A stretch of 64,000 nt of DNA from Planctomycetaceae bacterium (GTDB lineage: Bacteria; Planctomycetota; Planctomycetia; Planctomycetales; Planctomycetaceae): positions 434,001-498,000 of the forward strand of contig JANSXP010000001.1 in NCBI GenBank assembly GCA_024742875.1, in the 5' to 3' direction. Position numbers and translations under genes: made by a program. The notes under the pieces were generated by a model. That model was not told where the DNA came from. It saw only the letters and a program-made list of their open reading frames with translations, and searched no databases. Of this stretch, positions 1-64,000 are shown one piece after another (the stretch's first letter is position 1; each line of letters begins with the position of its first letter).

Positions 1-2403
1 CAGGTGGAAGACCCCAAAAAAGCGAAGGGCATGGTCCGTCGTGAGGTGACACGCGTGGTGACGCCCGGCACGCTGACGGATGATCAGTTGCTCGACCCCC
101 GTGAAAGCAATTTCATCGCCAGCGTCGCGCCGGCCAAAGAGACGCTGGGGCTGGCCTGGCTGGAAGTGTCGACGGGGCGATTTCTGGTGGCCGAAATTGA
201 ACCGGCACTACTGCAGGATGAACTGGCCCGTATTCGCCCGGCCGAGTGCATCGTCCCCGATGAAGTGGCGGGTGCCGGTCAGCTGCCCGTGCCGCGCCCC
301 GATCTGGGTGGCCCTGTGCTGACCGGTCGACCGGCGTGGTGCTTTTCCAAAGAGGAGTCCAGGCGGCTGCTGACAGAGCATTTCGGCACAAAAACGCTGG
401 AAGGTTTCGACATCGAAGACGACAGTCCGGCCGTCACGGCGGCCGGTGCTCTGCTGGAGTACATCCGCGATACGCAACGAGCGGCTCTGGGGCACATCGG
501 GCGTCTGGAGAGTTACCGTCGCAGTCGTCACATGACGATCGACGAAGCCACCCGCCGCAGCCTGGAATTGACGCACACGATGCGGGATGGCCAGCGGCAG
601 CAGAGTCTGCTGGGGACCATCGACGAAACCTGCACGCCAATGGGTGCGCGGCTGCTGGCCGACTGGCTGTCCAGCCCGCTGATGAACCTGAAGCAGATTG
701 AAGACCGACTGGATGCCGTGCAGGAACTGGTGTCAGAGTTGTCGTTGCGGGATGACCTGCGGGAAGCGCTCAAGGGGATGTACGACCTGCAGCGGCTGAC
801 ATCGCGGGTGGCCACTGGCCGCTGCACGCCACGGGATCTGACGTGCCTGTCTTCCACGCTGGGCCAGTTGCCGCGGATGAAAGCGCAGCTCACGCAGCGC
901 CGCGCGGCGCGGCTGGTGACACTTGAGCAGCGGATTGATCTGTGTGGCCAGGTGCAGCACGCCATTGCCCAGACAATTGTGGACGAACCGCCTGTGACGG
1001 TGGCGGACGGTGGCGTGATTCGTCCCGGTTTCAGCGAGCAGCTGGATGAGCTGCGGGAACTGGCGCAGGGGGGCAAACAGTGGATTGCTTCCTACCAGGC
1101 CAAAGAGAGCGAACGCACGGGCATCCCGAATCTGAAAATCGGATTCAACAAAGTCTTTGGCTACTACCTGGAGGTCACTGCGGCGCACTGGAGCAAGGTT
1201 CCGGAGGACTACATTCGCAAACAGACCCTCAAGAATCAGGAACGGTACATCACACCGGAACTGAAAGAGTACGAAGACAAGGTGCTGCGTGCCGAAGACC
1301 AGAGCAAGGCGCTGGAGCAGGAGATTTATGCCCAGCTGAGAACCGAGGTGGCTGAGCATGTGACACGACTGCTGAATACGGCCGATGCTCTGGCCGAAGT
1401 CGACGTGTTTGCCGGGCTGGCCTCACTGGCTGCGGCCGCCGGATACTGCCGTCCGGAAGTCACTGAAGAAGCCGTGCTGGATATTCGTGAAGGTCGTCAT
1501 CCCGTTCTGGACCGACTGATGCCTGCCGGGGAGTTTGTTCCCAATGATGTGCGACTGGGGTTGGATGCCTTGACGGTGGATCAGGGTGAACCGTCGACTG
1601 CCTCTGCCGCGGGCCACGAGAACGGCCGCGTGCAGATCATCACGGGGCCCAACATGGCGGGTAAATCGACTTACATCCGACAGGCCGCGCTGCTGACAGT
1701 GATGGCTCAGATGGGCTCGTTCGTGCCGGCCAGCGAAGCGCGTATTGGCATCGCGGATCGCGTGTTTGCCCGGGTGGGGGCCAGCGACGAACTGGGCAAA
1801 GGGCAAAGTACGTTTATGGTCGAGATGACGGAGACCGCTCGCATCCTGAACAGCGCGACCGCACGCAGCGTGGTGATTCTGGATGAGATCGGCCGGGGCA
1901 CCAGCACCTACGACGGCATCAGTCTGGCCTGGAGCATCACCGAGTTTCTGCATGACGAAACCCAGTGTCGGACCATGTTTGCCACTCATTACCACGAACT
2001 GACCGACCTGACGCAGACACTCAGGCACGCCAGCAACTGGCACGTGGCGGTGCAGGAAAATAACGATGACGTGATTTTTCTGCATCGTGTGATCGAAGGG
2101 GCGGCAGGCCGCAGCTACGGCATCCACGTGGCGCGACTGGCGGGCGTGCCACGCAGCGTGACCGAACGCGCGACGAAAATTCTCGAGGCGCTGGAAAATC
2201 AGCACGTCACGGATGAGGGCAAAAGCAGCGTGCCGAAGCGCGAAACCCGGCGACAGCAAAAGCGACAGCTCAGCCTGTTTGAATTCCCCGAAGATCCTCT
2301 GCTGGACGAAATTCGGCAGCTGAATGTGGACGAGATGTCGCCCCGGCAGGCCATGGATGAACTGTATCGCCTGCGACAGGAACTCAGTGAGCGAAAGGCC
2401 TAG
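1..2403 (+). CDS. mutS: DNA mismatch repair protein MutS (5' end outside the window)
   Basis: MutS binds mismatched DNA and uses ATP to recruit MutL. The reading frame is open from base 1, and its first residues ([20 protein letters not shown]) match the segment that follows the mismatch-recognition domain in MutS, so roughly the first 90-100 residues, including the Phe-x-Glu mismatch wedge, lie upstream of the window. Visible parts are the connector, the lever/clamp helices and the C-terminal ABC-type ATPase, with Walker [10 protein letters not shown], the STFMVEMTE segment, Walker [17 protein letters not shown] and the THYHEL switch. The C-terminal tail ([17 protein letters not shown]) is the usual short dimerisation/beta-clamp region. 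All ATPase motifs are intact, so the gene is expected to be functional. Confidence 0.97.
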
Positions 2404-2406
2404 GTT

Positions 2407-3318
2407 GTGCACTTTGTGGCGCCGCCGACGGATGTGACCGGGCACAATGATGCCTCACTGAATCCGGACTGTCGGTTCTTCGCAGAGTTTCCCCCGGAGA
2501 TTGGTGCACCGATTTCTGCGGGCAGCAACCTGATGGAAGGTCAGCAGGCCGTCCACCGCACGGGCGTCTTTCAGAACCTCGTTTTCTGCTTCGTCGCCTT
2601 CATGATGCCACTGATCATTTTGCTGGCACTGCTGCAGCTGCCGGCACCTTCTACGATTGGTATTCTGCTGGCGGGCGTGATCGTCGTGGGCTTGCTGTCC
2701 CGTCGGTTTGGGCACGTCAGTCCGACCAATACCTTCGTTGGCCGCGAAGGGGTGGCTGTTGCTCGGTACCAATCAGGGGGCGTCGCATGGGAAACGGTGC
2801 GTTTTGAAGACGTATCGCAGTACGACTGTAACGAGACGATTCACCTGATCGACGGGCAGTATGGGGGATCGACGTTTCACTGTGCCAGGCAGCGAAAAGA
2901 TGGCCAGCCGAAATTCACGATCCATGGCGCCCACTATCTTTCCGAAGACGTGGTGACCGGCCAGGAAGACGTTTATCAGTTCTCAAAAGCGGTCGAGGCG
3001 GTTTGGTACCAGCATGATCACGAGCGTCGCGCAGTGGAGATCCGGCAGTCGGGGGCGACGACATTCACGGTGGGAAAGTTTGGCACAGCCGTCATCAAGC
3101 CGGGAGTGCTGACACTCAACCTGCTGAAAAAGTCGCATCGGCTGACGCGTGAGAATGTTGATTCCGCATCGGCCAGTGGAGGCATCTTCCGTGTGGCCGA
3201 GAAAGGCGCCAGCACGGTGACCAAACGCGGCCGCCACAACTTCGCCCTTCGCTATGTGGAGTCACCGCAGTTGTTTGTTCAGCTCGTGGCGGAAGTGGCC
3301 GATATCCGCCTGACGTAA
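2407..3318 (+). CDS. Hypothetical membrane protein with PH-like C-terminal region
   Basis: Not recognised as a named family. The 303-residue frame starts with GTG three bases after the mutS stop, so co-transcription with mutS is likely. Two hydrophobic segments lie at about residues 57-75 and 83-99 (VFCFVAFMMPLIILLALL and the following stretch), followed by a soluble beta-rich part with alternating V/F/T residues, the layout of small planctomycete membrane proteins carrying a bacterial PH-like domain. The start is uncertain: the 41 residues before ATG 2533 (MEGQQAVH) are low in recognisable features, and neither start has a strong ribosome-binding site. The 3' end is clear. Confidence 0.6.
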   Translation: MHFVAPPTDVTGHNDASLNPDCRFFAEFPPEIGAPISAGSNLMEGQQAVHRTGVFQNLVFCFVAFMMPLIILLALLQLPAPSTIGILLAGVIVVGLLSRRFGHVSPTNTFVGREGVAVARYQSGGVAWETVRFEDVSQYDCNETIHLIDGQYGGSTFHCARQRKDGQPKFTIHGAHYLSEDVVTGQEDVYQFSKAVEAVWYQHDHERRAVEIRQSGATTFTVGKFGTAVIKPGVLTLNLLKKSHRLTRENVDSASASGGIFRVAEKGASTVTKRGRHNFALRYVESPQLFVQLVAEVADIRLT

Positions 3319-3406
3319 ACGAGCGCTCTGTCAGGTGACCGTGCGTGGTTCATCGATATCAGCAAACAAGCGCTGGTGGCCAACGGTTGCCGTTCAGCAA
3401 CGAACG

Positions 3407-4615
3407 TCATTCATAAACGAGTGTGACGGGGACAAAGTGTACGGGCAGAATGTCCTGCGGTGGCCGTGGTTCGTTGTCTTTTTCCGCCACGGGTGTGTTG
3501 TCCTCGGGTGGCTGATCGGCAACCGGCTGATCGTCGGGCCGTGGTTTCTTCACGATTCCGTAAACGGACTTCACCATGTCGACGGGCGTGTCGGACACCC
3601 GGAAGGCCATCGTGCGGCCTACGGCATGACCCACGAGTGCCAGGCTGCCCTGAGCCGCCTGGCCGGCACCGGCATCCAGAAACAAAGTGGCACTGGAACC
3701 CAGACGTGAGCCGAATGCGGGAAACAGGACCAGGTAGGCTTCACGCTCCAGCTTGCGGTTGCCCGTTTGTTTTGTGTAGCGAATGACTTCGCGTGTGGAC
3801 AGGGTGTCAACCCACATAGGACTGCCGGGCACATACATCGAGGAAGCCCACAGACCCGGATAGCGGGATTCGATCGCGTTCTTTGCGTGGGCGCCTTCCC
3901 GCAGGGCGAGACTGGCGCGGTCAGAATACAGGCTGATGGACTGCGTAAACGGATTGTATTCGTCGGCTCCAAACAGCCGCCCAGGGATCAGCGTGTATTT
4001 GGAAACTGCCCACGCGCCCACGGTGTACTTAAACGCCGGATGAATGGCGCGGTTGGTCAGCAGGCGCTTCCACTCACCGACAGGGTCGTACTGATTGACG
4101 CGGACTTTGACGTCGGTCAGTCCGTTGGCGGCCAGATACTGACGCAGCGCACGCTCCACCTCAGGTGACACATCGTGGCTGTCGACTTTGGAATTCCACA
4201 GCAGAATCTTCGAGGGAATGCCCATCACCCAGCCGGTGCCATCCAGCAGGATGTTTTTTTGGCCGCGGACAAAGCCGCCTTCCAGTCCCGAACGGCTGCT
4301 GCGATGGCTCACCCGTCCGCAGCCTTCCACGCCATCCGTGCAGCCGCCGCAAACCTGCTCGCCACAGACGGCCCGTGTTTGGGAAACCGGGGTCGTCGCG
4401 ACTGAAGCGTCCGATTGGCTCTTTGACAGCGACAGCCATGGGGTGGCAGCGTCGGGGCAGGCCTGCAGCAGTGAGGCGGGCCGGCTGACCGTCTGTGTCT
4501 GCAGTGCCTGGGAGGACGGACGGACGTCCGGCTCACACAGCAGACTGGAGGTTGCCGCACAGCCTGGCAGCAGAAACATCAAAACAAAGACAAGAGCAGG
4601 GCGGCAGCGTTCCAT
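3407..4615 (-). CDS. Planctomycete lipoprotein of unknown function
   Basis: The frame stays open to 4867, but ATG at 4615 is chosen because it puts a lipoprotein signal at the N terminus: MERCRPALVFVLMFLLPGC, with lipobox LLPGC and lipidated Cys19. That gives 402 residues. After a Ser/Thr/Cys-rich linker (residues about 20-120, with CGEQVCGGC) comes a conserved-looking domain (about 130-340) rich in Trp, Tyr and Pro, including EYNPFTQSISLYSD and a central REGAHAKNA stretch. The C terminus is Pro/Asp/Glu-rich. The His and acidic residues in the SDRASLALREGAHAKN region could bind a metal, but no enzyme motif is certain. Expected location is the inner or outer membrane surface. It runs codirectionally with the giant surface protein upstream. 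Confidence 0.7.
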   Translation of the reverse strand: MERCRPALVFVLMFLLPGCAATSSLLCEPDVRPSSQALQTQTVSRPASLLQACPDAATPWLSLSKSQSDASVATTPVSQTRAVCGEQVCGGCTDGVEGCGRVSHRSSRSGLEGGFVRGQKNILLDGTGWVMGIPSKILLWNSKVDSHDVSPEVERALRQYLAANGLTDVKVRVNQYDPVGEWKRLLTNRAIHPAFKYTVGAWAVSKYTLIPGRLFGADEYNPFTQSISLYSDRASLALREGAHAKNAIESRYPGLWASSMYVPGSPMWVDTLSTREVIRYTKQTGNRKLEREAYLVLFPAFGSRLGSSATLFLDAGAGQAAQGSLALVGHAVGRTMAFRVSDTPVDMVKSVYGIVKKPRPDDQPVADQPPEDNTPVAEKDNEPRPPQDILPVHFVPVTLVYE

Positions 4616-5047
4616 CGCTCGAATTCCCGAACATCTCAGGTTTATGGATGTGTCACGTTGGCCCGCTGTCACAATCACATGTGAGTCGGCAAAGTGGCGG
4701 CGGACGTGCGTTTGGGGCAAATCCGAGGCGCGGTCCCTGCGCCATGTCGGCCTGTTGCTGACGGACAATCTATCGACCCTGCCGGCGGGAGCGCTGATGC
4801 AGCCGACTCCACGCGTCCAACCTTCTGCTGTGTGCCCAATCGATACGACCGCGCGTGCTGTGACCATTTGCTCCGGCGATGATCGCCGAACGACCTGTCA
4901 GGCGGACGTGATTCGCCAGCGAGCATCGCCCATCGATGGTATTCAACGCGGGGCGTACGATCTGCCGCGCGGTGCTGCAGGCTTTTTTGGGCGACTGGCA
5001 GGGCGTGCAATCGGAAAAACTGCGTCAAACGGACGCTCACTCTGCCA
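4616..5047. other. 432-base intergenic stretch
   Basis: It lies between two minus-strand genes. A 121-residue minus-strand frame crosses it (4675-5040) but has no recognisable motif and an Arg/Pro/Ser-rich composition typical of non-coding GC-rich DNA. The only element supported here is the terminator-like hairpin just after the giant surface-protein gene, listed separately. The remainder presumably holds the promoter of the lipoprotein gene; no clear -35/-10 pair was seen. Confidence 0.5.
5014..5037 (-). terminator. Rho-independent terminator of the giant surface-protein gene
   Basis: Read on the minus strand shortly after the stop at 5048: a GCGTC/GACGC stem (5032-5036 with 5022-5026) around a 5-base loop, followed by AGTTTTT. 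The stem is short, so moderate confidence. Confidence 0.5.
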
Positions 5048-8000
5048 TCAGGCTACGTTAAATTCCACCAGTGTACTCCACGGGCTGAACGCCCCTGTGC
5101 TGCTTAAAGCTCGCACCCAGACCCGGTAAGAGCCGGCCGACAGGGCGGTGCCGTGCGCGTAACGGGGTTCACTGACGGATTGGCGGAAGGCGAGAGTGCC
5201 AGTGTCAACTTGAAAGACAAACAGGTCGTAACTAATGCCGCCATCGACGGCCGTCCAGGTGAAGACGGGCGACAACGAAACGGTCTGTCCATCGCCCGGG
5301 GTGGTGATCGTGGGGCGACCGCCGATGCGGGCCAGTGCCGCCGCCGACCACGGACCCGCTTCGCCGCCGTGGGTGAATCCGCGGACCCACCAGCGGTAGT
5401 CCGTATTGTTTGCCAGTGGCGAGCCGGGAGTGAACGAGGTTGTCGTCAGCCCCGCCTGACGGATCACGCTGCTGCCCTGCTGCAGGTAAATCTCCCAGGT
5501 TGCGGCACCCGAGGGGGACGTCCAGGTAAACTGGGACTGACGGTCAAACGTCGCACCCGGAGTTTGGGGCACGGCGGCAACGCTGAGCGGCTGGGCGGCC
5601 GACCAGCTGCCCGCCCGCCCATTGGCCGTAACACCGCGTACCCATACGCTGTATCGTCCCAGGTTCAGACTGGCCGTTGTGAACGACAAATCTGTTTCAG
5701 TGGTGGAATGGAAGGCTTTCGAGGTGCCGGTTGTCAGGTTGTTGGCCCAGACCTCGTACGTTGCTGCTCCAGGAACCGGTGTCCACGTGACGGTCATCTG
5801 AAACTGAGCGGTCAGCGAAGACACACTGACGGTCGGTGCTGTGGTGATGTCGATGGTCGCCGGCGCGCTCCAGCTGGATACGTCGCCGGAATCAGAACGC
5901 GCGCGGACCCACACGACATGCCGACCAATGCTCAGCGGCTGCTGTGGCGTGAACGACGTTCCACGCACGGTCGTGTCATCGGACGGTGTGGACACGCTGT
6001 TTGAGGGACTGACCCAGATGTCGTAGCTGTCTGCTCCCGCAACAGTGCCCCACGTGATCAGCGGCTGAGGCTCCGGGGTCGACGTGTGACTGTCGGTCAG
6101 TCCAGGCGTTTGCAGCACATCATTGTCTGTGATGTCCACCCGGACCGTTTTGGAGAATGCGTTTGCGAACGCCTGGTCACTGCCGGCGCGGATCTTGAAG
6201 ACCACATTGGTGCGTTCATTGCCGTTCACAAGACCATCATCCACGGCGGACAGCGTGACGACCTGCGGCGTGTCCCAGTTGGCGGCCGTGAAAGTCAGCG
6301 AGGTCTGGTCCGTGACGACTCGATCAGGACGTTCGTTCTGAATGTCGACCGTCACACTGCCGGAAGGCGGCTCACTGAGCGCTACGGCGACGCTGTCCTG
6401 AGTGGAGCCTTCCGTGATGGTCGTGGCATTTCCGGTTGCGGCAATGACAAGCCCCGGACTGCCGACGACTGCCGTCACCAGATTGCTGAGCCGTGGCACG
6501 GGCGTGGTTTCGTAAGCCTGGAAATACAGCGTCTCTCCGCTGAGCGTTTCGGGGATGTCGTACACCGCGATGATGCGATCGTCCACGCACACAAAACCCA
6601 CCATAAAAATCTGCGGATCGGCGATATCCACCGTCACGCCATTGATCGTTCCGGTCCCGGGTACGGTACCCACCACAAACGGAACAAGCGACACGTGTGA
6701 CATGCCGCGAGCGCCAATTTGAAACGGGGCCCCCGGCTGCGGATCAGTTTCCGGTGTCAGTGTCAGCGGCGAGACGGTCAGCGTGTCGGTCGACTGGTTG
6801 TTGTCGGGATTCGAGTCTGTCTGTGACGTGGAGACGGTGGCCGTGTTGCTGACCGTTCCTGAAAATGTGGCCTCGAGCGTGGCCGTCACAATCCACGTGA
6901 TGGCACCGCCGGCGGGCAGGGAGACGGTTTCGGTCAGATTGCCGCTGCCTGCTGTGGTGAATACCGCCCCCGAAGTGCCGGAGGCTGTCCAGGTGGCCGA
7001 CGCGAAGGCGCTCGGCAGCACGTCGGTGACGACAGCGTCAACAGCATCGTCCGGCCCGTTGTTGGTCACACGCACAGAGTAGACGACCTCGCTGCCCATC
7101 GGCGCCGCGTCCGCAGCGGCATCGCTTTCCTTCAACACGGCCAGATCCACGGCGGATGTGGATGTCACAAGATAGCCAAAGTCGATGGTCAGGTTTTGCT
7201 CATCGGAGGTGAGAGTCAGTTCGGTTGTGTGCAGGGTGGCAATCCCGTCGGCGTCGAATGTCGCACTGGCACTGGCCGGAGGCACCACGGTGATCGTGTA
7301 GTTGCCCGCTGCCAGTGCCCCGAATTCATAGCGTCCGTCGGCGTCCGTGTTCGTCGACAGGGTGACATCACTGGTGCCATCACCGTCGATGTCACCGGCC
7401 AGCTGCACGGTGACCCCGGCAATTCCTGATTCCCCCGGATCGCGCAGTCCGTTGCCGTTCGCATCATTCCAGATCACATCGCCGATGCGTCCTGACGGTC
7501 CCGATGGTGGTATGCGGTAGCCAAAATCCTGAGTACGGCTGACAGATCCAGCGGCAAGGGCCAGCACGGACACATTTGGCGTCGCAATACTGTCTGCATC
7601 AAACGTGGGCTGTGTGTCGGCCGGTGGCGTGACGGTGACCGTGTAATCTCCGGAGACCAGTGCCCCAAAGTCGTAAGCGCCGTTCGCATCAGTGGCGGTG
7701 GTGTGCGTGATGTCTGTCACGCCATCGCCGTTGAGATCTCCTGTGAGGACTAGAGCGACGGAGCCAAATCCGGATTCGCTGCCGTCACGAAAGCCGTTGG
7801 CATTCACGTCCTGCCACACCAAATCTCCGATCAGGCCCGTGCCCTGGTAGCCGAAATCGACATCGTCACGGCTGCTGTCGCCTGCACCAAATTCGATGGC
7901 CGCTGTGCTGTCGGTGCCGCCGTCAACATCGAAGGTGGCCACTGCCGCGGCCGGTGGCACGACGGATACGTCATAGCGTCCCGCGGGCAGGCCGGAAAAT

Positions 8001-11000
8001 CGATAGCGGCCGTTCGCATCAGTGAGTGTGGTGTATGTCTCCGGGGTGCCATCGCCGTTGAGATCGGCCGTCAGGATGACGGTGAGTCCCGGCAGTCCCG
8101 CTTCGGTTCCCGCATCCACCACACCATCGCCGTTGTGATCGAACCAGACCCGATCACCCAGCTCCCGCAGGACATAGTCTTCCACTTCGCCGTTTTCCCA
8201 AACGCCGCCCGTCGATCGGAGGCCGCCCATCGCATCGCTGGTGTAGCGAAAGCGGGCCGCCATCTGCCCCCCGGCTGTGGCGGGGACATTGATAGACAGC
8301 ACATGCACACCAGCGGTCAGCGGCAGATCACGGGCGGCGACCGGCGTGCCCAGGGCGGTGCCGTCAATTGTTGTGATTTGCAGTTCGTCCAGTGTGCCGT
8401 CGGCATCAAAGTCGATCCACGCATTCAGAAAACCGGCCGTGCTGGTCGTGACTTGCACAGAGGCGGTGCTGCCGGGAATCAGGGGCGTCAGAAAACGCAC
8501 GCCGTCCTCGTCGGCGCCATCGGCTGAGGCTGTCAGCGATGGCTGTCCGTCGGCTTCATCGTCCACGGTCTGCCCCAGAAAGGTGGGGGACCCGCGCCGG
8601 TGAGACGGGCCACCACTGCCTGTCGTCGTGCGATACACGTCCGGCAGATCGCCATAATCAAACGCGTTGGTGACGGTGGACAGCGTGTAGGACGAACGCC
8701 CCTCGTCATCTTCTGACTGGTCCTGATCGTCATTGCCGGGCACCGAGTCGAAATCGAACTGATCGGCGGCCACCACCTGCGCCTGCGCGGTCACCGTGGA
8801 ATTTCCGAGCGTCCCCACCAGCAGCACCACATCGTCTTCGTCGTCTTCGCTGCGATCGCCGTTGTCGTTGCCCGTCTCTGAGTCAATATCGGGCACTGAC
8901 AGCCCGGACACTTCGGCAGCCGTGATCAGCACGGCATCCGCCAGGCCGCCATCAACGGTGGCCAGATATTGCAGGCTGGCCGATTCGCCAGGACGCAGCG
9001 AGGAGCCCAGTGTCCATGTGGTCACGTTTGTTCCGCTGAGGCTTCCGCTGGTCGTGGTCACACTGCCAGGCAGCAGGGTCAAACCGGAAGGGATGCGATT
9101 GGTGATGATCAGGTCGCTGGCTGTCAGATCCGCCTGAAGACTGTTGGTGACGGTCAGCTGAAAGCGGATGGTATCACCGGACACTGCCTGCTGCTGACTG
9201 GACGTGGTGACGAGTGACACATCGGCAGACGCGGGGCGAAAGCCCAGATCCACAGAGTGATCTGACCAGCCCGCGGCTCCCGTCGTCACCTCGGCAAACA
9301 CCTGATCCACCAGACCATCTTCATTGTCGTCTCTTCCGAGTGCGTCAGAGTCCAGTCGCTCATCCAGAATCTGATATTCAAAGGACCCGGCGGTTGAGCC
9401 CGCGGCGAATTCGAAGATTACAGACTGATCGGAATCCACCCGCGCAAAGCCACCCGTCATGTTGGTGATCACAATACGAACACCGTTCGAGCGCAGACCT
9501 GCTGTGGTCAGCAGATCGAAACGCTGATTGCGGGGTGTGTCAGGAGTCGTATTCTGATCGGTGTCAAACTCCGCCGTGCCGGAAACGGCCTGCCGTGTTC
9601 GTGGCACCAGCACGGGGGACTGATCAGAAAGCGTGGGGACCTGGCCAAACAGTGATCCCCCTGGCTGCAGTTCGGCCGTCACGACCTGCACGCGGTAATC
9701 TGTGAGCGAGCGCAGACCCACGGCGGCACCGCCATCCGTGTAAACCACATTGCTGTCATTGAACGCGTATTCGCCAGCGGAATTCGTGGTGGTCGCGCCC
9801 ACAATGACGGGAACGGCGGGATCGGAAATGTCGATCAGCTGCAGATCAATGCCGGCCAGGGCCGGTTCCCCGGCGTCCTGCACGCCATTGGCGTTCACGT
9901 CCTGCCAGACGCGGTTGCCGATCTCGTGGGAGAGGTTGCCGACGTACTCGAGGTCTCCCAGCCCGTTGTTCTTGCCGAACGTCAGAATATCGGCGGCGTC
10001 TGAGCCGCTGTAGATGTCCAGTTGATCGACCTGCTCCCCCGTCGCATTGTCCAGTGCGATGACGCCGCCCGCCCAGAAAGACTGCGGGTCAATGGCGGTT
10101 GTCACAATGTGGCCAGCGCCGGGCACCTGGACCAGCGCACCCTGCGCGGATTCCGGATGCAGTGTGGCGGCCAGCGGGTCGAACGTCGCTTCGTCCTCTG
10201 CGTAGTATTCGGAGCCGTCGCCCGCCGTGTGTCCGGCTTCCGGCGTCCACGTGCCCCCAGCAGCTTGCCGCAGACGGAGAATGTCTCCTTTGGTATCGTG
10301 AAAAAAACGGTCCGGTCCGCCAATGCCGTCTGAGTCAGCGCCTGTGGGGTCGCCCACCATGTGGCCCACTTCGTCTCCCGTGCGGTCACGAAACCCGAGG
10401 ATCATGTCGCCATTGGTGTCAAATTCGATGTCGGTCAGCCACGGCTGATTGCGGCCGACCGCAAAATAGTCGCCCGCGGCGTCGTAGAATTTGGGCAGGT
10501 CATCCCAGTCGCTGGTCCAGGCCTGCCAGCCGCCTCCGGTGCTGCGGGTCCCCAGAGGGAAATCGACGGCGGCTGTTGTGGAAAACGTCTGTGTGGCCGG
10601 GTTGAACGCGTAGACATAGGCGTTCAGGTCGCTGGTGAAGGTCGTGGATTCTGCCGAATTGACCATGCCCACGTACACCAGTCCGTCGCGGACGGTGAGG
10701 GCAAACGGGCGGATGTTGGCGACCGGGTCCGCGCCCAGTTGCCCGGTCGCAATGCCGCCGTTGGTGGGCGTGACGAGATCATCGCCAAAAATGGCAAAGC
10801 GCTCGATGGTGCGGGAGTCACCTGCGACATAGTCGACCGGATCGTCTCCGCCGCTGCGGATGGGAATCTGCAGCAACTCGCGGGTGGCCAGGTTAATGGT
10901 GTACAGGAAATCGCCGTCGTCGCTGACATCCACATCACCCAGAGCCATCTTCCCGGACGTTCCGAACGCGGGTGCATCGGTGAACCAGTTGCTCGGATCA

Positions 11001-13186
11001 TGGCTGGCGGGGCCGGCGTAGTCAGCTCCAAAGAAATCCTCCAGCCGGACAAACGTCGAGACGCCTCCCGACGCATCGATGCGGTAGATGGTGCTGTTGC
11101 CGCCGGGCCCGATATCCGCATGACGCTTCTGAAACGCGGCCACAAACTGATCGCCACTCGACGGGTGCACGGCAAGGCCGTTGGTGGCACCCACCTGGGC
11201 AATCGTGGCGATTGTAGTTTTGATGCTGCCATCTGCATTGAACACGACAACCGCCGGTTCGGTGGTGGGATCCAGGCTGCTCTGGCCGCTGTAAATGAAA
11301 CACGTGGTGACAAACAGTGCCTGATCGGCCGGGCGATACACGGCCAGATCGGCGGTGACCGCCGCGCTGCCGGCGGAAACAAATGCAATGCTGCTGAAGG
11401 TGCTGTTGCTGGCCGGCGGCGACAGGGCCGTGGTGACGCTCTGATCGACGTTCAGTCCCGTGAACTCCAGACGCAGAGGGGCCGACGTCACACCAACCAG
11501 CGTGTAATCGCCGCCGGCTGTCGTGACGGCCGTGGCCGCCAAAGCGCCGTTTTCGTCGAAGGCACTCACAGTAATCCCTGCGACACCCAGCTCACTGTTG
11601 TTGATGCCATTGTTGTTCGCATCCAGAAACACGCGCCCGGAAACGTTGCGAGTGGTGGAGTCTGGGGCAATGAGGAACGCCTGCTGCAGATCGTCGTCTT
11701 CGTCTGTCGAGCTATTGGCAGCTACCGAATCGACGTCTGTTTGTGTCAGCGCGGTGACTTCCGGCGTGAGGTTGATGGTGGTTCCCGCTGCGGCAGCATC
11801 GACGGTGCCGGTGATTGAGAGCGTTTCTGACTGTCCACGACCAACCGACACGGCAGTCAGGTCCCAGACGCCGGTGGCGGCCGCAAAGCTGCCGGCACTC
11901 GTACTGCTGGAGACCAGCGACAGGCCAGGCGGCAGCAGTCCATCAATGGTGAGGCCGGTGGCGGCCGTGGTGGCTCCTTCCGGGTTGTTGAAGGCGGTGA
12001 TCTCGTAGGTGACAGTCTGACCGGCAACAAGGGAAGTGCGGTCGAATACAGCGTCGATTTCCACGTCCACAAAGTCGCTGGGCAGCGTGACGCTCACCGC
12101 TGCGATGGTTTGGAAGGTGAGTTGTCGCGTTTGTCCGGGAGTGACGCTTCCGCTCAGAGTCCACAGACTGGTGGACTCATCAAACGCATCTCCGCCAGGC
12201 GGTGTGACGGAACCTGGCACGATTTGCTGCCCGGCCGGAACGGCGACCGATACCACGACACCTGTCGCCGCCGTTGTGGCCTCCGCGCTGTTGTTGGCCG
12301 CATTGACCGTCCATGTCACCACGTCACCTGCCAGTGGCGAAGAGGGGCTGACTGAGGTCGTCAGTTGCAGATCGATGCGTTCCAGGCCCACTGACACCAC
12401 ATCGCCAGGTTGCGCGCTGAGATTGGTTCCCCCTTCGGTCTGCGCGAACGCCAGCAGCGTGACATCACTGCTGAATGTACCCGTGTTGCCTGTGGGATTG
12501 CGGACCGTCGCATCGTAGGTCAGGACGGCGATATTGTTGCCCGTCAGTCCGGTGGACAGCGCATCAAGGGATCCGCAGTGGTCGGCGGCGGCCAGCGTCC
12601 CGTTGGTGGCTCCTGGGTCATCAATTTCAATCCCAGCGGCGAACAGTCCGCTGCCGTCCGACGTCAGCCCCGCCTCCGTCCACGAAAGTCGCGCCCCAGA
12701 GCCTGAGACGACGCGCAGGGAATTGGCGACATAAGCAAGTCCGGCGGGCAGCGTATCCTGAATGGTCACATCAAACGCGCCGCCGACCGTCGACTGATTC
12801 TCCACCACTATGGCCAGGCGGATCGTTTCTCCGGGGCGGGCGTTAATCAGGTTGGCGTTAATTGGCACGGCCGCCGTGCCGCTGCGAACAGCCTCGCTGG
12901 ACAGCGTTCCGACGAATGGCTGATCGGTGCCCGGGGCAGCAAAGGTGACGGATCCCGGTGCCGTGGGCGCATCGAAAACAGCGGCTGACTGACTGGAGCT
13001 GACCACGCCTTTGGTAATCAGCAGATCGGGGGCCCCACCGGTGGCACCGGACAGCAGACAGCGACGTTCAAATCGCTCCACCTGGCGAATTTCGGCCATG
13101 ATGGCCCGCCTCCGCCGAGCAGACGGGCGATGACCGCGCCGCAGCAGCGGTGACAATTGGGCAAGGTACTCCCGGACAGATTTCAT
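5048..13186 (-). CDS. Giant secreted multidomain surface protein (DUF11, SdrD-B, GEVED, FN3-like repeats)
   Basis: A 2,712-residue protein expected outside the cell. The N terminus is very basic and carries VERFERRCLLSG near residue 40, matching the LExRxLLS-type motif seen at the start of many large planctomycete extracellular proteins. Approximate order: DUF11-type repeats (120-490); an SdrD-B/Cna-B domain (GRVFLDANNNG, about 515); a beta-propeller-like region (620-1070); SdrD-B (IGNRVWQDVNANG, 1087); DUF11 (1315-1450); a GEVED domain (ADEDGVRFLTPL, about 1560); three tandem SdrD-B domains with Ca-binding-like DLNGDG loops (1678, 1785, 1898); DUF11 (2010); a Calx-beta-like stretch (2255-2350); and FN3-like modules with repeated WVRA/WVRG strands to the end. 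No PEP-CTERM or LPXTG anchor is visible. ATG 13186 has a GAGGG ribosome-binding site; an internal ATG (MAEIRQVERF) is an alternative. Likely adhesion or cell-surface scaffold. Confidence 0.88.
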   Translation of the reverse strand: MKSVREYLAQLSPLLRRGHRPSARRRRAIMAEIRQVERFERRCLLSGATGGAPDLLITKGVVSSSQSAAVFDAPTAPGSVTFAAPGTDQPFVGTLSSEAVRSGTAAVPINANLINARPGETIRLAIVVENQSTVGGAFDVTIQDTLPAGLAYVANSLRVVSGSGARLSWTEAGLTSDGSGLFAAGIEIDDPGATNGTLAAADHCGSLDALSTGLTGNNIAVLTYDATVRNPTGNTGTFSSDVTLLAFAQTEGGTNLSAQPGDVVSVGLERIDLQLTTSVSPSSPLAGDVVTWTVNAANNSAEATTAATGVVVSVAVPAGQQIVPGSVTPPGGDAFDESTSLWTLSGSVTPGQTRQLTFQTIAAVSVTLPSDFVDVEIDAVFDRTSLVAGQTVTYEITAFNNPEGATTAATGLTIDGLLPPGLSLVSSSTSAGSFAAATGVWDLTAVSVGRGQSETLSITGTVDAAAAGTTINLTPEVTALTQTDVDSVAANSSTDEDDDLQQAFLIAPDSTTRNVSGRVFLDANNNGINNSELGVAGITVSAFDENGALAATAVTTAGGDYTLVGVTSAPLRLEFTGLNVDQSVTTALSPPASNSTFSSIAFVSAGSAAVTADLAVYRPADQALFVTTCFIYSGQSSLDPTTEPAVVVFNADGSIKTTIATIAQVGATNGLAVHPSSGDQFVAAFQKRHADIGPGGNSTIYRIDASGGVSTFVRLEDFFGADYAGPASHDPSNWFTDAPAFGTSGKMALGDVDVSDDGDFLYTINLATRELLQIPIRSGGDDPVDYVAGDSRTIERFAIFGDDLVTPTNGGIATGQLGADPVANIRPFALTVRDGLVYVGMVNSAESTTFTSDLNAYVYAFNPATQTFSTTAAVDFPLGTRSTGGGWQAWTSDWDDLPKFYDAAGDYFAVGRNQPWLTDIEFDTNGDMILGFRDRTGDEVGHMVGDPTGADSDGIGGPDRFFHDTKGDILRLRQAAGGTWTPEAGHTAGDGSEYYAEDEATFDPLAATLHPESAQGALVQVPGAGHIVTTAIDPQSFWAGGVIALDNATGEQVDQLDIYSGSDAADILTFGKNNGLGDLEYVGNLSHEIGNRVWQDVNANGVQDAGEPALAGIDLQLIDISDPAVPVIVGATTTNSAGEYAFNDSNVVYTDGGAAVGLRSLTDYRVQVVTAELQPGGSLFGQVPTLSDQSPVLVPRTRQAVSGTAEFDTDQNTTPDTPRNQRFDLLTTAGLRSNGVRIVITNMTGGFARVDSDQSVIFEFAAGSTAGSFEYQILDERLDSDALGRDDNEDGLVDQVFAEVTTGAAGWSDHSVDLGFRPASADVSLVTTSSQQQAVSGDTIRFQLTVTNSLQADLTASDLIITNRIPSGLTLLPGSVTTTSGSLSGTNVTTWTLGSSLRPGESASLQYLATVDGGLADAVLITAAEVSGLSVPDIDSETGNDNGDRSEDDEDDVVLLVGTLGNSTVTAQAQVVAADQFDFDSVPGNDDQDQSEDDEGRSSYTLSTVTNAFDYGDLPDVYRTTTGSGGPSHRRGSPTFLGQTVDDEADGQPSLTASADGADEDGVRFLTPLIPGSTASVQVTTSTAGFLNAWIDFDADGTLDELQITTIDGTALGTPVAARDLPLTAGVHVLSINVPATAGGQMAARFRYTSDAMGGLRSTGGVWENGEVEDYVLRELGDRVWFDHNGDGVVDAGTEAGLPGLTVILTADLNGDGTPETYTTLTDANGRYRFSGLPAGRYDVSVVPPAAAVATFDVDGGTDSTAAIEFGAGDSSRDDVDFGYQGTGLIGDLVWQDVNANGFRDGSESGFGSVALVLTGDLNGDGVTDITHTTATDANGAYDFGALVSGDYTVTVTPPADTQPTFDADSIATPNVSVLALAAGSVSRTQDFGYRIPPSGPSGRIGDVIWNDANGNGLRDPGESGIAGVTVQLAGDIDGDGTSDVTLSTNTDADGRYEFGALAAGNYTITVVPPASASATFDADGIATLHTTELTLTSDEQNLTIDFGYLVTSTSAVDLAVLKESDAAADAAPMGSEVVYSVRVTNNGPDDAVDAVVTDVLPSAFASATWTASGTSGAVFTTAGSGNLTETVSLPAGGAITWIVTATLEATFSGTVSNTATVSTSQTDSNPDNNQSTDTLTVSPLTLTPETDPQPGAPFQIGARGMSHVSLVPFVVGTVPGTGTINGVTVDIADPQIFMVGFVCVDDRIIAVYDIPETLSGETLYFQAYETTPVPRLSNLVTAVVGSPGLVIAATGNATTITEGSTQDSVAVALSEPPSGSVTVDIQNERPDRVVTDQTSLTFTAANWDTPQVVTLSAVDDGLVNGNERTNVVFKIRAGSDQAFANAFSKTVRVDITDNDVLQTPGLTDSHTSTPEPQPLITWGTVAGADSYDIWVSPSNSVSTPSDDTTVRGTSFTPQQPLSIGRHVVWVRARSDSGDVSSWSAPATIDITTAPTVSVSSLTAQFQMTVTWTPVPGAATYEVWANNLTTGTSKAFHSTTETDLSFTTASLNLGRYSVWVRGVTANGRAGSWSAAQPLSVAAVPQTPGATFDRQSQFTWTSPSGAATWEIYLQQGSSVIRQAGLTTTSFTPGSPLANNTDYRWWVRGFTHGGEAGPWSAAALARIGGRPTITTPGDGQTVSLSPVFTWTAVDGGISYDLFVFQVDTGTLAFRQSVSEPRYAHGTALSAGSYRVWVRALSSTGAFSPWSTLVEFNVA

Positions 13187-13534
13187 GAACCCTCAACGCC
13201 TTCCGACTTTCCGTTCGCGGCCCGCGTCCTGTCTGTCGCGTCGCGCAGCATCTGCTGCCGGCGATAGCGAATCACATCGGATGGTGGCATAGAGTGGCTT
13301 GGCAAAATGTTCGGGTTAACGTGACCTTGCGGGCGCTCAAGAATCGGCTGAGTCTGCCGGAAGCAGATTCTGCCGTTCGGGTTTTTGCCCAGCAGTAAAG
13401 GGCAGAAGTGCGTCGCTTCACGAAACTGCAACGCGCATTCGCAGGAAAACACGCACTGTTGACACTTGCTGCAGATGGTGGAATCAGAGAGCCTCGCCGC
13501 ACCTCGTCTGGCAGCGGGCCCCACCTGGATTGAC
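13187..13534. other. Divergent promoter region of about 350 bases
   Basis: This separates two divergent genes and should hold both promoters; no consensus pair was convincing. A 117-residue minus-strand frame spans it (13183-13536) with a CSKCQQC cluster, but it has no signal peptide, no visible ribosome-binding site and occupies the whole intergenic interval, so it is not called as a gene. Confidence 0.45.
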
Positions 13535-14731
13535 ATGCATCGACGCCGCCTCGACAGTCTGTTTCGCTCATTTAGCGCGCCTTCCGTTCCTGGCGTCCCC
13601 AGCGTTCGTGCGCGGCGATTGCCTGTTTTTTTGAGTGTGGCCCTGCTGCTGATGAGCCAGAGAATTCTGGCACAAAACGTTGGCTACTCCGATCCGTGGA
13701 CCAGCTATCGCTCCCGGCTGAGTGCTCCGCAGCCCACGTCAGGAGTCTCCAGCGTGCCGGTCGGCCACGTCTTCTCCTCCACCGAGTGCTGCTCACCTGA
13801 AGAGTCGGCTTGTGCCACGGCGTGTCCGCCGTGCCGCGGGCCCTGCGACGAGACAGGGCGCCGACTGGCGGTGTCCGTTGAACCCGGTTTCGCGTTTCGC
13901 TCCGCCCCCCGTCCACAGCGGCTGTTTTCCTCGGCCGGCACAGGCACAGGTGTGGTCGACGCATCGCAGTTTGCGTTTGGGGTGGCGTCGGCGGTGGATT
14001 TGGGATTCGTGATCTATGATCCCGAGCAGCGCACGGATCTTGAGTTTCGCACGTCCCTTGTTGATCTCTGGTCGGACGCGACGGCGCAGGCCCTGACCGG
14101 TGGCGTGGTGCAGGTCGCCGGCAGTCCTCCGCTGGCCACGTCCGGACCGCGAAATGCCGTCACCGCTTATGCGTCGCAGTTTGGTTCGTGGGAGGTCAAT
14201 GCGCGGCACCACTCACGGCAAATGCCGGGGCTGACATGGCTGACCGGTTTTCGGGCGTTCCGGCTTGATGAACGACTTTCGGGGCGATTGACGGATCCGG
14301 CGGGTGTGCTGCCCGATGAGGTGGTGCAGTCCAGTGTGCGCAATCGACTGTATGGGTTTCAGCTGGGAGGCGACTACACAGTGTTTCATAACTGCCACTG
14401 GTGTCTACGGGTAAACGGTCGCATCGGCCTGTATGGCAACCAGGGAAGTCACTCGGGGCAGCTGCTTTCGCTGGCCACACCCGCTGTGGCCTTTCCGGCG
14501 ACCGGTGATGACAGCTCGCTGGCGTTTCACTGCGAAACGGGCGTGGAAGCCCGGTGGCGATTTCAGCAGTTTTCCAGCCTGGTTCTTGGCTATCAGGTGA
14601 CTGTGCTCGATGGCCTCGGTCTGGCCTCCGAGCAGCCGGCAGCCACCAACTTTCTGTCGCAGTCCGGGTATCACAGTAACGGCACGATGGTGCTGCATTC
14701 ACTGACGGCCGGTGTGGAACTGTTCTACTAG
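13535..14731 (+). CDS. BBP7-family outer-membrane beta-barrel protein
   Basis: 398 residues from ATG 13535 (MHRRRLDSLFRSF), chosen because the hydrophobic signal region (LPVFLSVALLLMSQRILAQ) then sits near the N terminus. The frame is open further upstream to 13466 but that part would precede the basic n-region. The mature part begins with a Cys-rich stretch (CCSPEESACATACPPCRGPC) and continues as alternating hydrophobic and polar strands with Gly and aromatic residues, ending in VELFY; an aromatic last residue is typical of outer-membrane barrels. Pattern and length fit the planctomycete BBP7 (putative beta-barrel porin 7) family. Probably located in the outer membrane; substrate unknown. 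Confidence 0.75.
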   Translation: MHRRRLDSLFRSFSAPSVPGVPSVRARRLPVFLSVALLLMSQRILAQNVGYSDPWTSYRSRLSAPQPTSGVSSVPVGHVFSSTECCSPEESACATACPPCRGPCDETGRRLAVSVEPGFAFRSAPRPQRLFSSAGTGTGVVDASQFAFGVASAVDLGFVIYDPEQRTDLEFRTSLVDLWSDATAQALTGGVVQVAGSPPLATSGPRNAVTAYASQFGSWEVNARHHSRQMPGLTWLTGFRAFRLDERLSGRLTDPAGVLPDEVVQSSVRNRLYGFQLGGDYTVFHNCHWCLRVNGRIGLYGNQGSHSGQLLSLATPAVAFPATGDDSSLAFHCETGVEARWRFQQFSSLVLGYQVTVLDGLGLASEQPAATNFLSQSGYHSNGTMVLHSLTAGVELFY

Positions 14732-14936
14732 ACGGCTGTCGCTCGGCAGCACCACACGCTCAGAGACGCGTTCGTACACGGTGGAAAGATGCTGCGGGGA
14801 AAGATGTTGGGGTGTGGCGTGCCGCCCTCGGGCATCACGCACGTTTTCGAATGTTCGTCCTGAAATTTGTGAACCGCGGGCGGCCGATGTGCACTGCAGA
14901 CAACAGTCTCTGCCTGGGCTGTTTCGAGGTGTGCTA

Positions 14937-15356
14937 ATGTTACCCGTGCTGAACGTTCTGTTTTTCGTCGCTCACGACCTGTTGATCGTCTTCAATCTGT
15001 TTGGCTGGATCTGGCCGTCAACCCGCCGCTGGCACCTGCTGACGATGGGCGCCACGCTGTTTTCCTGGCTGATCATGGGCGCGTTCTACGGCTGGGGTTA
15101 CTGCGCCTGCACGGACGCCCACTTTGCGATCCGGCGGGAACTCGGAATTCACGGGACCGAAACTTCGTATGTGCAGCTGGCCCTGCATCGGCTGCCGGGT
15201 GTGACGATCAGCCGGCTGGCGGCCGACGGGCTGGCTGTGGGGGCCCTGGTGCTGATCCTGATCGCTACCGCTGTTGTCTGGCTGCGGGACAGGCAGAATC
15301 CACCGGGCAGGGCTGCGAAGGGCGGCTTTCTGCCATTCGCGAACCCTGATCGGTAA
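14937..15356 (+). CDS. DUF2784 family membrane protein
   Basis: 139 residues from ATG 14937, preceded by a GAGGTG ribosome-binding site at good spacing. The frame is open to 14712 but that extension overlaps the upstream gene and has no features. Four hydrophobic segments are visible (residues about 3-20, 31-50, and one near 100-120), with the family-like N terminus LFFVAHDLLIVFNLFGW followed by STRRWHLL. DUF2784 proteins are small inner-membrane proteins of unknown role. It ends 99 bases before the tRNA gene. Confidence 0.8.
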   Translation: MLPVLNVLFFVAHDLLIVFNLFGWIWPSTRRWHLLTMGATLFSWLIMGAFYGWGYCACTDAHFAIRRELGIHGTETSYVQLALHRLPGVTISRLAADGLAVGALVLILIATAVVWLRDRQNPPGRAAKGGFLPFANPDR

Positions 15357-15394
15357 TCCGTGTCCTCAGTTTTGGCACGACGACCAACATCTGC

Positions 15395-15423
15395 TTGACA
15401 CTCCTTGAGCCGACTGGTAGCGT
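15395..15423 (+). promoter_or_regulatory. Probable promoter of the tRNA-Ala gene
   Basis: TTGACA at 15395-15400, a 17-base spacer, then TAGCGT at 15418-15423, 33 bases before the mature tRNA. The -35 box is a perfect sigma-70 consensus and the -10 box is weak. A small hairpin (AGAGA/TCTCT) lies between the promoter and the tRNA. Confidence 0.5.
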
Positions 15424-15455
15424 TCCGATCTGCAGAGAAGTTCGTCTCTGTCTCC

Positions 15456-15528
15456 GGGGGATTAGCTCAGTTGGGAGAGCGTCTGGCTGGCAGCCAGAAG
15501 GTCATCGGTTCAAGTCCGTTATCCTCCA
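15456..15528 (+). tRNA. tRNA-Ala (anticodon GGC)
   Basis: 73 bases that fold as a tRNA: acceptor GGGGGAT with ATCCTCC, T8 A9, D stem GCTC/GAGC, anticodon stem TCTGG/CCAGA with loop CTGGCAG (anticodon GGC), variable loop AGGTC, T loop TTCAAGT, discriminator A, CCA not encoded. The T stem ATCGG/CCGTT has one T-T mismatch at positions 50-64. The 3' part of the gene is the attachment site of an integrative element: the integrase on the opposite strand ends inside it, and its last about 20 bases recur at 23.14 kb. Confidence 0.93.
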
Positions 15529-16801
15529 TCGGAAGCCTTCGCGGTTTCTCGCGATCACTCGCAAAGCCCTGTTTTTCAGGGCTTTTTTCATGCGCGGTCG
15601 GTTCGGCGTGCGGCTCATTTCCGCCATCTTCCGTAACCTGCTGGGACAGAAATGGGACAAAATCGCCAGCCGCTGCTTTCCGGAAGTCCTCTTCCACCGT
15701 CATCCAGTAATGCTCTTTCGCGATTCGCTCCGTATGCCCGCACCACCCGGTCACCACATGGCTGGGGAACTCCCGTTCCAGTTCGGTGGCCCGCGTGGCC
15801 CGCAGGTTCTGCCATCGCTTCGGCCAGACTTCCAGCCCGGCCCGTTTGATGATGCGGCCTAGCTGTGGGTTCACGTTCGTGATCTGTCGGATGTTGGGCA
15901 GCACGTACTCCGATGGCTGGCTGCCCAGCTCGTCCCACAGGTCATTCAGGGCCTGTTTCAATTCCGGGAACAGCGGAACCAGTCGCTTGCCCTTCTGCTT
16001 GTGGTGTTCCGTTTTGGTGGCATGGACGATGAACCGATCGTGCTCCCAATTGATGTCTGACCACCGCAGCTTCTGAATTTCGGACGGAATCCGCAGGGCA
16101 CCCCAGCGAGCGAGCGAGAACACGCAACGCCATTCCGCGTTCGGGCAGGCGTCCAGAACCCGCAGGCTTTCCTCCAGACTGACAAAATACTGCGTGTCTG
16201 GATTGCCTTCGGCGGCCACCTTCAGCGACTGCAAAGGGTTGGTTTCCAGAATGCGATCGGCCACCGCGGCCTGCATCATCTGTTTGGCGAATCCACAGCG
16301 TTTGCGGACCGTTGATTCGGCCAGCCCTTCGGAATCAGTCAGCCACCGTTCAAAGCGTTCTGCATCGCCTTCGGTGATTTCTGCCAGCGGCTTGTCTGCC
16401 CCAAAGAAGTCCAGCAGGTTGCGCTTGGCGTGGCCCCAGACCAGCAGGGTGCTTTTCTTTTGCGATGCCCGGTCTGCCATCCAGCGTTCCAGATGCGGCC
16501 CCAGTACCTTTGGCATTTCTCCCGTCTGCGCCTCCAGCAGGCCAGCGGCTTCCAGCGTTTTGCGGTGGCTGGTCTTCAGGCTTTCAATCCACTTCCGCAG
16601 TGACGGGCTCAATGCGGTTCCGGTGGCCCTGCATTCGATCAGGCATTCGATATTGCCGGCCAGCGAATAGGCTCGCTTGCTGGCTCCGGCCTTACGTTCG
16701 TTCTTCCGCTGGCTGATGCTCAGGCAACGGCTGATGCCATCGGCGGCCACAAAGCGAATACGGAAACGGGTCTTCTTTGGATCGTAGTTTACACTGGCCA
16801 T
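15467..16801 (-). CDS. Tyrosine recombinase (integrase of element 1)
   Basis: 444 residues. It catalyses site-specific integration and excision at tRNA-Ala. SAM-like core-binding domain at about 90-215, catalytic domain at about 225-375. Visible catalytic positions: Arg237 (ALRIPSE), a Lys in TKTEHHKQKGK, Arg334 in QNLRATRAT, His356 (WCGHTE) and nucleophile Tyr365 (EHYWMT). The usual His three residues before the second Arg is Gln331, a variant I associate with planctomycete integrases. The last 15 residues (LEPMTFWLPARRSPN) are encoded by the antisense strand of the tRNA gene, so they exist only in the integrated state; in the circular element the frame would continue into the element's right end. 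A conserved tail of similar sequence reappears at copies B and C. Confidence 0.93.
   Translation of the reverse strand: MASVNYDPKKTRFRIRFVAADGISRCLSISQRKNERKAGASKRAYSLAGNIECLIECRATGTALSPSLRKWIESLKTSHRKTLEAAGLLEAQTGEMPKVLGPHLERWMADRASQKKSTLLVWGHAKRNLLDFFGADKPLAEITEGDAERFERWLTDSEGLAESTVRKRCGFAKQMMQAAVADRILETNPLQSLKVAAEGNPDTQYFVSLEESLRVLDACPNAEWRCVFSLARWGALRIPSEIQKLRWSDINWEHDRFIVHATKTEHHKQKGKRLVPLFPELKQALNDLWDELGSQPSEYVLPNIRQITNVNPQLGRIIKRAGLEVWPKRWQNLRATRATELEREFPSHVVTGWCGHTERIAKEHYWMTVEEDFRKAAAGDFVPFLSQQVTEDGGNEPHAEPTAHEKSPEKQGFASDREKPRRLPMEDNGLEPMTFWLPARRSPN
15514..15641. repeat. Attachment-site repeat copy A (left end of element 1)
   Basis: A 128-base exact direct repeat of 23140-23267. It contains the last 15 bases of the tRNA-Ala gene, its terminator and the antisense 3' coding part of the integrase. 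Its central 79 bases (15525-15603) recur a third time at 30250-30328. Similarity to copy B continues with mismatches further into the integrase gene to about 15715. Confidence 0.92.
15563..15588 (+). terminator. Rho-independent terminator of tRNA-Ala
   Basis: Stem AAAGCCCTG/CAGGGCTTT with a TTTTT loop and six T at the end, 34 bases after the tRNA. Identical copies lie at 23189-23214 and 30288-30313, because the terminator is part of the repeated attachment segment. On the other strand the integrase frame reads through it. Confidence 0.88.
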
Positions 16802-16863
16802 CGGCTGTTCTTTCAGGGGTGCGAATCAAAGGGGGTGTTTCTTATATCGGGCAGGGCAGGCGG

Positions 16864-17361
16864 CTAGAACGGGACGTCATCGGCTTTTGGTGGAACCGCG
16901 GTGAATGCCCCATTCGCGGTGGCGTGTTTGGCTTCTGTTTCCATCGCCACAGGAAAGCAGAGCGTGGCCCAGTCGATACCGGCCAGCTCAGCCTTCAGGC
17001 GGACAATTTCCGCGGCCACTTCGGATGGCTGCTGCCTGTCGACCAGCACAGTGAGACGGCCGTCCAGCCACTGCTGGGCATAGCCTCCCACAGCCCACAG
17101 GTGGTGTTCGGCGATCCATTCGCCAAAGGCCTCCATCTGGTCTCTGATGGCGTCTGCAGCGGCTGCTGCGGTCTGCTTTGCGATAGCCTCCCGGTGTTCG
17201 GGATCGATGGCAGCAAAGGGCAGCAGGGCGTCCGCGTGCTGCTGAATGGCGGCTGCCAGATTAGGCGGACAATCGCCTTCCACTTTGATGGTGTCTGCCG
17301 TTCGCACCAGTCTCAGGTGGCGGGCGTTGATGGCAGAAACAACTTCGGTCAGATCAATCAT
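16864..17361 (-). CDS. Hypothetical element protein with TubC-like N-terminal helix-hairpin
   Basis: 165 residues from ATG 17361 (MIDLTEVVSAINARHLRLV); the frame extends to 17466 but the extra 35 residues are basic and featureless. Residues 1-50 have the pattern of the TubC N-terminal docking-type fold (helix, a short strand pair LRLVRTADTIKVEG, then PPNLAAAIQQHADALLPF), which is frequent in small proteins next to primases of mobile elements. The middle is helical and Ala/Gln-rich, the end is disordered. It lies between the primase and integrase genes and is probably an accessory replication protein. Family assignment is tentative. Confidence 0.6.
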   Translation of the reverse strand: MIDLTEVVSAINARHLRLVRTADTIKVEGDCPPNLAAAIQQHADALLPFAAIDPEHREAIAKQTAAAAADAIRDQMEAFGEWIAEHHLWAVGGYAQQWLDGRLTVLVDRQQPSEVAAEIVRLKAELAGIDWATLCFPVAMETEAKHATANGAFTAVPPKADDVPF

Positions 17362-17512
17362 GTTACGGGCGGACCCCTTTCTTTGGGTTTTTGCGAGTTG
17401 ATTCTTGCGAGTTGTTTCTTCCGTCACGTGCGGAAAGATGCGGCTGCGGGCGGGGCGGTTCCGCATTCAGCAACTCGCTTAAATCAACTCGCAAGAATGC
17501 AAGAAAAGACGA

Positions 17513-19576
17513 CTAGCTGCGGGTTGGTAGCTCAGTGACCAGCTTTGCGGGCGGGAACCACCACCAGCTTTTCCCATCGAATGCGGGCAGGCTGTCGACC
17601 GGTAGTCCCGTTCTTTCGGCGATGGCTTCCGCGCTGTCCGCGGCTGGCTTTTCCTTTTGGATGCCCAGCCCGATGGCTGCGGTCTGCAGCGTGCGGAATG
17701 AGAACGGTTCCAGTTCCACCATTTCCTTTAGCTCGCTGGCTTTGGTGGGTGTGGTCAATTGCTCCAGCAGGAATTGGCGGGCGGAATCCAGTTCTGCCGA
17801 TGGTCGGCCGGAATGGCCATCGCCTTCGGATTGAATGGCGGCCATGGTATCCCGGACCGTGGCGGACGATGCCTCCAGCCAGTCAATGCTTCCGCAGGGT
17901 GCGGTGCTGCCATCGTCCATTCCCACGTCTACAGACTTCAGGCGGAATGCCCAGTTCATCCCCTCCGCATCGTGCGGGGAGTTGTTCAATTTGCCATGCA
18001 AAAGCAGTCTCTGGCTGTCGTCATCGGGATCAGGCAGGCAATGCCAGATAGCTCTGGCCGTCTTATGCAATCCGCTTCCCAGAATGGCGTTATCCGGATT
18101 GTCCAGACTGATGCGACCGCGGCTGTAATGCTCCAGCGTCAATTGGCACAGGCCCAGTTCTTCCGCCATGGTGGCCAGCGGTTGGACGATCACTTTCTGG
18201 CTGGCGCTGTTCCGATGGTCGGTCTGCAGGGCGCAGCTCTGGAACGTATCCCAGATGCAAAGCAGATAGCCACCGTCTGCCTTCAGGTGCTCATAAACGG
18301 CTGGCAGGTGGCGTTCCAGATCGATGTGGTCGGCCTCTTCCGGCTTCTCGCTTTCGATGCCCAGACCATAGACCACCTGCACCATTTCCACGTCTGCACC
18401 ACAGGCCACCAGCCGCGGCTTTAGCGTTGATTCCTTTTCTTCCTCCGCGCTGCAAACCAGCACCTTCCCCCGAGGGCAGGGGGTGCCGTCTGGCCACGGT
18501 GTTCCAGTCGATACCCGAGCGGCAAAGTCGCCTGCCAGCGTGCTCTTTCCCTGTCCCGGTGGTCCGGCCAGAATGTTCACGCCTCCGATTTGCAGGTGGT
18601 TCTTCCACAGCCAGCGGACGGGTTTACTTTTGATTTGCGATAGCGACCGGACCACCAGCTTCTTTTGAGGTACGGCTAGGCTCGGCTGCGTTGTCGTCTG
18701 CGGGGTTGCGGGTTTTGATGGTCCAGACGCAGTGGGCAGGCTGTCCAGTCTTAGCTTCGGCGCGGTCTGCTCTTTCTCCCACAGATAGCGGGCAGGCTCC
18801 AATGCCATAGCTGCGGGCTTAGGCGGCTGGCAGCGGTTGTTCCATCCAATGACCAGCGGCTCCAGTTCGTCCCATTCAGCGATCGGATGGTCAGACAGCC
18901 ACCGTCCCACCAGAACCACCAGCAGGCCATTCCGCAGGCCTTCACCCGCGCCCGGATGGCTTTCCAGAGTATGCCCTTCAGCGTCCGCCACAACGGACAA
19001 CGGCTGTCCGCCTCCCTTTGATCCTTTGGCCCGGCCCGGTTCCCGCAGTAGCTCCAGCAGGTCAGCAGGGCAGGCAGGAAGGCCCTCGAATTCTTCCGGC
19101 TCCAGAATCCACTCATACCGTCCATCCGCTGTTTTGGAGGGCGGGCACAGGCAGAAGCCACCATTCGCCCGGGTATCTATTGATAGCCCACCGATGTGGG
19201 CTTTGGTGACGATGCCCCGGTCATTGCCTGCCGGATATGAGAACCAGAGCTGGGCACCACCAGAGGGCGTCTGATAGCGTGGGGCTTCCAGTTGATCAAC
19301 GGGGAACTCAAAGGCTTCCAGTTCCGCGTATCCGTTACCCTCGCCTTTGCAGTCGATGTCCAGCACCAGCAGACCGCTGCTTTCGCCGGTGGCAATTCCG
19401 ATGTTTGCGGATGGCCATTGCGACCACCACTGCCGTATTTGGTGGCTGTCAGTGGTGGCCAGCTTCGGCCAGCCTTTAATCAAGGGGCGCTTACCAGCAT
19501 TGACCGGGAACACGCGATAGCCATCGGCTGCGTATTGGCTGGCGGCCTCAAATAGTGTTTCTCGTTTGGTATCCAT
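17513..19576 (-). CDS. Bifunctional primase-polymerase / RepA-like AAA ATPase (element replicase)
   Basis: 687 residues. The N-terminal half (about 1-190) is a prim-pol (AEP) domain: PVNAGKRPLIKGW, then the metal-binding LVLDIDCKG (Asp73, Asp75) and the GGFCLCPPS strand. At the position where the family usually has His in GGxH, this protein has Gln109 (GGAQLWF). The C-terminal half is a RecA-like ATPase of the RepA/helicase type: Walker A AGPPGQGKST (Lys344), then VLVCSAEEE, and a probable Walker B LLCIWDTFQS. It should prime and unwind element DNA, supporting autonomous or helper-driven replication. The downstream linker is low in motifs. A separate hairpin upstream isolates it from the preceding small gene. 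Confidence 0.88.
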   Translation of the reverse strand: MDTKRETLFEAASQYAADGYRVFPVNAGKRPLIKGWPKLATTDSHQIRQWWSQWPSANIGIATGESSGLLVLDIDCKGEGNGYAELEAFEFPVDQLEAPRYQTPSGGAQLWFSYPAGNDRGIVTKAHIGGLSIDTRANGGFCLCPPSKTADGRYEWILEPEEFEGLPACPADLLELLREPGRAKGSKGGGQPLSVVADAEGHTLESHPGAGEGLRNGLLVVLVGRWLSDHPIAEWDELEPLVIGWNNRCQPPKPAAMALEPARYLWEKEQTAPKLRLDSLPTASGPSKPATPQTTTQPSLAVPQKKLVVRSLSQIKSKPVRWLWKNHLQIGGVNILAGPPGQGKSTLAGDFAARVSTGTPWPDGTPCPRGKVLVCSAEEEKESTLKPRLVACGADVEMVQVVYGLGIESEKPEEADHIDLERHLPAVYEHLKADGGYLLCIWDTFQSCALQTDHRNSASQKVIVQPLATMAEELGLCQLTLEHYSRGRISLDNPDNAILGSGLHKTARAIWHCLPDPDDDSQRLLLHGKLNNSPHDAEGMNWAFRLKSVDVGMDDGSTAPCGSIDWLEASSATVRDTMAAIQSEGDGHSGRPSAELDSARQFLLEQLTTPTKASELKEMVELEPFSFRTLQTAAIGLGIQKEKPAADSAEAIAERTGLPVDSLPAFDGKSWWWFPPAKLVTELPTRS

Positions 19577-19627
19577 CAGGTAAAATCAGTCCGTTCTACA
19601 GAGGTTGGTAGAGCAAAGGGAAAGAAG

Positions 19628-19660
19628 AAAGGGCCATCCCGGCACAGGGGATGGCCCTTT
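19628..19660 (-). terminator. Hairpin terminator between two element genes
   Basis: A 12-base perfect inverted repeat (AAAGGGCCATCC with GGATGGCCCTTT) and 9-base loop, 11 bases after the stop of the minus-strand gene at 19671. The T-rich stretch TTTCTTCTTT follows on the minus strand. It may attenuate transcription into the replicase gene. Confidence 0.7.
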
Positions 19661-19670
19661 CGTTTTGGCG

Positions 19671-20012
19671 TTACTGCTGCCGCATGAAAGAGCCCACGCG
19701 GGTGCTGCCGCTCTCGGTTTCTTCCACAACGATCAGGCCACGGGTGCCTGCATAGGCCATCAGGTCAATCTGCTCGCCTGCTTCAATGTCTGCGCCCTTC
19801 AGCGACTTAACGAATTTGCACAGGTTGCTTTTGGGGCTCAGCTTCTGACTGACGATGCGGGATGTTTCGGTTCCGGTGTGGTCGCCTTCCAGAACGCGCC
19901 ACTTCAATCGGACGCCCGGTCCATAGTCGTTTTCGAATGCCTCCGCGCCGATGAATTCCGCGGGGTATCCGCCGGCGGGAACGCCGGAATTTGCTTCCAT
20001 GGTGAATTTCAT
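19671..20012 (-). CDS. Small SSB-like / DUF669-like element protein
   Basis: 113 residues with a strong GAGGTAA ribosome-binding site. The beta-rich sequence with PAGGYPAEFIGAE, NDYGPGVRLKWRVLEG and SPKSNLCKFVKSL resembles phage and satellite proteins of the DUF669/single-strand-binding-like type, which typically sit beside replication genes. It lies directly upstream of the primase-polymerase gene, fitting a DNA-replication accessory role. The family call is based on pattern only. Confidence 0.65.
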   Translation of the reverse strand: MKFTMEANSGVPAGGYPAEFIGAEAFENDYGPGVRLKWRVLEGDHTGTETSRIVSQKLSPKSNLCKFVKSLKGADIEAGEQIDLMAYAGTRGLIVVEETESGSTRVGSFMRQQ

Positions 20013-20098
20013 TTGTTGTTACCTCAAGGGTGAAAAGAGCCCGGCCATCAGGCCGGAAGGAAAAGAGAAGCCGCCCAGCGCACTGCCGGGCAATTGGC

Positions 20099-20500
20099 TT
20101 AGCCGAACAGCGCGTTCGTAAAGCTTCGCATTGGCAGGTGCAGGTCCCGCGGCCGTGTCCGCTTCAACTGCTCGCGGGTGGGCTGAATGTAGGCACTACC
20201 CAGACTGCGTTTGAGTTCTTCCAGACGGGCCTCTGCAGCGGGTCTATTGTCGAGCATGTAACGCCGGATGATGCCCGCGTGGTTGCTCTCGCGGATGCTG
20301 GTGCACAGCCCGTGTCGATGGCATAGGCCAGCCAGCACCAGCTCACTCATCGTGTTTGAGACATCGCTGGGAAGCGACTCATCTTCAGCCACGGGCACCA
20401 CCTCATAGGGCAGGTCGATGGTGACTCCCATTCGGCGGCACAGCAGACCGTACAGGGCGGCTGCCTCAAACTGCAGGCGATAGATTGCGTTCCGGCTCAT
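20099..20500 (-). CDS. Hypothetical small element protein
   Basis: 133 residues from ATG 20500, which overlaps the stop of the upstream excisionase gene as ATGA and is preceded by GAGGTGG, so translational coupling is expected. A start five codons earlier is possible but would place that ribosome-binding site inside the gene. Mostly helical and Arg-rich (YRLQFEAAALYGLLCRRMG; RPRDLHLPMRSF). No family recognised. Confidence 0.65.
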   Translation of the reverse strand: MSRNAIYRLQFEAAALYGLLCRRMGVTIDLPYEVVPVAEDESLPSDVSNTMSELVLAGLCHRHGLCTSIRESNHAGIIRRYMLDNRPAAEARLEELKRSLGSAYIQPTREQLKRTRPRDLHLPMRSFTNALFG

Positions 20501-20703
20501 TTGGCCACCTCGCATTCGGTGGCGGTCTGGCTGGCCACAAAGTGCTCCAGCGCAGTCCAGTCATACAAAACGGTCCGGCCAAAGCGAACGCAGGGGATCG
20601 GCCCGCGCGGAACGGTGTTCTCCCACAGCCAGCGTTCAGATTTGCCAAAGAACCCGGTGGCTGTTTCGCGGGTGTTCTTCAGACGTGAATTCGGTGCAGA
20701 CAT
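20497..20703 (-). CDS. Small HTH_17/AlpA-type DNA-binding protein, probable excisionase
   Basis: 68 residues from ATG 20703 (GGGAGC ribosome-binding site). The frame is open to 20793 but the added N terminus is Arg/Cys-rich and unlike the family. The sequence follows the winged-helix excisionase pattern: a helix with ETATGFFGKSERWLWENT, then VPRGPIPCVRFGRTVLYDW, the usual strand-turn-strand wing. Such proteins direct excision or activate integrase promoters in integrative elements. It shares an ATGA overlap with the next gene and lies beside the iteron cluster. Confidence 0.8.
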   Translation of the reverse strand: MSAPNSRLKNTRETATGFFGKSERWLWENTVPRGPIPCVRFGRTVLYDWTALEHFVASQTATECEVAK

Positions 20704-20765
20704 TGTCAGCTCCCAAAGTAGATGGTGGCGGCAAGTGGCATTCACTCGCCTTCTACATAGGGGGC

Positions 20766-20909
20766 GTGTCCGAAATTTGGGGGCGGACGGCAATTTCGGA
20801 CAGCAGGTTTCCGCTGTTTCCGGCTTCCCCTGCAGGCTTTCGGAATCCTGCGGAATTCTATTGGTGTCCGTTTTTCTGCCGGGAATTTCGGACGCTAGTT
20901 TTCGGACAG
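20766..20909. repeat. Iteron-like cluster around the core TTTCGGAC (candidate origin or operator)
   Basis: Four copies of a TTTCGGAC-centred motif: 20766-20779 (inverted, GTGTCCGAAATTTG), 20791-20803 (CAATTTCGGACAG), 20883-20894 (GAATTTCGGACG) and 20898-20909 (GTTTTCGGACAG). Three are direct and one inverted. The last falls in the final codons of the adjacent minus-strand gene. The remainder of the 190-base gap has further partial matches (GCTTTCGGAAT, TGTCCG). This suits replicase or regulator binding sites next to the xis gene. Confidence 0.6.
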
Positions 20910-22322
20910 GCTACAGGCCCTGCATTCCCCGTAGTATTCAATCTCTCCCGCCGTGCATGGCTCGCCGCATTCAGAGCAATGCGGACCGTCATCAGGCTCA
21001 GAAGCGACCGGCTGGGAATCGGCCAGCGCCTTCCCCGCTACTTCCATCAGACCAGAATATGCGTCCGCTAAATTGCCCGTGGCAAGGTCTAGGTGTACCC
21101 GCAGGGCGGTGCCTCCTGCTTCCAGCATCTGCCTGTAGCGACTGTGCCCGGTGCCCCTGCCGTCAGTCTGCTTGAACACCCTGTCAAAAAAGGTGGTTGC
21201 GACTGATCTCGGCTCCTTATCTCTCGTATGCTTTGGCTCTGCTTCGCAAAGCCTCTTGCCCATAACTCGATAAGTAATAGCGGCCTCATTCGTGAACTCA
21301 CCTTTGGAAAAATGCCATTCCTCAAGAATCGCAATTCCCGCTAAGTCCAATGCCTCCAGTCGCTCTTTTTGCGTTACCTCGCGACTCCCCGCCCGCTTCG
21401 GCTTAGGTTTGGGCTCCGGCTGTAAACTTTTGTCCGCCTGTCCAGCGGAAACTTCTGGCGATAGCAGGTCAATCAGGCGCTCCAGTTCTCGCTCTGCTTC
21501 CAGTAGCGACTCTGGCGAATCCCTCACTTCTGATTGAACCCTAAAACACCGCAGGGCTCGCCTCGCGTTGCGCAGTTCCACGTGCAGTGGCTCAAGCCAG
21601 ATCTTCTGGCATAAATCGGATGCTGGATCCAGTGAATCAAGAATGGCAGATAGCCAGCCCCGCAGCTCTGCTTTAGATCGGACCGGTTCTGTCCGGCTTG
21701 TCACTTCCCACCGGCGTGTGGGCAGTTCGCCCGCGTCAAACGCTGCGTGCTTTAGATCAGCACGGATGTCCGCCATAAAGCGGTCGTACAGGTCTTCTGT
21801 ATCTCCCAGCCGCGTGGCTATCAAGGGGTGATAGTCGATGTAATCTCGATCCATCTCTGCCACGTCCTCGATTCGCCTCCTGCAGCGGTACGGAGTGTCT
21901 AGAAGGAAATGGACTTGCCGAGTTAGGTCAAGAAACGCCTCTGCATCGAAGTGCAGGCAGAAGCCTTTCACAAAGCGGCCCGGCCAGATGGAATCCCCAT
22001 CCTGCAAGAAGAAACCGTGGTCCCGGTTGGGTACTCCAGCGTTTATCAGCAACTGCCTGAACTCCAGAAAACTGGATGGAACAGGGAAGCGATAAGCATT
22101 CATCAACTCCCGGTACGTCACCCCCAGCGCAGACTTGCTTGCCATACCCGATTCCAGCCGGGTGCGGGTGTCCTCATAGGTGAACCGCACCCTCTGTAAA
22201 CAGCAGTAGGCGGCCTTCACTTCCAGCGGCCCCAGCGAATCAATGCCCTCGGCTTCAGCTTTCCGGAGGGCGTCCAGACCGGCTTTCACGGTCCCGGCTT
22301 CAATCCATTGCGTATCCGTCAC
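20895..22322 (-). CDS. Unknown 475-residue element protein with C-terminal zinc-ribbon-like motif
   Basis: No family recognised. Residues 1-290 are helical with many Arg/Glu pairs; 295-320 is a charged linker (EPKPKPKRAGS); 320-430 looks like a compact domain (ITYRVMGKRLCEA). The end carries two Cys pairs, CSECGEPC and CRAC, spaced like a small zinc ribbon. It is the first gene of the element in transcription order and the largest without a call, so it is a good candidate for an element-specific function (replication control, packaging interference or defence). Start ATG 22322 is the first in frame. Confidence 0.7.
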   Translation of the reverse strand: MTDTQWIEAGTVKAGLDALRKAEAEGIDSLGPLEVKAAYCCLQRVRFTYEDTRTRLESGMASKSALGVTYRELMNAYRFPVPSSFLEFRQLLINAGVPNRDHGFFLQDGDSIWPGRFVKGFCLHFDAEAFLDLTRQVHFLLDTPYRCRRRIEDVAEMDRDYIDYHPLIATRLGDTEDLYDRFMADIRADLKHAAFDAGELPTRRWEVTSRTEPVRSKAELRGWLSAILDSLDPASDLCQKIWLEPLHVELRNARRALRCFRVQSEVRDSPESLLEAERELERLIDLLSPEVSAGQADKSLQPEPKPKPKRAGSREVTQKERLEALDLAGIAILEEWHFSKGEFTNEAAITYRVMGKRLCEAEPKHTRDKEPRSVATTFFDRVFKQTDGRGTGHSRYRQMLEAGGTALRVHLDLATGNLADAYSGLMEVAGKALADSQPVASEPDDGPHCSECGEPCTAGEIEYYGECRACSLSEN

Positions 22323-22933
22323 GCGCGGTGCATCCCATCACGATGCCACATCGATGAAAAAAAAAGCAGGGAAAGCGGTCGATGATTCCGCGGTTCGGCT
22401 GGCCGGCCTATCCCGTGCTGCTCCCATTGTCCCACAGGCAAAATGGATGGCAATTTCAGATTACCACCTAGGGTGCGGGGATTTGCGAGAATAGAACGGC
22501 CCGCACTACCCCACGGGCAGCGGTGCCATCGGCCTTCAGGAAGGAAGTGGGTTTTGGAATCGTTTGTAGGGACGCCTTTGAGACTAGCCGAATAAGTCCA
22601 GACAGCGCCTCCCCCTCTCCAGCCATATGGTACCTACAGCGGGGGTCCCCTCACCACAGGCGGGGCGGTCACGTATTGCCACGTGTTCCCTGATGTTCCC
22701 GTTCCACCCGGATGCAAGAAGGCCAGTGAGGATGCGACCGGTCAGCATGATGGCAACGCCGGGTGCAGCGACCGTTGCCAGCGTCCAGCTTTAGCGTCTG
22801 CGTGGAATGCGGCTATCCCTGCGCCTGCCTGCTCATTGGATACAGAATGGCCAGCAGACAGCTTGTGGGTCCTCCCAGGGCGATGCTGCTGCGGACGGGG
22901 CGTAGACGGTTGGGCTTTTTTTGTCACGGGATC
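22323..22933. other. Non-coding right end of element 1
   Basis: About 610 bases without a convincing gene. The longer plus-strand frames here run straight into the repeat and share no motif with known proteins. The segment should hold the promoter of the leftward element operon; a run of A (minus-strand T) lies at 22362-22370. An inverted repeat CGGGAT/ATCCCG around 22927-22942 includes the stop codon of the integrase-tail frame. Confidence 0.45.
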
Positions 22934-23355
22934 TCAATCCCGAAGCGGACGGAGGGCAGTAGCGGGCGCGATTGTCAGGCCAGCCCGATCCAGACACCGG
23001 CTCAGTGCCTGCAACTGGTCGACCGTGAATCCCTCCGCTTTCAGCATATCCACCAGCCTCTTCTGGCTGGTTTGGGACGGGAAAGGGACAGAAGGTTTCG
23101 TGCGACCGCTTTCTCCCGAGGAAACCGCACTGTGTTCACGTCCGTTATCCTCCATCGGAAGCCTTCGCGGTTTCTCGCGATCACTCGCAAAGCCCTGTTT
23201 TTCAGGGCTTTTTTCATGCGCGGTCGGTTCGGCGTGCGGCTCATTTCCGCCATCTTCCGTAACCTGCATGGACACAAAATGGACACTTTTGGTTTTGGCG
23301 GCTTTCCGGAAGTCCTCTTCCACCGTCATCCAGTCATGCGCTTTCGTGAATTCAC
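22934..23355 (-). pseudogene. Integrase stub of element 2 fused to the right-end tail of element 1
   Basis: The frame 23329-22934 begins at MTVEEDFRKAA, which corresponds to residues just after the catalytic Tyr of the intact integrase; similarity continues upstream to about TKAHDW and then stops, so the recombinase domain is lost. The shared tail to PMEDNG is encoded by repeat copy B. After it come 68 residues (REHSAVSSGESGR... with KRLVDMLKAEGFTVDQLQAL) encoded by element 1's right end. In an excised circle of element 1 this same stretch would become the C terminus of the intact integrase, giving about 497 residues. Confidence 0.8.
23140..23267. repeat. Attachment-site repeat copy B (junction of elements 1 and 2)
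   Basis: Exact 128-base copy of 15514-15641, with the preceding six bases also matching the tRNA T loop except for one position. It includes the tRNA 3' end, a second copy of the terminator (23189-23214) and the 3' coding part of an integrase. Confidence 0.92.
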
Positions 23356-23514
23356 ACGCACGTCGTACGTCCAGATTCCAAACGCCAGATCAACCTGGAA
23401 AACGACAGGAAGCTTGCTTGGGAGAAGTACCACGACCTCATGGCTGCGAAAGACACTGTCGGGCGAAACGTCGCCACCGACGGCCAGGTTTTCGAATTCT
23501 ACCTTGAGTGGTGC
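23348..23514 (+). pseudogene. Frameshifted N-terminal fragment of a second, unrelated integrase
   Basis: On the plus strand, frame starting at 23380 gives KRQINLENDRKLAWEKYHDL, followed about 20 residues later by VFEFYLEWCQ. This is the N-terminal pattern of a common planctomycete integrase (xQINLGxDKxxAFxRYHxLM, then a DxFLxW motif). The preceding strand TSYVQIPN is in the neighbouring frame (from 23348), so a frameshift near 23375 separates them. Nothing after about 23515 matches. It is too short and broken to function and marks an earlier insertion at this site. Confidence 0.55.
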
Positions 23515-23569
23515 CAAGTTTTACCGACGCGGTATCGGGTGGTTCGCCCGCGAATGCTCTTTGGTTCCT

Positions 23570-26500
23570 TTAGTTTGAAGGGGCGTGCAGTGGCTCTGTT
23601 TTCTCAAGGTCAATGAGAATGACATGACTCATTTCTGCCGCCACAAACCATCGTTTGTCGGGAGAAGTCCGGATGGGGACTGCCGGTGGCTGCCATACTG
23701 CGTCAGGAACAGGCTCCCCCGTCGCGACATTCCAAACCAGCCTTTGCTCTTCGGATGCTGAATAGATTCGCGAACCGTCGGCACTGAACGACACGCTTGT
23801 TACGGTGCCGGTGTGCCCCTTCAGCACTACGGTCTCCTGTTCTCGCGAGGCGTCCCAGATCTTCACACCGCCCGAGCCAGACAGACCTGCGGCCAGACGT
23901 TGCCCATCCGGACCGAACCTGACGGATGAAACACCAATGCCCGGAGAGATTGCCAGGATTTCGCGAGCGGTCGTGGCCTCACACAGGTGAACCATATTGT
24001 CTGTACCGCACACGGCGAACCGCTTTCCGTCCGCCGTGAAACTGATTCCGAAGATCGCACCGCAACTCAGGTACGCGGTCGCGATCTGCTTACCGGAAGC
24101 AACTTTCCAGACGCGGACATCTGGGTCATAACCACCGGACACAAGGAGCTTTCCGTCGGGTGAGAATGCCAACCGCCTGACACGATCGGTGTGGCCCGTA
24201 ATCGTGCGAATTTCCGCGCCCGTGTCCGCGTCCCACAGCTTGACTGTGCCATCAAGGGCTCCGGATGCGAGACACGAACCATCCGGGCTGAATTCCACGC
24301 AGTACACCGCGCCGCGATGGCCGGTGAGCGTCACGATCTCGTCGTTCGTTCGTGTATCCCAGAGTTTGACCGTGCCATCTCTGCTCGATGATGCCAGCGT
24401 CCTGCCGTCGGGGCTGTAGTCGACTCCGCTGACCCAGTGACGGTGCCCCTTCAGGACGGCAGCTTCTTCGCCTGTTTCAGTGTTCCAGATATGGACGGTG
24501 CTGTCGTGCGCTGTGGCGAGTCGTGTGCCTTCCGGATTGAAGTCCACGTCGCCCACCTCACCGTCACGCCCATCCAGCCTTAACTTCACCTCGCCCGTCC
24601 TCGCGTCACGCAGAATCGCAAACTTACGCGAACCGGATGCAAGTTGTGTCCCGTCGGAACTAAAGTCGACGCAGTAGACATGGTGAACGTGCCCGGGAAA
24701 GTTGAGACCGTTGTCACCATGGGTATTCCAGATCCTGACAGTCCCGTCGGAGCTGGCCGAGGCAAGTCGCCTCCCATCCGGACTGAAGGCAACACTCCAA
24801 ACATCACTGGCGTGCCCACTCATTGTCGCCTTCAGCTTGCCTGCCTGAGCATCCCACAGTTTGATTTCCGCCGATCTTCCCGCAGTGACAAACTGTGTTC
24901 CGTCGGGACTGAAAGCGACGCAGTGCGTATGTTGACTGTGGGCGATATCGATTGCGATCGATTCCCACGTCTCGGTGTCCCACAGAGAAAATCTGGCGTA
25001 GCTGGCGATCGCGAGCCGGCTCCCGTCAGGGCTGAAGGCCGGGTGCCGCAGGGCCAGTACATTCGGGTTGAGGCTTGCAATCTGTTCCCCCGTCTGTGAA
25101 TCCCAGATCCTCGCTGTCCTGTCGTCCTCGGCGCAGGAGGCGATTGTCCTGCCGTCAGGACTAAATGCGACTCCCGTGACAGACGCGGAATGCCCGGTCA
25201 TTGTGGTGGCTTCGTCACCCGTGTCTGTGTTCCAGACCTGCACGGTTTTGTCGTGCAGTGCTGCCGCGATTTGATCGCCGGAAGGACTGAAAACAAGATC
25301 GCGGATCGAGTCGCGGCTGCTCATGAAGCGAATGATTTCATGCGACTTCGCGTCCCACACTCGCACCACGTTATCGGCACCGCCTGAGGCTATTCGAGAA
25401 CCATCCGGGCTGACCGCGAGTCCCCGCACCTTGCCTTCGTGGGCTTTGATTGCGGCCAGTTGGTTCCCGGTGGACGAATCCCAGAACCGGATCGTCCCAC
25501 CTTTGCCTGCTGAAACCACTTGCTTTCCATCAGCGAGGAAAGCGACCTTGTACACGTCGGTGGAGTGGCCGTAGCACGTGATGTCGCTGCCCTGAAATCG
25601 CCGGTTGCAATAGTGCCACTCGAAGTTGTCGCGGTATTCGTCCGGCATCTCGTGCAGCAACTGCCGAGCGTCAACGGCCCGGTGGGCATCGAACCTCGCC
25701 ACCGCCAGCTGAAACTTCGCAGCCGCTTCGGCGTCTTTGGCGCGCTGAGCTTCGCTGGATGCAACGCCCTCCGCTTTGACCGCGCGGCGCTCATTCGATT
25801 CGGCTTTGTCCCTGGCCTGCATGGCACGCTGTTCGCTGGCCCACGCTTTCCCGCGTTCCTCGTTCGCCAGTTCCGCTTTTTCGTTCGCGAGTTCCGTCTT
25901 CTCGTTCGCCCGGATGAGCCCGTAAGTCGTTCCCGCGATGCCAGCCAGCAATGCGAAAAGAACTGCGAGCGTCGCGGTAACAAGTCCCCGGTTCCGCCTC
26001 GCGAACTTTCGCAACTGATACCATGTCGACGGTGGTCGCGCAGTGACCGTCTCGCCGGTGAGATAGTTGGACAAATCCTGTCCGAGGTCATTTGCCGTCT
26101 GATATCTGCGATCAGGTTCCTTCGCCAGGGCCTTCATGACGACCCAGTCGAGTTCCCCTCGAAGAAGCTGTTGCAGTCTGGCCGGGTGCAGACGTCGCAG
26201 GTCGCCAACAATTGAAGTTACGTCGTGCGACGAGGAACTCAATCGATTGCTGGGGCGCGGTGGGTCCTGTTCCCGAATGATTTCGAGAACCTTCAGCAAC
26301 GCGTTTCGTGCAACGGTTTCCTCATCAAGTGGGGTGGAACCGGTCAGCAGTTCGTACAACATGACGCCCAGCGAATAGACGTCGGTGCGAGCGTCAACGT
26401 CTTCCTCGGCCAGGCCTTTCAGTTCCGCCTGCTCGGGCGACATGTACTGAACCGTGCCAACGACTTTGCCGAACTCAGTGTGCATCGTGGCATCGGTCAG

Positions 26501-27322
26501 TTGCAACTGGCGCCCGACGGCTTTGGCCAAACCGAAGTCAATGATCTTCGGAACCGGTTCCCCATCGACGACAGTCACCAGGACGTTCGATGGCTTAAGA
26601 TCGCGGTGGGCGACACCTTTCTGATGAGCGTGCTGCACAGCCTTGCAAACCGGCACGAACAACTTCAGCCGCTCGTCCACACTCAGCTTGTTATCGTCGC
26701 AATACTGTGTGATGGGAATTCCATCGACCAGTTCCATAACGAAATAGGGCTGGCCGTCGTTTGTCGCCCCGGCATCCAGCACGCGGGCGATATTCGGATG
26801 GTCCATCAGCGCGAGGGCCCGCTTTTCCGCCTCGAATCGGGCGATGACTTCTTTCGATGTTAACTCGCGCTTGATCTGCTTGAGCGCTACCCGACGCTTC
26901 ACAGGCTGAGTCTGTTCGGCGAGCCACACGACTCCCATGCCGCCTCGACCGAGTTCCCGAATCACATCGAAATTGGCGAGGGTGGGCGGAACGTGGTCAG
27001 GATTAGCGGGCGTCCGAGCGACCCACGTCTGTTTGGCATTGAGATTGAAAACTCTGGCGATGACATCCGGGTGATCGGGGAACCGTGGTGCGTACTCCTC
27101 GAGTCGAGGTTCCTCGCCGCGGCTTACGCGATGTTCGATTTCCATCGCCAGCAATTCCGCGAGCAGCCCTTCCCGGGCGGACTCCGACGCTTCAGCCATG
27201 AATTCCTCGATGCGCGGACTCTGGTCGCTCAGCATTTCCTGATCGAATTGATCACAGAGGCGATCGATTTCGACGAACTGCTGTTCAGACTGTGAGTCGT
27301 ATTCCGGGTCTCGCAGATTCAT
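23570..27322 (-). CDS. Membrane Ser/Thr protein kinase with WD40 repeats
   Basis: 1,250 residues from ATG 27322 (MNLRDPEYDSQS); the frame is open to 27430 but that extension overlaps the sigma gene. Kinase domain at about 115-400: Gly loop LGRGGMGVVWLA, VALKQI, HRDLKPSN, DFGLAK, and the APE equivalent SPEQ. A transmembrane segment (GLVTATLAVLFALLAGIAG) follows near 480, then a coiled-coil-like repeat of ANEKAELANE. From about 590 to 1240 there are roughly 15 WD40 repeats (AFSPDG and DGTVRLWD-type strands), enough for two propellers. Its sigma-factor neighbour upstream makes an ECF/kinase signalling pair, a frequent planctomycete arrangement. The kinase is probably inner-membrane with propellers outside the cytoplasm; the ligand is unknown. 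Confidence 0.93.
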   Translation of the reverse strand: MNLRDPEYDSQSEQQFVEIDRLCDQFDQEMLSDQSPRIEEFMAEASESAREGLLAELLAMEIEHRVSRGEEPRLEEYAPRFPDHPDVIARVFNLNAKQTWVARTPANPDHVPPTLANFDVIRELGRGGMGVVWLAEQTQPVKRRVALKQIKRELTSKEVIARFEAEKRALALMDHPNIARVLDAGATNDGQPYFVMELVDGIPITQYCDDNKLSVDERLKLFVPVCKAVQHAHQKGVAHRDLKPSNVLVTVVDGEPVPKIIDFGLAKAVGRQLQLTDATMHTEFGKVVGTVQYMSPEQAELKGLAEEDVDARTDVYSLGVMLYELLTGSTPLDEETVARNALLKVLEIIREQDPPRPSNRLSSSSHDVTSIVGDLRRLHPARLQQLLRGELDWVVMKALAKEPDRRYQTANDLGQDLSNYLTGETVTARPPSTWYQLRKFARRNRGLVTATLAVLFALLAGIAGTTYGLIRANEKTELANEKAELANEERGKAWASEQRAMQARDKAESNERRAVKAEGVASSEAQRAKDAEAAAKFQLAVARFDAHRAVDARQLLHEMPDEYRDNFEWHYCNRRFQGSDITCYGHSTDVYKVAFLADGKQVVSAGKGGTIRFWDSSTGNQLAAIKAHEGKVRGLAVSPDGSRIASGGADNVVRVWDAKSHEIIRFMSSRDSIRDLVFSPSGDQIAAALHDKTVQVWNTDTGDEATTMTGHSASVTGVAFSPDGRTIASCAEDDRTARIWDSQTGEQIASLNPNVLALRHPAFSPDGSRLAIASYARFSLWDTETWESIAIDIAHSQHTHCVAFSPDGTQFVTAGRSAEIKLWDAQAGKLKATMSGHASDVWSVAFSPDGRRLASASSDGTVRIWNTHGDNGLNFPGHVHHVYCVDFSSDGTQLASGSRKFAILRDARTGEVKLRLDGRDGEVGDVDFNPEGTRLATAHDSTVHIWNTETGEEAAVLKGHRHWVSGVDYSPDGRTLASSSRDGTVKLWDTRTNDEIVTLTGHRGAVYCVEFSPDGSCLASGALDGTVKLWDADTGAEIRTITGHTDRVRRLAFSPDGKLLVSGGYDPDVRVWKVASGKQIATAYLSCGAIFGISFTADGKRFAVCGTDNMVHLCEATTAREILAISPGIGVSSVRFGPDGQRLAAGLSGSGGVKIWDASREQETVVLKGHTGTVTSVSFSADGSRIYSASEEQRLVWNVATGEPVPDAVWQPPAVPIRTSPDKRWFVAAEMSHVILIDLEKTEPLHAPSN

Positions 27323-27396
27323 AGGTTTTGCACGGCGTTGAGTTGTTCTACAGCCAGATGTCCAAAACGCAGCAAACCCGGACAGGCACTCGCTGC

Positions 27397-27990
27397 CTAC
27401 TCCCCGTCGTGCAGACCCGCGTCGACCCAAATCCGTCGAATCGCTTCCAGTTTCCGACGAACGGTTCGCACGGTGCAGTCCATTTCGCTGGCGACATCCC
27501 CATTCATGGCGCCCCGGAATTTCAGAAGTACAATTTTTTTCAGGGTTTCATCGGGAAGGGCATCCAGCAGCTGCGAACAGCTCTCCGTGATTTCTGCCTG
27601 AGTATCCGGAGTCTGGTGATCGCCGCCAACCTCCTGCAGCCCGGCTTCTCCAAACCCAGACTCACCGCGCACGGCGCCGCCCCCTCGTTTCTGACGATTC
27701 AGGTATCGCCGTTGAGCAGAGATCTTGCGAGACGTGATGACCGCCAGCAATCCCCACAGAGCGTCGCGATTTTTCGCTTCCAGCCGCCCGTCAGCGAGAC
27801 CGCGACAAAGACTGTGGAAGGCGCTGTTGGCGGCATCGTTCTCGTCGTAGCTGCGGCGCGTTTGCCCGTCGAGCTTTTGACGTGCAAATTCGTGAAGCCG
27901 AACAGAGACGTGTCGCCACAGTTCATCGGCCGCTGCGGCATCCGCATCTGATAGCTGATCGATCCAGCCTGTAACTGATCTGTTTTCCAT
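27397..27990 (-). CDS. ECF-type RNA polymerase sigma factor
   Basis: 197 residues from ATG 27990 (MENRSVTGWIDQLSDADAAAADELW); the frame is open for 85 more codons but those lack sigma-like features. Region 2 (VRLHEFARQKL and ANSAFHSLCRGL) and region 4 (LLDALPDETLKKIVLLKF then DVASEMDCTVRTVRRKLEAI) fit the planctomycete ECF group. Its stop lies 74 bases before the kinase start, so the two are very likely co-transcribed; phosphorylation by the kinase is a plausible control of sigma activity, as proposed for other planctomycete ECF/kinase pairs. Confidence 0.9.
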   Translation of the reverse strand: MENRSVTGWIDQLSDADAAAADELWRHVSVRLHEFARQKLDGQTRRSYDENDAANSAFHSLCRGLADGRLEAKNRDALWGLLAVITSRKISAQRRYLNRQKRGGGAVRGESGFGEAGLQEVGGDHQTPDTQAEITESCSQLLDALPDETLKKIVLLKFRGAMNGDVASEMDCTVRTVRRKLEAIRRIWVDAGLHDGE

Positions 27991-28338
27991 AGTCGTAGGT
28001 GCTCGCCGAGCCAATCCTCTCAGGCATTCCGGAGCTCTGCCAGCAGTTAGAGAGAATTCCCGACGGAAACCCGGATTTTGATTCGCAGAACGCTGTGTCG
28101 GCTCAATTCCACTCGCAGGCAGGTGTGCTGAATAAAGCCCCTGGTGATGTACCGAAGCAGCCTTCACCACGCATGGGCCAAACGAACTCACCGAGCTCCC
28201 ATCAACTGCGACAAATTTTGGAAAACCCTGGCGGACTGTGTCCACCCTGAAATGAATTTGAACATCAGGAACCTGGAGCAGGCAGGCTTAACGTAACGAC
28301 CTGCCAAACGCCGCACGCGGCACCATCAATCGTAAAGA
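27991..28338. other. Intergenic region between divergent ECF and PLAT genes
   Basis: 348 bases holding the two divergent promoters. Near the PLAT gene there is an inverted repeat (GGCAGG at 28281-28286 with CCTGCC at 28300-28305) and a second one (GCCGC/GCGGC at 28310-28321). No gene-like frame was accepted. Confidence 0.45.
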
Positions 28339-29475
28339 ATGAGAAACACTATGAGCAGAACCTTTGCAGCAGCCATTTTTACACTCACTGCCGTGGTCGG
28401 CGGATTGCGCGCCGCGTCCGCAGAAACTTACTATGTCAATGTCCTCACCAATGACGACGATGCTGCCGGCACCAACGAACCTGTCTATATCACATTGTAC
28501 GGTGAGCGTGGCGAGACGGCGGAGTTCGAACTCGATAAACCCGACCACGATGACCTCGAAGCCGGGCAGTGGGACTATTACAAGTTCAGCCACCCAAAGG
28601 ATCTGGGTCGCATCACCCAGGTGAAGCTTAGGCTCGCCGGCGACGATGATGGCTGGGGGCCGAAGATGGTCTACGTCCTTGGCCCACGCGACCCTGCCTA
28701 TCCCGGCTGGAAGACAGAAGGTGCAGGTCCGCTGGATCCCAGTCGGCAAGCCCTGGATTTCTATCGTTTCCCGCCCGGACTCCCCTTCCTTCGCAATGGA
28801 GACGAGCTCTTACTCAAGTTGGATGAGCGCGGTCAGCGCGACTTGGCCACCGTCCTGCCGGATCATTACAGGAATTGGACGTCGAGATCCCGGAAGTGGC
28901 TCTACATCAAGAGCTTCAAGTGCATCTCACCCTCGTCAGGCATTAACGATCCGGCACTTATCGCCAGCCATATCGCTGCATACGTACCACAGGTAGGACT
29001 GGCATTCGTGCCCCACTGCGGTGAGATGCTCTCAGAAGCCTACGTCTGTTTCGCGCAGGGTAACAACGACTCTTTGGGGGAGTCGGGGGAAGACGTCCTG
29101 GTGGCCCTCGACAAGGTCTTTGCTGGCGCCGACGAGTTCTACTTCAAAGTGAACGACCGTGATATCCGAGTTGGGCATGATGGCGGTCTCTGGACCAGAC
29201 TCGATCAGGATGATCAGCGAGAGGTGAACCATAAGGTGCATCTCAGAGGTTTAACGAAGATCGAGCTGATGGAATACGATCGAATCGAAAACGACTCCCT
29301 GGGTGGGTTTATCATCAACCCAAACGCGCCAGTGACGCAGGCTGTGGGTGGTATGACGGCGATGATCGCCCATAAGGCCAATGGCAGCATCTACAGGATG
29401 AACTACTACATTGTGGAGAGCGACAAGCCGAACCCAAGAATCTCCATCGAGGGGGGCCGTGCAGTCTGCCGCTAG
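28339..29475 (+). CDS. Secreted PLAT/LH2-domain protein
   Basis: 378 residues with signal peptide (TFAAAIFTLTAVVGGLRAASA). An in-frame ATG at 28351 is an alternative start. The mature N-terminal part (about residues 30-130) has the PLAT/LH2 pattern: YYVNVLTNDDDAAGTNEPVY, a strand with ITLYG, then the LGRITQVKLRLAGDDDGWGP segment in which Asp residues could bind Ca. The C-terminal half (about 200-360) has no recognised domain but contains further DxD stretches (FKVNDRDIRVGHDGG) and may be a related beta-sandwich. PLAT domains mediate lipid or protein binding. It is divergent from the ECF/kinase pair and may be under that sigma factor. Confidence 0.7.
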   Translation: MRNTMSRTFAAAIFTLTAVVGGLRAASAETYYVNVLTNDDDAAGTNEPVYITLYGERGETAEFELDKPDHDDLEAGQWDYYKFSHPKDLGRITQVKLRLAGDDDGWGPKMVYVLGPRDPAYPGWKTEGAGPLDPSRQALDFYRFPPGLPFLRNGDELLLKLDERGQRDLATVLPDHYRNWTSRSRKWLYIKSFKCISPSSGINDPALIASHIAAYVPQVGLAFVPHCGEMLSEAYVCFAQGNNDSLGESGEDVLVALDKVFAGADEFYFKVNDRDIRVGHDGGLWTRLDQDDQREVNHKVHLRGLTKIELMEYDRIENDSLGGFIINPNAPVTQAVGGMTAMIAHKANGSIYRMNYYIVESDKPNPRISIEGGRAVCR

Positions 29476-29490
29476 CATACATGGAGCAAC

Positions 29491-29552
29491 GCCGGATCGG
29501 GGATGAGTCTGGTGCAACGCCTTGGCACCTCAAATTCCGATCCGGCTTTTAG
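29491..29552 (+). terminator. Nested hairpin terminator after the PLAT gene
   Basis: Outer stem GCCGGATCGG (29491-29500) with CCGATCCGGC (29537-29546), 10 bp and perfect, followed by TTTTAGTTTTT. A smaller inner stem GGTGC/GCACC (29511-29529) sits in the loop. The gap from here to 29776 has no accepted gene; a 69-residue plus-strand frame there is not convincing. Confidence 0.75.
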
Positions 29553-29776
29553 TTTTTGCGAATTTCAGACTGCTGAAGTCAATCGAGTCTTTTCAGGAGT
29601 TGGCGGCGTTTTTTCTTCGATATCGCAGCAAATTCGATACCCATGTCGGAAAGTACGACGAGGGCTTCGATTGATTGACAAAGACCGCTTCGACAACTCT
29701 CTTCGCAATTAACTTTGATGAGGAGTCTGTGGTGTCCATGCTTACCTCAGCTGTCTTTGTCGCCGTGGTGAAACAC

Positions 29777-30091
29777 TCACGGATCGTTGACGTTGTACTT
29801 CACACCGTGAGCTGAGCAAACGTCGACGAGAATATCCTGGCAATTGGATAGCTGAACGAAATGATCGTTGCAGAGAACGGCAACGAAGGTTGGTATCAGG
29901 CAGGTCCGCTCTTCGTCAATGCGAGCAATCTCGTCCCAGCCAACGGTTCTCAATACGCGACCGTATCGGCGAGAAATCGAGAACCGCTGCTCATTAGCTG
30001 TGGTCACCCTGCCAAATGGGGCCATCGCAACAGCGACAACTGCCGCGAGAACACCCAATGGCACCAACAAGGCCATGATGGCCGCCATCAA
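29777..30091 (-). CDS. Small membrane protein, probably 5'-truncated remnant
   Basis: 104 residues from TTG 30091 or ATG 30088. It starts within a hydrophobic segment (MALLVPLGVLAAVVAVAMAP) that continues upstream in frame (QVLVVAPVVFLLM) without a start codon before an in-frame stop, so the N terminus seems lost. The soluble part (VLRTVGWDEIARIDEER) resembles a short PH-like membrane protein. It lies just before att copy C. Function unknown. Confidence 0.4.
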   Translation of the reverse strand: MMAAIMALLVPLGVLAAVVAVAMAPFGRVTTANEQRFSISRRYGRVLRTVGWDEIARIDEERTCLIPTFVAVLCNDHFVQLSNCQDILVDVCSAHGVKYNVNDP

Positions 30092-30249
30092 CAGGAAAAC
30101 GACTGGAGCGACGACAAGGACCTGCCTCAGGTGACAGCCATCATTCGGCGGAATGACTCAGTCATGGTTTCATGCCTGCGACAAATGTTGCATTGGAGGC
30201 TCACTTGCCTCAAAGCGACCAGAAAGAGTTCAACTGGTGTCCACGGCCT

Positions 30250-30328
30250 TCCATCGGAAGCCTTCGCGGTTTCTCGCGATCACTCGCAAAGCCCTGTTTT
30301 TCAGGGCTTTTTTCATGCGCGGTCGGTT
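30250..30328. repeat. Attachment-site repeat copy C (right end of the tandem array)
   Basis: 79 bases identical to 15525-15603 and to the matching part of copy B, including a third copy of the tRNA terminator (30288-30313). The tRNA part is limited to its last four bases; upstream of these the sequence is unlike the tRNA. The minus-strand frame through it again encodes the integrase tail (EKQGFASDREKPRRLPME). Confidence 0.85.
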
Positions 30329-30421
30329 TGGCTCTTGTGACGCAGGGGCATATTTCCGGCAGGTTCCGCCATTTGCCCGCGCGGGCGGGGCTGTACCTCG
30401 GACAAAGCCTGTCAGGACCTC

Positions 30422-31084
30422 TCAAGGCGAAACATCGAGCCCGAGATGGGTCGCGATGCTGCTGTCGGCGGGAACGTAGACGTGCTCCCGGGGCGTCTGT
30501 AAGGTGCCCGCCTGCCAGTTATCGATATGGGCGCGCTGCTCGGCAACAAACTCACTCACGTCGATAATCTCAAGCGCCTCCCGTTTGCTGAATGCTTCAA
30601 GAGCGTCACCACGCAGCCCAAGTTGCACGGCTCGTCGTTCGCATTTGCCGCCTGTCGGCAGGTGGTCCGGGTCCCATTGCAACCGCACGCTGGAGTTGTT
30701 CACGGCGTCCTTCCATGTGTTGATGTCCTGGAAGCGGGATGCTCCAAACGATGAATACACGGCGGACTGCAGCAGCGAGTCGAAGAATTCTCGACGCAGG
30801 CGAATCGCCAGAACGACTTCCTGTTCCTGAGATCGCCCCCAGTCGCTGCGGTACATCATCCACAGGAAATTTGGCTTGATCCAGCTCATGCGTGTGTATT
30901 TGAACTCGCCGCCAAAGTAGCCATGCTCAGCGGCGAAATGGCCGATCTGCTCTCGATAAGCCTGGTAGACCACAATGGTATCATCATCAAGCTGCGCAAG
31001 AATGTGCCGACCTGAGTCGGGCCAGGTTTGCCACTGGTCCGCGTAGCTGGTGGTGGCAAGAGGAAACTGTTTGCGGGCACTCAT
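30422..31084 (-). CDS. DUF4291 family protein
   Basis: 220 residues from ATG 31084, which overlaps the stop of the upstream exonuclease gene (ATGA), indicating translational coupling. The frame is open 13 codons further. It has the family signatures DDTIVVYQAYREQIG, then YTRMSWIKPNFLWMMYRSDW and the following VLAIRLRREFFDSLL, in order. DUF4291 proteins have no settled function. The pairing with a DEDD exonuclease suggests a role in nucleic-acid metabolism. It is the first gene after att copy C. Confidence 0.88.
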   Translation of the reverse strand: MSARKQFPLATTSYADQWQTWPDSGRHILAQLDDDTIVVYQAYREQIGHFAAEHGYFGGEFKYTRMSWIKPNFLWMMYRSDWGRSQEQEVVLAIRLRREFFDSLLQSAVYSSFGASRFQDINTWKDAVNNSSVRLQWDPDHLPTGGKCERRAVQLGLRGDALEAFSKREALEIIDVSEFVAEQRAHIDNWQAGTLQTPREHVYVPADSSIATHLGLDVSP

Positions 31085-31647
31085 TTGCTGCCACCGTCTC
31101 TCATCGTCCGCAGCAGACGGCACAGGATTTCGGCAATATTCCAGGCGTCGTCGTCGCCCCGATGGTGCGTTCCTTCCATCGTAAGGCCCAGACGTTTGTA
31201 AGCACCGTCGAGCCCCATCTCATGACTGACGCCAGCCGCTGCGGCGAAGAGCGACTTGACGTTCAAATGGCTGGGCCCGAACGGATAGCCGACACTCTGA
31301 TCCTGGCAGACGCGCTCGAACTGGCGGCGGTCGTAGTCACCCCAACTGGCCCAGAGCCGCTGTTTGGAGGCGTACTGTTTCTTCAGCGTGCTGACCGCAT
31401 CGGCCAGACTTTCCGCCTCATGAAACATATTCGGCGTCAGCGTTGTCAGCTCTGTGCAAAACGGAGAGATCTCTGACCGGACGGGTTTGACGAGAATGCT
31501 GCGTTTCTCGATACGAGTCAGCGTTTTTGCATCAACCGGACAAAGGCCGATCTCGATGATCTCGCTGGACTGACCGGGCGGCGGTAAACCCTCCCAGCAA
31601 GTTGATTCCAGATCGACGACCAGAATGACATCCAGTGAACGTGCCAT
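31081..31647 (-). CDS. DEDDh 3'-5' exonuclease (KapD/Eri1-like)
   Basis: 188 residues. Exonuclease motifs: ExoI VVDLEST (Asp-x-Glu), ExoII WASWGDYDRRQF (Asp) and ExoIII GTHHRGDDDAWNIAEI (His and Asp). The arrangement fits the RNase T/KapD/Eri1 group that trims RNA or DNA 3' ends. It is translationally coupled to the DUF4291 gene and divergent from an ATP-grasp gene. Gene start ATG 31647 is followed by the usual hydrophobic strand DVILVVDLE. Confidence 0.9.
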   Translation of the reverse strand: MARSLDVILVVDLESTCWEGLPPPGQSSEIIEIGLCPVDAKTLTRIEKRSILVKPVRSEISPFCTELTTLTPNMFHEAESLADAVSTLKKQYASKQRLWASWGDYDRRQFERVCQDQSVGYPFGPSHLNVKSLFAAAAGVSHEMGLDGAYKRLGLTMEGTHHRGDDDAWNIAEILCRLLRTMRDGGSK

Positions 31648-31776
31648 CGCAGTTTTCCTCCTGATGACGAACCTGCTTCGTCGTCATCTGTCTTTGTTAC
31701 TCTGTGCGCAGTTTCTTCGCATCGCTGACACGTGTTATCGCCCCCAAGGTTCGCTATCAAACGCAGAAGGTTGCCC

Positions 31777-32625
31777 GTGAGACTGATTTACGATCTGAAT
31801 GATGTGCCTTTCGCCAGAAAACTAAAGGATGATCGATTGCAGTGGCTGCGGGAACTGGGGGCCGTCGAACTTGCCGATGTTCAGGCAGATGAACGCGGCT
31901 TCCTGTTCAGCTACGAGCACGGCCCTGAGCGCTTGTGCAGTCAGGTGGGAGCGTTGCCGAGTGTTCACGACCGGCCAGACGAGCGCCGTGAACTGGTCAA
32001 CCTGAACGATGTCCTGGAAAAACTCAGTGCGGCAGGAATCAGCATTCCGACTCCAAAGACGTGGGTGATGGAAGTTGATGAAGAGATACCTGCGGATTTG
32101 AAGTTTCCACTGTTCGTACGGACTTTGAAGTCTTCCTGGAAACGTGGAGGTGGCCAGGGACGCGTTGGTAATCTCAGGGAACTGTATGCCGAAGCGGAAC
32201 TTCTGCGACGCGCATTTGGCTGGGACACACCAATTATCGCGCGGGAATGGCTGGATATTGCGTCTGCCGGAAAGTGGATGTTTGGCGATGCTCCGCAGGA
32301 AATACGCACGTGGGTTGTGGACGGGACACCGGTGGCCTGGAGCTTTCATTACCTGCACGTTATCTCTTCACCGGCGGGGTTCCCGCCTGCTGCTGGCGAT
32401 CTCAGGAGAATCGAGGGGCTGGCGTCAGCAGTCGCTCGTCCGTTTTCGTCGCGTCTGGTTGCCGCTGACTTTGTGCGAGACACAAAAGGCGATTGGCACT
32501 TCATGGAGGCCGGCCCTGGGGCCGTCGCGGGCACCGCCCACGAACGGGTCTTCAAACACGTCGCCCGAACTTTATCTGGTGCGCCGTCAGCACTCGCTGC
32601 CGATGATGTCGGTGGCCCGTTTTGA
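31777..32625 (+). CDS. ATP-grasp domain protein (R2K/DUF4343-like)
   Basis: 282 residues from GTG 31777, preceded by GAAGG at good spacing; ATG 31732 is upstream but has no such site. ATP-grasp pattern: LFVRTLKSSWKRGGGQ, REWLDIAS, EIRTWVVDGTPVAWSF and the C-terminal metal/phosphate loop WHFMEAGPGAVAGTAHE. This fits the R2K-type ATP-grasp clade (peptide or RNA ligases of conflict or mobile systems). The substrate cannot be told. It is divergent from the exonuclease/DUF4291 pair. Confidence 0.7.
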   Translation: MRLIYDLNDVPFARKLKDDRLQWLRELGAVELADVQADERGFLFSYEHGPERLCSQVGALPSVHDRPDERRELVNLNDVLEKLSAAGISIPTPKTWVMEVDEEIPADLKFPLFVRTLKSSWKRGGGQGRVGNLRELYAEAELLRRAFGWDTPIIAREWLDIASAGKWMFGDAPQEIRTWVVDGTPVAWSFHYLHVISSPAGFPPAAGDLRRIEGLASAVARPFSSRLVAADFVRDTKGDWHFMEAGPGAVAGTAHERVFKHVARTLSGAPSALAADDVGGPF

Positions 32626-32669
32626 AGATCGCGCGTTCAGAATCAGGTCGTTCTTAACGAGTTCTCGGT

Positions 32670-33023
32670 TTACGACTCGCTTCCGATGGTTTCGTACAAC
32701 TCAACGGCACGCCCATCGGGATCACGTACGACGGCTCGCAATCCCCATTCTGTCTGCTTTGGCGTCCAGTCATCGCCGAGTCCGGTCAGAACCGAATGGA
32801 GATTCGCAACACCGAACCCGAGACGTGTGGTCGCATCAGCGTGGGCTCCGTCGGGCAACGGGTAGATCTCCAGGACACCATGGCCCAGGGCAGCGGAGCA
32901 GTGAACCGGGCCGCTACCATGCTGCTCTTCGGCAAACTCAAAACCAATCTGCGTGTAAAACTGCCTGAGCGCTTCAGTGTCCGTGGTTTTCAGGACAATC
33001 AGCTTCAGCGATGGGTCAGTCAT
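32670..33023 (-). CDS. Glyoxalase/VOC-fold protein
   Basis: 117 residues from ATG 33023 (GGAG ribosome-binding site); five upstream codons are also in frame. It has one VOC module: KLIVLKTTDTEALRQFYTQIGF at the start with the GHGVLEIYPL and VVRDPDGRAVELYET strands at the end. The C-terminal Glu is the usual metal ligand of this family. Probably a lyase or dioxygenase-like enzyme; substrate unknown. Confidence 0.85.
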   Translation of the reverse strand: MTDPSLKLIVLKTTDTEALRQFYTQIGFEFAEEQHGSGPVHCSAALGHGVLEIYPLPDGAHADATTRLGFGVANLHSVLTGLGDDWTPKQTEWGLRAVVRDPDGRAVELYETIGSES

Positions 33024-33176
33024 CAAATCTCCAGACACATCAACACCAGCCTGAACGAAAAACGCTGGGCACAGCCGGGCCGGTTTTTCTTCGGAAACGT
33101 CCGCCCTGAAGACACTTCAATACACGTCCGGTTCGCCGCAGGGCAATGGCAAATTGGAGGTGCCCGTCCGTGAACG

Positions 33177-34763
33177 TCAGGACGCAGACAGCAGTTCCAG
33201 CGCCTTTTGGGCGGCGTTGTGTCCGGGGATTCCACTGACTGCGCCACCACGTCTGGCCGCTGATCCACACAGAAGAATGTTCTCGTGTGTCGTCTCCACG
33301 CCCCACGCCCCCGCTTCGTCCTGAGTTTCGACGAACGGCCACGTCAGATCCCCGTGAAATATGTTGCCTCTCGGCAGGTGCACATTGCGTTCCAGATCGA
33401 CAGCGCTCATGGCTTCCACGCACAGGTCACCGCGTGCGTCTTTGGCCAGGCAGTCTTCGATGGGTTCTGCCAGAAACTGATTGATTCCCGCCAGAAACTT
33501 CTTCATTACGTGTTCGCGGAGGCGATCGTTGTCCTGCTGAAAGACACGATAGGGAAGATCGAGGCCAAACAGTGTGATGGTGTGAAAACCTCGCTCATTC
33601 AAGTCGTCCGAGAGGATGGTGCTGTCAGTCAGCGTGTGGCAGTAGATTTCGCCAGGAGGAGTCGTGGGCAACTGTCCGGCTTCCGTTTCCTGGTAGCTGG
33701 CGATCATCTGCTCGTATCCTTCGTCGATATGAACGGTTCCCGCGAACGCCTCGGCAGCCGTGTAGCGCGGCGAGCGCAGTCGCGGCAGGCGTTCCAGCAC
33801 CATATTCATTTTGAATCCTGCGCCTTCGAGCGATGCTTCCGGGGCGGCTGCACCTGTGAGCTCAGCGAGGACGTCTGCTGACGCGTTGCACAGCACGACA
33901 CGGGCATCCACATGTTGCTGTTGGTCGTCCCCCTCGTATTCGAGGCTGCAGGTGGCCGAAGTCGAATGCAGGCGCGTGACGCGTGCGCGTTGTTGAAAGT
34001 CGACGCGGCCCGTGCTTTGGGCCACTCGGATCAACTCGGCCGTCAACGCGCCCATGCCGCCAACAGGGACGCGCCATTCGCCCGTGCCACGGCCGATCAC
34101 GTGATACAGAAACGAGCGGTTCTGCAGCAGGCCGGGGTCGTGCGGCCAGGTCGAAACGCCAATGCGACCGTCGGTGAACACCATCCCGCGAATCAGGTCG
34201 TCCTGAATCAATTCTTCGATGATGACACCCAGTGGCTCTTCGATGAGCGCCTGCCAGGCCCTGTCACCAGCAGAGCCCATTCGATCGCGCAAGGTGCGAC
34301 GGGTTGCCAAAGGTTCGGTGAGGCTCGGCCAGACGACGCTCGCTATCTGGTGTGAAAGTTGCTGCAGTTCCAGATAGCCTCTGTAATCCCGATCGTCACC
34401 GGTGAGATCAAAAAAGGCCTGGCGATTGGCGTCGGGATCGTCGTTGCGGACGAGAAGTTCGCGGTACGCTCCATCGCGAAAAGCGGGCGTCCAGGAGGCC
34501 GTCTGGCGTGGCTTTAGCGTCACGTTCAGGCCCAGGTCGTTCACGATCTTTTCCGGCAGCAGACTCACCAGATAGGAATAGACCGACAGTCGCGCGTCGA
34601 CGCCATCAAAAACGCGGCGTGATTGGGTGGCACCACCGAGTTCCGCGTTCCTCTCAAGAATCAGGACCGATTTGCCGGCCTTTGCCAGGTAGCATGCGGC
34701 GACGAGTCCGTTGTGGCCACTGCCGATGATGACAGCGTCGTACTTAGGTTTGCTGTTGGGCAT
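33177..34763 (-). CDS. Phytoene dehydrogenase-like FAD oxidoreductase
   Basis: 528 residues from ATG 34763 (MPNSKPKYDAVIIGSGHNG); the frame is open far upstream to 35423 without domain similarity. The Rossmann dinucleotide site AVIIGSGHNGLVAACYLAKA, the following LILERNAELGGATQS strand and the C-terminal FAD loop ILLCGSAARRGGAVSG with GIPGHNAA define the NAD(P)/FAD-dependent amine-oxidase/carotenoid-desaturase superfamily (PYROXD2-like). Substrate uncertain. It is divergent from the esterase gene with a 219-base gap. Confidence 0.88.
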   Translation of the reverse strand: MPNSKPKYDAVIIGSGHNGLVAACYLAKAGKSVLILERNAELGGATQSRRVFDGVDARLSVYSYLVSLLPEKIVNDLGLNVTLKPRQTASWTPAFRDGAYRELLVRNDDPDANRQAFFDLTGDDRDYRGYLELQQLSHQIASVVWPSLTEPLATRRTLRDRMGSAGDRAWQALIEEPLGVIIEELIQDDLIRGMVFTDGRIGVSTWPHDPGLLQNRSFLYHVIGRGTGEWRVPVGGMGALTAELIRVAQSTGRVDFQQRARVTRLHSTSATCSLEYEGDDQQQHVDARVVLCNASADVLAELTGAAAPEASLEGAGFKMNMVLERLPRLRSPRYTAAEAFAGTVHIDEGYEQMIASYQETEAGQLPTTPPGEIYCHTLTDSTILSDDLNERGFHTITLFGLDLPYRVFQQDNDRLREHVMKKFLAGINQFLAEPIEDCLAKDARGDLCVEAMSAVDLERNVHLPRGNIFHGDLTWPFVETQDEAGAWGVETTHENILLCGSAARRGGAVSGIPGHNAAQKALELLSAS

Positions 34764-34982
34764 GGAGAGATGACTATGCTGGCGATTGTGTTGGGCGATG
34801 AGAATTCTGCTGTGCCGACTGCCTGCACGCGACCAACTGCACAGAGTAAAAACGCCACGCGGAATTGTTAAGTCGCTCGGAGCTGTGGCCGCCAGGCAGA
34901 GAGCGCGCCGCGGCATTGTCAGTCGCGCGTGCGCCGCGTATCCTGAATTGCACCGCTCTTCCATATGTTGCGAGGCATGACC

Positions 34983-37217
34983 ATGAATTCGCCGCTTTCC
35001 CGTCGTGAGGTCCTTCATCAACTGGCTATGTCGGTCGCTTCCGGGGCGGCTGCGGGAGCGTCTGCCGCTGCTGCGGGGACTGGGCTGCAGCAGGCCGAGC
35101 AACCACGGCTGCCCGAGGACATTCGCCTGGGCAAACTGAAGGATCTCAATGGCTATTTCCCCTTTGTGCCCAGTGCGTCCGTGGAGGCCTGGGAGGTTCG
35201 CAAAGAATTTCTCCTCCGACAGCTGCAGATGGCCTGTGGCCTGTGGCCTATGCCGCCGCGCCCCGCGATTGAGGCGACCGTTCATGGGCGGGTGGACCGC
35301 AATGACTACACGGTCGACCGGGTGTTTTTTGAGAGCAGTCCCGGGCTGTTTGTGACGGGCAGTCTGTACCGGCCCAAAGGTGTCACTGGGCCTCGCCCCA
35401 CAATCCTTTCCCCGCACGGTCACTGGCGAAACGGCCGCTTCTACGATGTTGGCGATGCCGGCATCAGGACTGAACTGGAGACCGGGGCGGAAACTTTTGC
35501 CGTCGGTGGTCGCAACCCGCTGCAGGCCCGCAGCGTCCAGCTGGCCCGCATGGGCTGCAACGTATTTCTGTACGACATGCAGGGCTATGCCGATGGCGGA
35601 TCATTCACTCAGGATTTGATTCACGGATTTGCCCGGCAGCGGCCGCATTTGAGTGGTCCGGAGCGCTGGGGGTTGTTCAGTGCTCAGTCGGAACTGCGAT
35701 TGCTCAACGCGCTGGGCATCCAGACGTGGAACTCCCTGCGTGCTGTCGACTGGCTGACCAGTCGTGATGACGTCGACAGCGACAAGCTGGGAGTCACGGG
35801 GGCCAGCGGTGGTGGCACACAGACATTCATGCTGGCCGCCCTGGATGAGCGCATCGCGGCCGCCTTTCCCGCTGTGATGGTTTCCACGGCCATGCAGGGC
35901 GGATGCACGTGCGAGAACGCCAGCTACCTGCGTGTGCACACTGGCAACATTGAGTTTGCCGCCCTCATCGCGCCGCGCCCTGTGTTTATGAGTGGCGCGA
36001 ATGACTGGACGAAGGACATTGAGTCAAAGGGTTTGCCGGAACTGCGGCAGCATTTTCGGATGCTCGGTGTGCCGGACCACGTACATGCGAAGTGGTTCGA
36101 CTACCCGCACAACTTTAACCAGCACAGCCGGGCGATGATGTATGACTTTTTTAACGAGCATCTGGATCTGGGGTTCGACGAAATTGTGGAGCGTGACTAC
36201 GTCCCGTTGTCTCAGAAAGAAGCGACCGTCTGGACGAAGCCATTCGCGGCGCCCGAGCGCACGGAGGAGGCCGAAGTTGCCATCCTGAGAGCCCTGGATG
36301 CGATCTCCCAAAAGCAGATTGCAGCGCTCACTCCCACGGATCGCCAATCGCTGACGAAATTTCGGGCCGTTGTGGGGGGCGCGTGGGAGGCTATGATCGG
36401 GCGCCGTCTTCCCGGTCCGCAGCAGATCGTGTACGAGCAACTGACCGAAACCGAGCGCAACGGCTATCGGGCGTACACCGCACTTCTGAAGTGTGCACAA
36501 CATCAGGAGTCGCTGCCCACCGTCTTTTTGTACCCGGAGCGGTGGAATCGGCAGGTGGTGATTGTGGTGGGCGAAGACGGCAAGGCGGGCCTGTTGCAGA
36601 ATGACGGAACGCCCACCGACGCGACAGATCGGCTGTTGCAGGCGGGTTTCGCGATCGCCTCCAGTGACCTGCTGTATCAGGGCGAGTTTTTGCCGGATGG
36701 GCGGCCGCTGACGCAGTCGCGTGTGGTTGATAATCCACGGGAATTTGCCGGCTACACGCTGGGCTACAATCACCCGCTGTTTGCCCAGCGCGTGCACGAC
36801 ATCCTTTCCGTTGTTTCTTATGTGCGGCACCACGGAACGCAGCCGCAGGCCGTGCATCTGATGGGGCTGGGCCAGGCAGGTCCGTTGACAGCGGCCGCAG
36901 CGGCACTGTCACGCGAGGTCCTGTCGAGTGTTGCCATTGGCACGCGGGGCTATCGTTTTGGCACCATCACAGACATTCGTGATGTCAACCTGCTGCCGGG
37001 AGCCGTCAGGTACGGAGATCTGCCCGCTGTGCTGGCGCTGATCGCCCCCACCCGATTGTGGCTCAGCGGCGAAGGTCCGTCGGCCCCGGCCACGACGGCC
37101 GCGGCGTATCAGGCGGCCGCCGGGCACCAGTCGGTGATGGCGGAAATCAGCGTCTACAGCGGCTCGGCCGAGAGTGAAGGCGCAGCGGCCGTGCAGTGGC
37201 TCATTCGCGGTGCGTGA
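34983..37217 (+). CDS. Tat-exported alpha/beta-hydrolase (acetyl-xylan-esterase-like)
   Basis: 744 residues from ATG 34983 (GAGG seven bases upstream; ATG 34977 is possible). The twin-arginine signal SRREVLHQLAMSVASGAAAG directs Tat export. An alpha/beta-hydrolase domain follows, with catalytic Ser275 in GVTGASGGGTQTF. The C-terminal half resembles a second hydrolase fold but its expected nucleophile elbow reads MGLGQAGPL, without Ser, so it is probably inactive. Likely an esterase acting on acetylated or sulfated polysaccharide, consistent with nearby sulfatases. Confidence 0.8.
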   Translation: MNSPLSRREVLHQLAMSVASGAAAGASAAAAGTGLQQAEQPRLPEDIRLGKLKDLNGYFPFVPSASVEAWEVRKEFLLRQLQMACGLWPMPPRPAIEATVHGRVDRNDYTVDRVFFESSPGLFVTGSLYRPKGVTGPRPTILSPHGHWRNGRFYDVGDAGIRTELETGAETFAVGGRNPLQARSVQLARMGCNVFLYDMQGYADGGSFTQDLIHGFARQRPHLSGPERWGLFSAQSELRLLNALGIQTWNSLRAVDWLTSRDDVDSDKLGVTGASGGGTQTFMLAALDERIAAAFPAVMVSTAMQGGCTCENASYLRVHTGNIEFAALIAPRPVFMSGANDWTKDIESKGLPELRQHFRMLGVPDHVHAKWFDYPHNFNQHSRAMMYDFFNEHLDLGFDEIVERDYVPLSQKEATVWTKPFAAPERTEEAEVAILRALDAISQKQIAALTPTDRQSLTKFRAVVGGAWEAMIGRRLPGPQQIVYEQLTETERNGYRAYTALLKCAQHQESLPTVFLYPERWNRQVVIVVGEDGKAGLLQNDGTPTDATDRLLQAGFAIASSDLLYQGEFLPDGRPLTQSRVVDNPREFAGYTLGYNHPLFAQRVHDILSVVSYVRHHGTQPQAVHLMGLGQAGPLTAAAAALSREVLSSVAIGTRGYRFGTITDIRDVNLLPGAVRYGDLPAVLALIAPTRLWLSGEGPSAPATTAAAYQAAAGHQSVMAEISVYSGSAESEGAAAVQWLIRGA

Positions 37218-37233
37218 ACAAGCGGCGGATGGT

Positions 37234-37276
37234 CGGTCAGCGTACAACGGCTAGGCCTCAGCGCTGACCGTTTTTT
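37234..37276 (+). terminator. Rho-independent terminator overlapping the end of a converging gene
   Basis: Stem CGGTCAGCG (37234-37242) with CGCTGACCG (37262-37270), followed by TTTTTT, placed 16 bases after the esterase stop. Its right arm overlaps the last codons of the minus-strand sulfatase gene (stop 37258). Confidence 0.75.
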
Positions 37277-38688
37277 CGTTTCGGCACACTCAAAGGTACA
37301 GGACGGCCACTGTCTCGAAACCGGATGTACTCGTTGCGGCGGATTTCCACGTACTGTTTGCCTTCACCCCACTGCGGCGGGATCGTGTTCTCATCCCAGG
37401 ACTCATATCGTGTGAGTAGCTCAGCCACCTTATCCGGACGACTCTTTGCCAGGTCGTTGTATTCACGCAGATCGTCCTGGAGGTTGTACAGCATCACCGG
37501 CAGTCCGGCCGTTTTGATCAGCTTCCAGTGACCCACGCGCACGGCTGCCCCCTCCAGCTTCTTCCAGAACAACTGCTGATGCGGTGAGCCGTCTTTTTGC
37601 GCTGTGACGTAGGGCATCAGGTCCACGCCGTCCAGTGGCCTGGGTGTCGTGTCGCCTCCGGCGAGTCGGTAACTGGTGGGAAAGATGTCCATGGTGGAGG
37701 TGAGGCCCGCAAAATTTTGACCGGCGGGAACGTGACCTGGCCAGTTCATAATGAAAGGAACGCGCTGGCCCCCTTCAAACTTGATCCCCTTTTTGCCATT
37801 GAGCGGCTGATTGGAAGCAGATGCGCTAACGCCACCGTTGTCGCTGAAGAACCAGATCAGGGTTTGCTCTCGAAGATTTCGTTTCTCAAGGTGAGCGAGC
37901 AGCCGACCGATGTTGTCGTCCATGTTCTGCACAAGGGCCACATACGGGTCTCGCCCAGCAGCGCGGGCCAGGTCCGCCTCTTCGGCTTCCAGAGGTCCGT
38001 GCGGCGCGGTGTAAGACAGAAACAGAAAGAACGGCTGGTCCGTCCCGTCAATCATGCGGATCGCCTGGTCTGTGAAGCGATCGGTCAGGAATCCTTCGAA
38101 CGCGACCTGCTGTCCGTTGTGCTCAATGGCCTTGCGACTGCCCGGTTTGTCGGAACGTTTGGGATCGTGCCAGTACTGCCGACTGCCCTCGCGCAGCCCC
38201 CAGAATTCATCAAAACCGCGCTGTGTGGGATAGCAGCGATCCGGGTCCCCCAGGTGCCACTTGCCGACGACAAACGTGGTGTATCCCAGTGATTGAAACG
38301 CCTGGCCCATGGTGTATTCGCTGGTGTCCATTCCCCGATTGGGCGGGGGAACGTTGGCCTCGTGACCGAAACGCTGCTGATAACGCCCCGTCATGAATCC
38401 CGCGCGGGACGGACTGCAAACCGAAGCAGTCGTATGGGCGTCGGTAAATACGGTTCCTTCGGCCGCCAGTCGGTCCAGGTGAGGCGTGTGAATGCGGGTG
38501 GAACCCTGAAATCCCAGATCGTGGTACCCCAGATCGTCGGCCAGAATGACGACAACGTTGGGACGCGTCGCGCTGCTCGGGGTGGATTCCTCCGCCGCAC
38601 GTGCGACAGGCCCCGTTACCAGGCAGCACATCAGAATTGGGGCAGGGGAAAGTGGCCGCCAGAGGGGCTTCGGACGGGGCATATTCAT
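37258..38688 (-). CDS. Secreted sulfatase (formylglycine-type)
   Basis: 476 residues from ATG 38688 (MNMPRPKPLWRPL); the frame is open to 38733. Signal peptide: ILMCCLVTGPVARAAEE. Catalytic motif CSPSRAGFMTGR with Cys91 to be converted to formylglycine; metal/substrate residues in VVVILADDLGYHDLGF, GKWHLGDP and FFSDNGG. The protein should hydrolyse sulfate esters of algal or animal polysaccharides outside the cytoplasm. It needs a formylglycine-generating enzyme, not seen in the window. A kinase gene with PAS domains lies directly upstream on the same strand. Confidence 0.92.
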   Translation of the reverse strand: MNMPRPKPLWRPLSPAPILMCCLVTGPVARAAEESTPSSATRPNVVVILADDLGYHDLGFQGSTRIHTPHLDRLAAEGTVFTDAHTTASVCSPSRAGFMTGRYQQRFGHEANVPPPNRGMDTSEYTMGQAFQSLGYTTFVVGKWHLGDPDRCYPTQRGFDEFWGLREGSRQYWHDPKRSDKPGSRKAIEHNGQQVAFEGFLTDRFTDQAIRMIDGTDQPFFLFLSYTAPHGPLEAEEADLARAAGRDPYVALVQNMDDNIGRLLAHLEKRNLREQTLIWFFSDNGGVSASASNQPLNGKKGIKFEGGQRVPFIMNWPGHVPAGQNFAGLTSTMDIFPTSYRLAGGDTTPRPLDGVDLMPYVTAQKDGSPHQQLFWKKLEGAAVRVGHWKLIKTAGLPVMLYNLQDDLREYNDLAKSRPDKVAELLTRYESWDENTIPPQWGEGKQYVEIRRNEYIRFRDSGRPVPLSVPKRKNGQR

Positions 38689-38810
38689 ATTTGCGTTTCC
38701 GATGGGATTTTCGTCACTGTCATTTCCTGTCAATTCATGAAAGAAGACCCCTGTCCGGCCACCAACCCTGACGAATCTCTCAGTCAGGCATGGCCTCGGG
38801 GAAGCCGCGA

Positions 38811-40802
38811 TCAGTCCCCTTGTGACTCCTCTGCCTGACGATCTCTGACGACCTCGCGAATGGCGCTGCAGATCAGCAGTCCGTCTGCCTGAGGAACCGG
38901 ACTGAGGCTGATCTCCACCAGAATTTCCGAGCCGTCTTTTCTGAGCGCCGACAGCGGAATCCCGGAACCCATCGGCCGGGTGTGCGGATCGGCCACGAAG
39001 CTTTGCACTTTGGACGGATGATCGGGGCGATACCGAACCGGAATGAGCCGTTCCACCGGCTGTCCGAACAGCTCGGCACGATCATAGCCGAACAGTCGCT
39101 CCGTCTGACGGTTGACCAGCTGGATCTCTCCGTCCGTGTTGACAATCACCATCGCGTCAGGTGCCGATTCGAGTAAGCCGGCGAACCGGGCTTCTGCCAG
39201 TTTGAGACTCTGAATGTCGCGACCCACAATGTAGACGCCCGTCTGGTCCGGCAGCAGGCTGGCATTCCACGATACCCACTTCCATGTGTCATCCTGACAC
39301 TGGACGCGGTGCTCGACGGAAATCAGAGGCCCGTCACATGCGAGCTGTGACAGGTTTGCCGCCAGCTGCTCGTGGTGTTCCGGATGAATGTACTCTTTGA
39401 TGTTTCGGCCGATGACGTCTGACGACGGCCATCCCAGCACGGTTTCCCAGGCCGGACTGGCCTCTCGGATGCGTCCGTCAGATTCCATGACGGCCAGCAG
39501 GTCCAGGGACAGTCCAAAAAAGTGCTCACGCATTTGGGCGGTCCGTTTGCGACGGGTTTGATCCATCATCCAGCCGTCGATCTGCAGCATCAGCGCTTCG
39601 GCTGTGGGCTGTCGCTCATCCGGATCTTTGGCCAGCCCCTGCAGGCAGATTTGTTCCAGTTCCCGCGGCACCCAGTCAACGAGTTTCCCCGGGGATTGGG
39701 GAGGGCAGTCAACGACATCCGCCAGAATGCGGGCCACGTGCTGTCCCTGAAAGGGCGGTTGTCCGGTCAGAATTTCGTACAGCACTGCACACAGGCCGTA
39801 AACATCTGTCCGATAGTCGATCTGGTCGACACGCCCCAATGCCTGCTCGGGCGCCATGAATCCCGGTGTTCCCAGACGCTCTCCCTGAATGGTGTTGCCG
39901 GCCTCTGTTCCCACAGACACGTCAACGACCGTGTCTGTCTGTCCATCGAGTTGTTTGGCCAGGCCCCAGTCCAGCAGCACAACTTCACCGAAGTCGCCCA
40001 CAACGATGTTGTCTGGTTTCAGGTCCCGGTGCAGAATCGAACACGAATGTGCGTAGGCAACCGTGCGGCAGACAGAAAGGAACTGATTCAGCAGTCTGTT
40101 CAGGCCCACCACTGCGCTGTCACTGTCCCTTTCGCCGGCCTGCTGATGAAAGGCGGAGATGACCTCCGTTAGAGTCTGGCCCTGCACAAACTTCATTGTG
40201 TAAAAGTGGCGGGTCCCGTCGTCGACATAGTCATATACGGGAACAGTTCCCGGGTGGGTCAGCTGCGCCGTGATCTGAGCTTCGCGGGCAAATCGGGAGC
40301 GACTCGCCGGCGTCGCCGCCTGCTCAGGAAGCAGTTCCTTTACGGCGATGTCGCGATTGAGCACTTCATCTCGAGCCAGCCACACCCGACCAATCCCGCC
40401 TGACGAATGCAGGTGACTGAGCTTGAGTCGACTCTCTCCCAGTGGCCCCAGCACAATTGTCTGCTGCGGACCGCTCGGATTGTCCGGCAGCATGTCGGTC
40501 GACCGTTCTGCCGTTTGCTGACCGGACGCGCGGCTACGCAGCAGGGTGCGAATCGCGGCAGCGTCCGCCTCTGACAACCAGCCTTCCGCGATGAGAATGT
40601 GATCCAGCGGCGTGTGCTGCTGTCCCATCCAGCGGGAACAGGCGGAGAGAAACTGATCACCACTAATGAGTGATGTCTGCACCGCCAGCATGCCCAGCAT
40701 GAGATTGTCGTCGCCGCCTGACGCCCGCTGCCGTTGTTCGGCGGAAACTTCATGACTGAGGATGGTGCGGTCGGTGTCGTGATCGGCGGGCGGTTGGCTC
40801 AT
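38811..40802 (-). CDS. Ser/Thr protein kinase with two PAS domains
   Basis: 663 residues. An N-terminal DUF-like helical part (about 30-95), then a kinase domain at about 125-390 with SSGGIGRVWLA, IAVKELL, LHRDLKPDN, a DWGLAKQ variant of DFG, and FMAPEQA. Two PAS domains follow (about 425-540 and 545-650; MVIVNTDGEIQLVN), which in other proteins sense redox or ligands. There is no transmembrane segment, so it is cytoplasmic. No histidine kinase domain is present; linking PAS sensors to a Ser/Thr kinase is a less usual combination. It lies upstream of the sulfatase on the same strand. Confidence 0.9.
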   Translation of the reverse strand: MSQPPADHDTDRTILSHEVSAEQRQRASGGDDNLMLGMLAVQTSLISGDQFLSACSRWMGQQHTPLDHILIAEGWLSEADAAAIRTLLRSRASGQQTAERSTDMLPDNPSGPQQTIVLGPLGESRLKLSHLHSSGGIGRVWLARDEVLNRDIAVKELLPEQAATPASRSRFAREAQITAQLTHPGTVPVYDYVDDGTRHFYTMKFVQGQTLTEVISAFHQQAGERDSDSAVVGLNRLLNQFLSVCRTVAYAHSCSILHRDLKPDNIVVGDFGEVVLLDWGLAKQLDGQTDTVVDVSVGTEAGNTIQGERLGTPGFMAPEQALGRVDQIDYRTDVYGLCAVLYEILTGQPPFQGQHVARILADVVDCPPQSPGKLVDWVPRELEQICLQGLAKDPDERQPTAEALMLQIDGWMMDQTRRKRTAQMREHFFGLSLDLLAVMESDGRIREASPAWETVLGWPSSDVIGRNIKEYIHPEHHEQLAANLSQLACDGPLISVEHRVQCQDDTWKWVSWNASLLPDQTGVYIVGRDIQSLKLAEARFAGLLESAPDAMVIVNTDGEIQLVNRQTERLFGYDRAELFGQPVERLIPVRYRPDHPSKVQSFVADPHTRPMGSGIPLSALRKDGSEILVEISLSPVPQADGLLICSAIREVVRDRQAEESQGD

Positions 40803-41088
40803 CGTGCGGCTGTTGGCCTCAGAAGGCAGGCGGTGACAGGCGTCAGGCGACGACGCTCTTTGTGGTCACTCAGTGTAACGCGACAGACGGCACGATTCGA
40901 CGGTCGGAGCCAGCCAGCCGGTGACCGTTCTGCGGATCAGTCCCGCCACGGCGTGGCCGCGGGGTCCGCCGGCGATGATTGGCCGGATAATCTGTCTGAC
41001 CGACGAAAAGCCAATGGCATGCGCCTGCTGCGGCGACCACGATACACGTTCCACGAACCGACCTTCTTTCTTTCGCCGACTCCTCGCC

Positions 41089-44000
41089 ATGCGCACTTCG
41101 GGCCCTGCCGCCGTTCATCTGACCCTGTTGCTGTCGCTGTTGCTCACACCCCTGTACGGTGATGAGCCGCCAGCCTTTGACCTGAACGATGCTTACAGCA
41201 AAGTGAAATGGCGGTGCATTGGCCCGTTTCGCGGCGGCCGTTCCGTCTGTGCATCGGGCGTGGTTGGTCAGCCGCAGACGTATTACATGGGGACAACGGG
41301 CGGTGGTTTGTGGAAAACCGTCAATGCGGGGCATCACTGGAAGAACGTATCGGACGGATATTTCAGGACGGGTTCTGTGGGCGCCGTGGCTGTCTCAGAG
41401 AGTCACCCGAATGTGGTGTATGCAGGCATGGGCGAACACGCACCGCGCGGTGTCATGACGTCGCACGGTGATGGTGTTTATAAGTCGACCGACGCAGGGC
41501 GAACGTGGCGGCATCTGGGGCTGGCGGCCACTCAGCATATTGCCCGCATTGTCATTCACCCTGAGAATCCGGACGTCGTCTATGTGGCCGCACAGGGGGC
41601 GCTGCACGCACCAAATTCGGAACGCGGCATTTACAAGTCGATCGATGGCGGTCGCACGTGGGAGCAGACGCTGTTCGTCAACCCGCTCACCGGGTGTTCA
41701 GAATTGTCCATGGATTTGACCAACCCGGACGTGCTGTATGCCACGATGTGGGAGCATCAGCGCAAGCCCTGGATTGTGATCAGTGGGGGAACTGGCAGTG
41801 GCGTCTATAAGTCCACAGACGCCGGCGTGACCTGGCAGAAAATTCACGAAGGTCTGCCGGAAGAAAAGGGCAAGATGGCCATCGCTGTCGCCCGGTCCAA
41901 TCCTCAAAAAGTGTACGCGCTGGTAGAGAGCGACAGCCGGAAAGAGCAGGGCGGGCTGTTTGTGTCGGATGATGCGGGGAAAAAATGGTCACGTGTGAGC
42001 GGCGATCATCGACTCATTCAGCGGGCGTGGTACTACACAGAGGTCTTCGTGGATCCGCAGAATGAAAACGTGGTGTATGTGCTGAGTGCCCCGGCGCTGC
42101 GGTCCATCGACGGAGGGAAGACGTGGGAGACGCTGTCCGGCACGCATGGCGATTATCACGACCTGTGGATCAATCCGGCCGATTCCACCAACATGGTGAT
42201 CGCCAATGACGGCGGGGCGGCCATCAGTTTTGACCGGGCGAAATCGTGGTCCGCTCAGGACAATATGCCCACCGCACAGTTCTATCGGGTCAACGTGGAC
42301 AATCAGTTTCCCTATCGCATTTATGGTGGTCAGCAGGACAACACGTCGGTTGTGATCAGCAGCATGGAGCTGGGAGGTTCCGGCATCTCCACACGCAGCT
42401 GGGAAGCCTCGGCGGGCGGAGAAAGCGCGTTTCTGGCGTTCGACCCGGACGACCCGCGGTACGTCATGGGGGGCAGCTATCTGGGTACGATTGAGCTGCT
42501 GGATACTCAGGCGGCCGCCGGTACCAACATCATGTCCTCCCCCATCCAGTACCTGGGCAAAGCGGCGCGTGACATGAAGTATCTGTTCAACTGGAACGCG
42601 CCCATCATCTGGTCGCAGCACGAGAAAGACACCTTCTACCATGGCGCACAGTATCTGCTCAGAACGCGAGACCGCGGGCAGTCGTGGGAAGAGATTTCAC
42701 CCGACCTGACCCGCAATCAGGATCACCGGCAGGGCAAAGGCGGCGGCCCCTATACCGTGGAGGCGGTTGGTGCTGAAAACTACGGGACCCTCAGCTACGT
42801 AGCCGAGTCGCCACATGAGCCTGGTGTGATCTGGTCGGGCAGTGACGATGGGCTTGTGCATCTGACCCGTGATGGGGGCAAAACATGGAACGATGTAACG
42901 CCGCAGGATCTGGATGAGTGCCTCGTGAATGCCATCGAGGTCTCTCCCCACAATCCCGCGACCGCCTACATTGCGACCACCCGCTATAAGTTTAATGACA
43001 AAAAACCGGGCCTGTATAAGACGGTCGATTACGGTCAGTCGTGGACCCGCATATGTCGCGGCATTGCCGATGATGCATTCACTCGTGTCGTGCGTGAAGA
43101 CCACGAACGCCAGGATCTGCTGGTGGCCGGCACTGAAACGGGCCTTTACCTGTCCATCGATGGGGGGCAGCAGTGGCAGCCCTTTCAGCTGAACCTGCCC
43201 GTCACGCCGATTCTCGACGTGGCCATCCGACATGATGACATCATCGTGGCGACCTCCGGGCGTTCCTTCTGGATTCTCGACGATCTTGGCCTGATTCGAC
43301 AGATCGAAGACACCGACCGGACGTTTCATCTGTTTGCTCCGGAATCCGCCAGGCTGTCCAGTCACGGGAGCGAACTGAACAGTACCAGCGAAGAATTTAC
43401 CGGCGCGGCAGCGCAGCAGGGTGTGAATCCGGCCAACGGTCTGGTGATCTACTACAACCTGCCCGAACTGGATAAAGCCCAGCACGTCGAACTGCACATC
43501 ACTGATGCCGCCGGTAACACGGTCAATCGCTTCCATTCAAAAAAGAATGAGGACTTTCAGAAGTACGCGGGCGGGCCGTCCGCTCCGCCCGTTCTGTCCA
43601 AAGACGAGGGACTGAATCGTTTCGTCTGGAACATGCGACACGCGGGCATGCCCGGCATTCCCCAGGCTTATATCGAGGCCAGCTATCGCGGCCACAAGGC
43701 CATTCCAGGTCAGTACCAGCTGACGCTCAAACTGGCCGACCGCACCAGTGAGGCGACGGCAGAAATTCTGTCCAATCCCCTGTATCCGACCACAGACAAA
43801 GACTATGCCGAATATCACGCCGCGATGAGTGACATGGAGGCGACACTCACCACGATGCACGAGATGACAAATCACCTGTACGGCATTCGCACGCAGCTGG
43901 AAGAACTGCAAAAGACGCTTCCCCAGGATGATGCGTACAAGGGACTGCGTGAAGCCGGCGAGTCACTGGTCAAACGTCTCAGGTTGTGGGACGAGGAAAT

Positions 44001-44265
44001 GGTGCAGCGAAAATCCAAAGCGTATGACGACGTGGAAAACTACCCCAACAAATTCACGGCCGACTATCTGTTCCTGATCAATCAGACGGAGAGTGCGATC
44101 CCGCGGGTGACGCAGTCCAGCCGGCAGCGGCGGATTGAACTGGACAAGCGGTGGAACGCCCTGCAGCGAGATGCCCGCCAACTGCTGGACAGGGACCTGC
44201 CGGCGTTTAACAACCAGCTGTGGAAAAAGAAGATCGGTGCGATCTGGCTGACAAAGCCGCGGTAG
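41089..44265 (+). CDS. Secreted VPS10/BNR-type beta-propeller protein
   Basis: 1,058 residues from ATG 41089, where the signal peptide [20 protein letters not shown] begins; the frame is open to 40921 with two earlier ATGs. The mature protein holds two large regions of sialidase/BNR-like repeats with Asp-box-type strands ([45 protein letters not shown]), as in sortilin/VPS10 propellers. After residue about 760 comes an Ig-like and alpha-helical C-terminal part, a known arrangement in large exported planctomycete/bacteroidete proteins. Role unknown; probably a binding scaffold or glycan-related enzyme. Confidence 0.85.
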
Positions 44266-44338
44266 CCGGTGATGCGGCCCACGCGACCGTGACAACACCA
44301 ATGGCGCGGTCCATTGATGTGACCGTTCCACTTGATAT

Positions 44339-44357
44339 TGTATCTGGGTGTGTTACA
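44339..44357. promoter_or_regulatory. Candidate Rrf2 operator 1 (TGTATC-N7-GTTACA)
   Basis: Imperfect inverted repeat with 6-base arms (5 of 6 pairing) and a 7-base spacer, ending eight bases before the Rrf2 start codon. The same arrangement recurs before the next gene (44823-44841), suggesting autoregulation. Confidence 0.55.
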
Positions 44358-44365
44358 AATAAGCA

Positions 44366-44800
44366 ATGAACAGTGATCTGGCCGTTGGGCTGCACATCGT
44401 GGGGTTCCTGACTGCTCGTGATGGGGAGCCACTGACCTCAAACCTGCTGGCAGAGACTTACGGCACCAGTCCGGTGGTGATTCGGCGTGTCCTGTCACGG
44501 TTAAATCAGGCGGGGCTGGTGGAAACGAAACGCGGAGCCGGTGGCGGCAGTGTGCTGGCGCGCGCGGCCTCGCAAATCAATTTGCGACAGGTCTACGAGG
44601 CTGTCGCCAGAAATCCGGAGCTGCTGCGACGGCACCCGGGCCAGACGAGTGGCGTGGCGGATGTGCTGTCTGACTATATCAACGAACTGTGTGGCGAGGC
44701 TGAGGAAGCGCTGCTGCGACGACTGGAAAAAGTGAGCGTCAAACAGATGGACGCCGTCGTGAAGCCGCGGATTTGCGAACTCCTCAGGCGAAGAAACTAG
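44366..44800 (+). CDS. Rrf2-family transcriptional regulator
   Basis: 144 residues. Winged-helix pattern: helix-turn-helix TSNLLAETYGTSPVVIRRVLSR, wing GAGGGSVLARAASQINLRQVYEA. The three Cys of IscR/NsrR [Fe-S] binding are not present (only two scattered Cys residues), so a different signal is likely. It sits directly upstream of a small membrane protein with a shared inverted repeat in both promoters. Confidence 0.9.
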   Translation: MNSDLAVGLHIVGFLTARDGEPLTSNLLAETYGTSPVVIRRVLSRLNQAGLVETKRGAGGGSVLARAASQINLRQVYEAVARNPELLRRHPGQTSGVADVLSDYINELCGEAEEALLRRLEKVSVKQMDAVVKPRICELLRRRN

Positions 44801-44822
44801 TTTCTCTTTTTTTGCCCTTTAA

Positions 44823-44841
44823 TGTAACAGTGTGGGTTACG
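44823..44841. promoter_or_regulatory. Candidate Rrf2 operator 2 (TGTAAC-N7-GTTACG)
   Basis: Inverted repeat of the same design as operator 1 (6-base arms, 5 of 6 pairing, 7-base spacer), ending two bases before ATG 44844. Occupancy would block initiation of the downstream gene. Confidence 0.55.
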
Positions 44842-44843
44842 AA

Positions 44844-45335
44844 ATGGATTCCACAACAATGTCTGCAAAGGATTCTCGCGCGAACAGCCCGCGCTCTGCT
44901 GCGCCCGTGCTGCTGAAAATTACGGCGATCCTGTGGGTGATCTGGGGACTGGTTCACGTGCTGGCTGGTGTCATGACGATCGCCCGAAATACGCCGCAGG
45001 CCGTCGCCGGAATCGCGGATGCTGTGGATCCAGACACGCTGCAAATGGACTACCCCCCGGCGGCCGGGGCTGTCATCAATCAGCATGGTTTTAACCTGCT
45101 GTGGATAGGCGCTGTAACCACGATATGTGCGGCTTTTGTCTGGCGGCAGTCCCACGCGGCAGTCTGGCTGGCCGCCCTGATCACCGGTCTGGCAGACGTG
45201 GGCTATTTTCTGTTCATGGACCTGGGCGGACACGTCCACTTTGTGCCTGGCACACTGATGACGCTGATCTGCGCGGCCGCCATTCTCCTGAGCGGATTCT
45301 GGCTCTGGCAACAGCGAGCCGGTCGCACCCGGTAA
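44844..45335 (+). CDS. Small four-helix membrane protein, probable Rrf2 target
   Basis: 163 residues from ATG 44844; ATG 44859 is an alternative, and the GTG at 44832 lies inside the operator and is rejected. Hydrophobic segments at about 24-44, 81-98, 104-120 and 131-151. Not recognised; the size and topology resemble DoxX-like or small redox membrane proteins, but no signature residues were seen. Position behind an Rrf2 regulator with a matching operator suggests repression by it. Confidence 0.75.
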   Translation: MDSTTMSAKDSRANSPRSAAPVLLKITAILWVIWGLVHVLAGVMTIARNTPQAVAGIADAVDPDTLQMDYPPAAGAVINQHGFNLLWIGAVTTICAAFVWRQSHAAVWLAALITGLADVGYFLFMDLGGHVHFVPGTLMTLICAAAILLSGFWLWQQRAGRTR

Positions 45336-45450
45336 ACAGATTTTCGCGTGACTGCTCATGGGGTCTGCAGTGACAGTCAGCGGCGGAGGGTTCAATCTCG
45401 ATACCCGGGCGCCTAAGATCAGGATCTCCTTTGTTACGAAAGAACGACTG

Positions 45451-46929
45451 ATGCTCCGCGCCCACCTGCCGTCTCGCCCGTTGTATTGCCTGATCCTTGT
45501 CTTGCTGTCGGCCGGTCCTCTGTCGGCCGCTGGCAGACAATCGTCCGATCGGCCACTGAATTATGTTGTCCTGCTGGTGGATGATCTGGGTTACATGGAC
45601 ATTGGTGCCAACAACCCCGACTGCTTTTACGAAACGCCGAATATCGACCGGCTGGCAGCGTCCGGCATGCGGTTCACCAACGGCTACGCGGCCAACCCGG
45701 TCTGTTCGCCCACGCGGTACAGTCTGATGACGGGCCGCTATCCATCGCGGGTGGATGCGACCAACTTCTTTTCCGGCGCACGATCAGGTCGTTTCAAACC
45801 GGCTCCCCTCAACAACCGCATGCCGCTTGAGGAAGTCACGGTGGCCGAGCTGCTCAAAGACAAAGGTTACACCACATACTTTGCCGGCAAGTGGCACCTG
45901 GGCCCGGAGGAGGCCTGGTATCCGCAGGCGCAGGGCTTTGATATCAACGTGGGCGGCTACCATCGCGGCGGCCCCTACACCGGAAAAAAGTACTTCGCGC
46001 CGTTCGAGAATCCACAGATGAAGGTCGAAAGCCCGGCGGGCGATCATCTGCCCGCGCGGCTGTCGCGGGACACGGCCGCATTTATCAAAGATCACAAAGA
46101 CGAGCCGTTCCTGGCATACCTTTCCTTCTACTCCGTTCACACGCCCCTGATGGGGCGGCCGGACCTGGTGGAAAAATACAAACAGCGGGCCGCGAAAATT
46201 GAAGGTGAGGAGTTTGGTCCGGAAGAACAGATCTTTGGCAACAAACCCCGCCGCGTTCGCCTGCTGCAAAAGCATGCGGTTTACGCCGCTATGGTGGAAG
46301 CCATGGACGAAGCGGTGGGCCGCGTGCTGCAGGCGGTGGAAGATGCGGGTGTCGCTGATCACACGGTAGTCGTTTTTACCTCGGACAACGGAGGCCTGTC
46401 GACATCCGAAGGGTCGCCGACCAGCAATCTGCCACTTCGAGGCGGCAAAGGCTGGCTGTACGAAGGTGGCATTCGTGAACCCTGGATCATTCGTTATCCG
46501 GGCGTGACGAAACCTGGCAGTGTGAGCGACGAAACCATCTGCTCCATTGACCTGCTTCCCACCATCGCCGCGTCGGCCAAAGTGTCGCTGCCTGCGAATG
46601 TGGATGGCATCGATCTGCGTGAGGCGCTGGAAGGAGGACCGCTGGATCGAGACACCCTGTTCTGGCATTACCCGCACTACAGCAACCAGGGCGGTATTCC
46701 GGGCGCAGCCGTGCGTGTCGGCGATTACAAGCTGATTGAACGCTTCGAAGACGGCCGCGTGCAGCTTTACAATCTGGCCGAGGACATTGGTGAAACCAAA
46801 GATCTGGCCAGCGAAATGCCGGAACGCGTGGACGCTATGCGGCAGTCGCTCCATGACTGGTACCGGGTGGTGGACGCGAAATTCCTGCAGGAAAAGGACG
46901 GCCGGCAGCCATGGCGGCCTGAGCAGTAA
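45451..46929 (+). CDS. Secreted sulfatase (formylglycine-type)
   Basis: 492 residues from ATG 45451, chosen because the signal sequence LYCLILVLLSAGPLSAAG follows directly; the frame is open to 45358. Catalytic motif VCSPTRYSLMTGR with Cys85, plus LLVDDLGYMDIG, FAGKWHLGPE and FTSDNGG. An exported arylsulfatase-type enzyme, not a close copy of the one at 37.3 kb. It follows the Rrf2/membrane pair by 115 bases and could be read from its own promoter. Confidence 0.93.
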   Translation: MLRAHLPSRPLYCLILVLLSAGPLSAAGRQSSDRPLNYVVLLVDDLGYMDIGANNPDCFYETPNIDRLAASGMRFTNGYAANPVCSPTRYSLMTGRYPSRVDATNFFSGARSGRFKPAPLNNRMPLEEVTVAELLKDKGYTTYFAGKWHLGPEEAWYPQAQGFDINVGGYHRGGPYTGKKYFAPFENPQMKVESPAGDHLPARLSRDTAAFIKDHKDEPFLAYLSFYSVHTPLMGRPDLVEKYKQRAAKIEGEEFGPEEQIFGNKPRRVRLLQKHAVYAAMVEAMDEAVGRVLQAVEDAGVADHTVVVFTSDNGGLSTSEGSPTSNLPLRGGKGWLYEGGIREPWIIRYPGVTKPGSVSDETICSIDLLPTIAASAKVSLPANVDGIDLREALEGGPLDRDTLFWHYPHYSNQGGIPGAAVRVGDYKLIERFEDGRVQLYNLAEDIGETKDLASEMPERVDAMRQSLHDWYRVVDAKFLQEKDGRQPWRPEQ

Positions 46930-47130
46930 TCCGATTTGCCAGACGTCTTGTGTCCTGTCCTGATGCAGGCCAGGCCCGTCGCGGAACAATTTCCACAGAG
47001 TTTGCCATTTTCTGAACATTGCTGTCTGCTGCTCAGAGCGTTTGGGAATTAACCCCTGGGCGCAGTCGGACATGGCACTGCGTCGCCGCGTTGTTGCGGT
47101 TTTTGTGGTCATGGCAGCAGAGTGTGCGAC

Positions 47131-49377
47131 ATGGAAATGGGTTGGGGGGCCTGGCGTGGCAGGGCGGCCGGGGGCCGAACGATAACAGCCGTCCTGATGG
47201 CTGTGAGTGTCGCTGTTTGCCGTGTGGCGCAGGCCGACGGAGCGGCCGGTGGACCGGTGGCCAGTGACGTCTCTGCCGACCAGCTGCCGGCGCAGGTGAA
47301 GCAGATTTTTCGAACACGGTGCTATGAGTGTCACGGTACTGCGCACGCGGAAGCGGGCGTGAATGTGCTGGACCCGAGCACTTATGTGGCGTCCGATGGT
47401 TACGTGGTGGCGGGCGACGTCGATGCGTCTTATCTGTTTGATACGCTGACCACTGACGACGAACACGCGCGAATGCCCCGCAGTCCGCTGCCCCCGCTGC
47501 CGTCTGACGATATCGAGACCATTCGCCGGTGGATCGCGGCCGGCGCAGCCGAGTTTCCCCAGGACATCGTGACCGAGCCGCAGCCGGATGCGACAGTCAT
47601 CGGGCACGAGTATGTGCTGCAGAAAATTGTCGAGTTTGTCCGTGGGCTGCCCCGCGAACAGCGGCGATTCTACCGCTTCTTCAGCAGCAACCATCTGCTC
47701 ACAGCCGGCGCCACCCGGCAGGACCTGATGCTGCAGCGGCAGGCGCTGGCCAAGGCCGTCAATCATTTGTCCTGGTCTGCCGACATTGTGGTGCCTGTGG
47801 CTATCGACGAGCCGCTGGGCAGTGTATTTGCCATTGATGTGCGCCGCCTGGGCTGGCTGGCCACTCCGTGGCGTGTGGTCCACGACGGGCAGCCTGACCG
47901 GCCCGCTTCCTTCACGCTGTTTGATCAGCTGCTGATCGAGTACCCGTACGGTTTGATTCTGCGAGATTCCGATGCGTGGCAGGAACTGGAGGAGATCTAC
48001 CTGCGGCCCGCTCAGCTGGCTCGGCCGATTCCCTTTCTGCGTGTGGACTGGCTGGTCAGCACGGCCACTCGCTTTCCGTTGTACGAGGATATGCTGCAGC
48101 TGCCGGAAAGCCTGCCCGAACTGGAACGCGAACTGGGCGTGCATTTCGCCACGAATGCTGAAGCGGAGCTGGTTCATCGCGCGGGCGTGACGGTGTCGGG
48201 TGTGTCGCAGAACAACCGTGTCGTCGAGCGGCATCCGGCTCGGTTTGGGGCCTATTGGAAGAGCTTTGACTTTGAAACCAGTCGCGGTCGGCAGAACATG
48301 TTTGTTGACCCGGTCAATTTTCATTTTGCCGGCGGCGAGATGATCTGGAATCTGCCCAACGGTCTGCAGGGTTATCTCATTACCGACGCGCAGGGGCGAC
48401 GCATTAACGAGGCTCCCACATCCATTGTGACGGACAAGTTTGCCAGTGATAAAGTGGTCCGCAACGGGCTGGCCTGCATGCGATGTCACGATCGGGGCAT
48501 GAAGCGATTCGTGGACAACATTCGCCCCGCGTTTGAAGGTTTGCCGGACGCCTCACGCGCCGATCAGCGGGCCGTGCTGTCACTGTATGTTGCGCGTTCC
48601 CAAATGGATGACCACCTGCGCAAAGACGAAGACCGCTTTCTCAATGCGCTGCGGACCGCGCTGGGGCAGCCACAAGGACAGGAACCTCTGATTCCTGTCT
48701 CGCGGCGATTTCTGGATGCGCCCATCACTTTGTCGCAGGCGGCTGGTGAGCTGGGACTGAGCGACAGGGGTGTCCTTGCAGACGTGTTCCGTCTTCCGGA
48801 ATTCACGCAGCTGGGTTTGGCCGGTCTGACGACCGGCGGCGTGGTCCGCCGGGACACCTGGGAGGATTACTTTGACCGCGTGGTTCGCAGGCTGGGGCTG
48901 GGGCAGCCCCTTGTCCCTATCGACGGCCTGATTCGCTCGGATCACCTGGGAGAGTCGCCGTCCGGGCTGACACTCAAAACCAACCGCAGCGACAACACGT
49001 TTGCTCCCGGTGATGAGATGGTAGTCACTGTGGCCAACACGTCACACCACGACTGGTTTGTTGAGCTGGTGGGGACGGATGTGCGGGGGGCCAAAACGGT
49101 GCTGACTCCCGTGGTCCGCGTGGGCGCCGGCCAGAGCTACCGCTTCCCGGAACAGGCCTCCCTGCGCATCCAGCCGCAACTGGGCACCGAATTTCTCACC
49201 ATATTTGCTGACAGGACGGCTTTCTCGCCCGGAACCCTGCTGCGGGGCCACCGTGTGGCAGACCGATTTGTGCACGGTTATGCGTCTTCGAAGGACAACT
49301 CCCCTAACAGGATCACGTCAGCGACCGCCGGAAAGCTGCCCACTCGGAAGACCACGATCGCCATTCAGACCCGCTGA
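47131..49377 (+). CDS. Exported planctomycete-type cytochrome c with DUF4384-like C terminus
   Basis: 748 residues from ATG 47131 (GTG 47122 and ATG 47137 are possible). A signal region (ITAVLMAVSVAVCRVAQA) precedes a planctomycete cytochrome c site CYECH (Cys64, Cys67, His68) and LPPLPSDDIETIRRWIAAGA, the typical context. A second CxxCH, CMRCH (Cys449-His453), gives two haems. The C-terminal 120 residues (FAPGDEMVVTVANTSHHDWF, then TEFLTIFADR) fit DUF4384, a domain also found fused to caspase-like and kinase proteins. It opens a four-gene run with a CHAT protease, so it may be a redox or haem sensor or substrate of that system. Confidence 0.85.
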   Translation: MEMGWGAWRGRAAGGRTITAVLMAVSVAVCRVAQADGAAGGPVASDVSADQLPAQVKQIFRTRCYECHGTAHAEAGVNVLDPSTYVASDGYVVAGDVDASYLFDTLTTDDEHARMPRSPLPPLPSDDIETIRRWIAAGAAEFPQDIVTEPQPDATVIGHEYVLQKIVEFVRGLPREQRRFYRFFSSNHLLTAGATRQDLMLQRQALAKAVNHLSWSADIVVPVAIDEPLGSVFAIDVRRLGWLATPWRVVHDGQPDRPASFTLFDQLLIEYPYGLILRDSDAWQELEEIYLRPAQLARPIPFLRVDWLVSTATRFPLYEDMLQLPESLPELERELGVHFATNAEAELVHRAGVTVSGVSQNNRVVERHPARFGAYWKSFDFETSRGRQNMFVDPVNFHFAGGEMIWNLPNGLQGYLITDAQGRRINEAPTSIVTDKFASDKVVRNGLACMRCHDRGMKRFVDNIRPAFEGLPDASRADQRAVLSLYVARSQMDDHLRKDEDRFLNALRTALGQPQGQEPLIPVSRRFLDAPITLSQAAGELGLSDRGVLADVFRLPEFTQLGLAGLTTGGVVRRDTWEDYFDRVVRRLGLGQPLVPIDGLIRSDHLGESPSGLTLKTNRSDNTFAPGDEMVVTVANTSHHDWFVELVGTDVRGAKTVLTPVVRVGAGQSYRFPEQASLRIQPQLGTEFLTIFADRTAFSPGTLLRGHRVADRFVHGYASSKDNSPNRITSATAGKLPTRKTTIAIQTR

Positions 49378-49468
49378 TTGGTCGCCATCGTCGCATTTCT
49401 CAGGGATTGCTGTCGGAGCACGCCGTGCGACGGCCATTCACCCGTATCCCCCTCCCAATGGCGAAGCT

Positions 49469-50824
49469 ATGACACAGAAACTCGGTCCTGTTTTGTTCGT
49501 GATCGCCGTGGCGGCCGCCAGCGCGTGGCCCTCCGCCGCAACGGCGCAGAGTCTGCATGCTCAGCTGCAGCAGCAGATCCCGCAGATCATCGAATTTCTG
49601 CATGATAAGGGGCATCGCACGGTGGGCGTGCTGAAGTTTCGAGTCAAAAAACATGGCGATCCGGCGACGGACAGCGCGGGGCCGCTGAATTCTCTGATGG
49701 CGGACCGGCTGGAGGTGGGTCTGATCCTGGCCAATTCGTTCCAACCCTCGCAGCAATTGCGGATCATTCGGGATGCGTCCGCACAGGCGGCGCAGCGAGC
49801 GGGGGTCAGTCACCTGCAGGACGCGGGGCGAACGGCCCTGTTTGCACGGCCGTACCGATTGGCCTGGGGCCAGGAAAGTCTGCCGGCCGACGTTTTCCTG
49901 ACCGGTGTCGTGCAGGTCCACGAAGACAACGCGCGATGCACGGTGGGCGTGCTGGCCTTTGATCGATCCGGCGGACCGCTGCAGCGCTGCTGCGAGGTGT
50001 TTGATGCGGATCTGGATCCGGCGCTGCTGGGAGAACTGGGAGAGAGCTTCGTGCTGCGAGGCGCCTTTGACAGTGGGGCCACCCGCCTGGCGGACAGAGC
50101 CGCCGCAAAAGAAGTGACAAAGAAGATTGTGCAGCAGACACATGCGGTCAAAACGCAGCTGGTCGAATTTCCTCTGCTGGCCGAAGACGCTCCGGTGAAG
50201 CTGGAAATCCGTTATGACGGTCAGCCGGTTGCCCTGCGGGTGCGGGACGGCAAGGCGTTCGTCCGCGAACCGACGGCCGGGCAGACGGTGGAGCTGGCCA
50301 TTGTTCGCGGAGCCGCCGCGCAGGGGGTGCTGGGTGTGGTTGTTCGCGTGAATGGCGAAAACACGCTGGGGCGGCAGACGCTGAGTGATCTGGAATGCCG
50401 CAAATGGCTGTTGACCCCCGATCATCACAGAACCGTGATTCGCGGTTATCAGATCAGTGGCGATACGATCGAGGCGTTTCGCGTTCTGTCAGACAGTGAG
50501 TCACAGCAGAGAGCCATCAACTACGGGCGGTATGTGGGCCAGATTCAGCTAACCGTCTTTCCTCAGCTTGAGGAACGCGCACTTCACGTGCCCGAATTGA
50601 ATGACACGGAAGAAGACCTGGCTGCGATGTTGCGGGGGGTGCAGCCCGCTCAGCCCCCTGGCAATCTGAGCGCTCTGAAAGGCTTGATTCGCAACCCGAC
50701 CGTGAAGACGCGGGGCGGGTTGATTGTGCCAGGCGCTCAGCGCGGGGGGAAAATTCGCAGTGTGTCGTTTGAGCCGGCGCAGACTCCCATCATGTCGGCC
50801 ACCGTGACGTACTACACGCCCTGA
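49469..50824 (+). CDS. Exported protein of unknown fold, associated with the CHAT protease gene
   Basis: 451 residues from ATG 49469 (MTQKLGPVLFVIAVAAASAW, signal peptide); upstream codons are in frame but lack features. The N-terminal region with TVGVLKFRVKKHG and VFLTGVVQVHEDNARC recalls CsgG/FlgO-type strands found in lipoproteins that build complexes in the cell envelope. The C-terminal half is an alternating beta region. It is separated from the CHAT gene by only 11 bases and is expected to be co-transcribed. Function unknown. Confidence 0.75.
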   Translation: MTQKLGPVLFVIAVAAASAWPSAATAQSLHAQLQQQIPQIIEFLHDKGHRTVGVLKFRVKKHGDPATDSAGPLNSLMADRLEVGLILANSFQPSQQLRIIRDASAQAAQRAGVSHLQDAGRTALFARPYRLAWGQESLPADVFLTGVVQVHEDNARCTVGVLAFDRSGGPLQRCCEVFDADLDPALLGELGESFVLRGAFDSGATRLADRAAAKEVTKKIVQQTHAVKTQLVEFPLLAEDAPVKLEIRYDGQPVALRVRDGKAFVREPTAGQTVELAIVRGAAAQGVLGVVVRVNGENTLGRQTLSDLECRKWLLTPDHHRTVIRGYQISGDTIEAFRVLSDSESQQRAINYGRYVGQIQLTVFPQLEERALHVPELNDTEEDLAAMLRGVQPAQPPGNLSALKGLIRNPTVKTRGGLIVPGAQRGGKIRSVSFEPAQTPIMSATVTYYTP

Positions 50825-50835
50825 CGGATTTCCTG

Positions 50836-53800
50836 ATGCGAACCTGCTCCCTGTCTGCCGGATTTTGCTTCCTCACGCTTTTGCTGGTGCGGCCGCCGGT
50901 CGTGGCCGAAGAGCCGTTTCCGGTTCGCGTGCTTCGCAACGGGGCCCGAATCAAAGATCAGGACCGCGTGCTGGGGCGGGCCGGGCAGGACATGCTGCTG
51001 TGGGTGACGCGTCAAAGTCCCGATCAGCAGTGGGCCTACGTGAAAGTGCCGGCGACCGACCGAACCGGCTGGATCAGCGTCGCGGATGTGGAGAATATTC
51101 GTATCCCGGCCGGACAGCGTCAGACCTGGGAAGATGCTCATGGCTATCTGCCTCAGTGGCAGGAACTGGTTGACGCGCAGCTGTACTCTGAGGCGGCCGA
51201 ACTGGCCGAACAGTCTGCCTCGCAAATGCAGGCGGCGCTGCAGGAATCGATCGGGGCCGTCTATCCGGGCTATCCTCCGGCAGCGACGGCTCTGAATCAG
51301 GCCGGCGTGGCCCGACTCCGCGCAGACCAGGTGGCTGCGGCAGTCGAACTGCTGCAGCGTGCGTGTCAGATTGCCGAGGCGTCGCTGGGCACACGTCATC
51401 CGGACACCTGCCTGTATGCGGCCAATCTGGGCGATGCGCTGGCGCGATCGGGGCAGTTTGCGAAAGCCATTCTCAAGTTCGATGCGGTACTGCCTGTGCT
51501 GGAACAGCAGGCAGATCAGCGCGTCTCTCTGGCCGGTTATCTGGTTCGCTATGGCACGGCGCTGGCCGAGCAGCAGCGAATCTTTGACGCCCGCATCGCT
51601 TTTGGAAAAGCGCGCCGCGCGGTGACGGCACGCCATGGGGAACGCTCGCGGGAAGTGGCCCACGTCCAGACGCAGTTTGCTCGTGCGATGGACCGGGCGG
51701 GGCAGCACCAGACGGCTGTGGCCCAGCTGCAGGCGGCATTGGTGATTTACCGGGAGATTGTGGACGCTGAAGATCCTTTGATGATCGATACACTCAACCG
51801 ACTGTCGGCGTCTGCTGCACGGGCGGGTGATTTTGACTCGGCACAAAAGTGGGCACAGGAAGCGGTCACCATTCAGCGCAGGATGGTGGATGCCGCCGCA
51901 TTCCCGCTGGCCTCATCGCTGAACAACCTGGGACTCGCGCTCACATCCACGGATCCGTCGCGGGCTCGTGGTGTACTGGAAGAGAGTCTGCCGCTGATGG
52001 AGTCAGCGGCCGGCGCCGATTCTTTTGCCGCGTCTTTTGTGCTGAAGAATCTGGGGCGTCTGCAGTTGGAGCAAACACAATACGACCAGGCGCAGCGGAC
52101 GTTTCAGCGGGTGCTGCAGATCCGTGAACGCACGAAAGGTGCCGCAGACATAAGTCTGTGCGAAGTGCGTCGTCTGCTGGCGGACGTGGACATAGCGCGG
52201 GAAGATTTTGATTCGGCCCGGCGCCATCTCCACGAGGGTGTGCGCATTCAGGCGGCCGTTGCGGGAGTGGACCATCCCAGCACACGCGGAGATGTACGGG
52301 CACTGCGGCAGTTGATTGACAGAACGGATGGTGTCCACGCAGAGCTGGACGCTCTGCTGGCAGACTCCCGTCGTCGCATGCGACTGCAAATACGTCAGGA
52401 CTTTCCGCGAACGGATTATCGACTGGATCGCATTGCGGCCGAATACCGCCTGCAGCGCATCCTCGCCGGACGTCAGAAGTTGGAGCCGGAAACGCAGTTT
52501 TTTGCGCTGGAGATCACAGCTGCGGCCGCCAGTATTCGTACGGGCGAGCCGGTTCCCAAATCACTGCCAGCGGGAACGGTGGTTTATGCCTTTCGTGCAC
52601 AGGGCGATCAGGCCTTAATCAAGCTGCCCGGAGAAGATACGCTCGGCTGGGTGGGGCAGGGCAGTGTCACCGAAATTCAGTATTCCCCGCCGCTGCTGGA
52701 GAAGCTGGCCGACGCCGATGCGCGTCTGGATCTGGGGCTGGAGCAGCACCTGGAAGGCAACAATCAGCAGGCGCTGCAGAATATTCGCGCCGCGCTGCAG
52801 GTTTTTGACACGGAACTGGGCGAAGACAGTGCGCCCGCGGCTGCCGCGCGATTCACTCTGGGTGGCGTCCTGGCGGGCGCCGGTGATGTTCGTCTGGCAG
52901 TGGAGGAATGTCGGAAGGCGGAAGCTGCGCTGGCGGATCTGCTGGGAGAATCGCATTTCGAGACGGCAAAAGCCCGCAACAACCTGGCCGACGCTTTGCT
53001 GTCTTCGGGAAAGCCGGCAGAAGCTCTGCGTCCGGCCGCTCAGGCGCTGCAGACCGCGAGCGGCTTTGGCGATCGGCAGCGAGAATTTCAGGCCAAAGTG
53101 GCGGGCAACGTGGGGCTGGCACTGCTGGCGCTGACGCACTATGAGGCGGCTCGTGAGTATTTTGACTATGCACTGAAGCTGAGTCTGACGGCCAGCGGCG
53201 AAGACCATTTTGGCACGGCCCGCTGCTATCTGCATCTGGGACGACTGCACACTCAGCTGAAAGAATTCGCCGAGGCAGAATCCAGTTTTCAAAAAGCGTA
53301 TCGCATCGCCGAGCGGGTGGCCGGTCCGGCCAGTGCAGACACCACTCGTGCCATGGTGCGGTATGGCCGCTCCCTGATTGCCAGCCAGAAGATCGCCGAA
53401 GGCCGCCGGCTGATTGACGAAGCGGCCCGCATCAATCTGCGGGAGCGTGGTCCGATGGACGTGTCCACCATTCGGTCAGATGCAGCGGTTGCCTCTGTGG
53501 CTCTGAGCGTGGCAGATGGGCGGGCCGCCCGAACGATGCTGGAGTCTGTGGTGCAGCGGGCGACGCGTCGGCTGGGAGACGCACATCCGGAAGTACTGCA
53601 GTATCAGATGCTGCTGGCTGATGCTCTGTATCTGGATGGTCAGGCGGAGCGCGCTTTGACGCGCGCTCAGGACGTGTCCGATCGGCTGCGGACCTCATTT
53701 GACGAGACGACACGCGAAACGATTGACGCCTTCCGGGCGGTCGGTGTGTACAGCGCTGCCCTCGGGCGGCTGGATGTGGCCCGAATGAACTATGAGCGGG

Positions 53801-55782
53801 CACTGCGACTGGCGCAGCAGGTTCTCGGGCCGGATCACCCCGACACCAGTGCGTGTCTGCTGAATATCGGTGAGGTGGCCCTGATGGCCAAAGACTATGT
53901 GGCCGCCCGTCCCCGCATCGAAGCGGCGATTGACGGACTGCAGCAGGAACGCATGGCCACCGGCACGGCCGCCTGTCTGGCACGTACGATGCTGGGATAC
54001 ATCGATGTCAGCCAGGGGGATACGCGGGCCGCGGTCGACGCTTTCCAGCTGGCGGCTCGTGACACATTCTCTCTGATGTCGACCGTGCTGCCGGCTTTGT
54101 CAGAGAAGGAGCAGCTGCTGTTTCTCCAGGAAGATCTGCGGGAAATGCAGGACGCCTGGATGTCGCTGCCCGTGGTGCAGCAAAGTTCCCGCGCGGCGGC
54201 CGCCGCTGCTGTCTGGCACCTCAACATGAAGGCCAGTTCCCATGAACTTCTGGCCACGCAGACTCGCCTAGCCCGTGACAGCAGTGATGTGGAAAATCGG
54301 GAGGCCTTCGAAGCTCTGATTGCCGTCCGGGAAAAACTGGCGCGGCTGAGTCTGCGGACCGTTCCGCCTGATGCGCGAGTGGCGCACCGGGAAGCCATCG
54401 CGCGGCTGACGGGCGAAGAAGAGCGGCTGTCGCGTGAACTTGGCGATGCCGCCAGCAGGCTGAGCGAAGCACGCCAGTGGATTGTGGCGGACACCATTCG
54501 CGCGGCCCTCAGCGAGAACTCGGTACTGGTTAACTTTGCCCGCATCCGTAATGCGAACTTCGCGTATTCCAGTGAAACGACAAAGTGGAAGGGCGAACGA
54601 TATGTGGCATTCGTGATCCCGCCTCCGGGAGGCGAGATTGTGGCGATCGACCTGGGGCTGGCCGAGCCGATCGATCGTCACATCGCGGCCGCCCGGACGG
54701 CCGTGCATTCTCCGGAAACCCTTGCCGCACTGCGGACGGATGGTGAGCAAAAGGCGGCCGGCACAGCGAATGTCGCCCTGCAGTCACTGTCGGCCCAGGT
54801 GCTGGCCCCTCTGCTGCCACACGTACGCGATTTCCGCCAGCTGGTCCTTAGTCCGGACGGTCAGTTGTGGACGATTCCCTGGGCCGCTCTGCCACTGCCC
54901 GACGGCCGACACGCCATTGAGCAGTATCAGATCCGGCTGGCTGTCAGTGGTCGCGAACTGTTGACAGAGGTTCACTCGCCCTCAGTGGAAACACAACCGT
55001 CGGCTCCGCTGATTGTGGCGGATCCTGGGTTCGACCGCAGTCCGGGTGTGTCTGTGGCCCTGAATGAAGGACCCACTTTGCGGACACGCACAGCGGTGAC
55101 TCGTTTTGGCGAGCAGTTTCGCCAGGTGAAGCGTCTGCCGGGGACGGCCACTGAGGCGGCCGCGATTCGAGATTCGGTGGCCAGGTTTGCCGGCGCAGCG
55201 CCCAGCATGTTTTTGCAGAATGCGGCCACAGAAACGGCTGTGAAGTCCGCCCGCAGTCCACAAACTCTGGTGCTGAGTACGCATGGGTTCTTTTTTGAGG
55301 CGCCGCGGCGCTACCAGGCCAATGCCAGGGGGCAGACCGCGGTGGTGCCGCAAAATCCGCTGTTGCGATGTGGTTTGCTGCTGGCCGGATGCCACTATGC
55401 GGACCAGGCGTCCGACGGTGAAGACGATGGCATTCTCACCGGGATGGAAATCATTGGCACAGACCTGCGGCAAACTGAGCTGGTCGTGCTGAGTGCATGC
55501 GAAACGGGTCTGGGAGATGTTCGCAGCGGTGAAGGTGTTGCCGGACTGCGACAGGCGTTTCAGCTGGCCGGCGCGCAGTCGGTGGTGGCATCGCTCTGGC
55601 AGGTGGAGGACCGCGCGACAGCGCGTCTGATGAACGATTTTTTCCAGAATCTTGCGGCTGGGATGACCAAGTCCGAAGCGCTGCGGCAGGCACAGCTGCA
55701 GCGCATTCGCTCGCGGCGTGAGCGTAACGGCGCCGCGCACCCATTTTTCTGGGCGGCCTTTACTTTGAGTGGGCGAGATTGA
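50836..55782 (+). CDS. Secreted SH3-TPR-CHAT protease
   Basis: 1,648 residues starting with a signal peptide (MRTCSLSAGFCFLTLLLVRP). Two SH3-like domains (about 30-85 and 570-620) are followed by long stretches of helical TPR-type repeats. The C-terminal CHAT domain (about 1300-1648) is a caspase-like protease: His1483 in VLSTHGFFFE and Cys1555 in VVLSACETGLGD, with the AGAQSVVASLWQVED strand behind it. Both catalytic residues are intact. CHAT proteases act in conflict and cell-death systems; this one appears exported and lies within a run of exported proteins. Confidence 0.9.
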   Translation: MRTCSLSAGFCFLTLLLVRPPVVAEEPFPVRVLRNGARIKDQDRVLGRAGQDMLLWVTRQSPDQQWAYVKVPATDRTGWISVADVENIRIPAGQRQTWEDAHGYLPQWQELVDAQLYSEAAELAEQSASQMQAALQESIGAVYPGYPPAATALNQAGVARLRADQVAAAVELLQRACQIAEASLGTRHPDTCLYAANLGDALARSGQFAKAILKFDAVLPVLEQQADQRVSLAGYLVRYGTALAEQQRIFDARIAFGKARRAVTARHGERSREVAHVQTQFARAMDRAGQHQTAVAQLQAALVIYREIVDAEDPLMIDTLNRLSASAARAGDFDSAQKWAQEAVTIQRRMVDAAAFPLASSLNNLGLALTSTDPSRARGVLEESLPLMESAAGADSFAASFVLKNLGRLQLEQTQYDQAQRTFQRVLQIRERTKGAADISLCEVRRLLADVDIAREDFDSARRHLHEGVRIQAAVAGVDHPSTRGDVRALRQLIDRTDGVHAELDALLADSRRRMRLQIRQDFPRTDYRLDRIAAEYRLQRILAGRQKLEPETQFFALEITAAAASIRTGEPVPKSLPAGTVVYAFRAQGDQALIKLPGEDTLGWVGQGSVTEIQYSPPLLEKLADADARLDLGLEQHLEGNNQQALQNIRAALQVFDTELGEDSAPAAAARFTLGGVLAGAGDVRLAVEECRKAEAALADLLGESHFETAKARNNLADALLSSGKPAEALRPAAQALQTASGFGDRQREFQAKVAGNVGLALLALTHYEAAREYFDYALKLSLTASGEDHFGTARCYLHLGRLHTQLKEFAEAESSFQKAYRIAERVAGPASADTTRAMVRYGRSLIASQKIAEGRRLIDEAARINLRERGPMDVSTIRSDAAVASVALSVADGRAARTMLESVVQRATRRLGDAHPEVLQYQMLLADALYLDGQAERALTRAQDVSDRLRTSFDETTRETIDAFRAVGVYSAALGRLDVARMNYERALRLAQQVLGPDHPDTSACLLNIGEVALMAKDYVAARPRIEAAIDGLQQERMATGTAACLARTMLGYIDVSQGDTRAAVDAFQLAARDTFSLMSTVLPALSEKEQLLFLQEDLREMQDAWMSLPVVQQSSRAAAAAAVWHLNMKASSHELLATQTRLARDSSDVENREAFEALIAVREKLARLSLRTVPPDARVAHREAIARLTGEEERLSRELGDAASRLSEARQWIVADTIRAALSENSVLVNFARIRNANFAYSSETTKWKGERYVAFVIPPPGGEIVAIDLGLAEPIDRHIAAARTAVHSPETLAALRTDGEQKAAGTANVALQSLSAQVLAPLLPHVRDFRQLVLSPDGQLWTIPWAALPLPDGRHAIEQYQIRLAVSGRELLTEVHSPSVETQPSAPLIVADPGFDRSPGVSVALNEGPTLRTRTAVTRFGEQFRQVKRLPGTATEAAAIRDSVARFAGAAPSMFLQNAATETAVKSARSPQTLVLSTHGFFFEAPRRYQANARGQTAVVPQNPLLRCGLLLAGCHYADQASDGEDDGILTGMEIIGTDLRQTELVVLSACETGLGDVRSGEGVAGLRQAFQLAGAQSVVASLWQVEDRATARLMNDFFQNLAAGMTKSEALRQAQLQRIRSRRERNGAAHPFFWAAFTLSGRD

Positions 55783-55841
55783 TGGCCAGTGCTCAGAACG
55801 AAACGAAGCAGGGCCGTTCAGGGTCCTTAGTGGAGAGGACG

Positions 55842-56657
55842 ATGAAATCCCACCTCGCTGTTCTGGCCGTACTCCTGCTGCTGCTCGTCGGTGCGGACGG
55901 CCGATGTGAGGCGCAGCTGTTTAAGAAGGCGGCCGAACGGCGGGCCAGCCGTCAGGGGGGAGCTGCGTCCGGACAATATCAGCCCCCCAAAAAAGGACTG
56001 TTTGGCAAGTCCAAAGAACCGAAGACAGGGGGACTGCTCAATCGCGGCGGCGGGAGCACTCAGCGGCCAGCGGCCGGCAGCGGACAGAATCAGAAGACGG
56101 GTTTGTTTGGTAAGCCGAAGGAGCCCAAAACGGGCGGTCTGTTCAATAAGAACAAGGTGGACGCAAGCGGGCGACCCATTGAAAAGCCCGGCTTGTTTGG
56201 CAAAAAAAGGCAGGCAAACGACGCCCGCTACGCGAATCAGTACACGCAGCAGCAACGCAACATGCAGGCGTCTGCCAATTACGTGCAGCGATCTCAAAGA
56301 GCGGCGTCCAGCGAGCCACTGTTCCGACCGTCTCATTCCGCTGAGGCGGCCGCGCGTTCGGATAAGTCGGTGGCCGACGCCTCACCGCGGACGGACGGCC
56401 GCAGTGACGTGAGTCTGCTGGCATCGCAGAAGCCGGACCTGCCCTCATTGAAGCAGGCGGCTGAGACGGCAAATGGTGTCAGCCGCCAGACCGTCGCCGG
56501 GTCCCGTCCCAAAGTTCCCCGTCGGACTCAGTCGATCCCTCGTGCGGCCCCGCCAAAAAAACTGCACAACACATCACAGGAACTGCCTGTGGCCAGGCCC
56601 ACGGGGACAATTACAGTGCCTGCCGAAGTCCGTGTATCTGCGGACATCCTCGCTTAG
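55842..56657 (+). CDS. Exported basic repeat protein (GLFGK repeats)
   Basis: 271 residues from ATG 55842, with a strong GGAGAGG ribosome-binding site; an upstream ATG (55779) overlaps the CHAT gene's stop. Signal peptide: HLAVLAVLLLLLVGADG, followed by Cys22. The mature protein is Lys/Arg/Pro/Gln-rich, with repeated GLFGKSKEPKTGGLL, GLFGKPKEPKTGGLF and GLFGKKR units. No fold; likely disordered. Position after the CHAT gene suggests a partner or substrate. Confidence 0.75.
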   Translation: MKSHLAVLAVLLLLLVGADGRCEAQLFKKAAERRASRQGGAASGQYQPPKKGLFGKSKEPKTGGLLNRGGGSTQRPAAGSGQNQKTGLFGKPKEPKTGGLFNKNKVDASGRPIEKPGLFGKKRQANDARYANQYTQQQRNMQASANYVQRSQRAASSEPLFRPSHSAEAAARSDKSVADASPRTDGRSDVSLLASQKPDLPSLKQAAETANGVSRQTVAGSRPKVPRRTQSIPRAAPPKKLHNTSQELPVARPTGTITVPAEVRVSADILA

Positions 56658-56916
56658 CTGTCTGCTTCCATGGGGCGGGCTGGTCGGACGACGTGTGCCT
56701 GGGTGCGCCCACGTGCGAGGGACGGGGATCTGTTCGCACGGCTGCCAGCTGCCCGCCACGGTGTCCGACTTTTACTGTACGGACGGTTGGGGTATTCTCG
56801 CGATGTGGCGATGACCGTAGTCGACTGAGCTTCCCAGCAGACGCGGTCGACGGACGTCTTGCTCCACTCCATAAATACCCGATTGCTCTGAGCACACGTA
56901 AAGACGGGCGACCCGT

Positions 56917-57798
56917 TTGCAACACCCCACCATCATTGCTCTGGGCGAAGTCCTCTGGGACTTGTTTCCTGACGCACCACAGTTTGGAGGTGCGCCCGCC
57001 AACTTCGCCTGTCATGCGGCTCGGCACAGCGGTCAGGGGGCGGAACATCAGCCTGCCAGCGTGGTGATGGCCAGTGCCGTGGGAAATGATGAACGGGGTC
57101 GGCGGGCACTGCGCGTGCTGGCCGACAACAACGTCGATGTGACGTGCGTGGAGACCATCGACGGGCGTCCGACCGGAACAGTGGGCGTGGATCTGGACGA
57201 TCAGGGTCGGCCACGATTCACCATTCACGACCATGTCGCCTGGGACCATCTCACCTGGGACGATGCACTGGCCACCCGGCTGTCGGTGGCTGACGCGGTG
57301 TATTTTGGGACACTGGCGCAGCGCGGCGAGCCGTCACGGTCGGTGATTCGGCGAGCGCTGTCCGTGGCAGAACACGCAATTCGCCTGCTGGACGTCAATC
57401 TGCGCTCTCCCTTTTACGATGCGGCCCTCATTCGCGAGTCCGTTCAGTTGTGCACGGTCCTGAAACTCAGCGATGAGGAACTTCCTGAAGTCGGGCGTGC
57501 CTGCGGTGTGCCGCTCGCCTCACCCAGCCAGATGCTCGCGCAGTTGAGGCAGCAGTATGATCTGGATCTTGTGGTGATGACACGTGGCGCCGACGGTGCC
57601 ATCGCTGTGTCAGCCGACCACGTGGTGGAACAGCCGGGAAGCCCCGTTAACGTGGTTGACACCGTGGGGGCCGGAGACGCATTCACGGCGGCTCTGCTCT
57701 GCGGAGAGCTGCAACAGTCCCCCCGAGCCGACACACTGCGTCGCGCGTGTGCTGTCGCGGCTCAGGTCTGCACTCATGCGGGGGCAGTCCCCGGTTGA
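56917..57798 (+). CDS. PfkB-family sugar kinase (fructokinase-like)
   Basis: 293 residues from TTG 56917, which is forced by an in-frame TAA six codons earlier. N-terminal IIALGEVLWDLFPDAPQFGG with GAPANFACHAARHSG and the C-terminal DTVGAGDAFTAAL anion-hole motif define the family. It phosphorylates a sugar (probably fructose or a related ketose) with ATP. The upstream 259 bases hold nothing clear beyond a presumed promoter. Confidence 0.88.
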   Translation: MQHPTIIALGEVLWDLFPDAPQFGGAPANFACHAARHSGQGAEHQPASVVMASAVGNDERGRRALRVLADNNVDVTCVETIDGRPTGTVGVDLDDQGRPRFTIHDHVAWDHLTWDDALATRLSVADAVYFGTLAQRGEPSRSVIRRALSVAEHAIRLLDVNLRSPFYDAALIRESVQLCTVLKLSDEELPEVGRACGVPLASPSQMLAQLRQQYDLDLVVMTRGADGAIAVSADHVVEQPGSPVNVVDTVGAGDAFTAALLCGELQQSPRADTLRRACAVAAQVCTHAGAVPG

Positions 57799-58005
57799 TC
57801 GGCCGTCAGAACGCATCGGAACGCGTGTTTAGTGCCCGTTCCGACCATGCAGATGGCCGTTTCAACCAGCCGGCAGAAACCACATTCGTCCAACAACAGG
57901 ACCAATTGGGGCGTATTGCGAGATAGAATCGCCGTGTGGCGAGGTTGCGGCTGTGAATCCTTCTGTCGTCGGATTAGGCTGACGGCGCAGGAAATTCGCT
58001 CATTT

Positions 58006-58482
58006 ATGCTTCAGAATCTGCACATCCTGACTCCCGGTCTGCTCGGTCGCTTTGCGGCGATCCTGAGTCTGGCCGTGTTTTTGCTGGGCAAGACGGTGCA
58101 TTTGCACCAGGAATGCGGGCCTGACTGTGGGGCCGACTGCCGGACAGACGCGATCTGCTGTTCGTGTCACTGTGAACAACATCACAGTAAATCGGACAGC
58201 GAAGATACATCCGCCCGAGAAGATGGATCCACCCGCGAACCGGACTCCGATCCCCTGCTGCCCTCCCATGACTGCCGCCAGTGTGTGGTTTGCTGTCTGC
58301 TGGCCCAAGTCCCTGATTGCGTGGAGTTTGTGACGTTCGAGGCGTCCGCTGTGCTGTGTCATCTTGAGACACGCGTGTCTGAATGCACCTCAAAACAATC
58401 GGCCCAGTGCTCGTGCTCCCGAGGGCCGCCGGCAGTAGCTGCTGCTGTGCCGCACGACGCCAACGGCTTCGTGTGGGTGTGA
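58006..58482 (+). CDS. Small exported Cys-rich protein
   Basis: 158 residues from ATG 58006; the frame is open to 57832. A hydrophobic segment (GRFAAILSLAVFLLGKTV) precedes 16 Cys residues in clusters (HQECGPDCGADC, AICCSCHCEQHH, HDCRQCVVCCLLAQ). Such proteins in planctomycetes often bind metals, e.g. DUF2946-like Cys/His proteins; the family is not certain. It precedes the DUF58 operon by 67 bases and may be its first gene. Confidence 0.65.
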   Translation: MLQNLHILTPGLLGRFAAILSLAVFLLGKTVHLHQECGPDCGADCRTDAICCSCHCEQHHSKSDSEDTSAREDGSTREPDSDPLLPSHDCRQCVVCCLLAQVPDCVEFVTFEASAVLCHLETRVSECTSKQSAQCSCSRGPPAVAAAVPHDANGFVWV

Positions 58483-58549
58483 TTCACACTGGCTGACGCT
58501 GTTGATGGGGCGTGTTCGACCCCGCGGGCGTTGCAATGACGAGGCTGCC

Positions 58550-59755
58550 ATGTCGACTGACCACAACGAGTCAGTGGGACGCAAGAGTATCGCTTTACTG
58601 GAAAAAGCGGATTCCGCTCTGACGACAGACTTCTGTCCCTGGGCGAACAAATACGTCTACTGGCTCAAAAATCCTGTTGCTGTGCTGGCGCTGGCTGTAG
58701 GGGGATCTGCGCTGTGCGGTCTCTTCCTGAACCCGCTCGTGTTCATCCTGACCGGGCTGCTGGTGCTCATTACCGTGATTGGCGTCGCGCTGCCGTGGGT
58801 GGCCGTGCGGGGCATTCGCTGCAATGTCATGTTCGACATTCCCCGAACGCGAGTCGGTCAGCCGGTGATTGTGCGACTGGCCATTCAGAATCGCTGGCCC
58901 CTGCCGGTTTGGGGGCTGTCGCTGATTCGAGGCTTCGCCAACGACGCCTCACTGGAAGGCGACGAGGGGGTTGCGCTCGCGCGAGTGCCAGGCTGGTCAA
59001 CGGTGGAGTATTCATGGTCCTTCGTGCCCCGGCGTCGTGGCTTGTACCCCAATGAAACGGCGATGGTGGAAACCGGGTTTCCCTTCGGCCTGCATCGCGC
59101 TCAGAAACAAGCGGTCGTGGATGGACGAATTATCGTCTGGCCGGCCACCGTGGCGCTAAAGGGGGTGCCGGATGCCAGTGACGTGCAGCCGTCCGAAGAT
59201 GAGTTTTCCGAACGTCGTGCGGGAGACTTTGGCGATATGATGGGCACCCGTCCGTTTCGCGCGGGGGACTCGCTTCGTCGTGTCCATTGGGCACAGACCG
59301 CCCGGCAGCAGTCACTGATCGTGACGGAGCGTCAGGCTCCGGCGATGACGTCCATTCGCGTGGTGCTCGACGTGATGGCTGATCATTACCACGACGAACG
59401 GACATTTGAAGCCTGTGTGAGAGTCGCCGCCAGTCTGTGCGAGTCCCTGCATCAGCAGCAGGCCCGTGTGGAACTGCAGGCGGGACCGAAGTTGATTGCT
59501 GCCGGCAACTCCACCAGCAGTTTTGGGCGTGTCATGGACGAACTGGCAACGGTCCTGCCGCAGGACGACCTCACGGATGCCGGAGCCGGTCGGGGGTTTG
59601 AGATTCGCGTCACCACACCGCATGGTGTCACGTCCGGTCATCCGCATCAGATTGTGGTTGGTGGCGAGGATCCGGCAGCGTGGGTGGCTCTTCGCGTGGA
59701 TGATGCGGGCGTTCAGCTGGCTGATCGCTGGAGAAAGGTGTGTCATGGCGCCTGA
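58550..59755 (+). CDS. DUF58 protein (MoxR-associated)
   Basis: 401 residues from ATG 58550 (GAGG ribosome-binding site six bases upstream; ATG 58502 is in frame). Two transmembrane segments at about 40-80 (VAVLALAVGGSALCGLFL, FILTGLLVLITVIGVALP), then the DUF58 motif RPFRAGDSLRRVHWAQTAR. DUF58 proteins act with MoxR ATPases in cell-envelope assembly or sugar-stress responses. Its end overlaps the start of the next gene by 11 bases. Confidence 0.88.
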   Translation: MSTDHNESVGRKSIALLEKADSALTTDFCPWANKYVYWLKNPVAVLALAVGGSALCGLFLNPLVFILTGLLVLITVIGVALPWVAVRGIRCNVMFDIPRTRVGQPVIVRLAIQNRWPLPVWGLSLIRGFANDASLEGDEGVALARVPGWSTVEYSWSFVPRRRGLYPNETAMVETGFPFGLHRAQKQAVVDGRIIVWPATVALKGVPDASDVQPSEDEFSERRAGDFGDMMGTRPFRAGDSLRRVHWAQTARQQSLIVTERQAPAMTSIRVVLDVMADHYHDERTFEACVRVAASLCESLHQQQARVELQAGPKLIAAGNSTSSFGRVMDELATVLPQDDLTDAGAGRGFEIRVTTPHGVTSGHPHQIVVGGEDPAAWVALRVDDAGVQLADRWRKVCHGA

Positions 59756-62162
59756 CGTCGTATCTCGTACGCTGGCTGGTCCGCGCAGCTTGCAGCGTCA
59801 AAACTCGGCATCCGCTGACGACAAGCCGCTGATTACCAGTCTGCGGCTGCACATCATTTGCCTGGTGCTGTCGCTGCTGGCTGCCTTCATTTTTACGCTG
59901 ACCGAACACGACGATCATGAGCACACCCTCTGGTGTGTGTTTGAGATCGTGATGCAGACTCTGCTGGCCAGTCTGGCGACCATCTATTTTCGTGTACGAA
60001 TTTCGCTGCTGAATGAAACGGGCGTGGTGACTCCAGTCCTGGTCATGGTGGCCAGTCTGAGCCTGATCTGTGAGCCCATTCAGCGGTTGTTGTTTGGCAC
60101 CGGCCATGCCTTCGAAATGCTCATCATGCACAGTCAGTGCAATCTGATGCTGGCACTGGCCGTGTGCGGATTTCGCATGGCGTTTCAGCGTCTGGCTGTG
60201 ATGATTGCCGTGTTCACCACCATCTTTTGCTGCACAATTTCCGATGCCTCCGGTTTGATGCCGCTGACACTCCTGTTTGTAGCGACCGCCGTGACGTGGC
60301 TGGTCGCTGCGTGGTGGGAGACTGTTGACCGTCGGATCGTCTCGTCGGAGACGGGAAAAATTCCGAAAACCTGGCTGGCAACAGCCGCCGCGCTACCGCT
60401 GCTGGCCCTGCTGGCGGCCAGCGGTTTCGGATCGAACAAAGTCACCACAGCTTTGAAGGGCTTCATGCCCAGTTCCGGCGGAACGGGGGAGAATGATCCG
60501 TTCTCTCGTGGCGGTGTGAACGATGGTGATGCGCTGATTGCCGGCAACGAAAATATCAAAAGCTTTGGACCGCTCGATGACGCACCGTTTGTGGAGAGTG
60601 AACAGCCGTCGTTGTACGACGTATTCAACGATCAGTTCGACGCCCCGCCAAAGAAAATCAAAAACCAGCAGCGGGCGATTGCGCTTCCGCCGGAAATGAT
60701 GAAGCACATCCATCAGAAAATGGCCGAAGCACGAAAGGCGGGGCGGGAATTTTCGCTGCTGCGCAGCGAAAAACGGGGCAACAGGGATCGGATTCGTGAC
60801 CTGAAGACCAAAGCCCTGTTTTACATCGCCGGTCGCACGCCATTGCATCTGCGGATGGAAGTGTATGACATTTTTGACGGCATGGAATGGGCGCCCTGTG
60901 ACGCGGAACCTGTGCTGGGTCTGAACATAACCAAAACCGAGGACCGTCACTGGCTCAATATACCGCAGGACGGAAAAGGTTTTGAGGTGTACGCCGGAAC
61001 GGCGGCGCACAGCGTGAAGAACGCCAACCTCAATGGCAATATTGTGCCGACGCCCGCACATCCGGTTGGTGTCAGTATCGACAAAGTGGACCGGGCTGAC
61101 ATGTATCAGGTGGATTCCACGAAGGTGGTTCGCATGAATCGCGATTCTCTTCCTTCGATGACGCCCATCAGTTTCGTTTCCCGCTGCGTGGATCGATCTC
61201 TCATCGCCGACAGTCATCGCGTGACGATTGTCCGTCGCACGACTGTGCGGACGCTCAATGATCTGACGGTGTCGCTGCCGCCGGGTGAAAAGATGGAGGC
61301 CATTCGCCGACTGGCCGTGCAGTGGACAGATCATCTGCCCCGTGGCTGGCCGCAGATTGCCGCCATTGAGTCGCGGCTGCGTGAACAGTACGCGCTGAAC
61401 CGTGAGGTGGCTGCCACCAGTGAGACGTCTCCGGTGCACGAGTTTCTGTTCGAAACACGCACCGGTGGAGAATACCTGTTTGCCAGTGCGGCGGCCGTGA
61501 TGCTGCGTTCGATCGGCTATCCTGCTCGACTCGTCAGCGGCTTTTATGCCCGCCCTGATCGCTACGACACCGACAGCCGTCATACACCCGTGATGGCCGA
61601 AGACGCTCACTTCTGGTGTGAAGTTTCTCTGGGCGCCGGAATGTGGCTGACCATTGAGCCCTCGCCGGGCTATGACATACTGCAGCCACCCCCCGGACTA
61701 CTGGCGCGACTCTGGGCTGTCATCGCTGCCATCGGGCAGCTGGCGCGTGACAACATGGCTTTGCTGACGCTGTTTTGTCTTGCGGCGACAATTGTCGTAC
61801 TGAATCGTCGTCGCCTTCAGAACATGCTGCTGACCCTGCGGTGGCGCCTCACTCTGCGAAAGTCGCCCAGCACCCTCGCTATTGGACTTGCCCGGCTGGT
61901 GGATCACCGGTTGCGACTGGCCGGAATCCGACGATCCGGTGGGACGACGCTGCGTCGCTGGGCGCGTCAGCCCGTGCTGGCTCCGGTCCGCGAGGAACTG
62001 GCACGCGTGGCCGACCTGGCTGACGAAGTGATGTACCAAACCCAGCGGACCGGGCAGGTTGACACATCCGAACTGGATTTGCTGGCCAGGCAACTCAGCT
62101 ACAGCGAACTATGCAAACTTCGCAGCCGTGCTGCTGCGAATGAATCCACTCATGCCGCGTAG
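59745..62162 (+). CDS. Transglutaminase-like membrane protein, catalytic Cys replaced by Glu
   Basis: 805 residues from ATG 59745, overlapping the DUF58 stop. Several N-terminal transmembrane segments (LHIICLVLSLLAAFIF and others to about 210) are followed by a periplasmic transglutaminase-like domain (about 500-650). Where the family has its catalytic Cys (GxCxxFA), this protein has Glu576 (GGEYLFASA); His622 (AHFWCEV) and an acidic residue (Glu638, TIEPSPG) follow. So the fold is present but classic thiol catalysis is not. The C-terminal region (about 670-800) is cytoplasmic and helical. Its gene lies between DUF58 and MoxR. Confidence 0.85.
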   Translation: MAPDVVSRTLAGPRSLQRQNSASADDKPLITSLRLHIICLVLSLLAAFIFTLTEHDDHEHTLWCVFEIVMQTLLASLATIYFRVRISLLNETGVVTPVLVMVASLSLICEPIQRLLFGTGHAFEMLIMHSQCNLMLALAVCGFRMAFQRLAVMIAVFTTIFCCTISDASGLMPLTLLFVATAVTWLVAAWWETVDRRIVSSETGKIPKTWLATAAALPLLALLAASGFGSNKVTTALKGFMPSSGGTGENDPFSRGGVNDGDALIAGNENIKSFGPLDDAPFVESEQPSLYDVFNDQFDAPPKKIKNQQRAIALPPEMMKHIHQKMAEARKAGREFSLLRSEKRGNRDRIRDLKTKALFYIAGRTPLHLRMEVYDIFDGMEWAPCDAEPVLGLNITKTEDRHWLNIPQDGKGFEVYAGTAAHSVKNANLNGNIVPTPAHPVGVSIDKVDRADMYQVDSTKVVRMNRDSLPSMTPISFVSRCVDRSLIADSHRVTIVRRTTVRTLNDLTVSLPPGEKMEAIRRLAVQWTDHLPRGWPQIAAIESRLREQYALNREVAATSETSPVHEFLFETRTGGEYLFASAAAVMLRSIGYPARLVSGFYARPDRYDTDSRHTPVMAEDAHFWCEVSLGAGMWLTIEPSPGYDILQPPPGLLARLWAVIAAIGQLARDNMALLTLFCLAATIVVLNRRRLQNMLLTLRWRLTLRKSPSTLAIGLARLVDHRLRLAGIRRSGGTTLRRWARQPVLAPVREELARVADLADEVMYQTQRTGQVDTSELDLLARQLSYSELCKLRSRAAANESTHAA

Positions 62163-62176
62163 ATAACAGACACACA

Positions 62177-63154
62177 ATGACGACCTCAGAACTTCAGAAA
62201 CAACCCTCCGCTGAATCCGACCTGCAGGCGGTGGATGGCATCCGTCAGCGGCTGAACGCATCGCTGAAAGGCAAAGCGGATGTGATCGAAATGGTGCTGG
62301 TCTGCCTGCTGTCGCGGGGGCACCTGCTGCTGGAAGACAAGCCCGGGCTGGGCAAGACGACACTTGCCAAAGCGCTGGCGGAATCCATCGGTGGTCACTT
62401 CGCCCGGGCCCAGTGCACGCCCGACCTTCTGCCCAGCGACATTACGGGCTTTAACATCTTCAATCAGAAGACCCACGAATTTGAATTCCGAAAAGGCCCC
62501 GTGTTTTCGGAAGTGCTGCTGGCGGATGAAATCAATCGCGCCACACCGCGGACCCAGAGTGCACTGCTGGAAGCCATGGCCGAGCGTCAGGTCACCGTCG
62601 ATACGCAGCGATATGATCTGAGCGATGCGTTCTTTGTGATTGCCACCCAGAATCCAGTGGACCAGCATGGCACCTATCCTCTGCCGGAAGCGCAGCTGGA
62701 CCGTTTCGCCATGAAGCTCAGTGTGGGCTACCCGGCAATGGATGATGAGATCCGGATGCTGGCCGAAGCGGTGGTCGATGGCCGTCAGCCGACAGTCAGT
62801 TCGGACGCCTGTCTACAGGCCGGTCAGTTGCAGGCCCTGCAGGCACGCGTGGCCGCCATTTCTGTGGCGACACCCGTGCAGGACTATCTGGTTCGTATCG
62901 CCACAGAAACCCGCAGCCATATGAGCATCGCGCTGGGCCTGAGTCCCCGCGGGCTGCTGACGCTGCAACGTGCCTCTCAGGCCCGCGCTTTTCTGGCCGG
63001 GCGCGATTTTGTGACGCCGGATGACGTACTGGACGTCATCTTTCCCGTTCTGGGCGTACGCCTTGGGCTGGAAGTGCGTGAAGCTGCTCGTGTGACGCAG
63101 GAAGTCCTTGACGCTGTGACTGTCCCTGCCTACTCAGAGAAATCACCATCATGA
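62177..63154 (+). CDS. MoxR-family AAA+ ATPase
   Basis: 325 residues. Walker A EDKPGLGKTTLAKAL, Walker B LLADEINRATPRTQSALLEA and a sensor region HGTYPLPEAQLDRF show the MoxR/RavA AAA+ fold. MoxR proteins act as chaperones with DUF58 partners. Its last bases overlap the following lipoprotein start (ATGA at 63151-63154). Confidence 0.95.
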   Translation: MTTSELQKQPSAESDLQAVDGIRQRLNASLKGKADVIEMVLVCLLSRGHLLLEDKPGLGKTTLAKALAESIGGHFARAQCTPDLLPSDITGFNIFNQKTHEFEFRKGPVFSEVLLADEINRATPRTQSALLEAMAERQVTVDTQRYDLSDAFFVIATQNPVDQHGTYPLPEAQLDRFAMKLSVGYPAMDDEIRMLAEAVVDGRQPTVSSDACLQAGQLQALQARVAAISVATPVQDYLVRIATETRSHMSIALGLSPRGLLTLQRASQARAFLAGRDFVTPDDVLDVIFPVLGVRLGLEVREAARVTQEVLDAVTVPAYSEKSPS

Positions 63155-63876
63155 AACTGACGCTCCCCACGATTGCTTTGCTGTCCGCCCTGTTGCTGAG
63201 TCTGGCTGGCTGTTCCGACGGTGAAGGCCCCCTCACCACGGACATGCAGGAAGACTTCACTCACGATCATCAGCATCAGCATGGCACCGGCGACGGACAT
63301 GAACACGAGCACGACAATGATTTTGAAGGCTCGCATTCACACGGTCACCAGCATGGTCATCGCCATGGTAAGCCACTGCACGGCGGCCGCGTCCTGTCTG
63401 TCGGCCACACCCATCACAAGGGCGGTGCCACCCACTTTCACGTGGAGTTGATGCCAATGACCGATGACAGCATTCGCTTCTTTCTGCAAACAGAAGATGC
63501 GCACGGTGAGGCCATGGACTGCGCCATTGAGGATGCAGAAATTGAAGCGTTGATCAGTGTTCGCGGGATGGAGGCGGCCAGTAAGGAAGTTCGGTTTGAG
63601 GCCGTTGCCGGTGGAAACGGGTCCGAATTTGTCCTGCAGCTGCCAGAGGACCTGGTTTCCGGCAAAGAGTTTTCGGTCATCGTGCCGAAACTGAAGCTCG
63701 GTGGCCAGCGACAGAATTTCAGCTTCAAAATCAGCCGTGAAGCCGATTCCGGCACACAAGCAGACGTGCCCGCTGTGACCGAACCGACCGAGGGCGACGG
63801 CGTGAAGGCAAGTGAAGCTCCGGCTGCAGATGCTGACAGCCAGCCTTCATCCGAGGAGTCAGCAGACAGTGAATGA
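63151..63876 (+). CDS. His-rich lipoprotein
   Basis: 241 residues with lipobox SLAGC (Cys21) and a stretch of His-rich sequence (DHQHQHGTGDGHEHEHDN, SHSHGHQHGHRHGK), likely metal binding (Zn, Ni, Cu or Co). Residues about 75-200 form a beta domain with GHTHHKGGATHFHVELMP. The C terminus is disordered and acidic. It starts inside the MoxR gene and overlaps the following permease start by eight bases, so it is in the operon. Confidence 0.85.
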   Translation: MKLTLPTIALLSALLLSLAGCSDGEGPLTTDMQEDFTHDHQHQHGTGDGHEHEHDNDFEGSHSHGHQHGHRHGKPLHGGRVLSVGHTHHKGGATHFHVELMPMTDDSIRFFLQTEDAHGEAMDCAIEDAEIEALISVRGMEAASKEVRFEAVAGGNGSEFVLQLPEDLVSGKEFSVIVPKLKLGGQRQNFSFKISREADSGTQADVPAVTEPTEGDGVKASEAPAADADSQPSSEESADSE

Positions 63877-64000
63877 GATCCTGCTGGCAGATGGGGTTGG
63901 CTACACGGGCCTGTTTGCTGATTTCAATACGACGTTCTGGAGTGGCATGCTGCGCATCGCCTATGCGATGGTGGCCGCAGCCCCGTTTCTGGTGGCGGGA
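63869..64000 (+). CDS. Membrane permease, 5' end only (YraQ/DUF318-like)
   Basis: Starts at GTG 63869, overlapping the lipoprotein stop. The first 44 residues (MNEILLADGVGYTGLFADF, then FWSGMLRIAYAMVAAAPFLV) have an amphipathic then hydrophobic pattern like the first segment of predicted permeases of the YraQ/DUF318 group. The gene runs off the window. With the His-rich lipoprotein it may move a metal ion. Confidence 0.5.
   Translation, partial: MNEILLADGVGYTGLFADFNTTFWSGMLRIAYAMVAAAPFLVAG

Follow-up and report, generated by a model that had tools for sequence, protein, structure and literature searches.

The 64-kb window, which is the whole stretch of planctomycete DNA analysed here, contains a genuine integrative element in a tRNA-Ala(GGC) gene, comprising att repeats, a tyrosine integrase, a primase-polymerase/helicase and an AlpA-like protein, besides four proteins that are orphans or weakly matched (Table 1). 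A direct repeat, 15508-15723 and 23134-23349, is identical at 196 of 216 positions, thus the element spans 15508-23133 (7,626 bp). An earlier annotation made from the letters alone, the sequence-only reading, had placed a compact island at 15467-23139 beside a tRNA-Ala; island and tRNA are real, but its ends had to be corrected by the direct repeat, which that reading did not mention. The integrase (PF00589 E 2.5e-11, PF13102 E 1.3e-8) and the primase-polymerase/helicase it had named were both confirmed by profile matches. Capsid or conjugation families were not matched by any element protein in Pfam, PHROGs, PADLOC and NCBIfam, as had been stated, and the description as an integrative replicon fits an integrative element with replication genes and without matched capsid or conjugation genes.

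Table 1. Features of the element and its surroundings, in coordinates of the window
Feature	Position	Strand	Basis
tRNA-Ala(GGC), integration target	15456-15528	+	ARAGORN
Tyrosine integrase, integrated form, 444 aa, stop within the tRNA (antisense)	15467-16801	-	PF00589, PF13102
attL core, last 21 nt of tRNA-Ala(GGC)	15508-15528		repeat
Terminator-like hairpin with T run, directly 3' of the tRNA, inside the int frame	15563-15588	+	
Candidate right arm site, 7-mer TGGGACA in tandem with period 11, +135 from core start, in int	15642-15659	+	repeat search
200-aa protein, function unknown	16864-17466	-	no confident family
Primase-polymerase/AAA helicase, 687 aa	17513-19576	-	PF09250 E 4.3e-36, PF13481 E 2.8e-24
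113-aa protein, possibly replication-associated	19671-20012	-	sub-threshold NCBIfam match
138-aa protein, function unknown (133 aa from second ATG)	20099-20515	-	no family
AlpA/excisionase-like 98-aa protein	20497-20793	-	similarity to sibling-element proteins
475-aa near-orphan, Cys-rich C-terminus	20895-22322	-	sequence, phylum search
Predicted Int C-terminal tail in the circular form, about 65 aa and stop	22934-23131	-	open joined frame; no profile match
Candidate left arm site, GGGAC-N6-GGGAC, -60 from core start, in tail; no exact tandem 7-mer	23073-23090	+	repeat search
attR core, copy of tRNA 3' end, 20/21 identical	23134-23154	+	repeat
3' remnant of a second related integrase, from an earlier insertion into this tRNA; in-frame fusion to tail	23155-23349	-	ORF 22934-23329
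3' remnant of a third integrase, 82/83 identical	30250-30332	-	sequence comparison

The smaller genes followed the sequence-only reading in part. Its AlpA/excisionase had no profile match of its own, but shared 75 % identity over 57 aa with a protein of the sibling element L100 and 44-49 % identity with proteins near other integrases; among these relatives, HTH_17 was matched in L107 (7.9e-9) and in L112 (4e-5, below the Pfam cut-off). The proposed SSB-like gene encodes the 113-aa protein, for which only a sub-threshold match to an NCBIfam phage replication initiation family was obtained (E 0.0015, 18.1 bits, cut-off 75). Its 133-residue protein was recovered as an internal start of the 138-aa ORF, and a profile search with it matched no family. 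The 475-aa protein, to which a zinc-ribbon end had been ascribed, has a cysteine-rich C-terminus. This near-orphan had one weak match (E 5e-5) among 391 other genomes and none in pattern-based scans of the genome and viral contigs; profile searches gave nothing usable and no informative family, and single-sequence folding yielded an uninterpretable model (pLDDT 41). It had been regarded as the most distinctive gene of the element, a place that we assign to the integrase/attP arrangement. The sibling element L100 (1-6811, G394) carries an integrase of the same type (61 %) besides its AlpA-like protein; its replication protein is an unrelated primase-like protein of 843 aa, thus the replication module appears exchangeable. 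At 17377-17508, at the start of the 200-aa gene and before the end of the primase gene, a 38-nt inverted repeat (79 %) was observed together with several copies of GCGAGTTG, possibly iterons or a replication origin.

The tRNA-Ala gene was probably used more than once, since the 3' end of a second integrase lies right of attR and that of a third further downstream. The second remnant is fused to the tail in a 131-aa ORF, whose Arg_repressor match (E 0.004) was below the cut-off and was set aside. The DNA between the two remnants, at 23350-30249, contains a 1286-aa ORF for a Ser/Thr kinase with WD40 repeats as well as further genes, possibly the cargo of an older insertion. A syntenic empty site was not found in a non-exhaustive search with two flank proteins in seven congeners: the left flank protein was matched in one of the seven, at 36 %, the right one in all seven as a many-copy family, and the congener tRNA-Ala loci examined lacked the left- and right-flank genes of the window. 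The genome of the window holds a second related integrase, broken by a stop codon and adjoining a tRNA-Arg (L165, G000:C35, 11797-12987). In another genome (L153, G216, 9915-11391) a second integrase begins directly past the attR of a first element, and two elements seem to stand in tandem at one tRNA-Arg.

The integrated int gene stops at tRNA position 14 on the antisense strand. With the cores joined as in an excised circle, its frame stays open for about 65 more residues, up to 22934. As the int frame crosses attP, integration would exchange the C-terminal tail of the enzyme for antisense residues encoded by the tRNA, and the tail sequence would stay behind at attR.

Relatives of this integrase were detected in 129 of 392 genomes of the phylum, its own genome included (E 1e-3). 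An antisense tRNA was located at the 3' end of 55 of the 71 integrase ORFs read in detail, and 48 ORFs stop inside it. A second set from GTDB contigs, the best 80 loci of 587 relatives and thus biased towards the query, presented an antisense tRNA overlap in 70 of 81 closed integrase ORFs. Among the target tRNAs are those for Val, Glu, Leu, Met, Phe, Ile, Asn, Gln, Lys, Ala, Ser, Tyr and Arg. In the first set, whose contigs are often short, 24 of 55 loci had an att repeat; in the second set 10 of 53 loci had one, two of these being duplicates of the first; the combined sets, with duplicates removed, provided 32 elements. The layout of a putative attP inside int recurs across related elements of the phylum.

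The displaced tails were searched with a leave-one-out profile built from the tails of the other elements, some of which are close relatives of one another. In 22 of the 32 elements the profile matched at attR, on the int strand, as the best match of the six-frame translated locus; matches of at least 15 bits elsewhere in the locus were absent from all 32. Ten elements, the window included, had no recognised tail. Open tails of 51-74 residues with weak or absent similarity were present in the window and in L116, L157, L173, L268 and L269, while L114, L135, L141 and L166 combined att repeats of E 1e-4 to 0.01 with tails of 1-21 residues. For the tail of the window itself, scanning of 10001-35000 gave no profile match (E 0.05 as a single test), its genome had no match in the tail-profile search, and a homology search in 20 near genomes returned its own copy and one match of E 0.038 in G408. 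The profile search over genomes matched 104 of 382, many of the matches covering the hairpin half only and most of them unchecked. Seven tails were first found by profile at a distance of 17-70 kb from an integrase. Six of them adjoin a repeat of the int-side core (L142 does not), and a simple join restores the frame in five of these six, the exception being L161 with a gapped repeat; one such element measures 46.8 kb and resides in a tRNA-Ala(CGC). In L388 (G257:C102:29000-39955) a 5-kb stretch holds two tail-profile matches and an integrase fragment, which may be left from several insertions.

Short repeats resembling arm sites flank the core on both sides within the int frame. The motif GGGAC-N6-GGGAC occurs exactly twice in the 64 kb of the window, at 15643 (+136) and 23074 (-60); 0.25 occurrences were expected, and two or more were present in 3 of 100 shuffled sequences. 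Across the elements, tandem half-sites with a period of 11-12 are situated at about -62 to -40 in the tail, at about +135 and often also at +158 in the int linker. Direct arm repeats at E 0.01 or better were detected in 23 of 28 elements (L114, L135, L141 and L166 were excluded after the tails had been seen, because of their weak att repeats and short tails, and some elements that were kept, e.g., L158 with E 1e-4, have att repeats no stronger), in 23 of 23 at these offsets and never inverted; shuffled controls gave any match in 8 of 280. The window, whose left arm is short, is one of the five elements in which BLAST detected no arm repeat. In the tRNA-Ala group all seven copies have a period-11 tandem 7-mer at +135, the offset of L102 having been counted by hand as its contig begins inside the core. 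The 7-mers differ between elements, as would be expected if site and enzyme change in concert. Terminator-like hairpins within 170 nt after the tRNA were counted in 35 of 123 loci, among them about five that inspection by eye identified as arm repeats, with at least one locus entered twice (L164 and L267), versus 1.0 in shuffled sequences, two on the other strand and one in a control region.

Integrases that keep the tail in the same ORF were encountered in viral contigs of IMG/VR (7 of 81 closed integrase ORFs, about five of them distinct). None of these seven overlaps a tRNA, an overlap present in 5 of all 81, and the 69 ORFs with neither recognised tail nor tRNA overlap are probably other lineages. 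Among the integrases on GTDB contigs the sole tail-profile match (L266) was a linker repeat, not a tail. Seven unsplit ORFs were examined, five found by profile together with L323 and L348, whose tails were judged by eye: arm-type direct repeats flank the expected place in all seven, with a T-arm-like short motif between them in five. Ten ORFs from three of the viral contigs belonged to methyltransferase, protease and unknown families, and no structural gene was among them. Isolated phages and plasmids did not contain a relative of the intact viral Int at 80 % coverage (50,697 phage and 72,556 plasmid records); nine phages and one plasmid had matches, the best with 29 % identity over 46 % of the length.

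AlphaFold modelling of the unsplit Int L315 from a 20-row alignment gave a confident body, a linker at residues 372-460 whose pLDDT stays under 50, and a tail of two helices, for which block mean pLDDT values were 77-93 over residues 461-490. Thus the viral relative is predicted to have a body like that of lambda Int, followed by a disordered linker and a tail folded into two helices. Such a linker would tolerate DNA signals within its coding sequence. The top Foldseek match of the body was lambda integrase (1z1b, E 8.7e-11); the repeats at fixed offsets on both sides of the core are candidate arm sites at sequence level. In lambda the core is flanked by arm sites; attP lies outside int, and a long C-terminal linker with a hairpin is absent from Int.

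The shared layout across elements of the phylum suggests a built-in switch. We consider it probable that the element keeps its attP inside its own integrase gene, where a candidate arm flanks the core on either side and the target tRNA's terminator lies on the int side, and that recombination acts as a self-limiting switch. The excised circle would make full-length Int, which would bind core and arms and integrate at the 3' end of the tRNA. Recombination itself would then carry the tail off to the opposite end of the element and leave an Int ending in tRNA-antisense residues. Most likely, the loss of the tail would turn the integration form into a weaker or excision-biased form, and insertion would thereby limit itself. 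Excision, probably with the AlpA-like protein, would restore the full int gene.

Less likely, the split is a by-product of the packing of core and arms against int; the tail would be a mere end of the frame without a role in recombination, and its conserved GAESGA-type residues would only mirror the arm DNA. The arm repeats do coincide with the GAESGA-coding stretch, and the tails vary in length and sequence, several beyond recognition. However, the tail beyond the arm is conserved in distant elements (D-P-D-L...W-P-x-L...I-R-A-G-I) and predicted as a confident hairpin. The pN/pS ratios of the tails, 0.63-0.97 in nine pairs, several of them near 1, and 1.82 in one, give weak evidence for selection at the protein level, and for this reason the by-product retains some credit. 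It is improbable that the tail serves the free-form enzyme as a tag for stability or regulation instead of being recombination machinery. Mycobacteriophage BPs sets a precedent, as its attP is reported to lie in the repressor gene, the longer viral form to be degraded via a C-terminal tag, and its Int to carry a C-terminal proteolysis signal as well (PMC4557955); however, the predicted folded hairpin does not resemble an ssrA-like tag, and the tails vary in their last residues from element to element. Highly improbable, and dropped for want of any satellite-specific family, is the proposal of the sequence-only reading that the island is a PICI-like phage satellite with the 475-aa protein as packaging or interference factor: it is compact, has integration and replication genes of its own and an excisionase by similarity only, and gave no capsid or conjugation matches, but terminase, packaging, capsid-size or capsid-remodelling and helper-interference families went unmatched (the 475-aa protein and three or four small proteins being without family), no helper was identified, the 475-aa protein lacks informative relatives or a model, and the same integrase family serves elements of about 4.6 to 47 kb. 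Membership in a larger known family, named beforehand as an argument against the satellite, applies in part, namely to the integrase with its large planctomycete family.

The self-limiting switch extends a known principle, as attP inside int has been described for Mx8 and SSV (PMC4383910, PMC8371274). For the phages Mx8 and Mx9, a review locates attP within the int coding sequence and states that integration gives int a new 3' end, which in Mx8 modified the specificity without killing the enzyme (PMC6070905). The planctomycete elements resemble Mx8, compared here by its description, in the position of attP inside int and in a C-terminus that integration changes. SSV-type suicidal integrases also carry the att site in the integrase gene and are split by integration; a review calls them exclusively archaeal (PMC8371274). 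Integration of SSV detaches the catalytic part from the N-terminal one, whereas in the planctomycete Int the catalytic domain stays whole and the C-terminal tail alone is removed; the SSV type is ruled out by the integrated int, in which a single ORF still holds PF00589 and PF13102. Integration-dependent immunity of BPs is similar in that recombination at an attP within a gene shortens the C-terminus of the product, although the gene concerned is the repressor and not int (PMC4557955). An open-licence literature search found no paper on an attP-in-int arrangement in planctomycetes. Unlike Mx8, described for single phages, the arrangement reported here spans a phylum, and this breadth, the conserved and detachable hairpin at attR, and the arm-like repeats on both sides together with the tRNA terminator in the int frame are what differs from the known Mx8/SSV cases.

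Tentatively, and with somewhat less confidence than in the switch at this locus, we propose a phylum-wide class of self-editing integrases: integration would remove the folded tail that it needs and so switch off its own integration form, excision would rebuild it, and the int frame would hold a complete attP with core, both arms and the host tRNA terminator. Both enzyme forms can be made and compared, thus the switch is directly testable. If it holds, a gene rearrangement, and not only a separate directionality factor, would determine the direction of integration and its stability in many mobile elements of one phylum, and the many planctomycete integrases that seem to end in tRNA-derived residues would be explained. 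The tail at attR would offer a way to locate the far ends of islands, and the compact int/attP modules could serve a phylum with few genetic tools.
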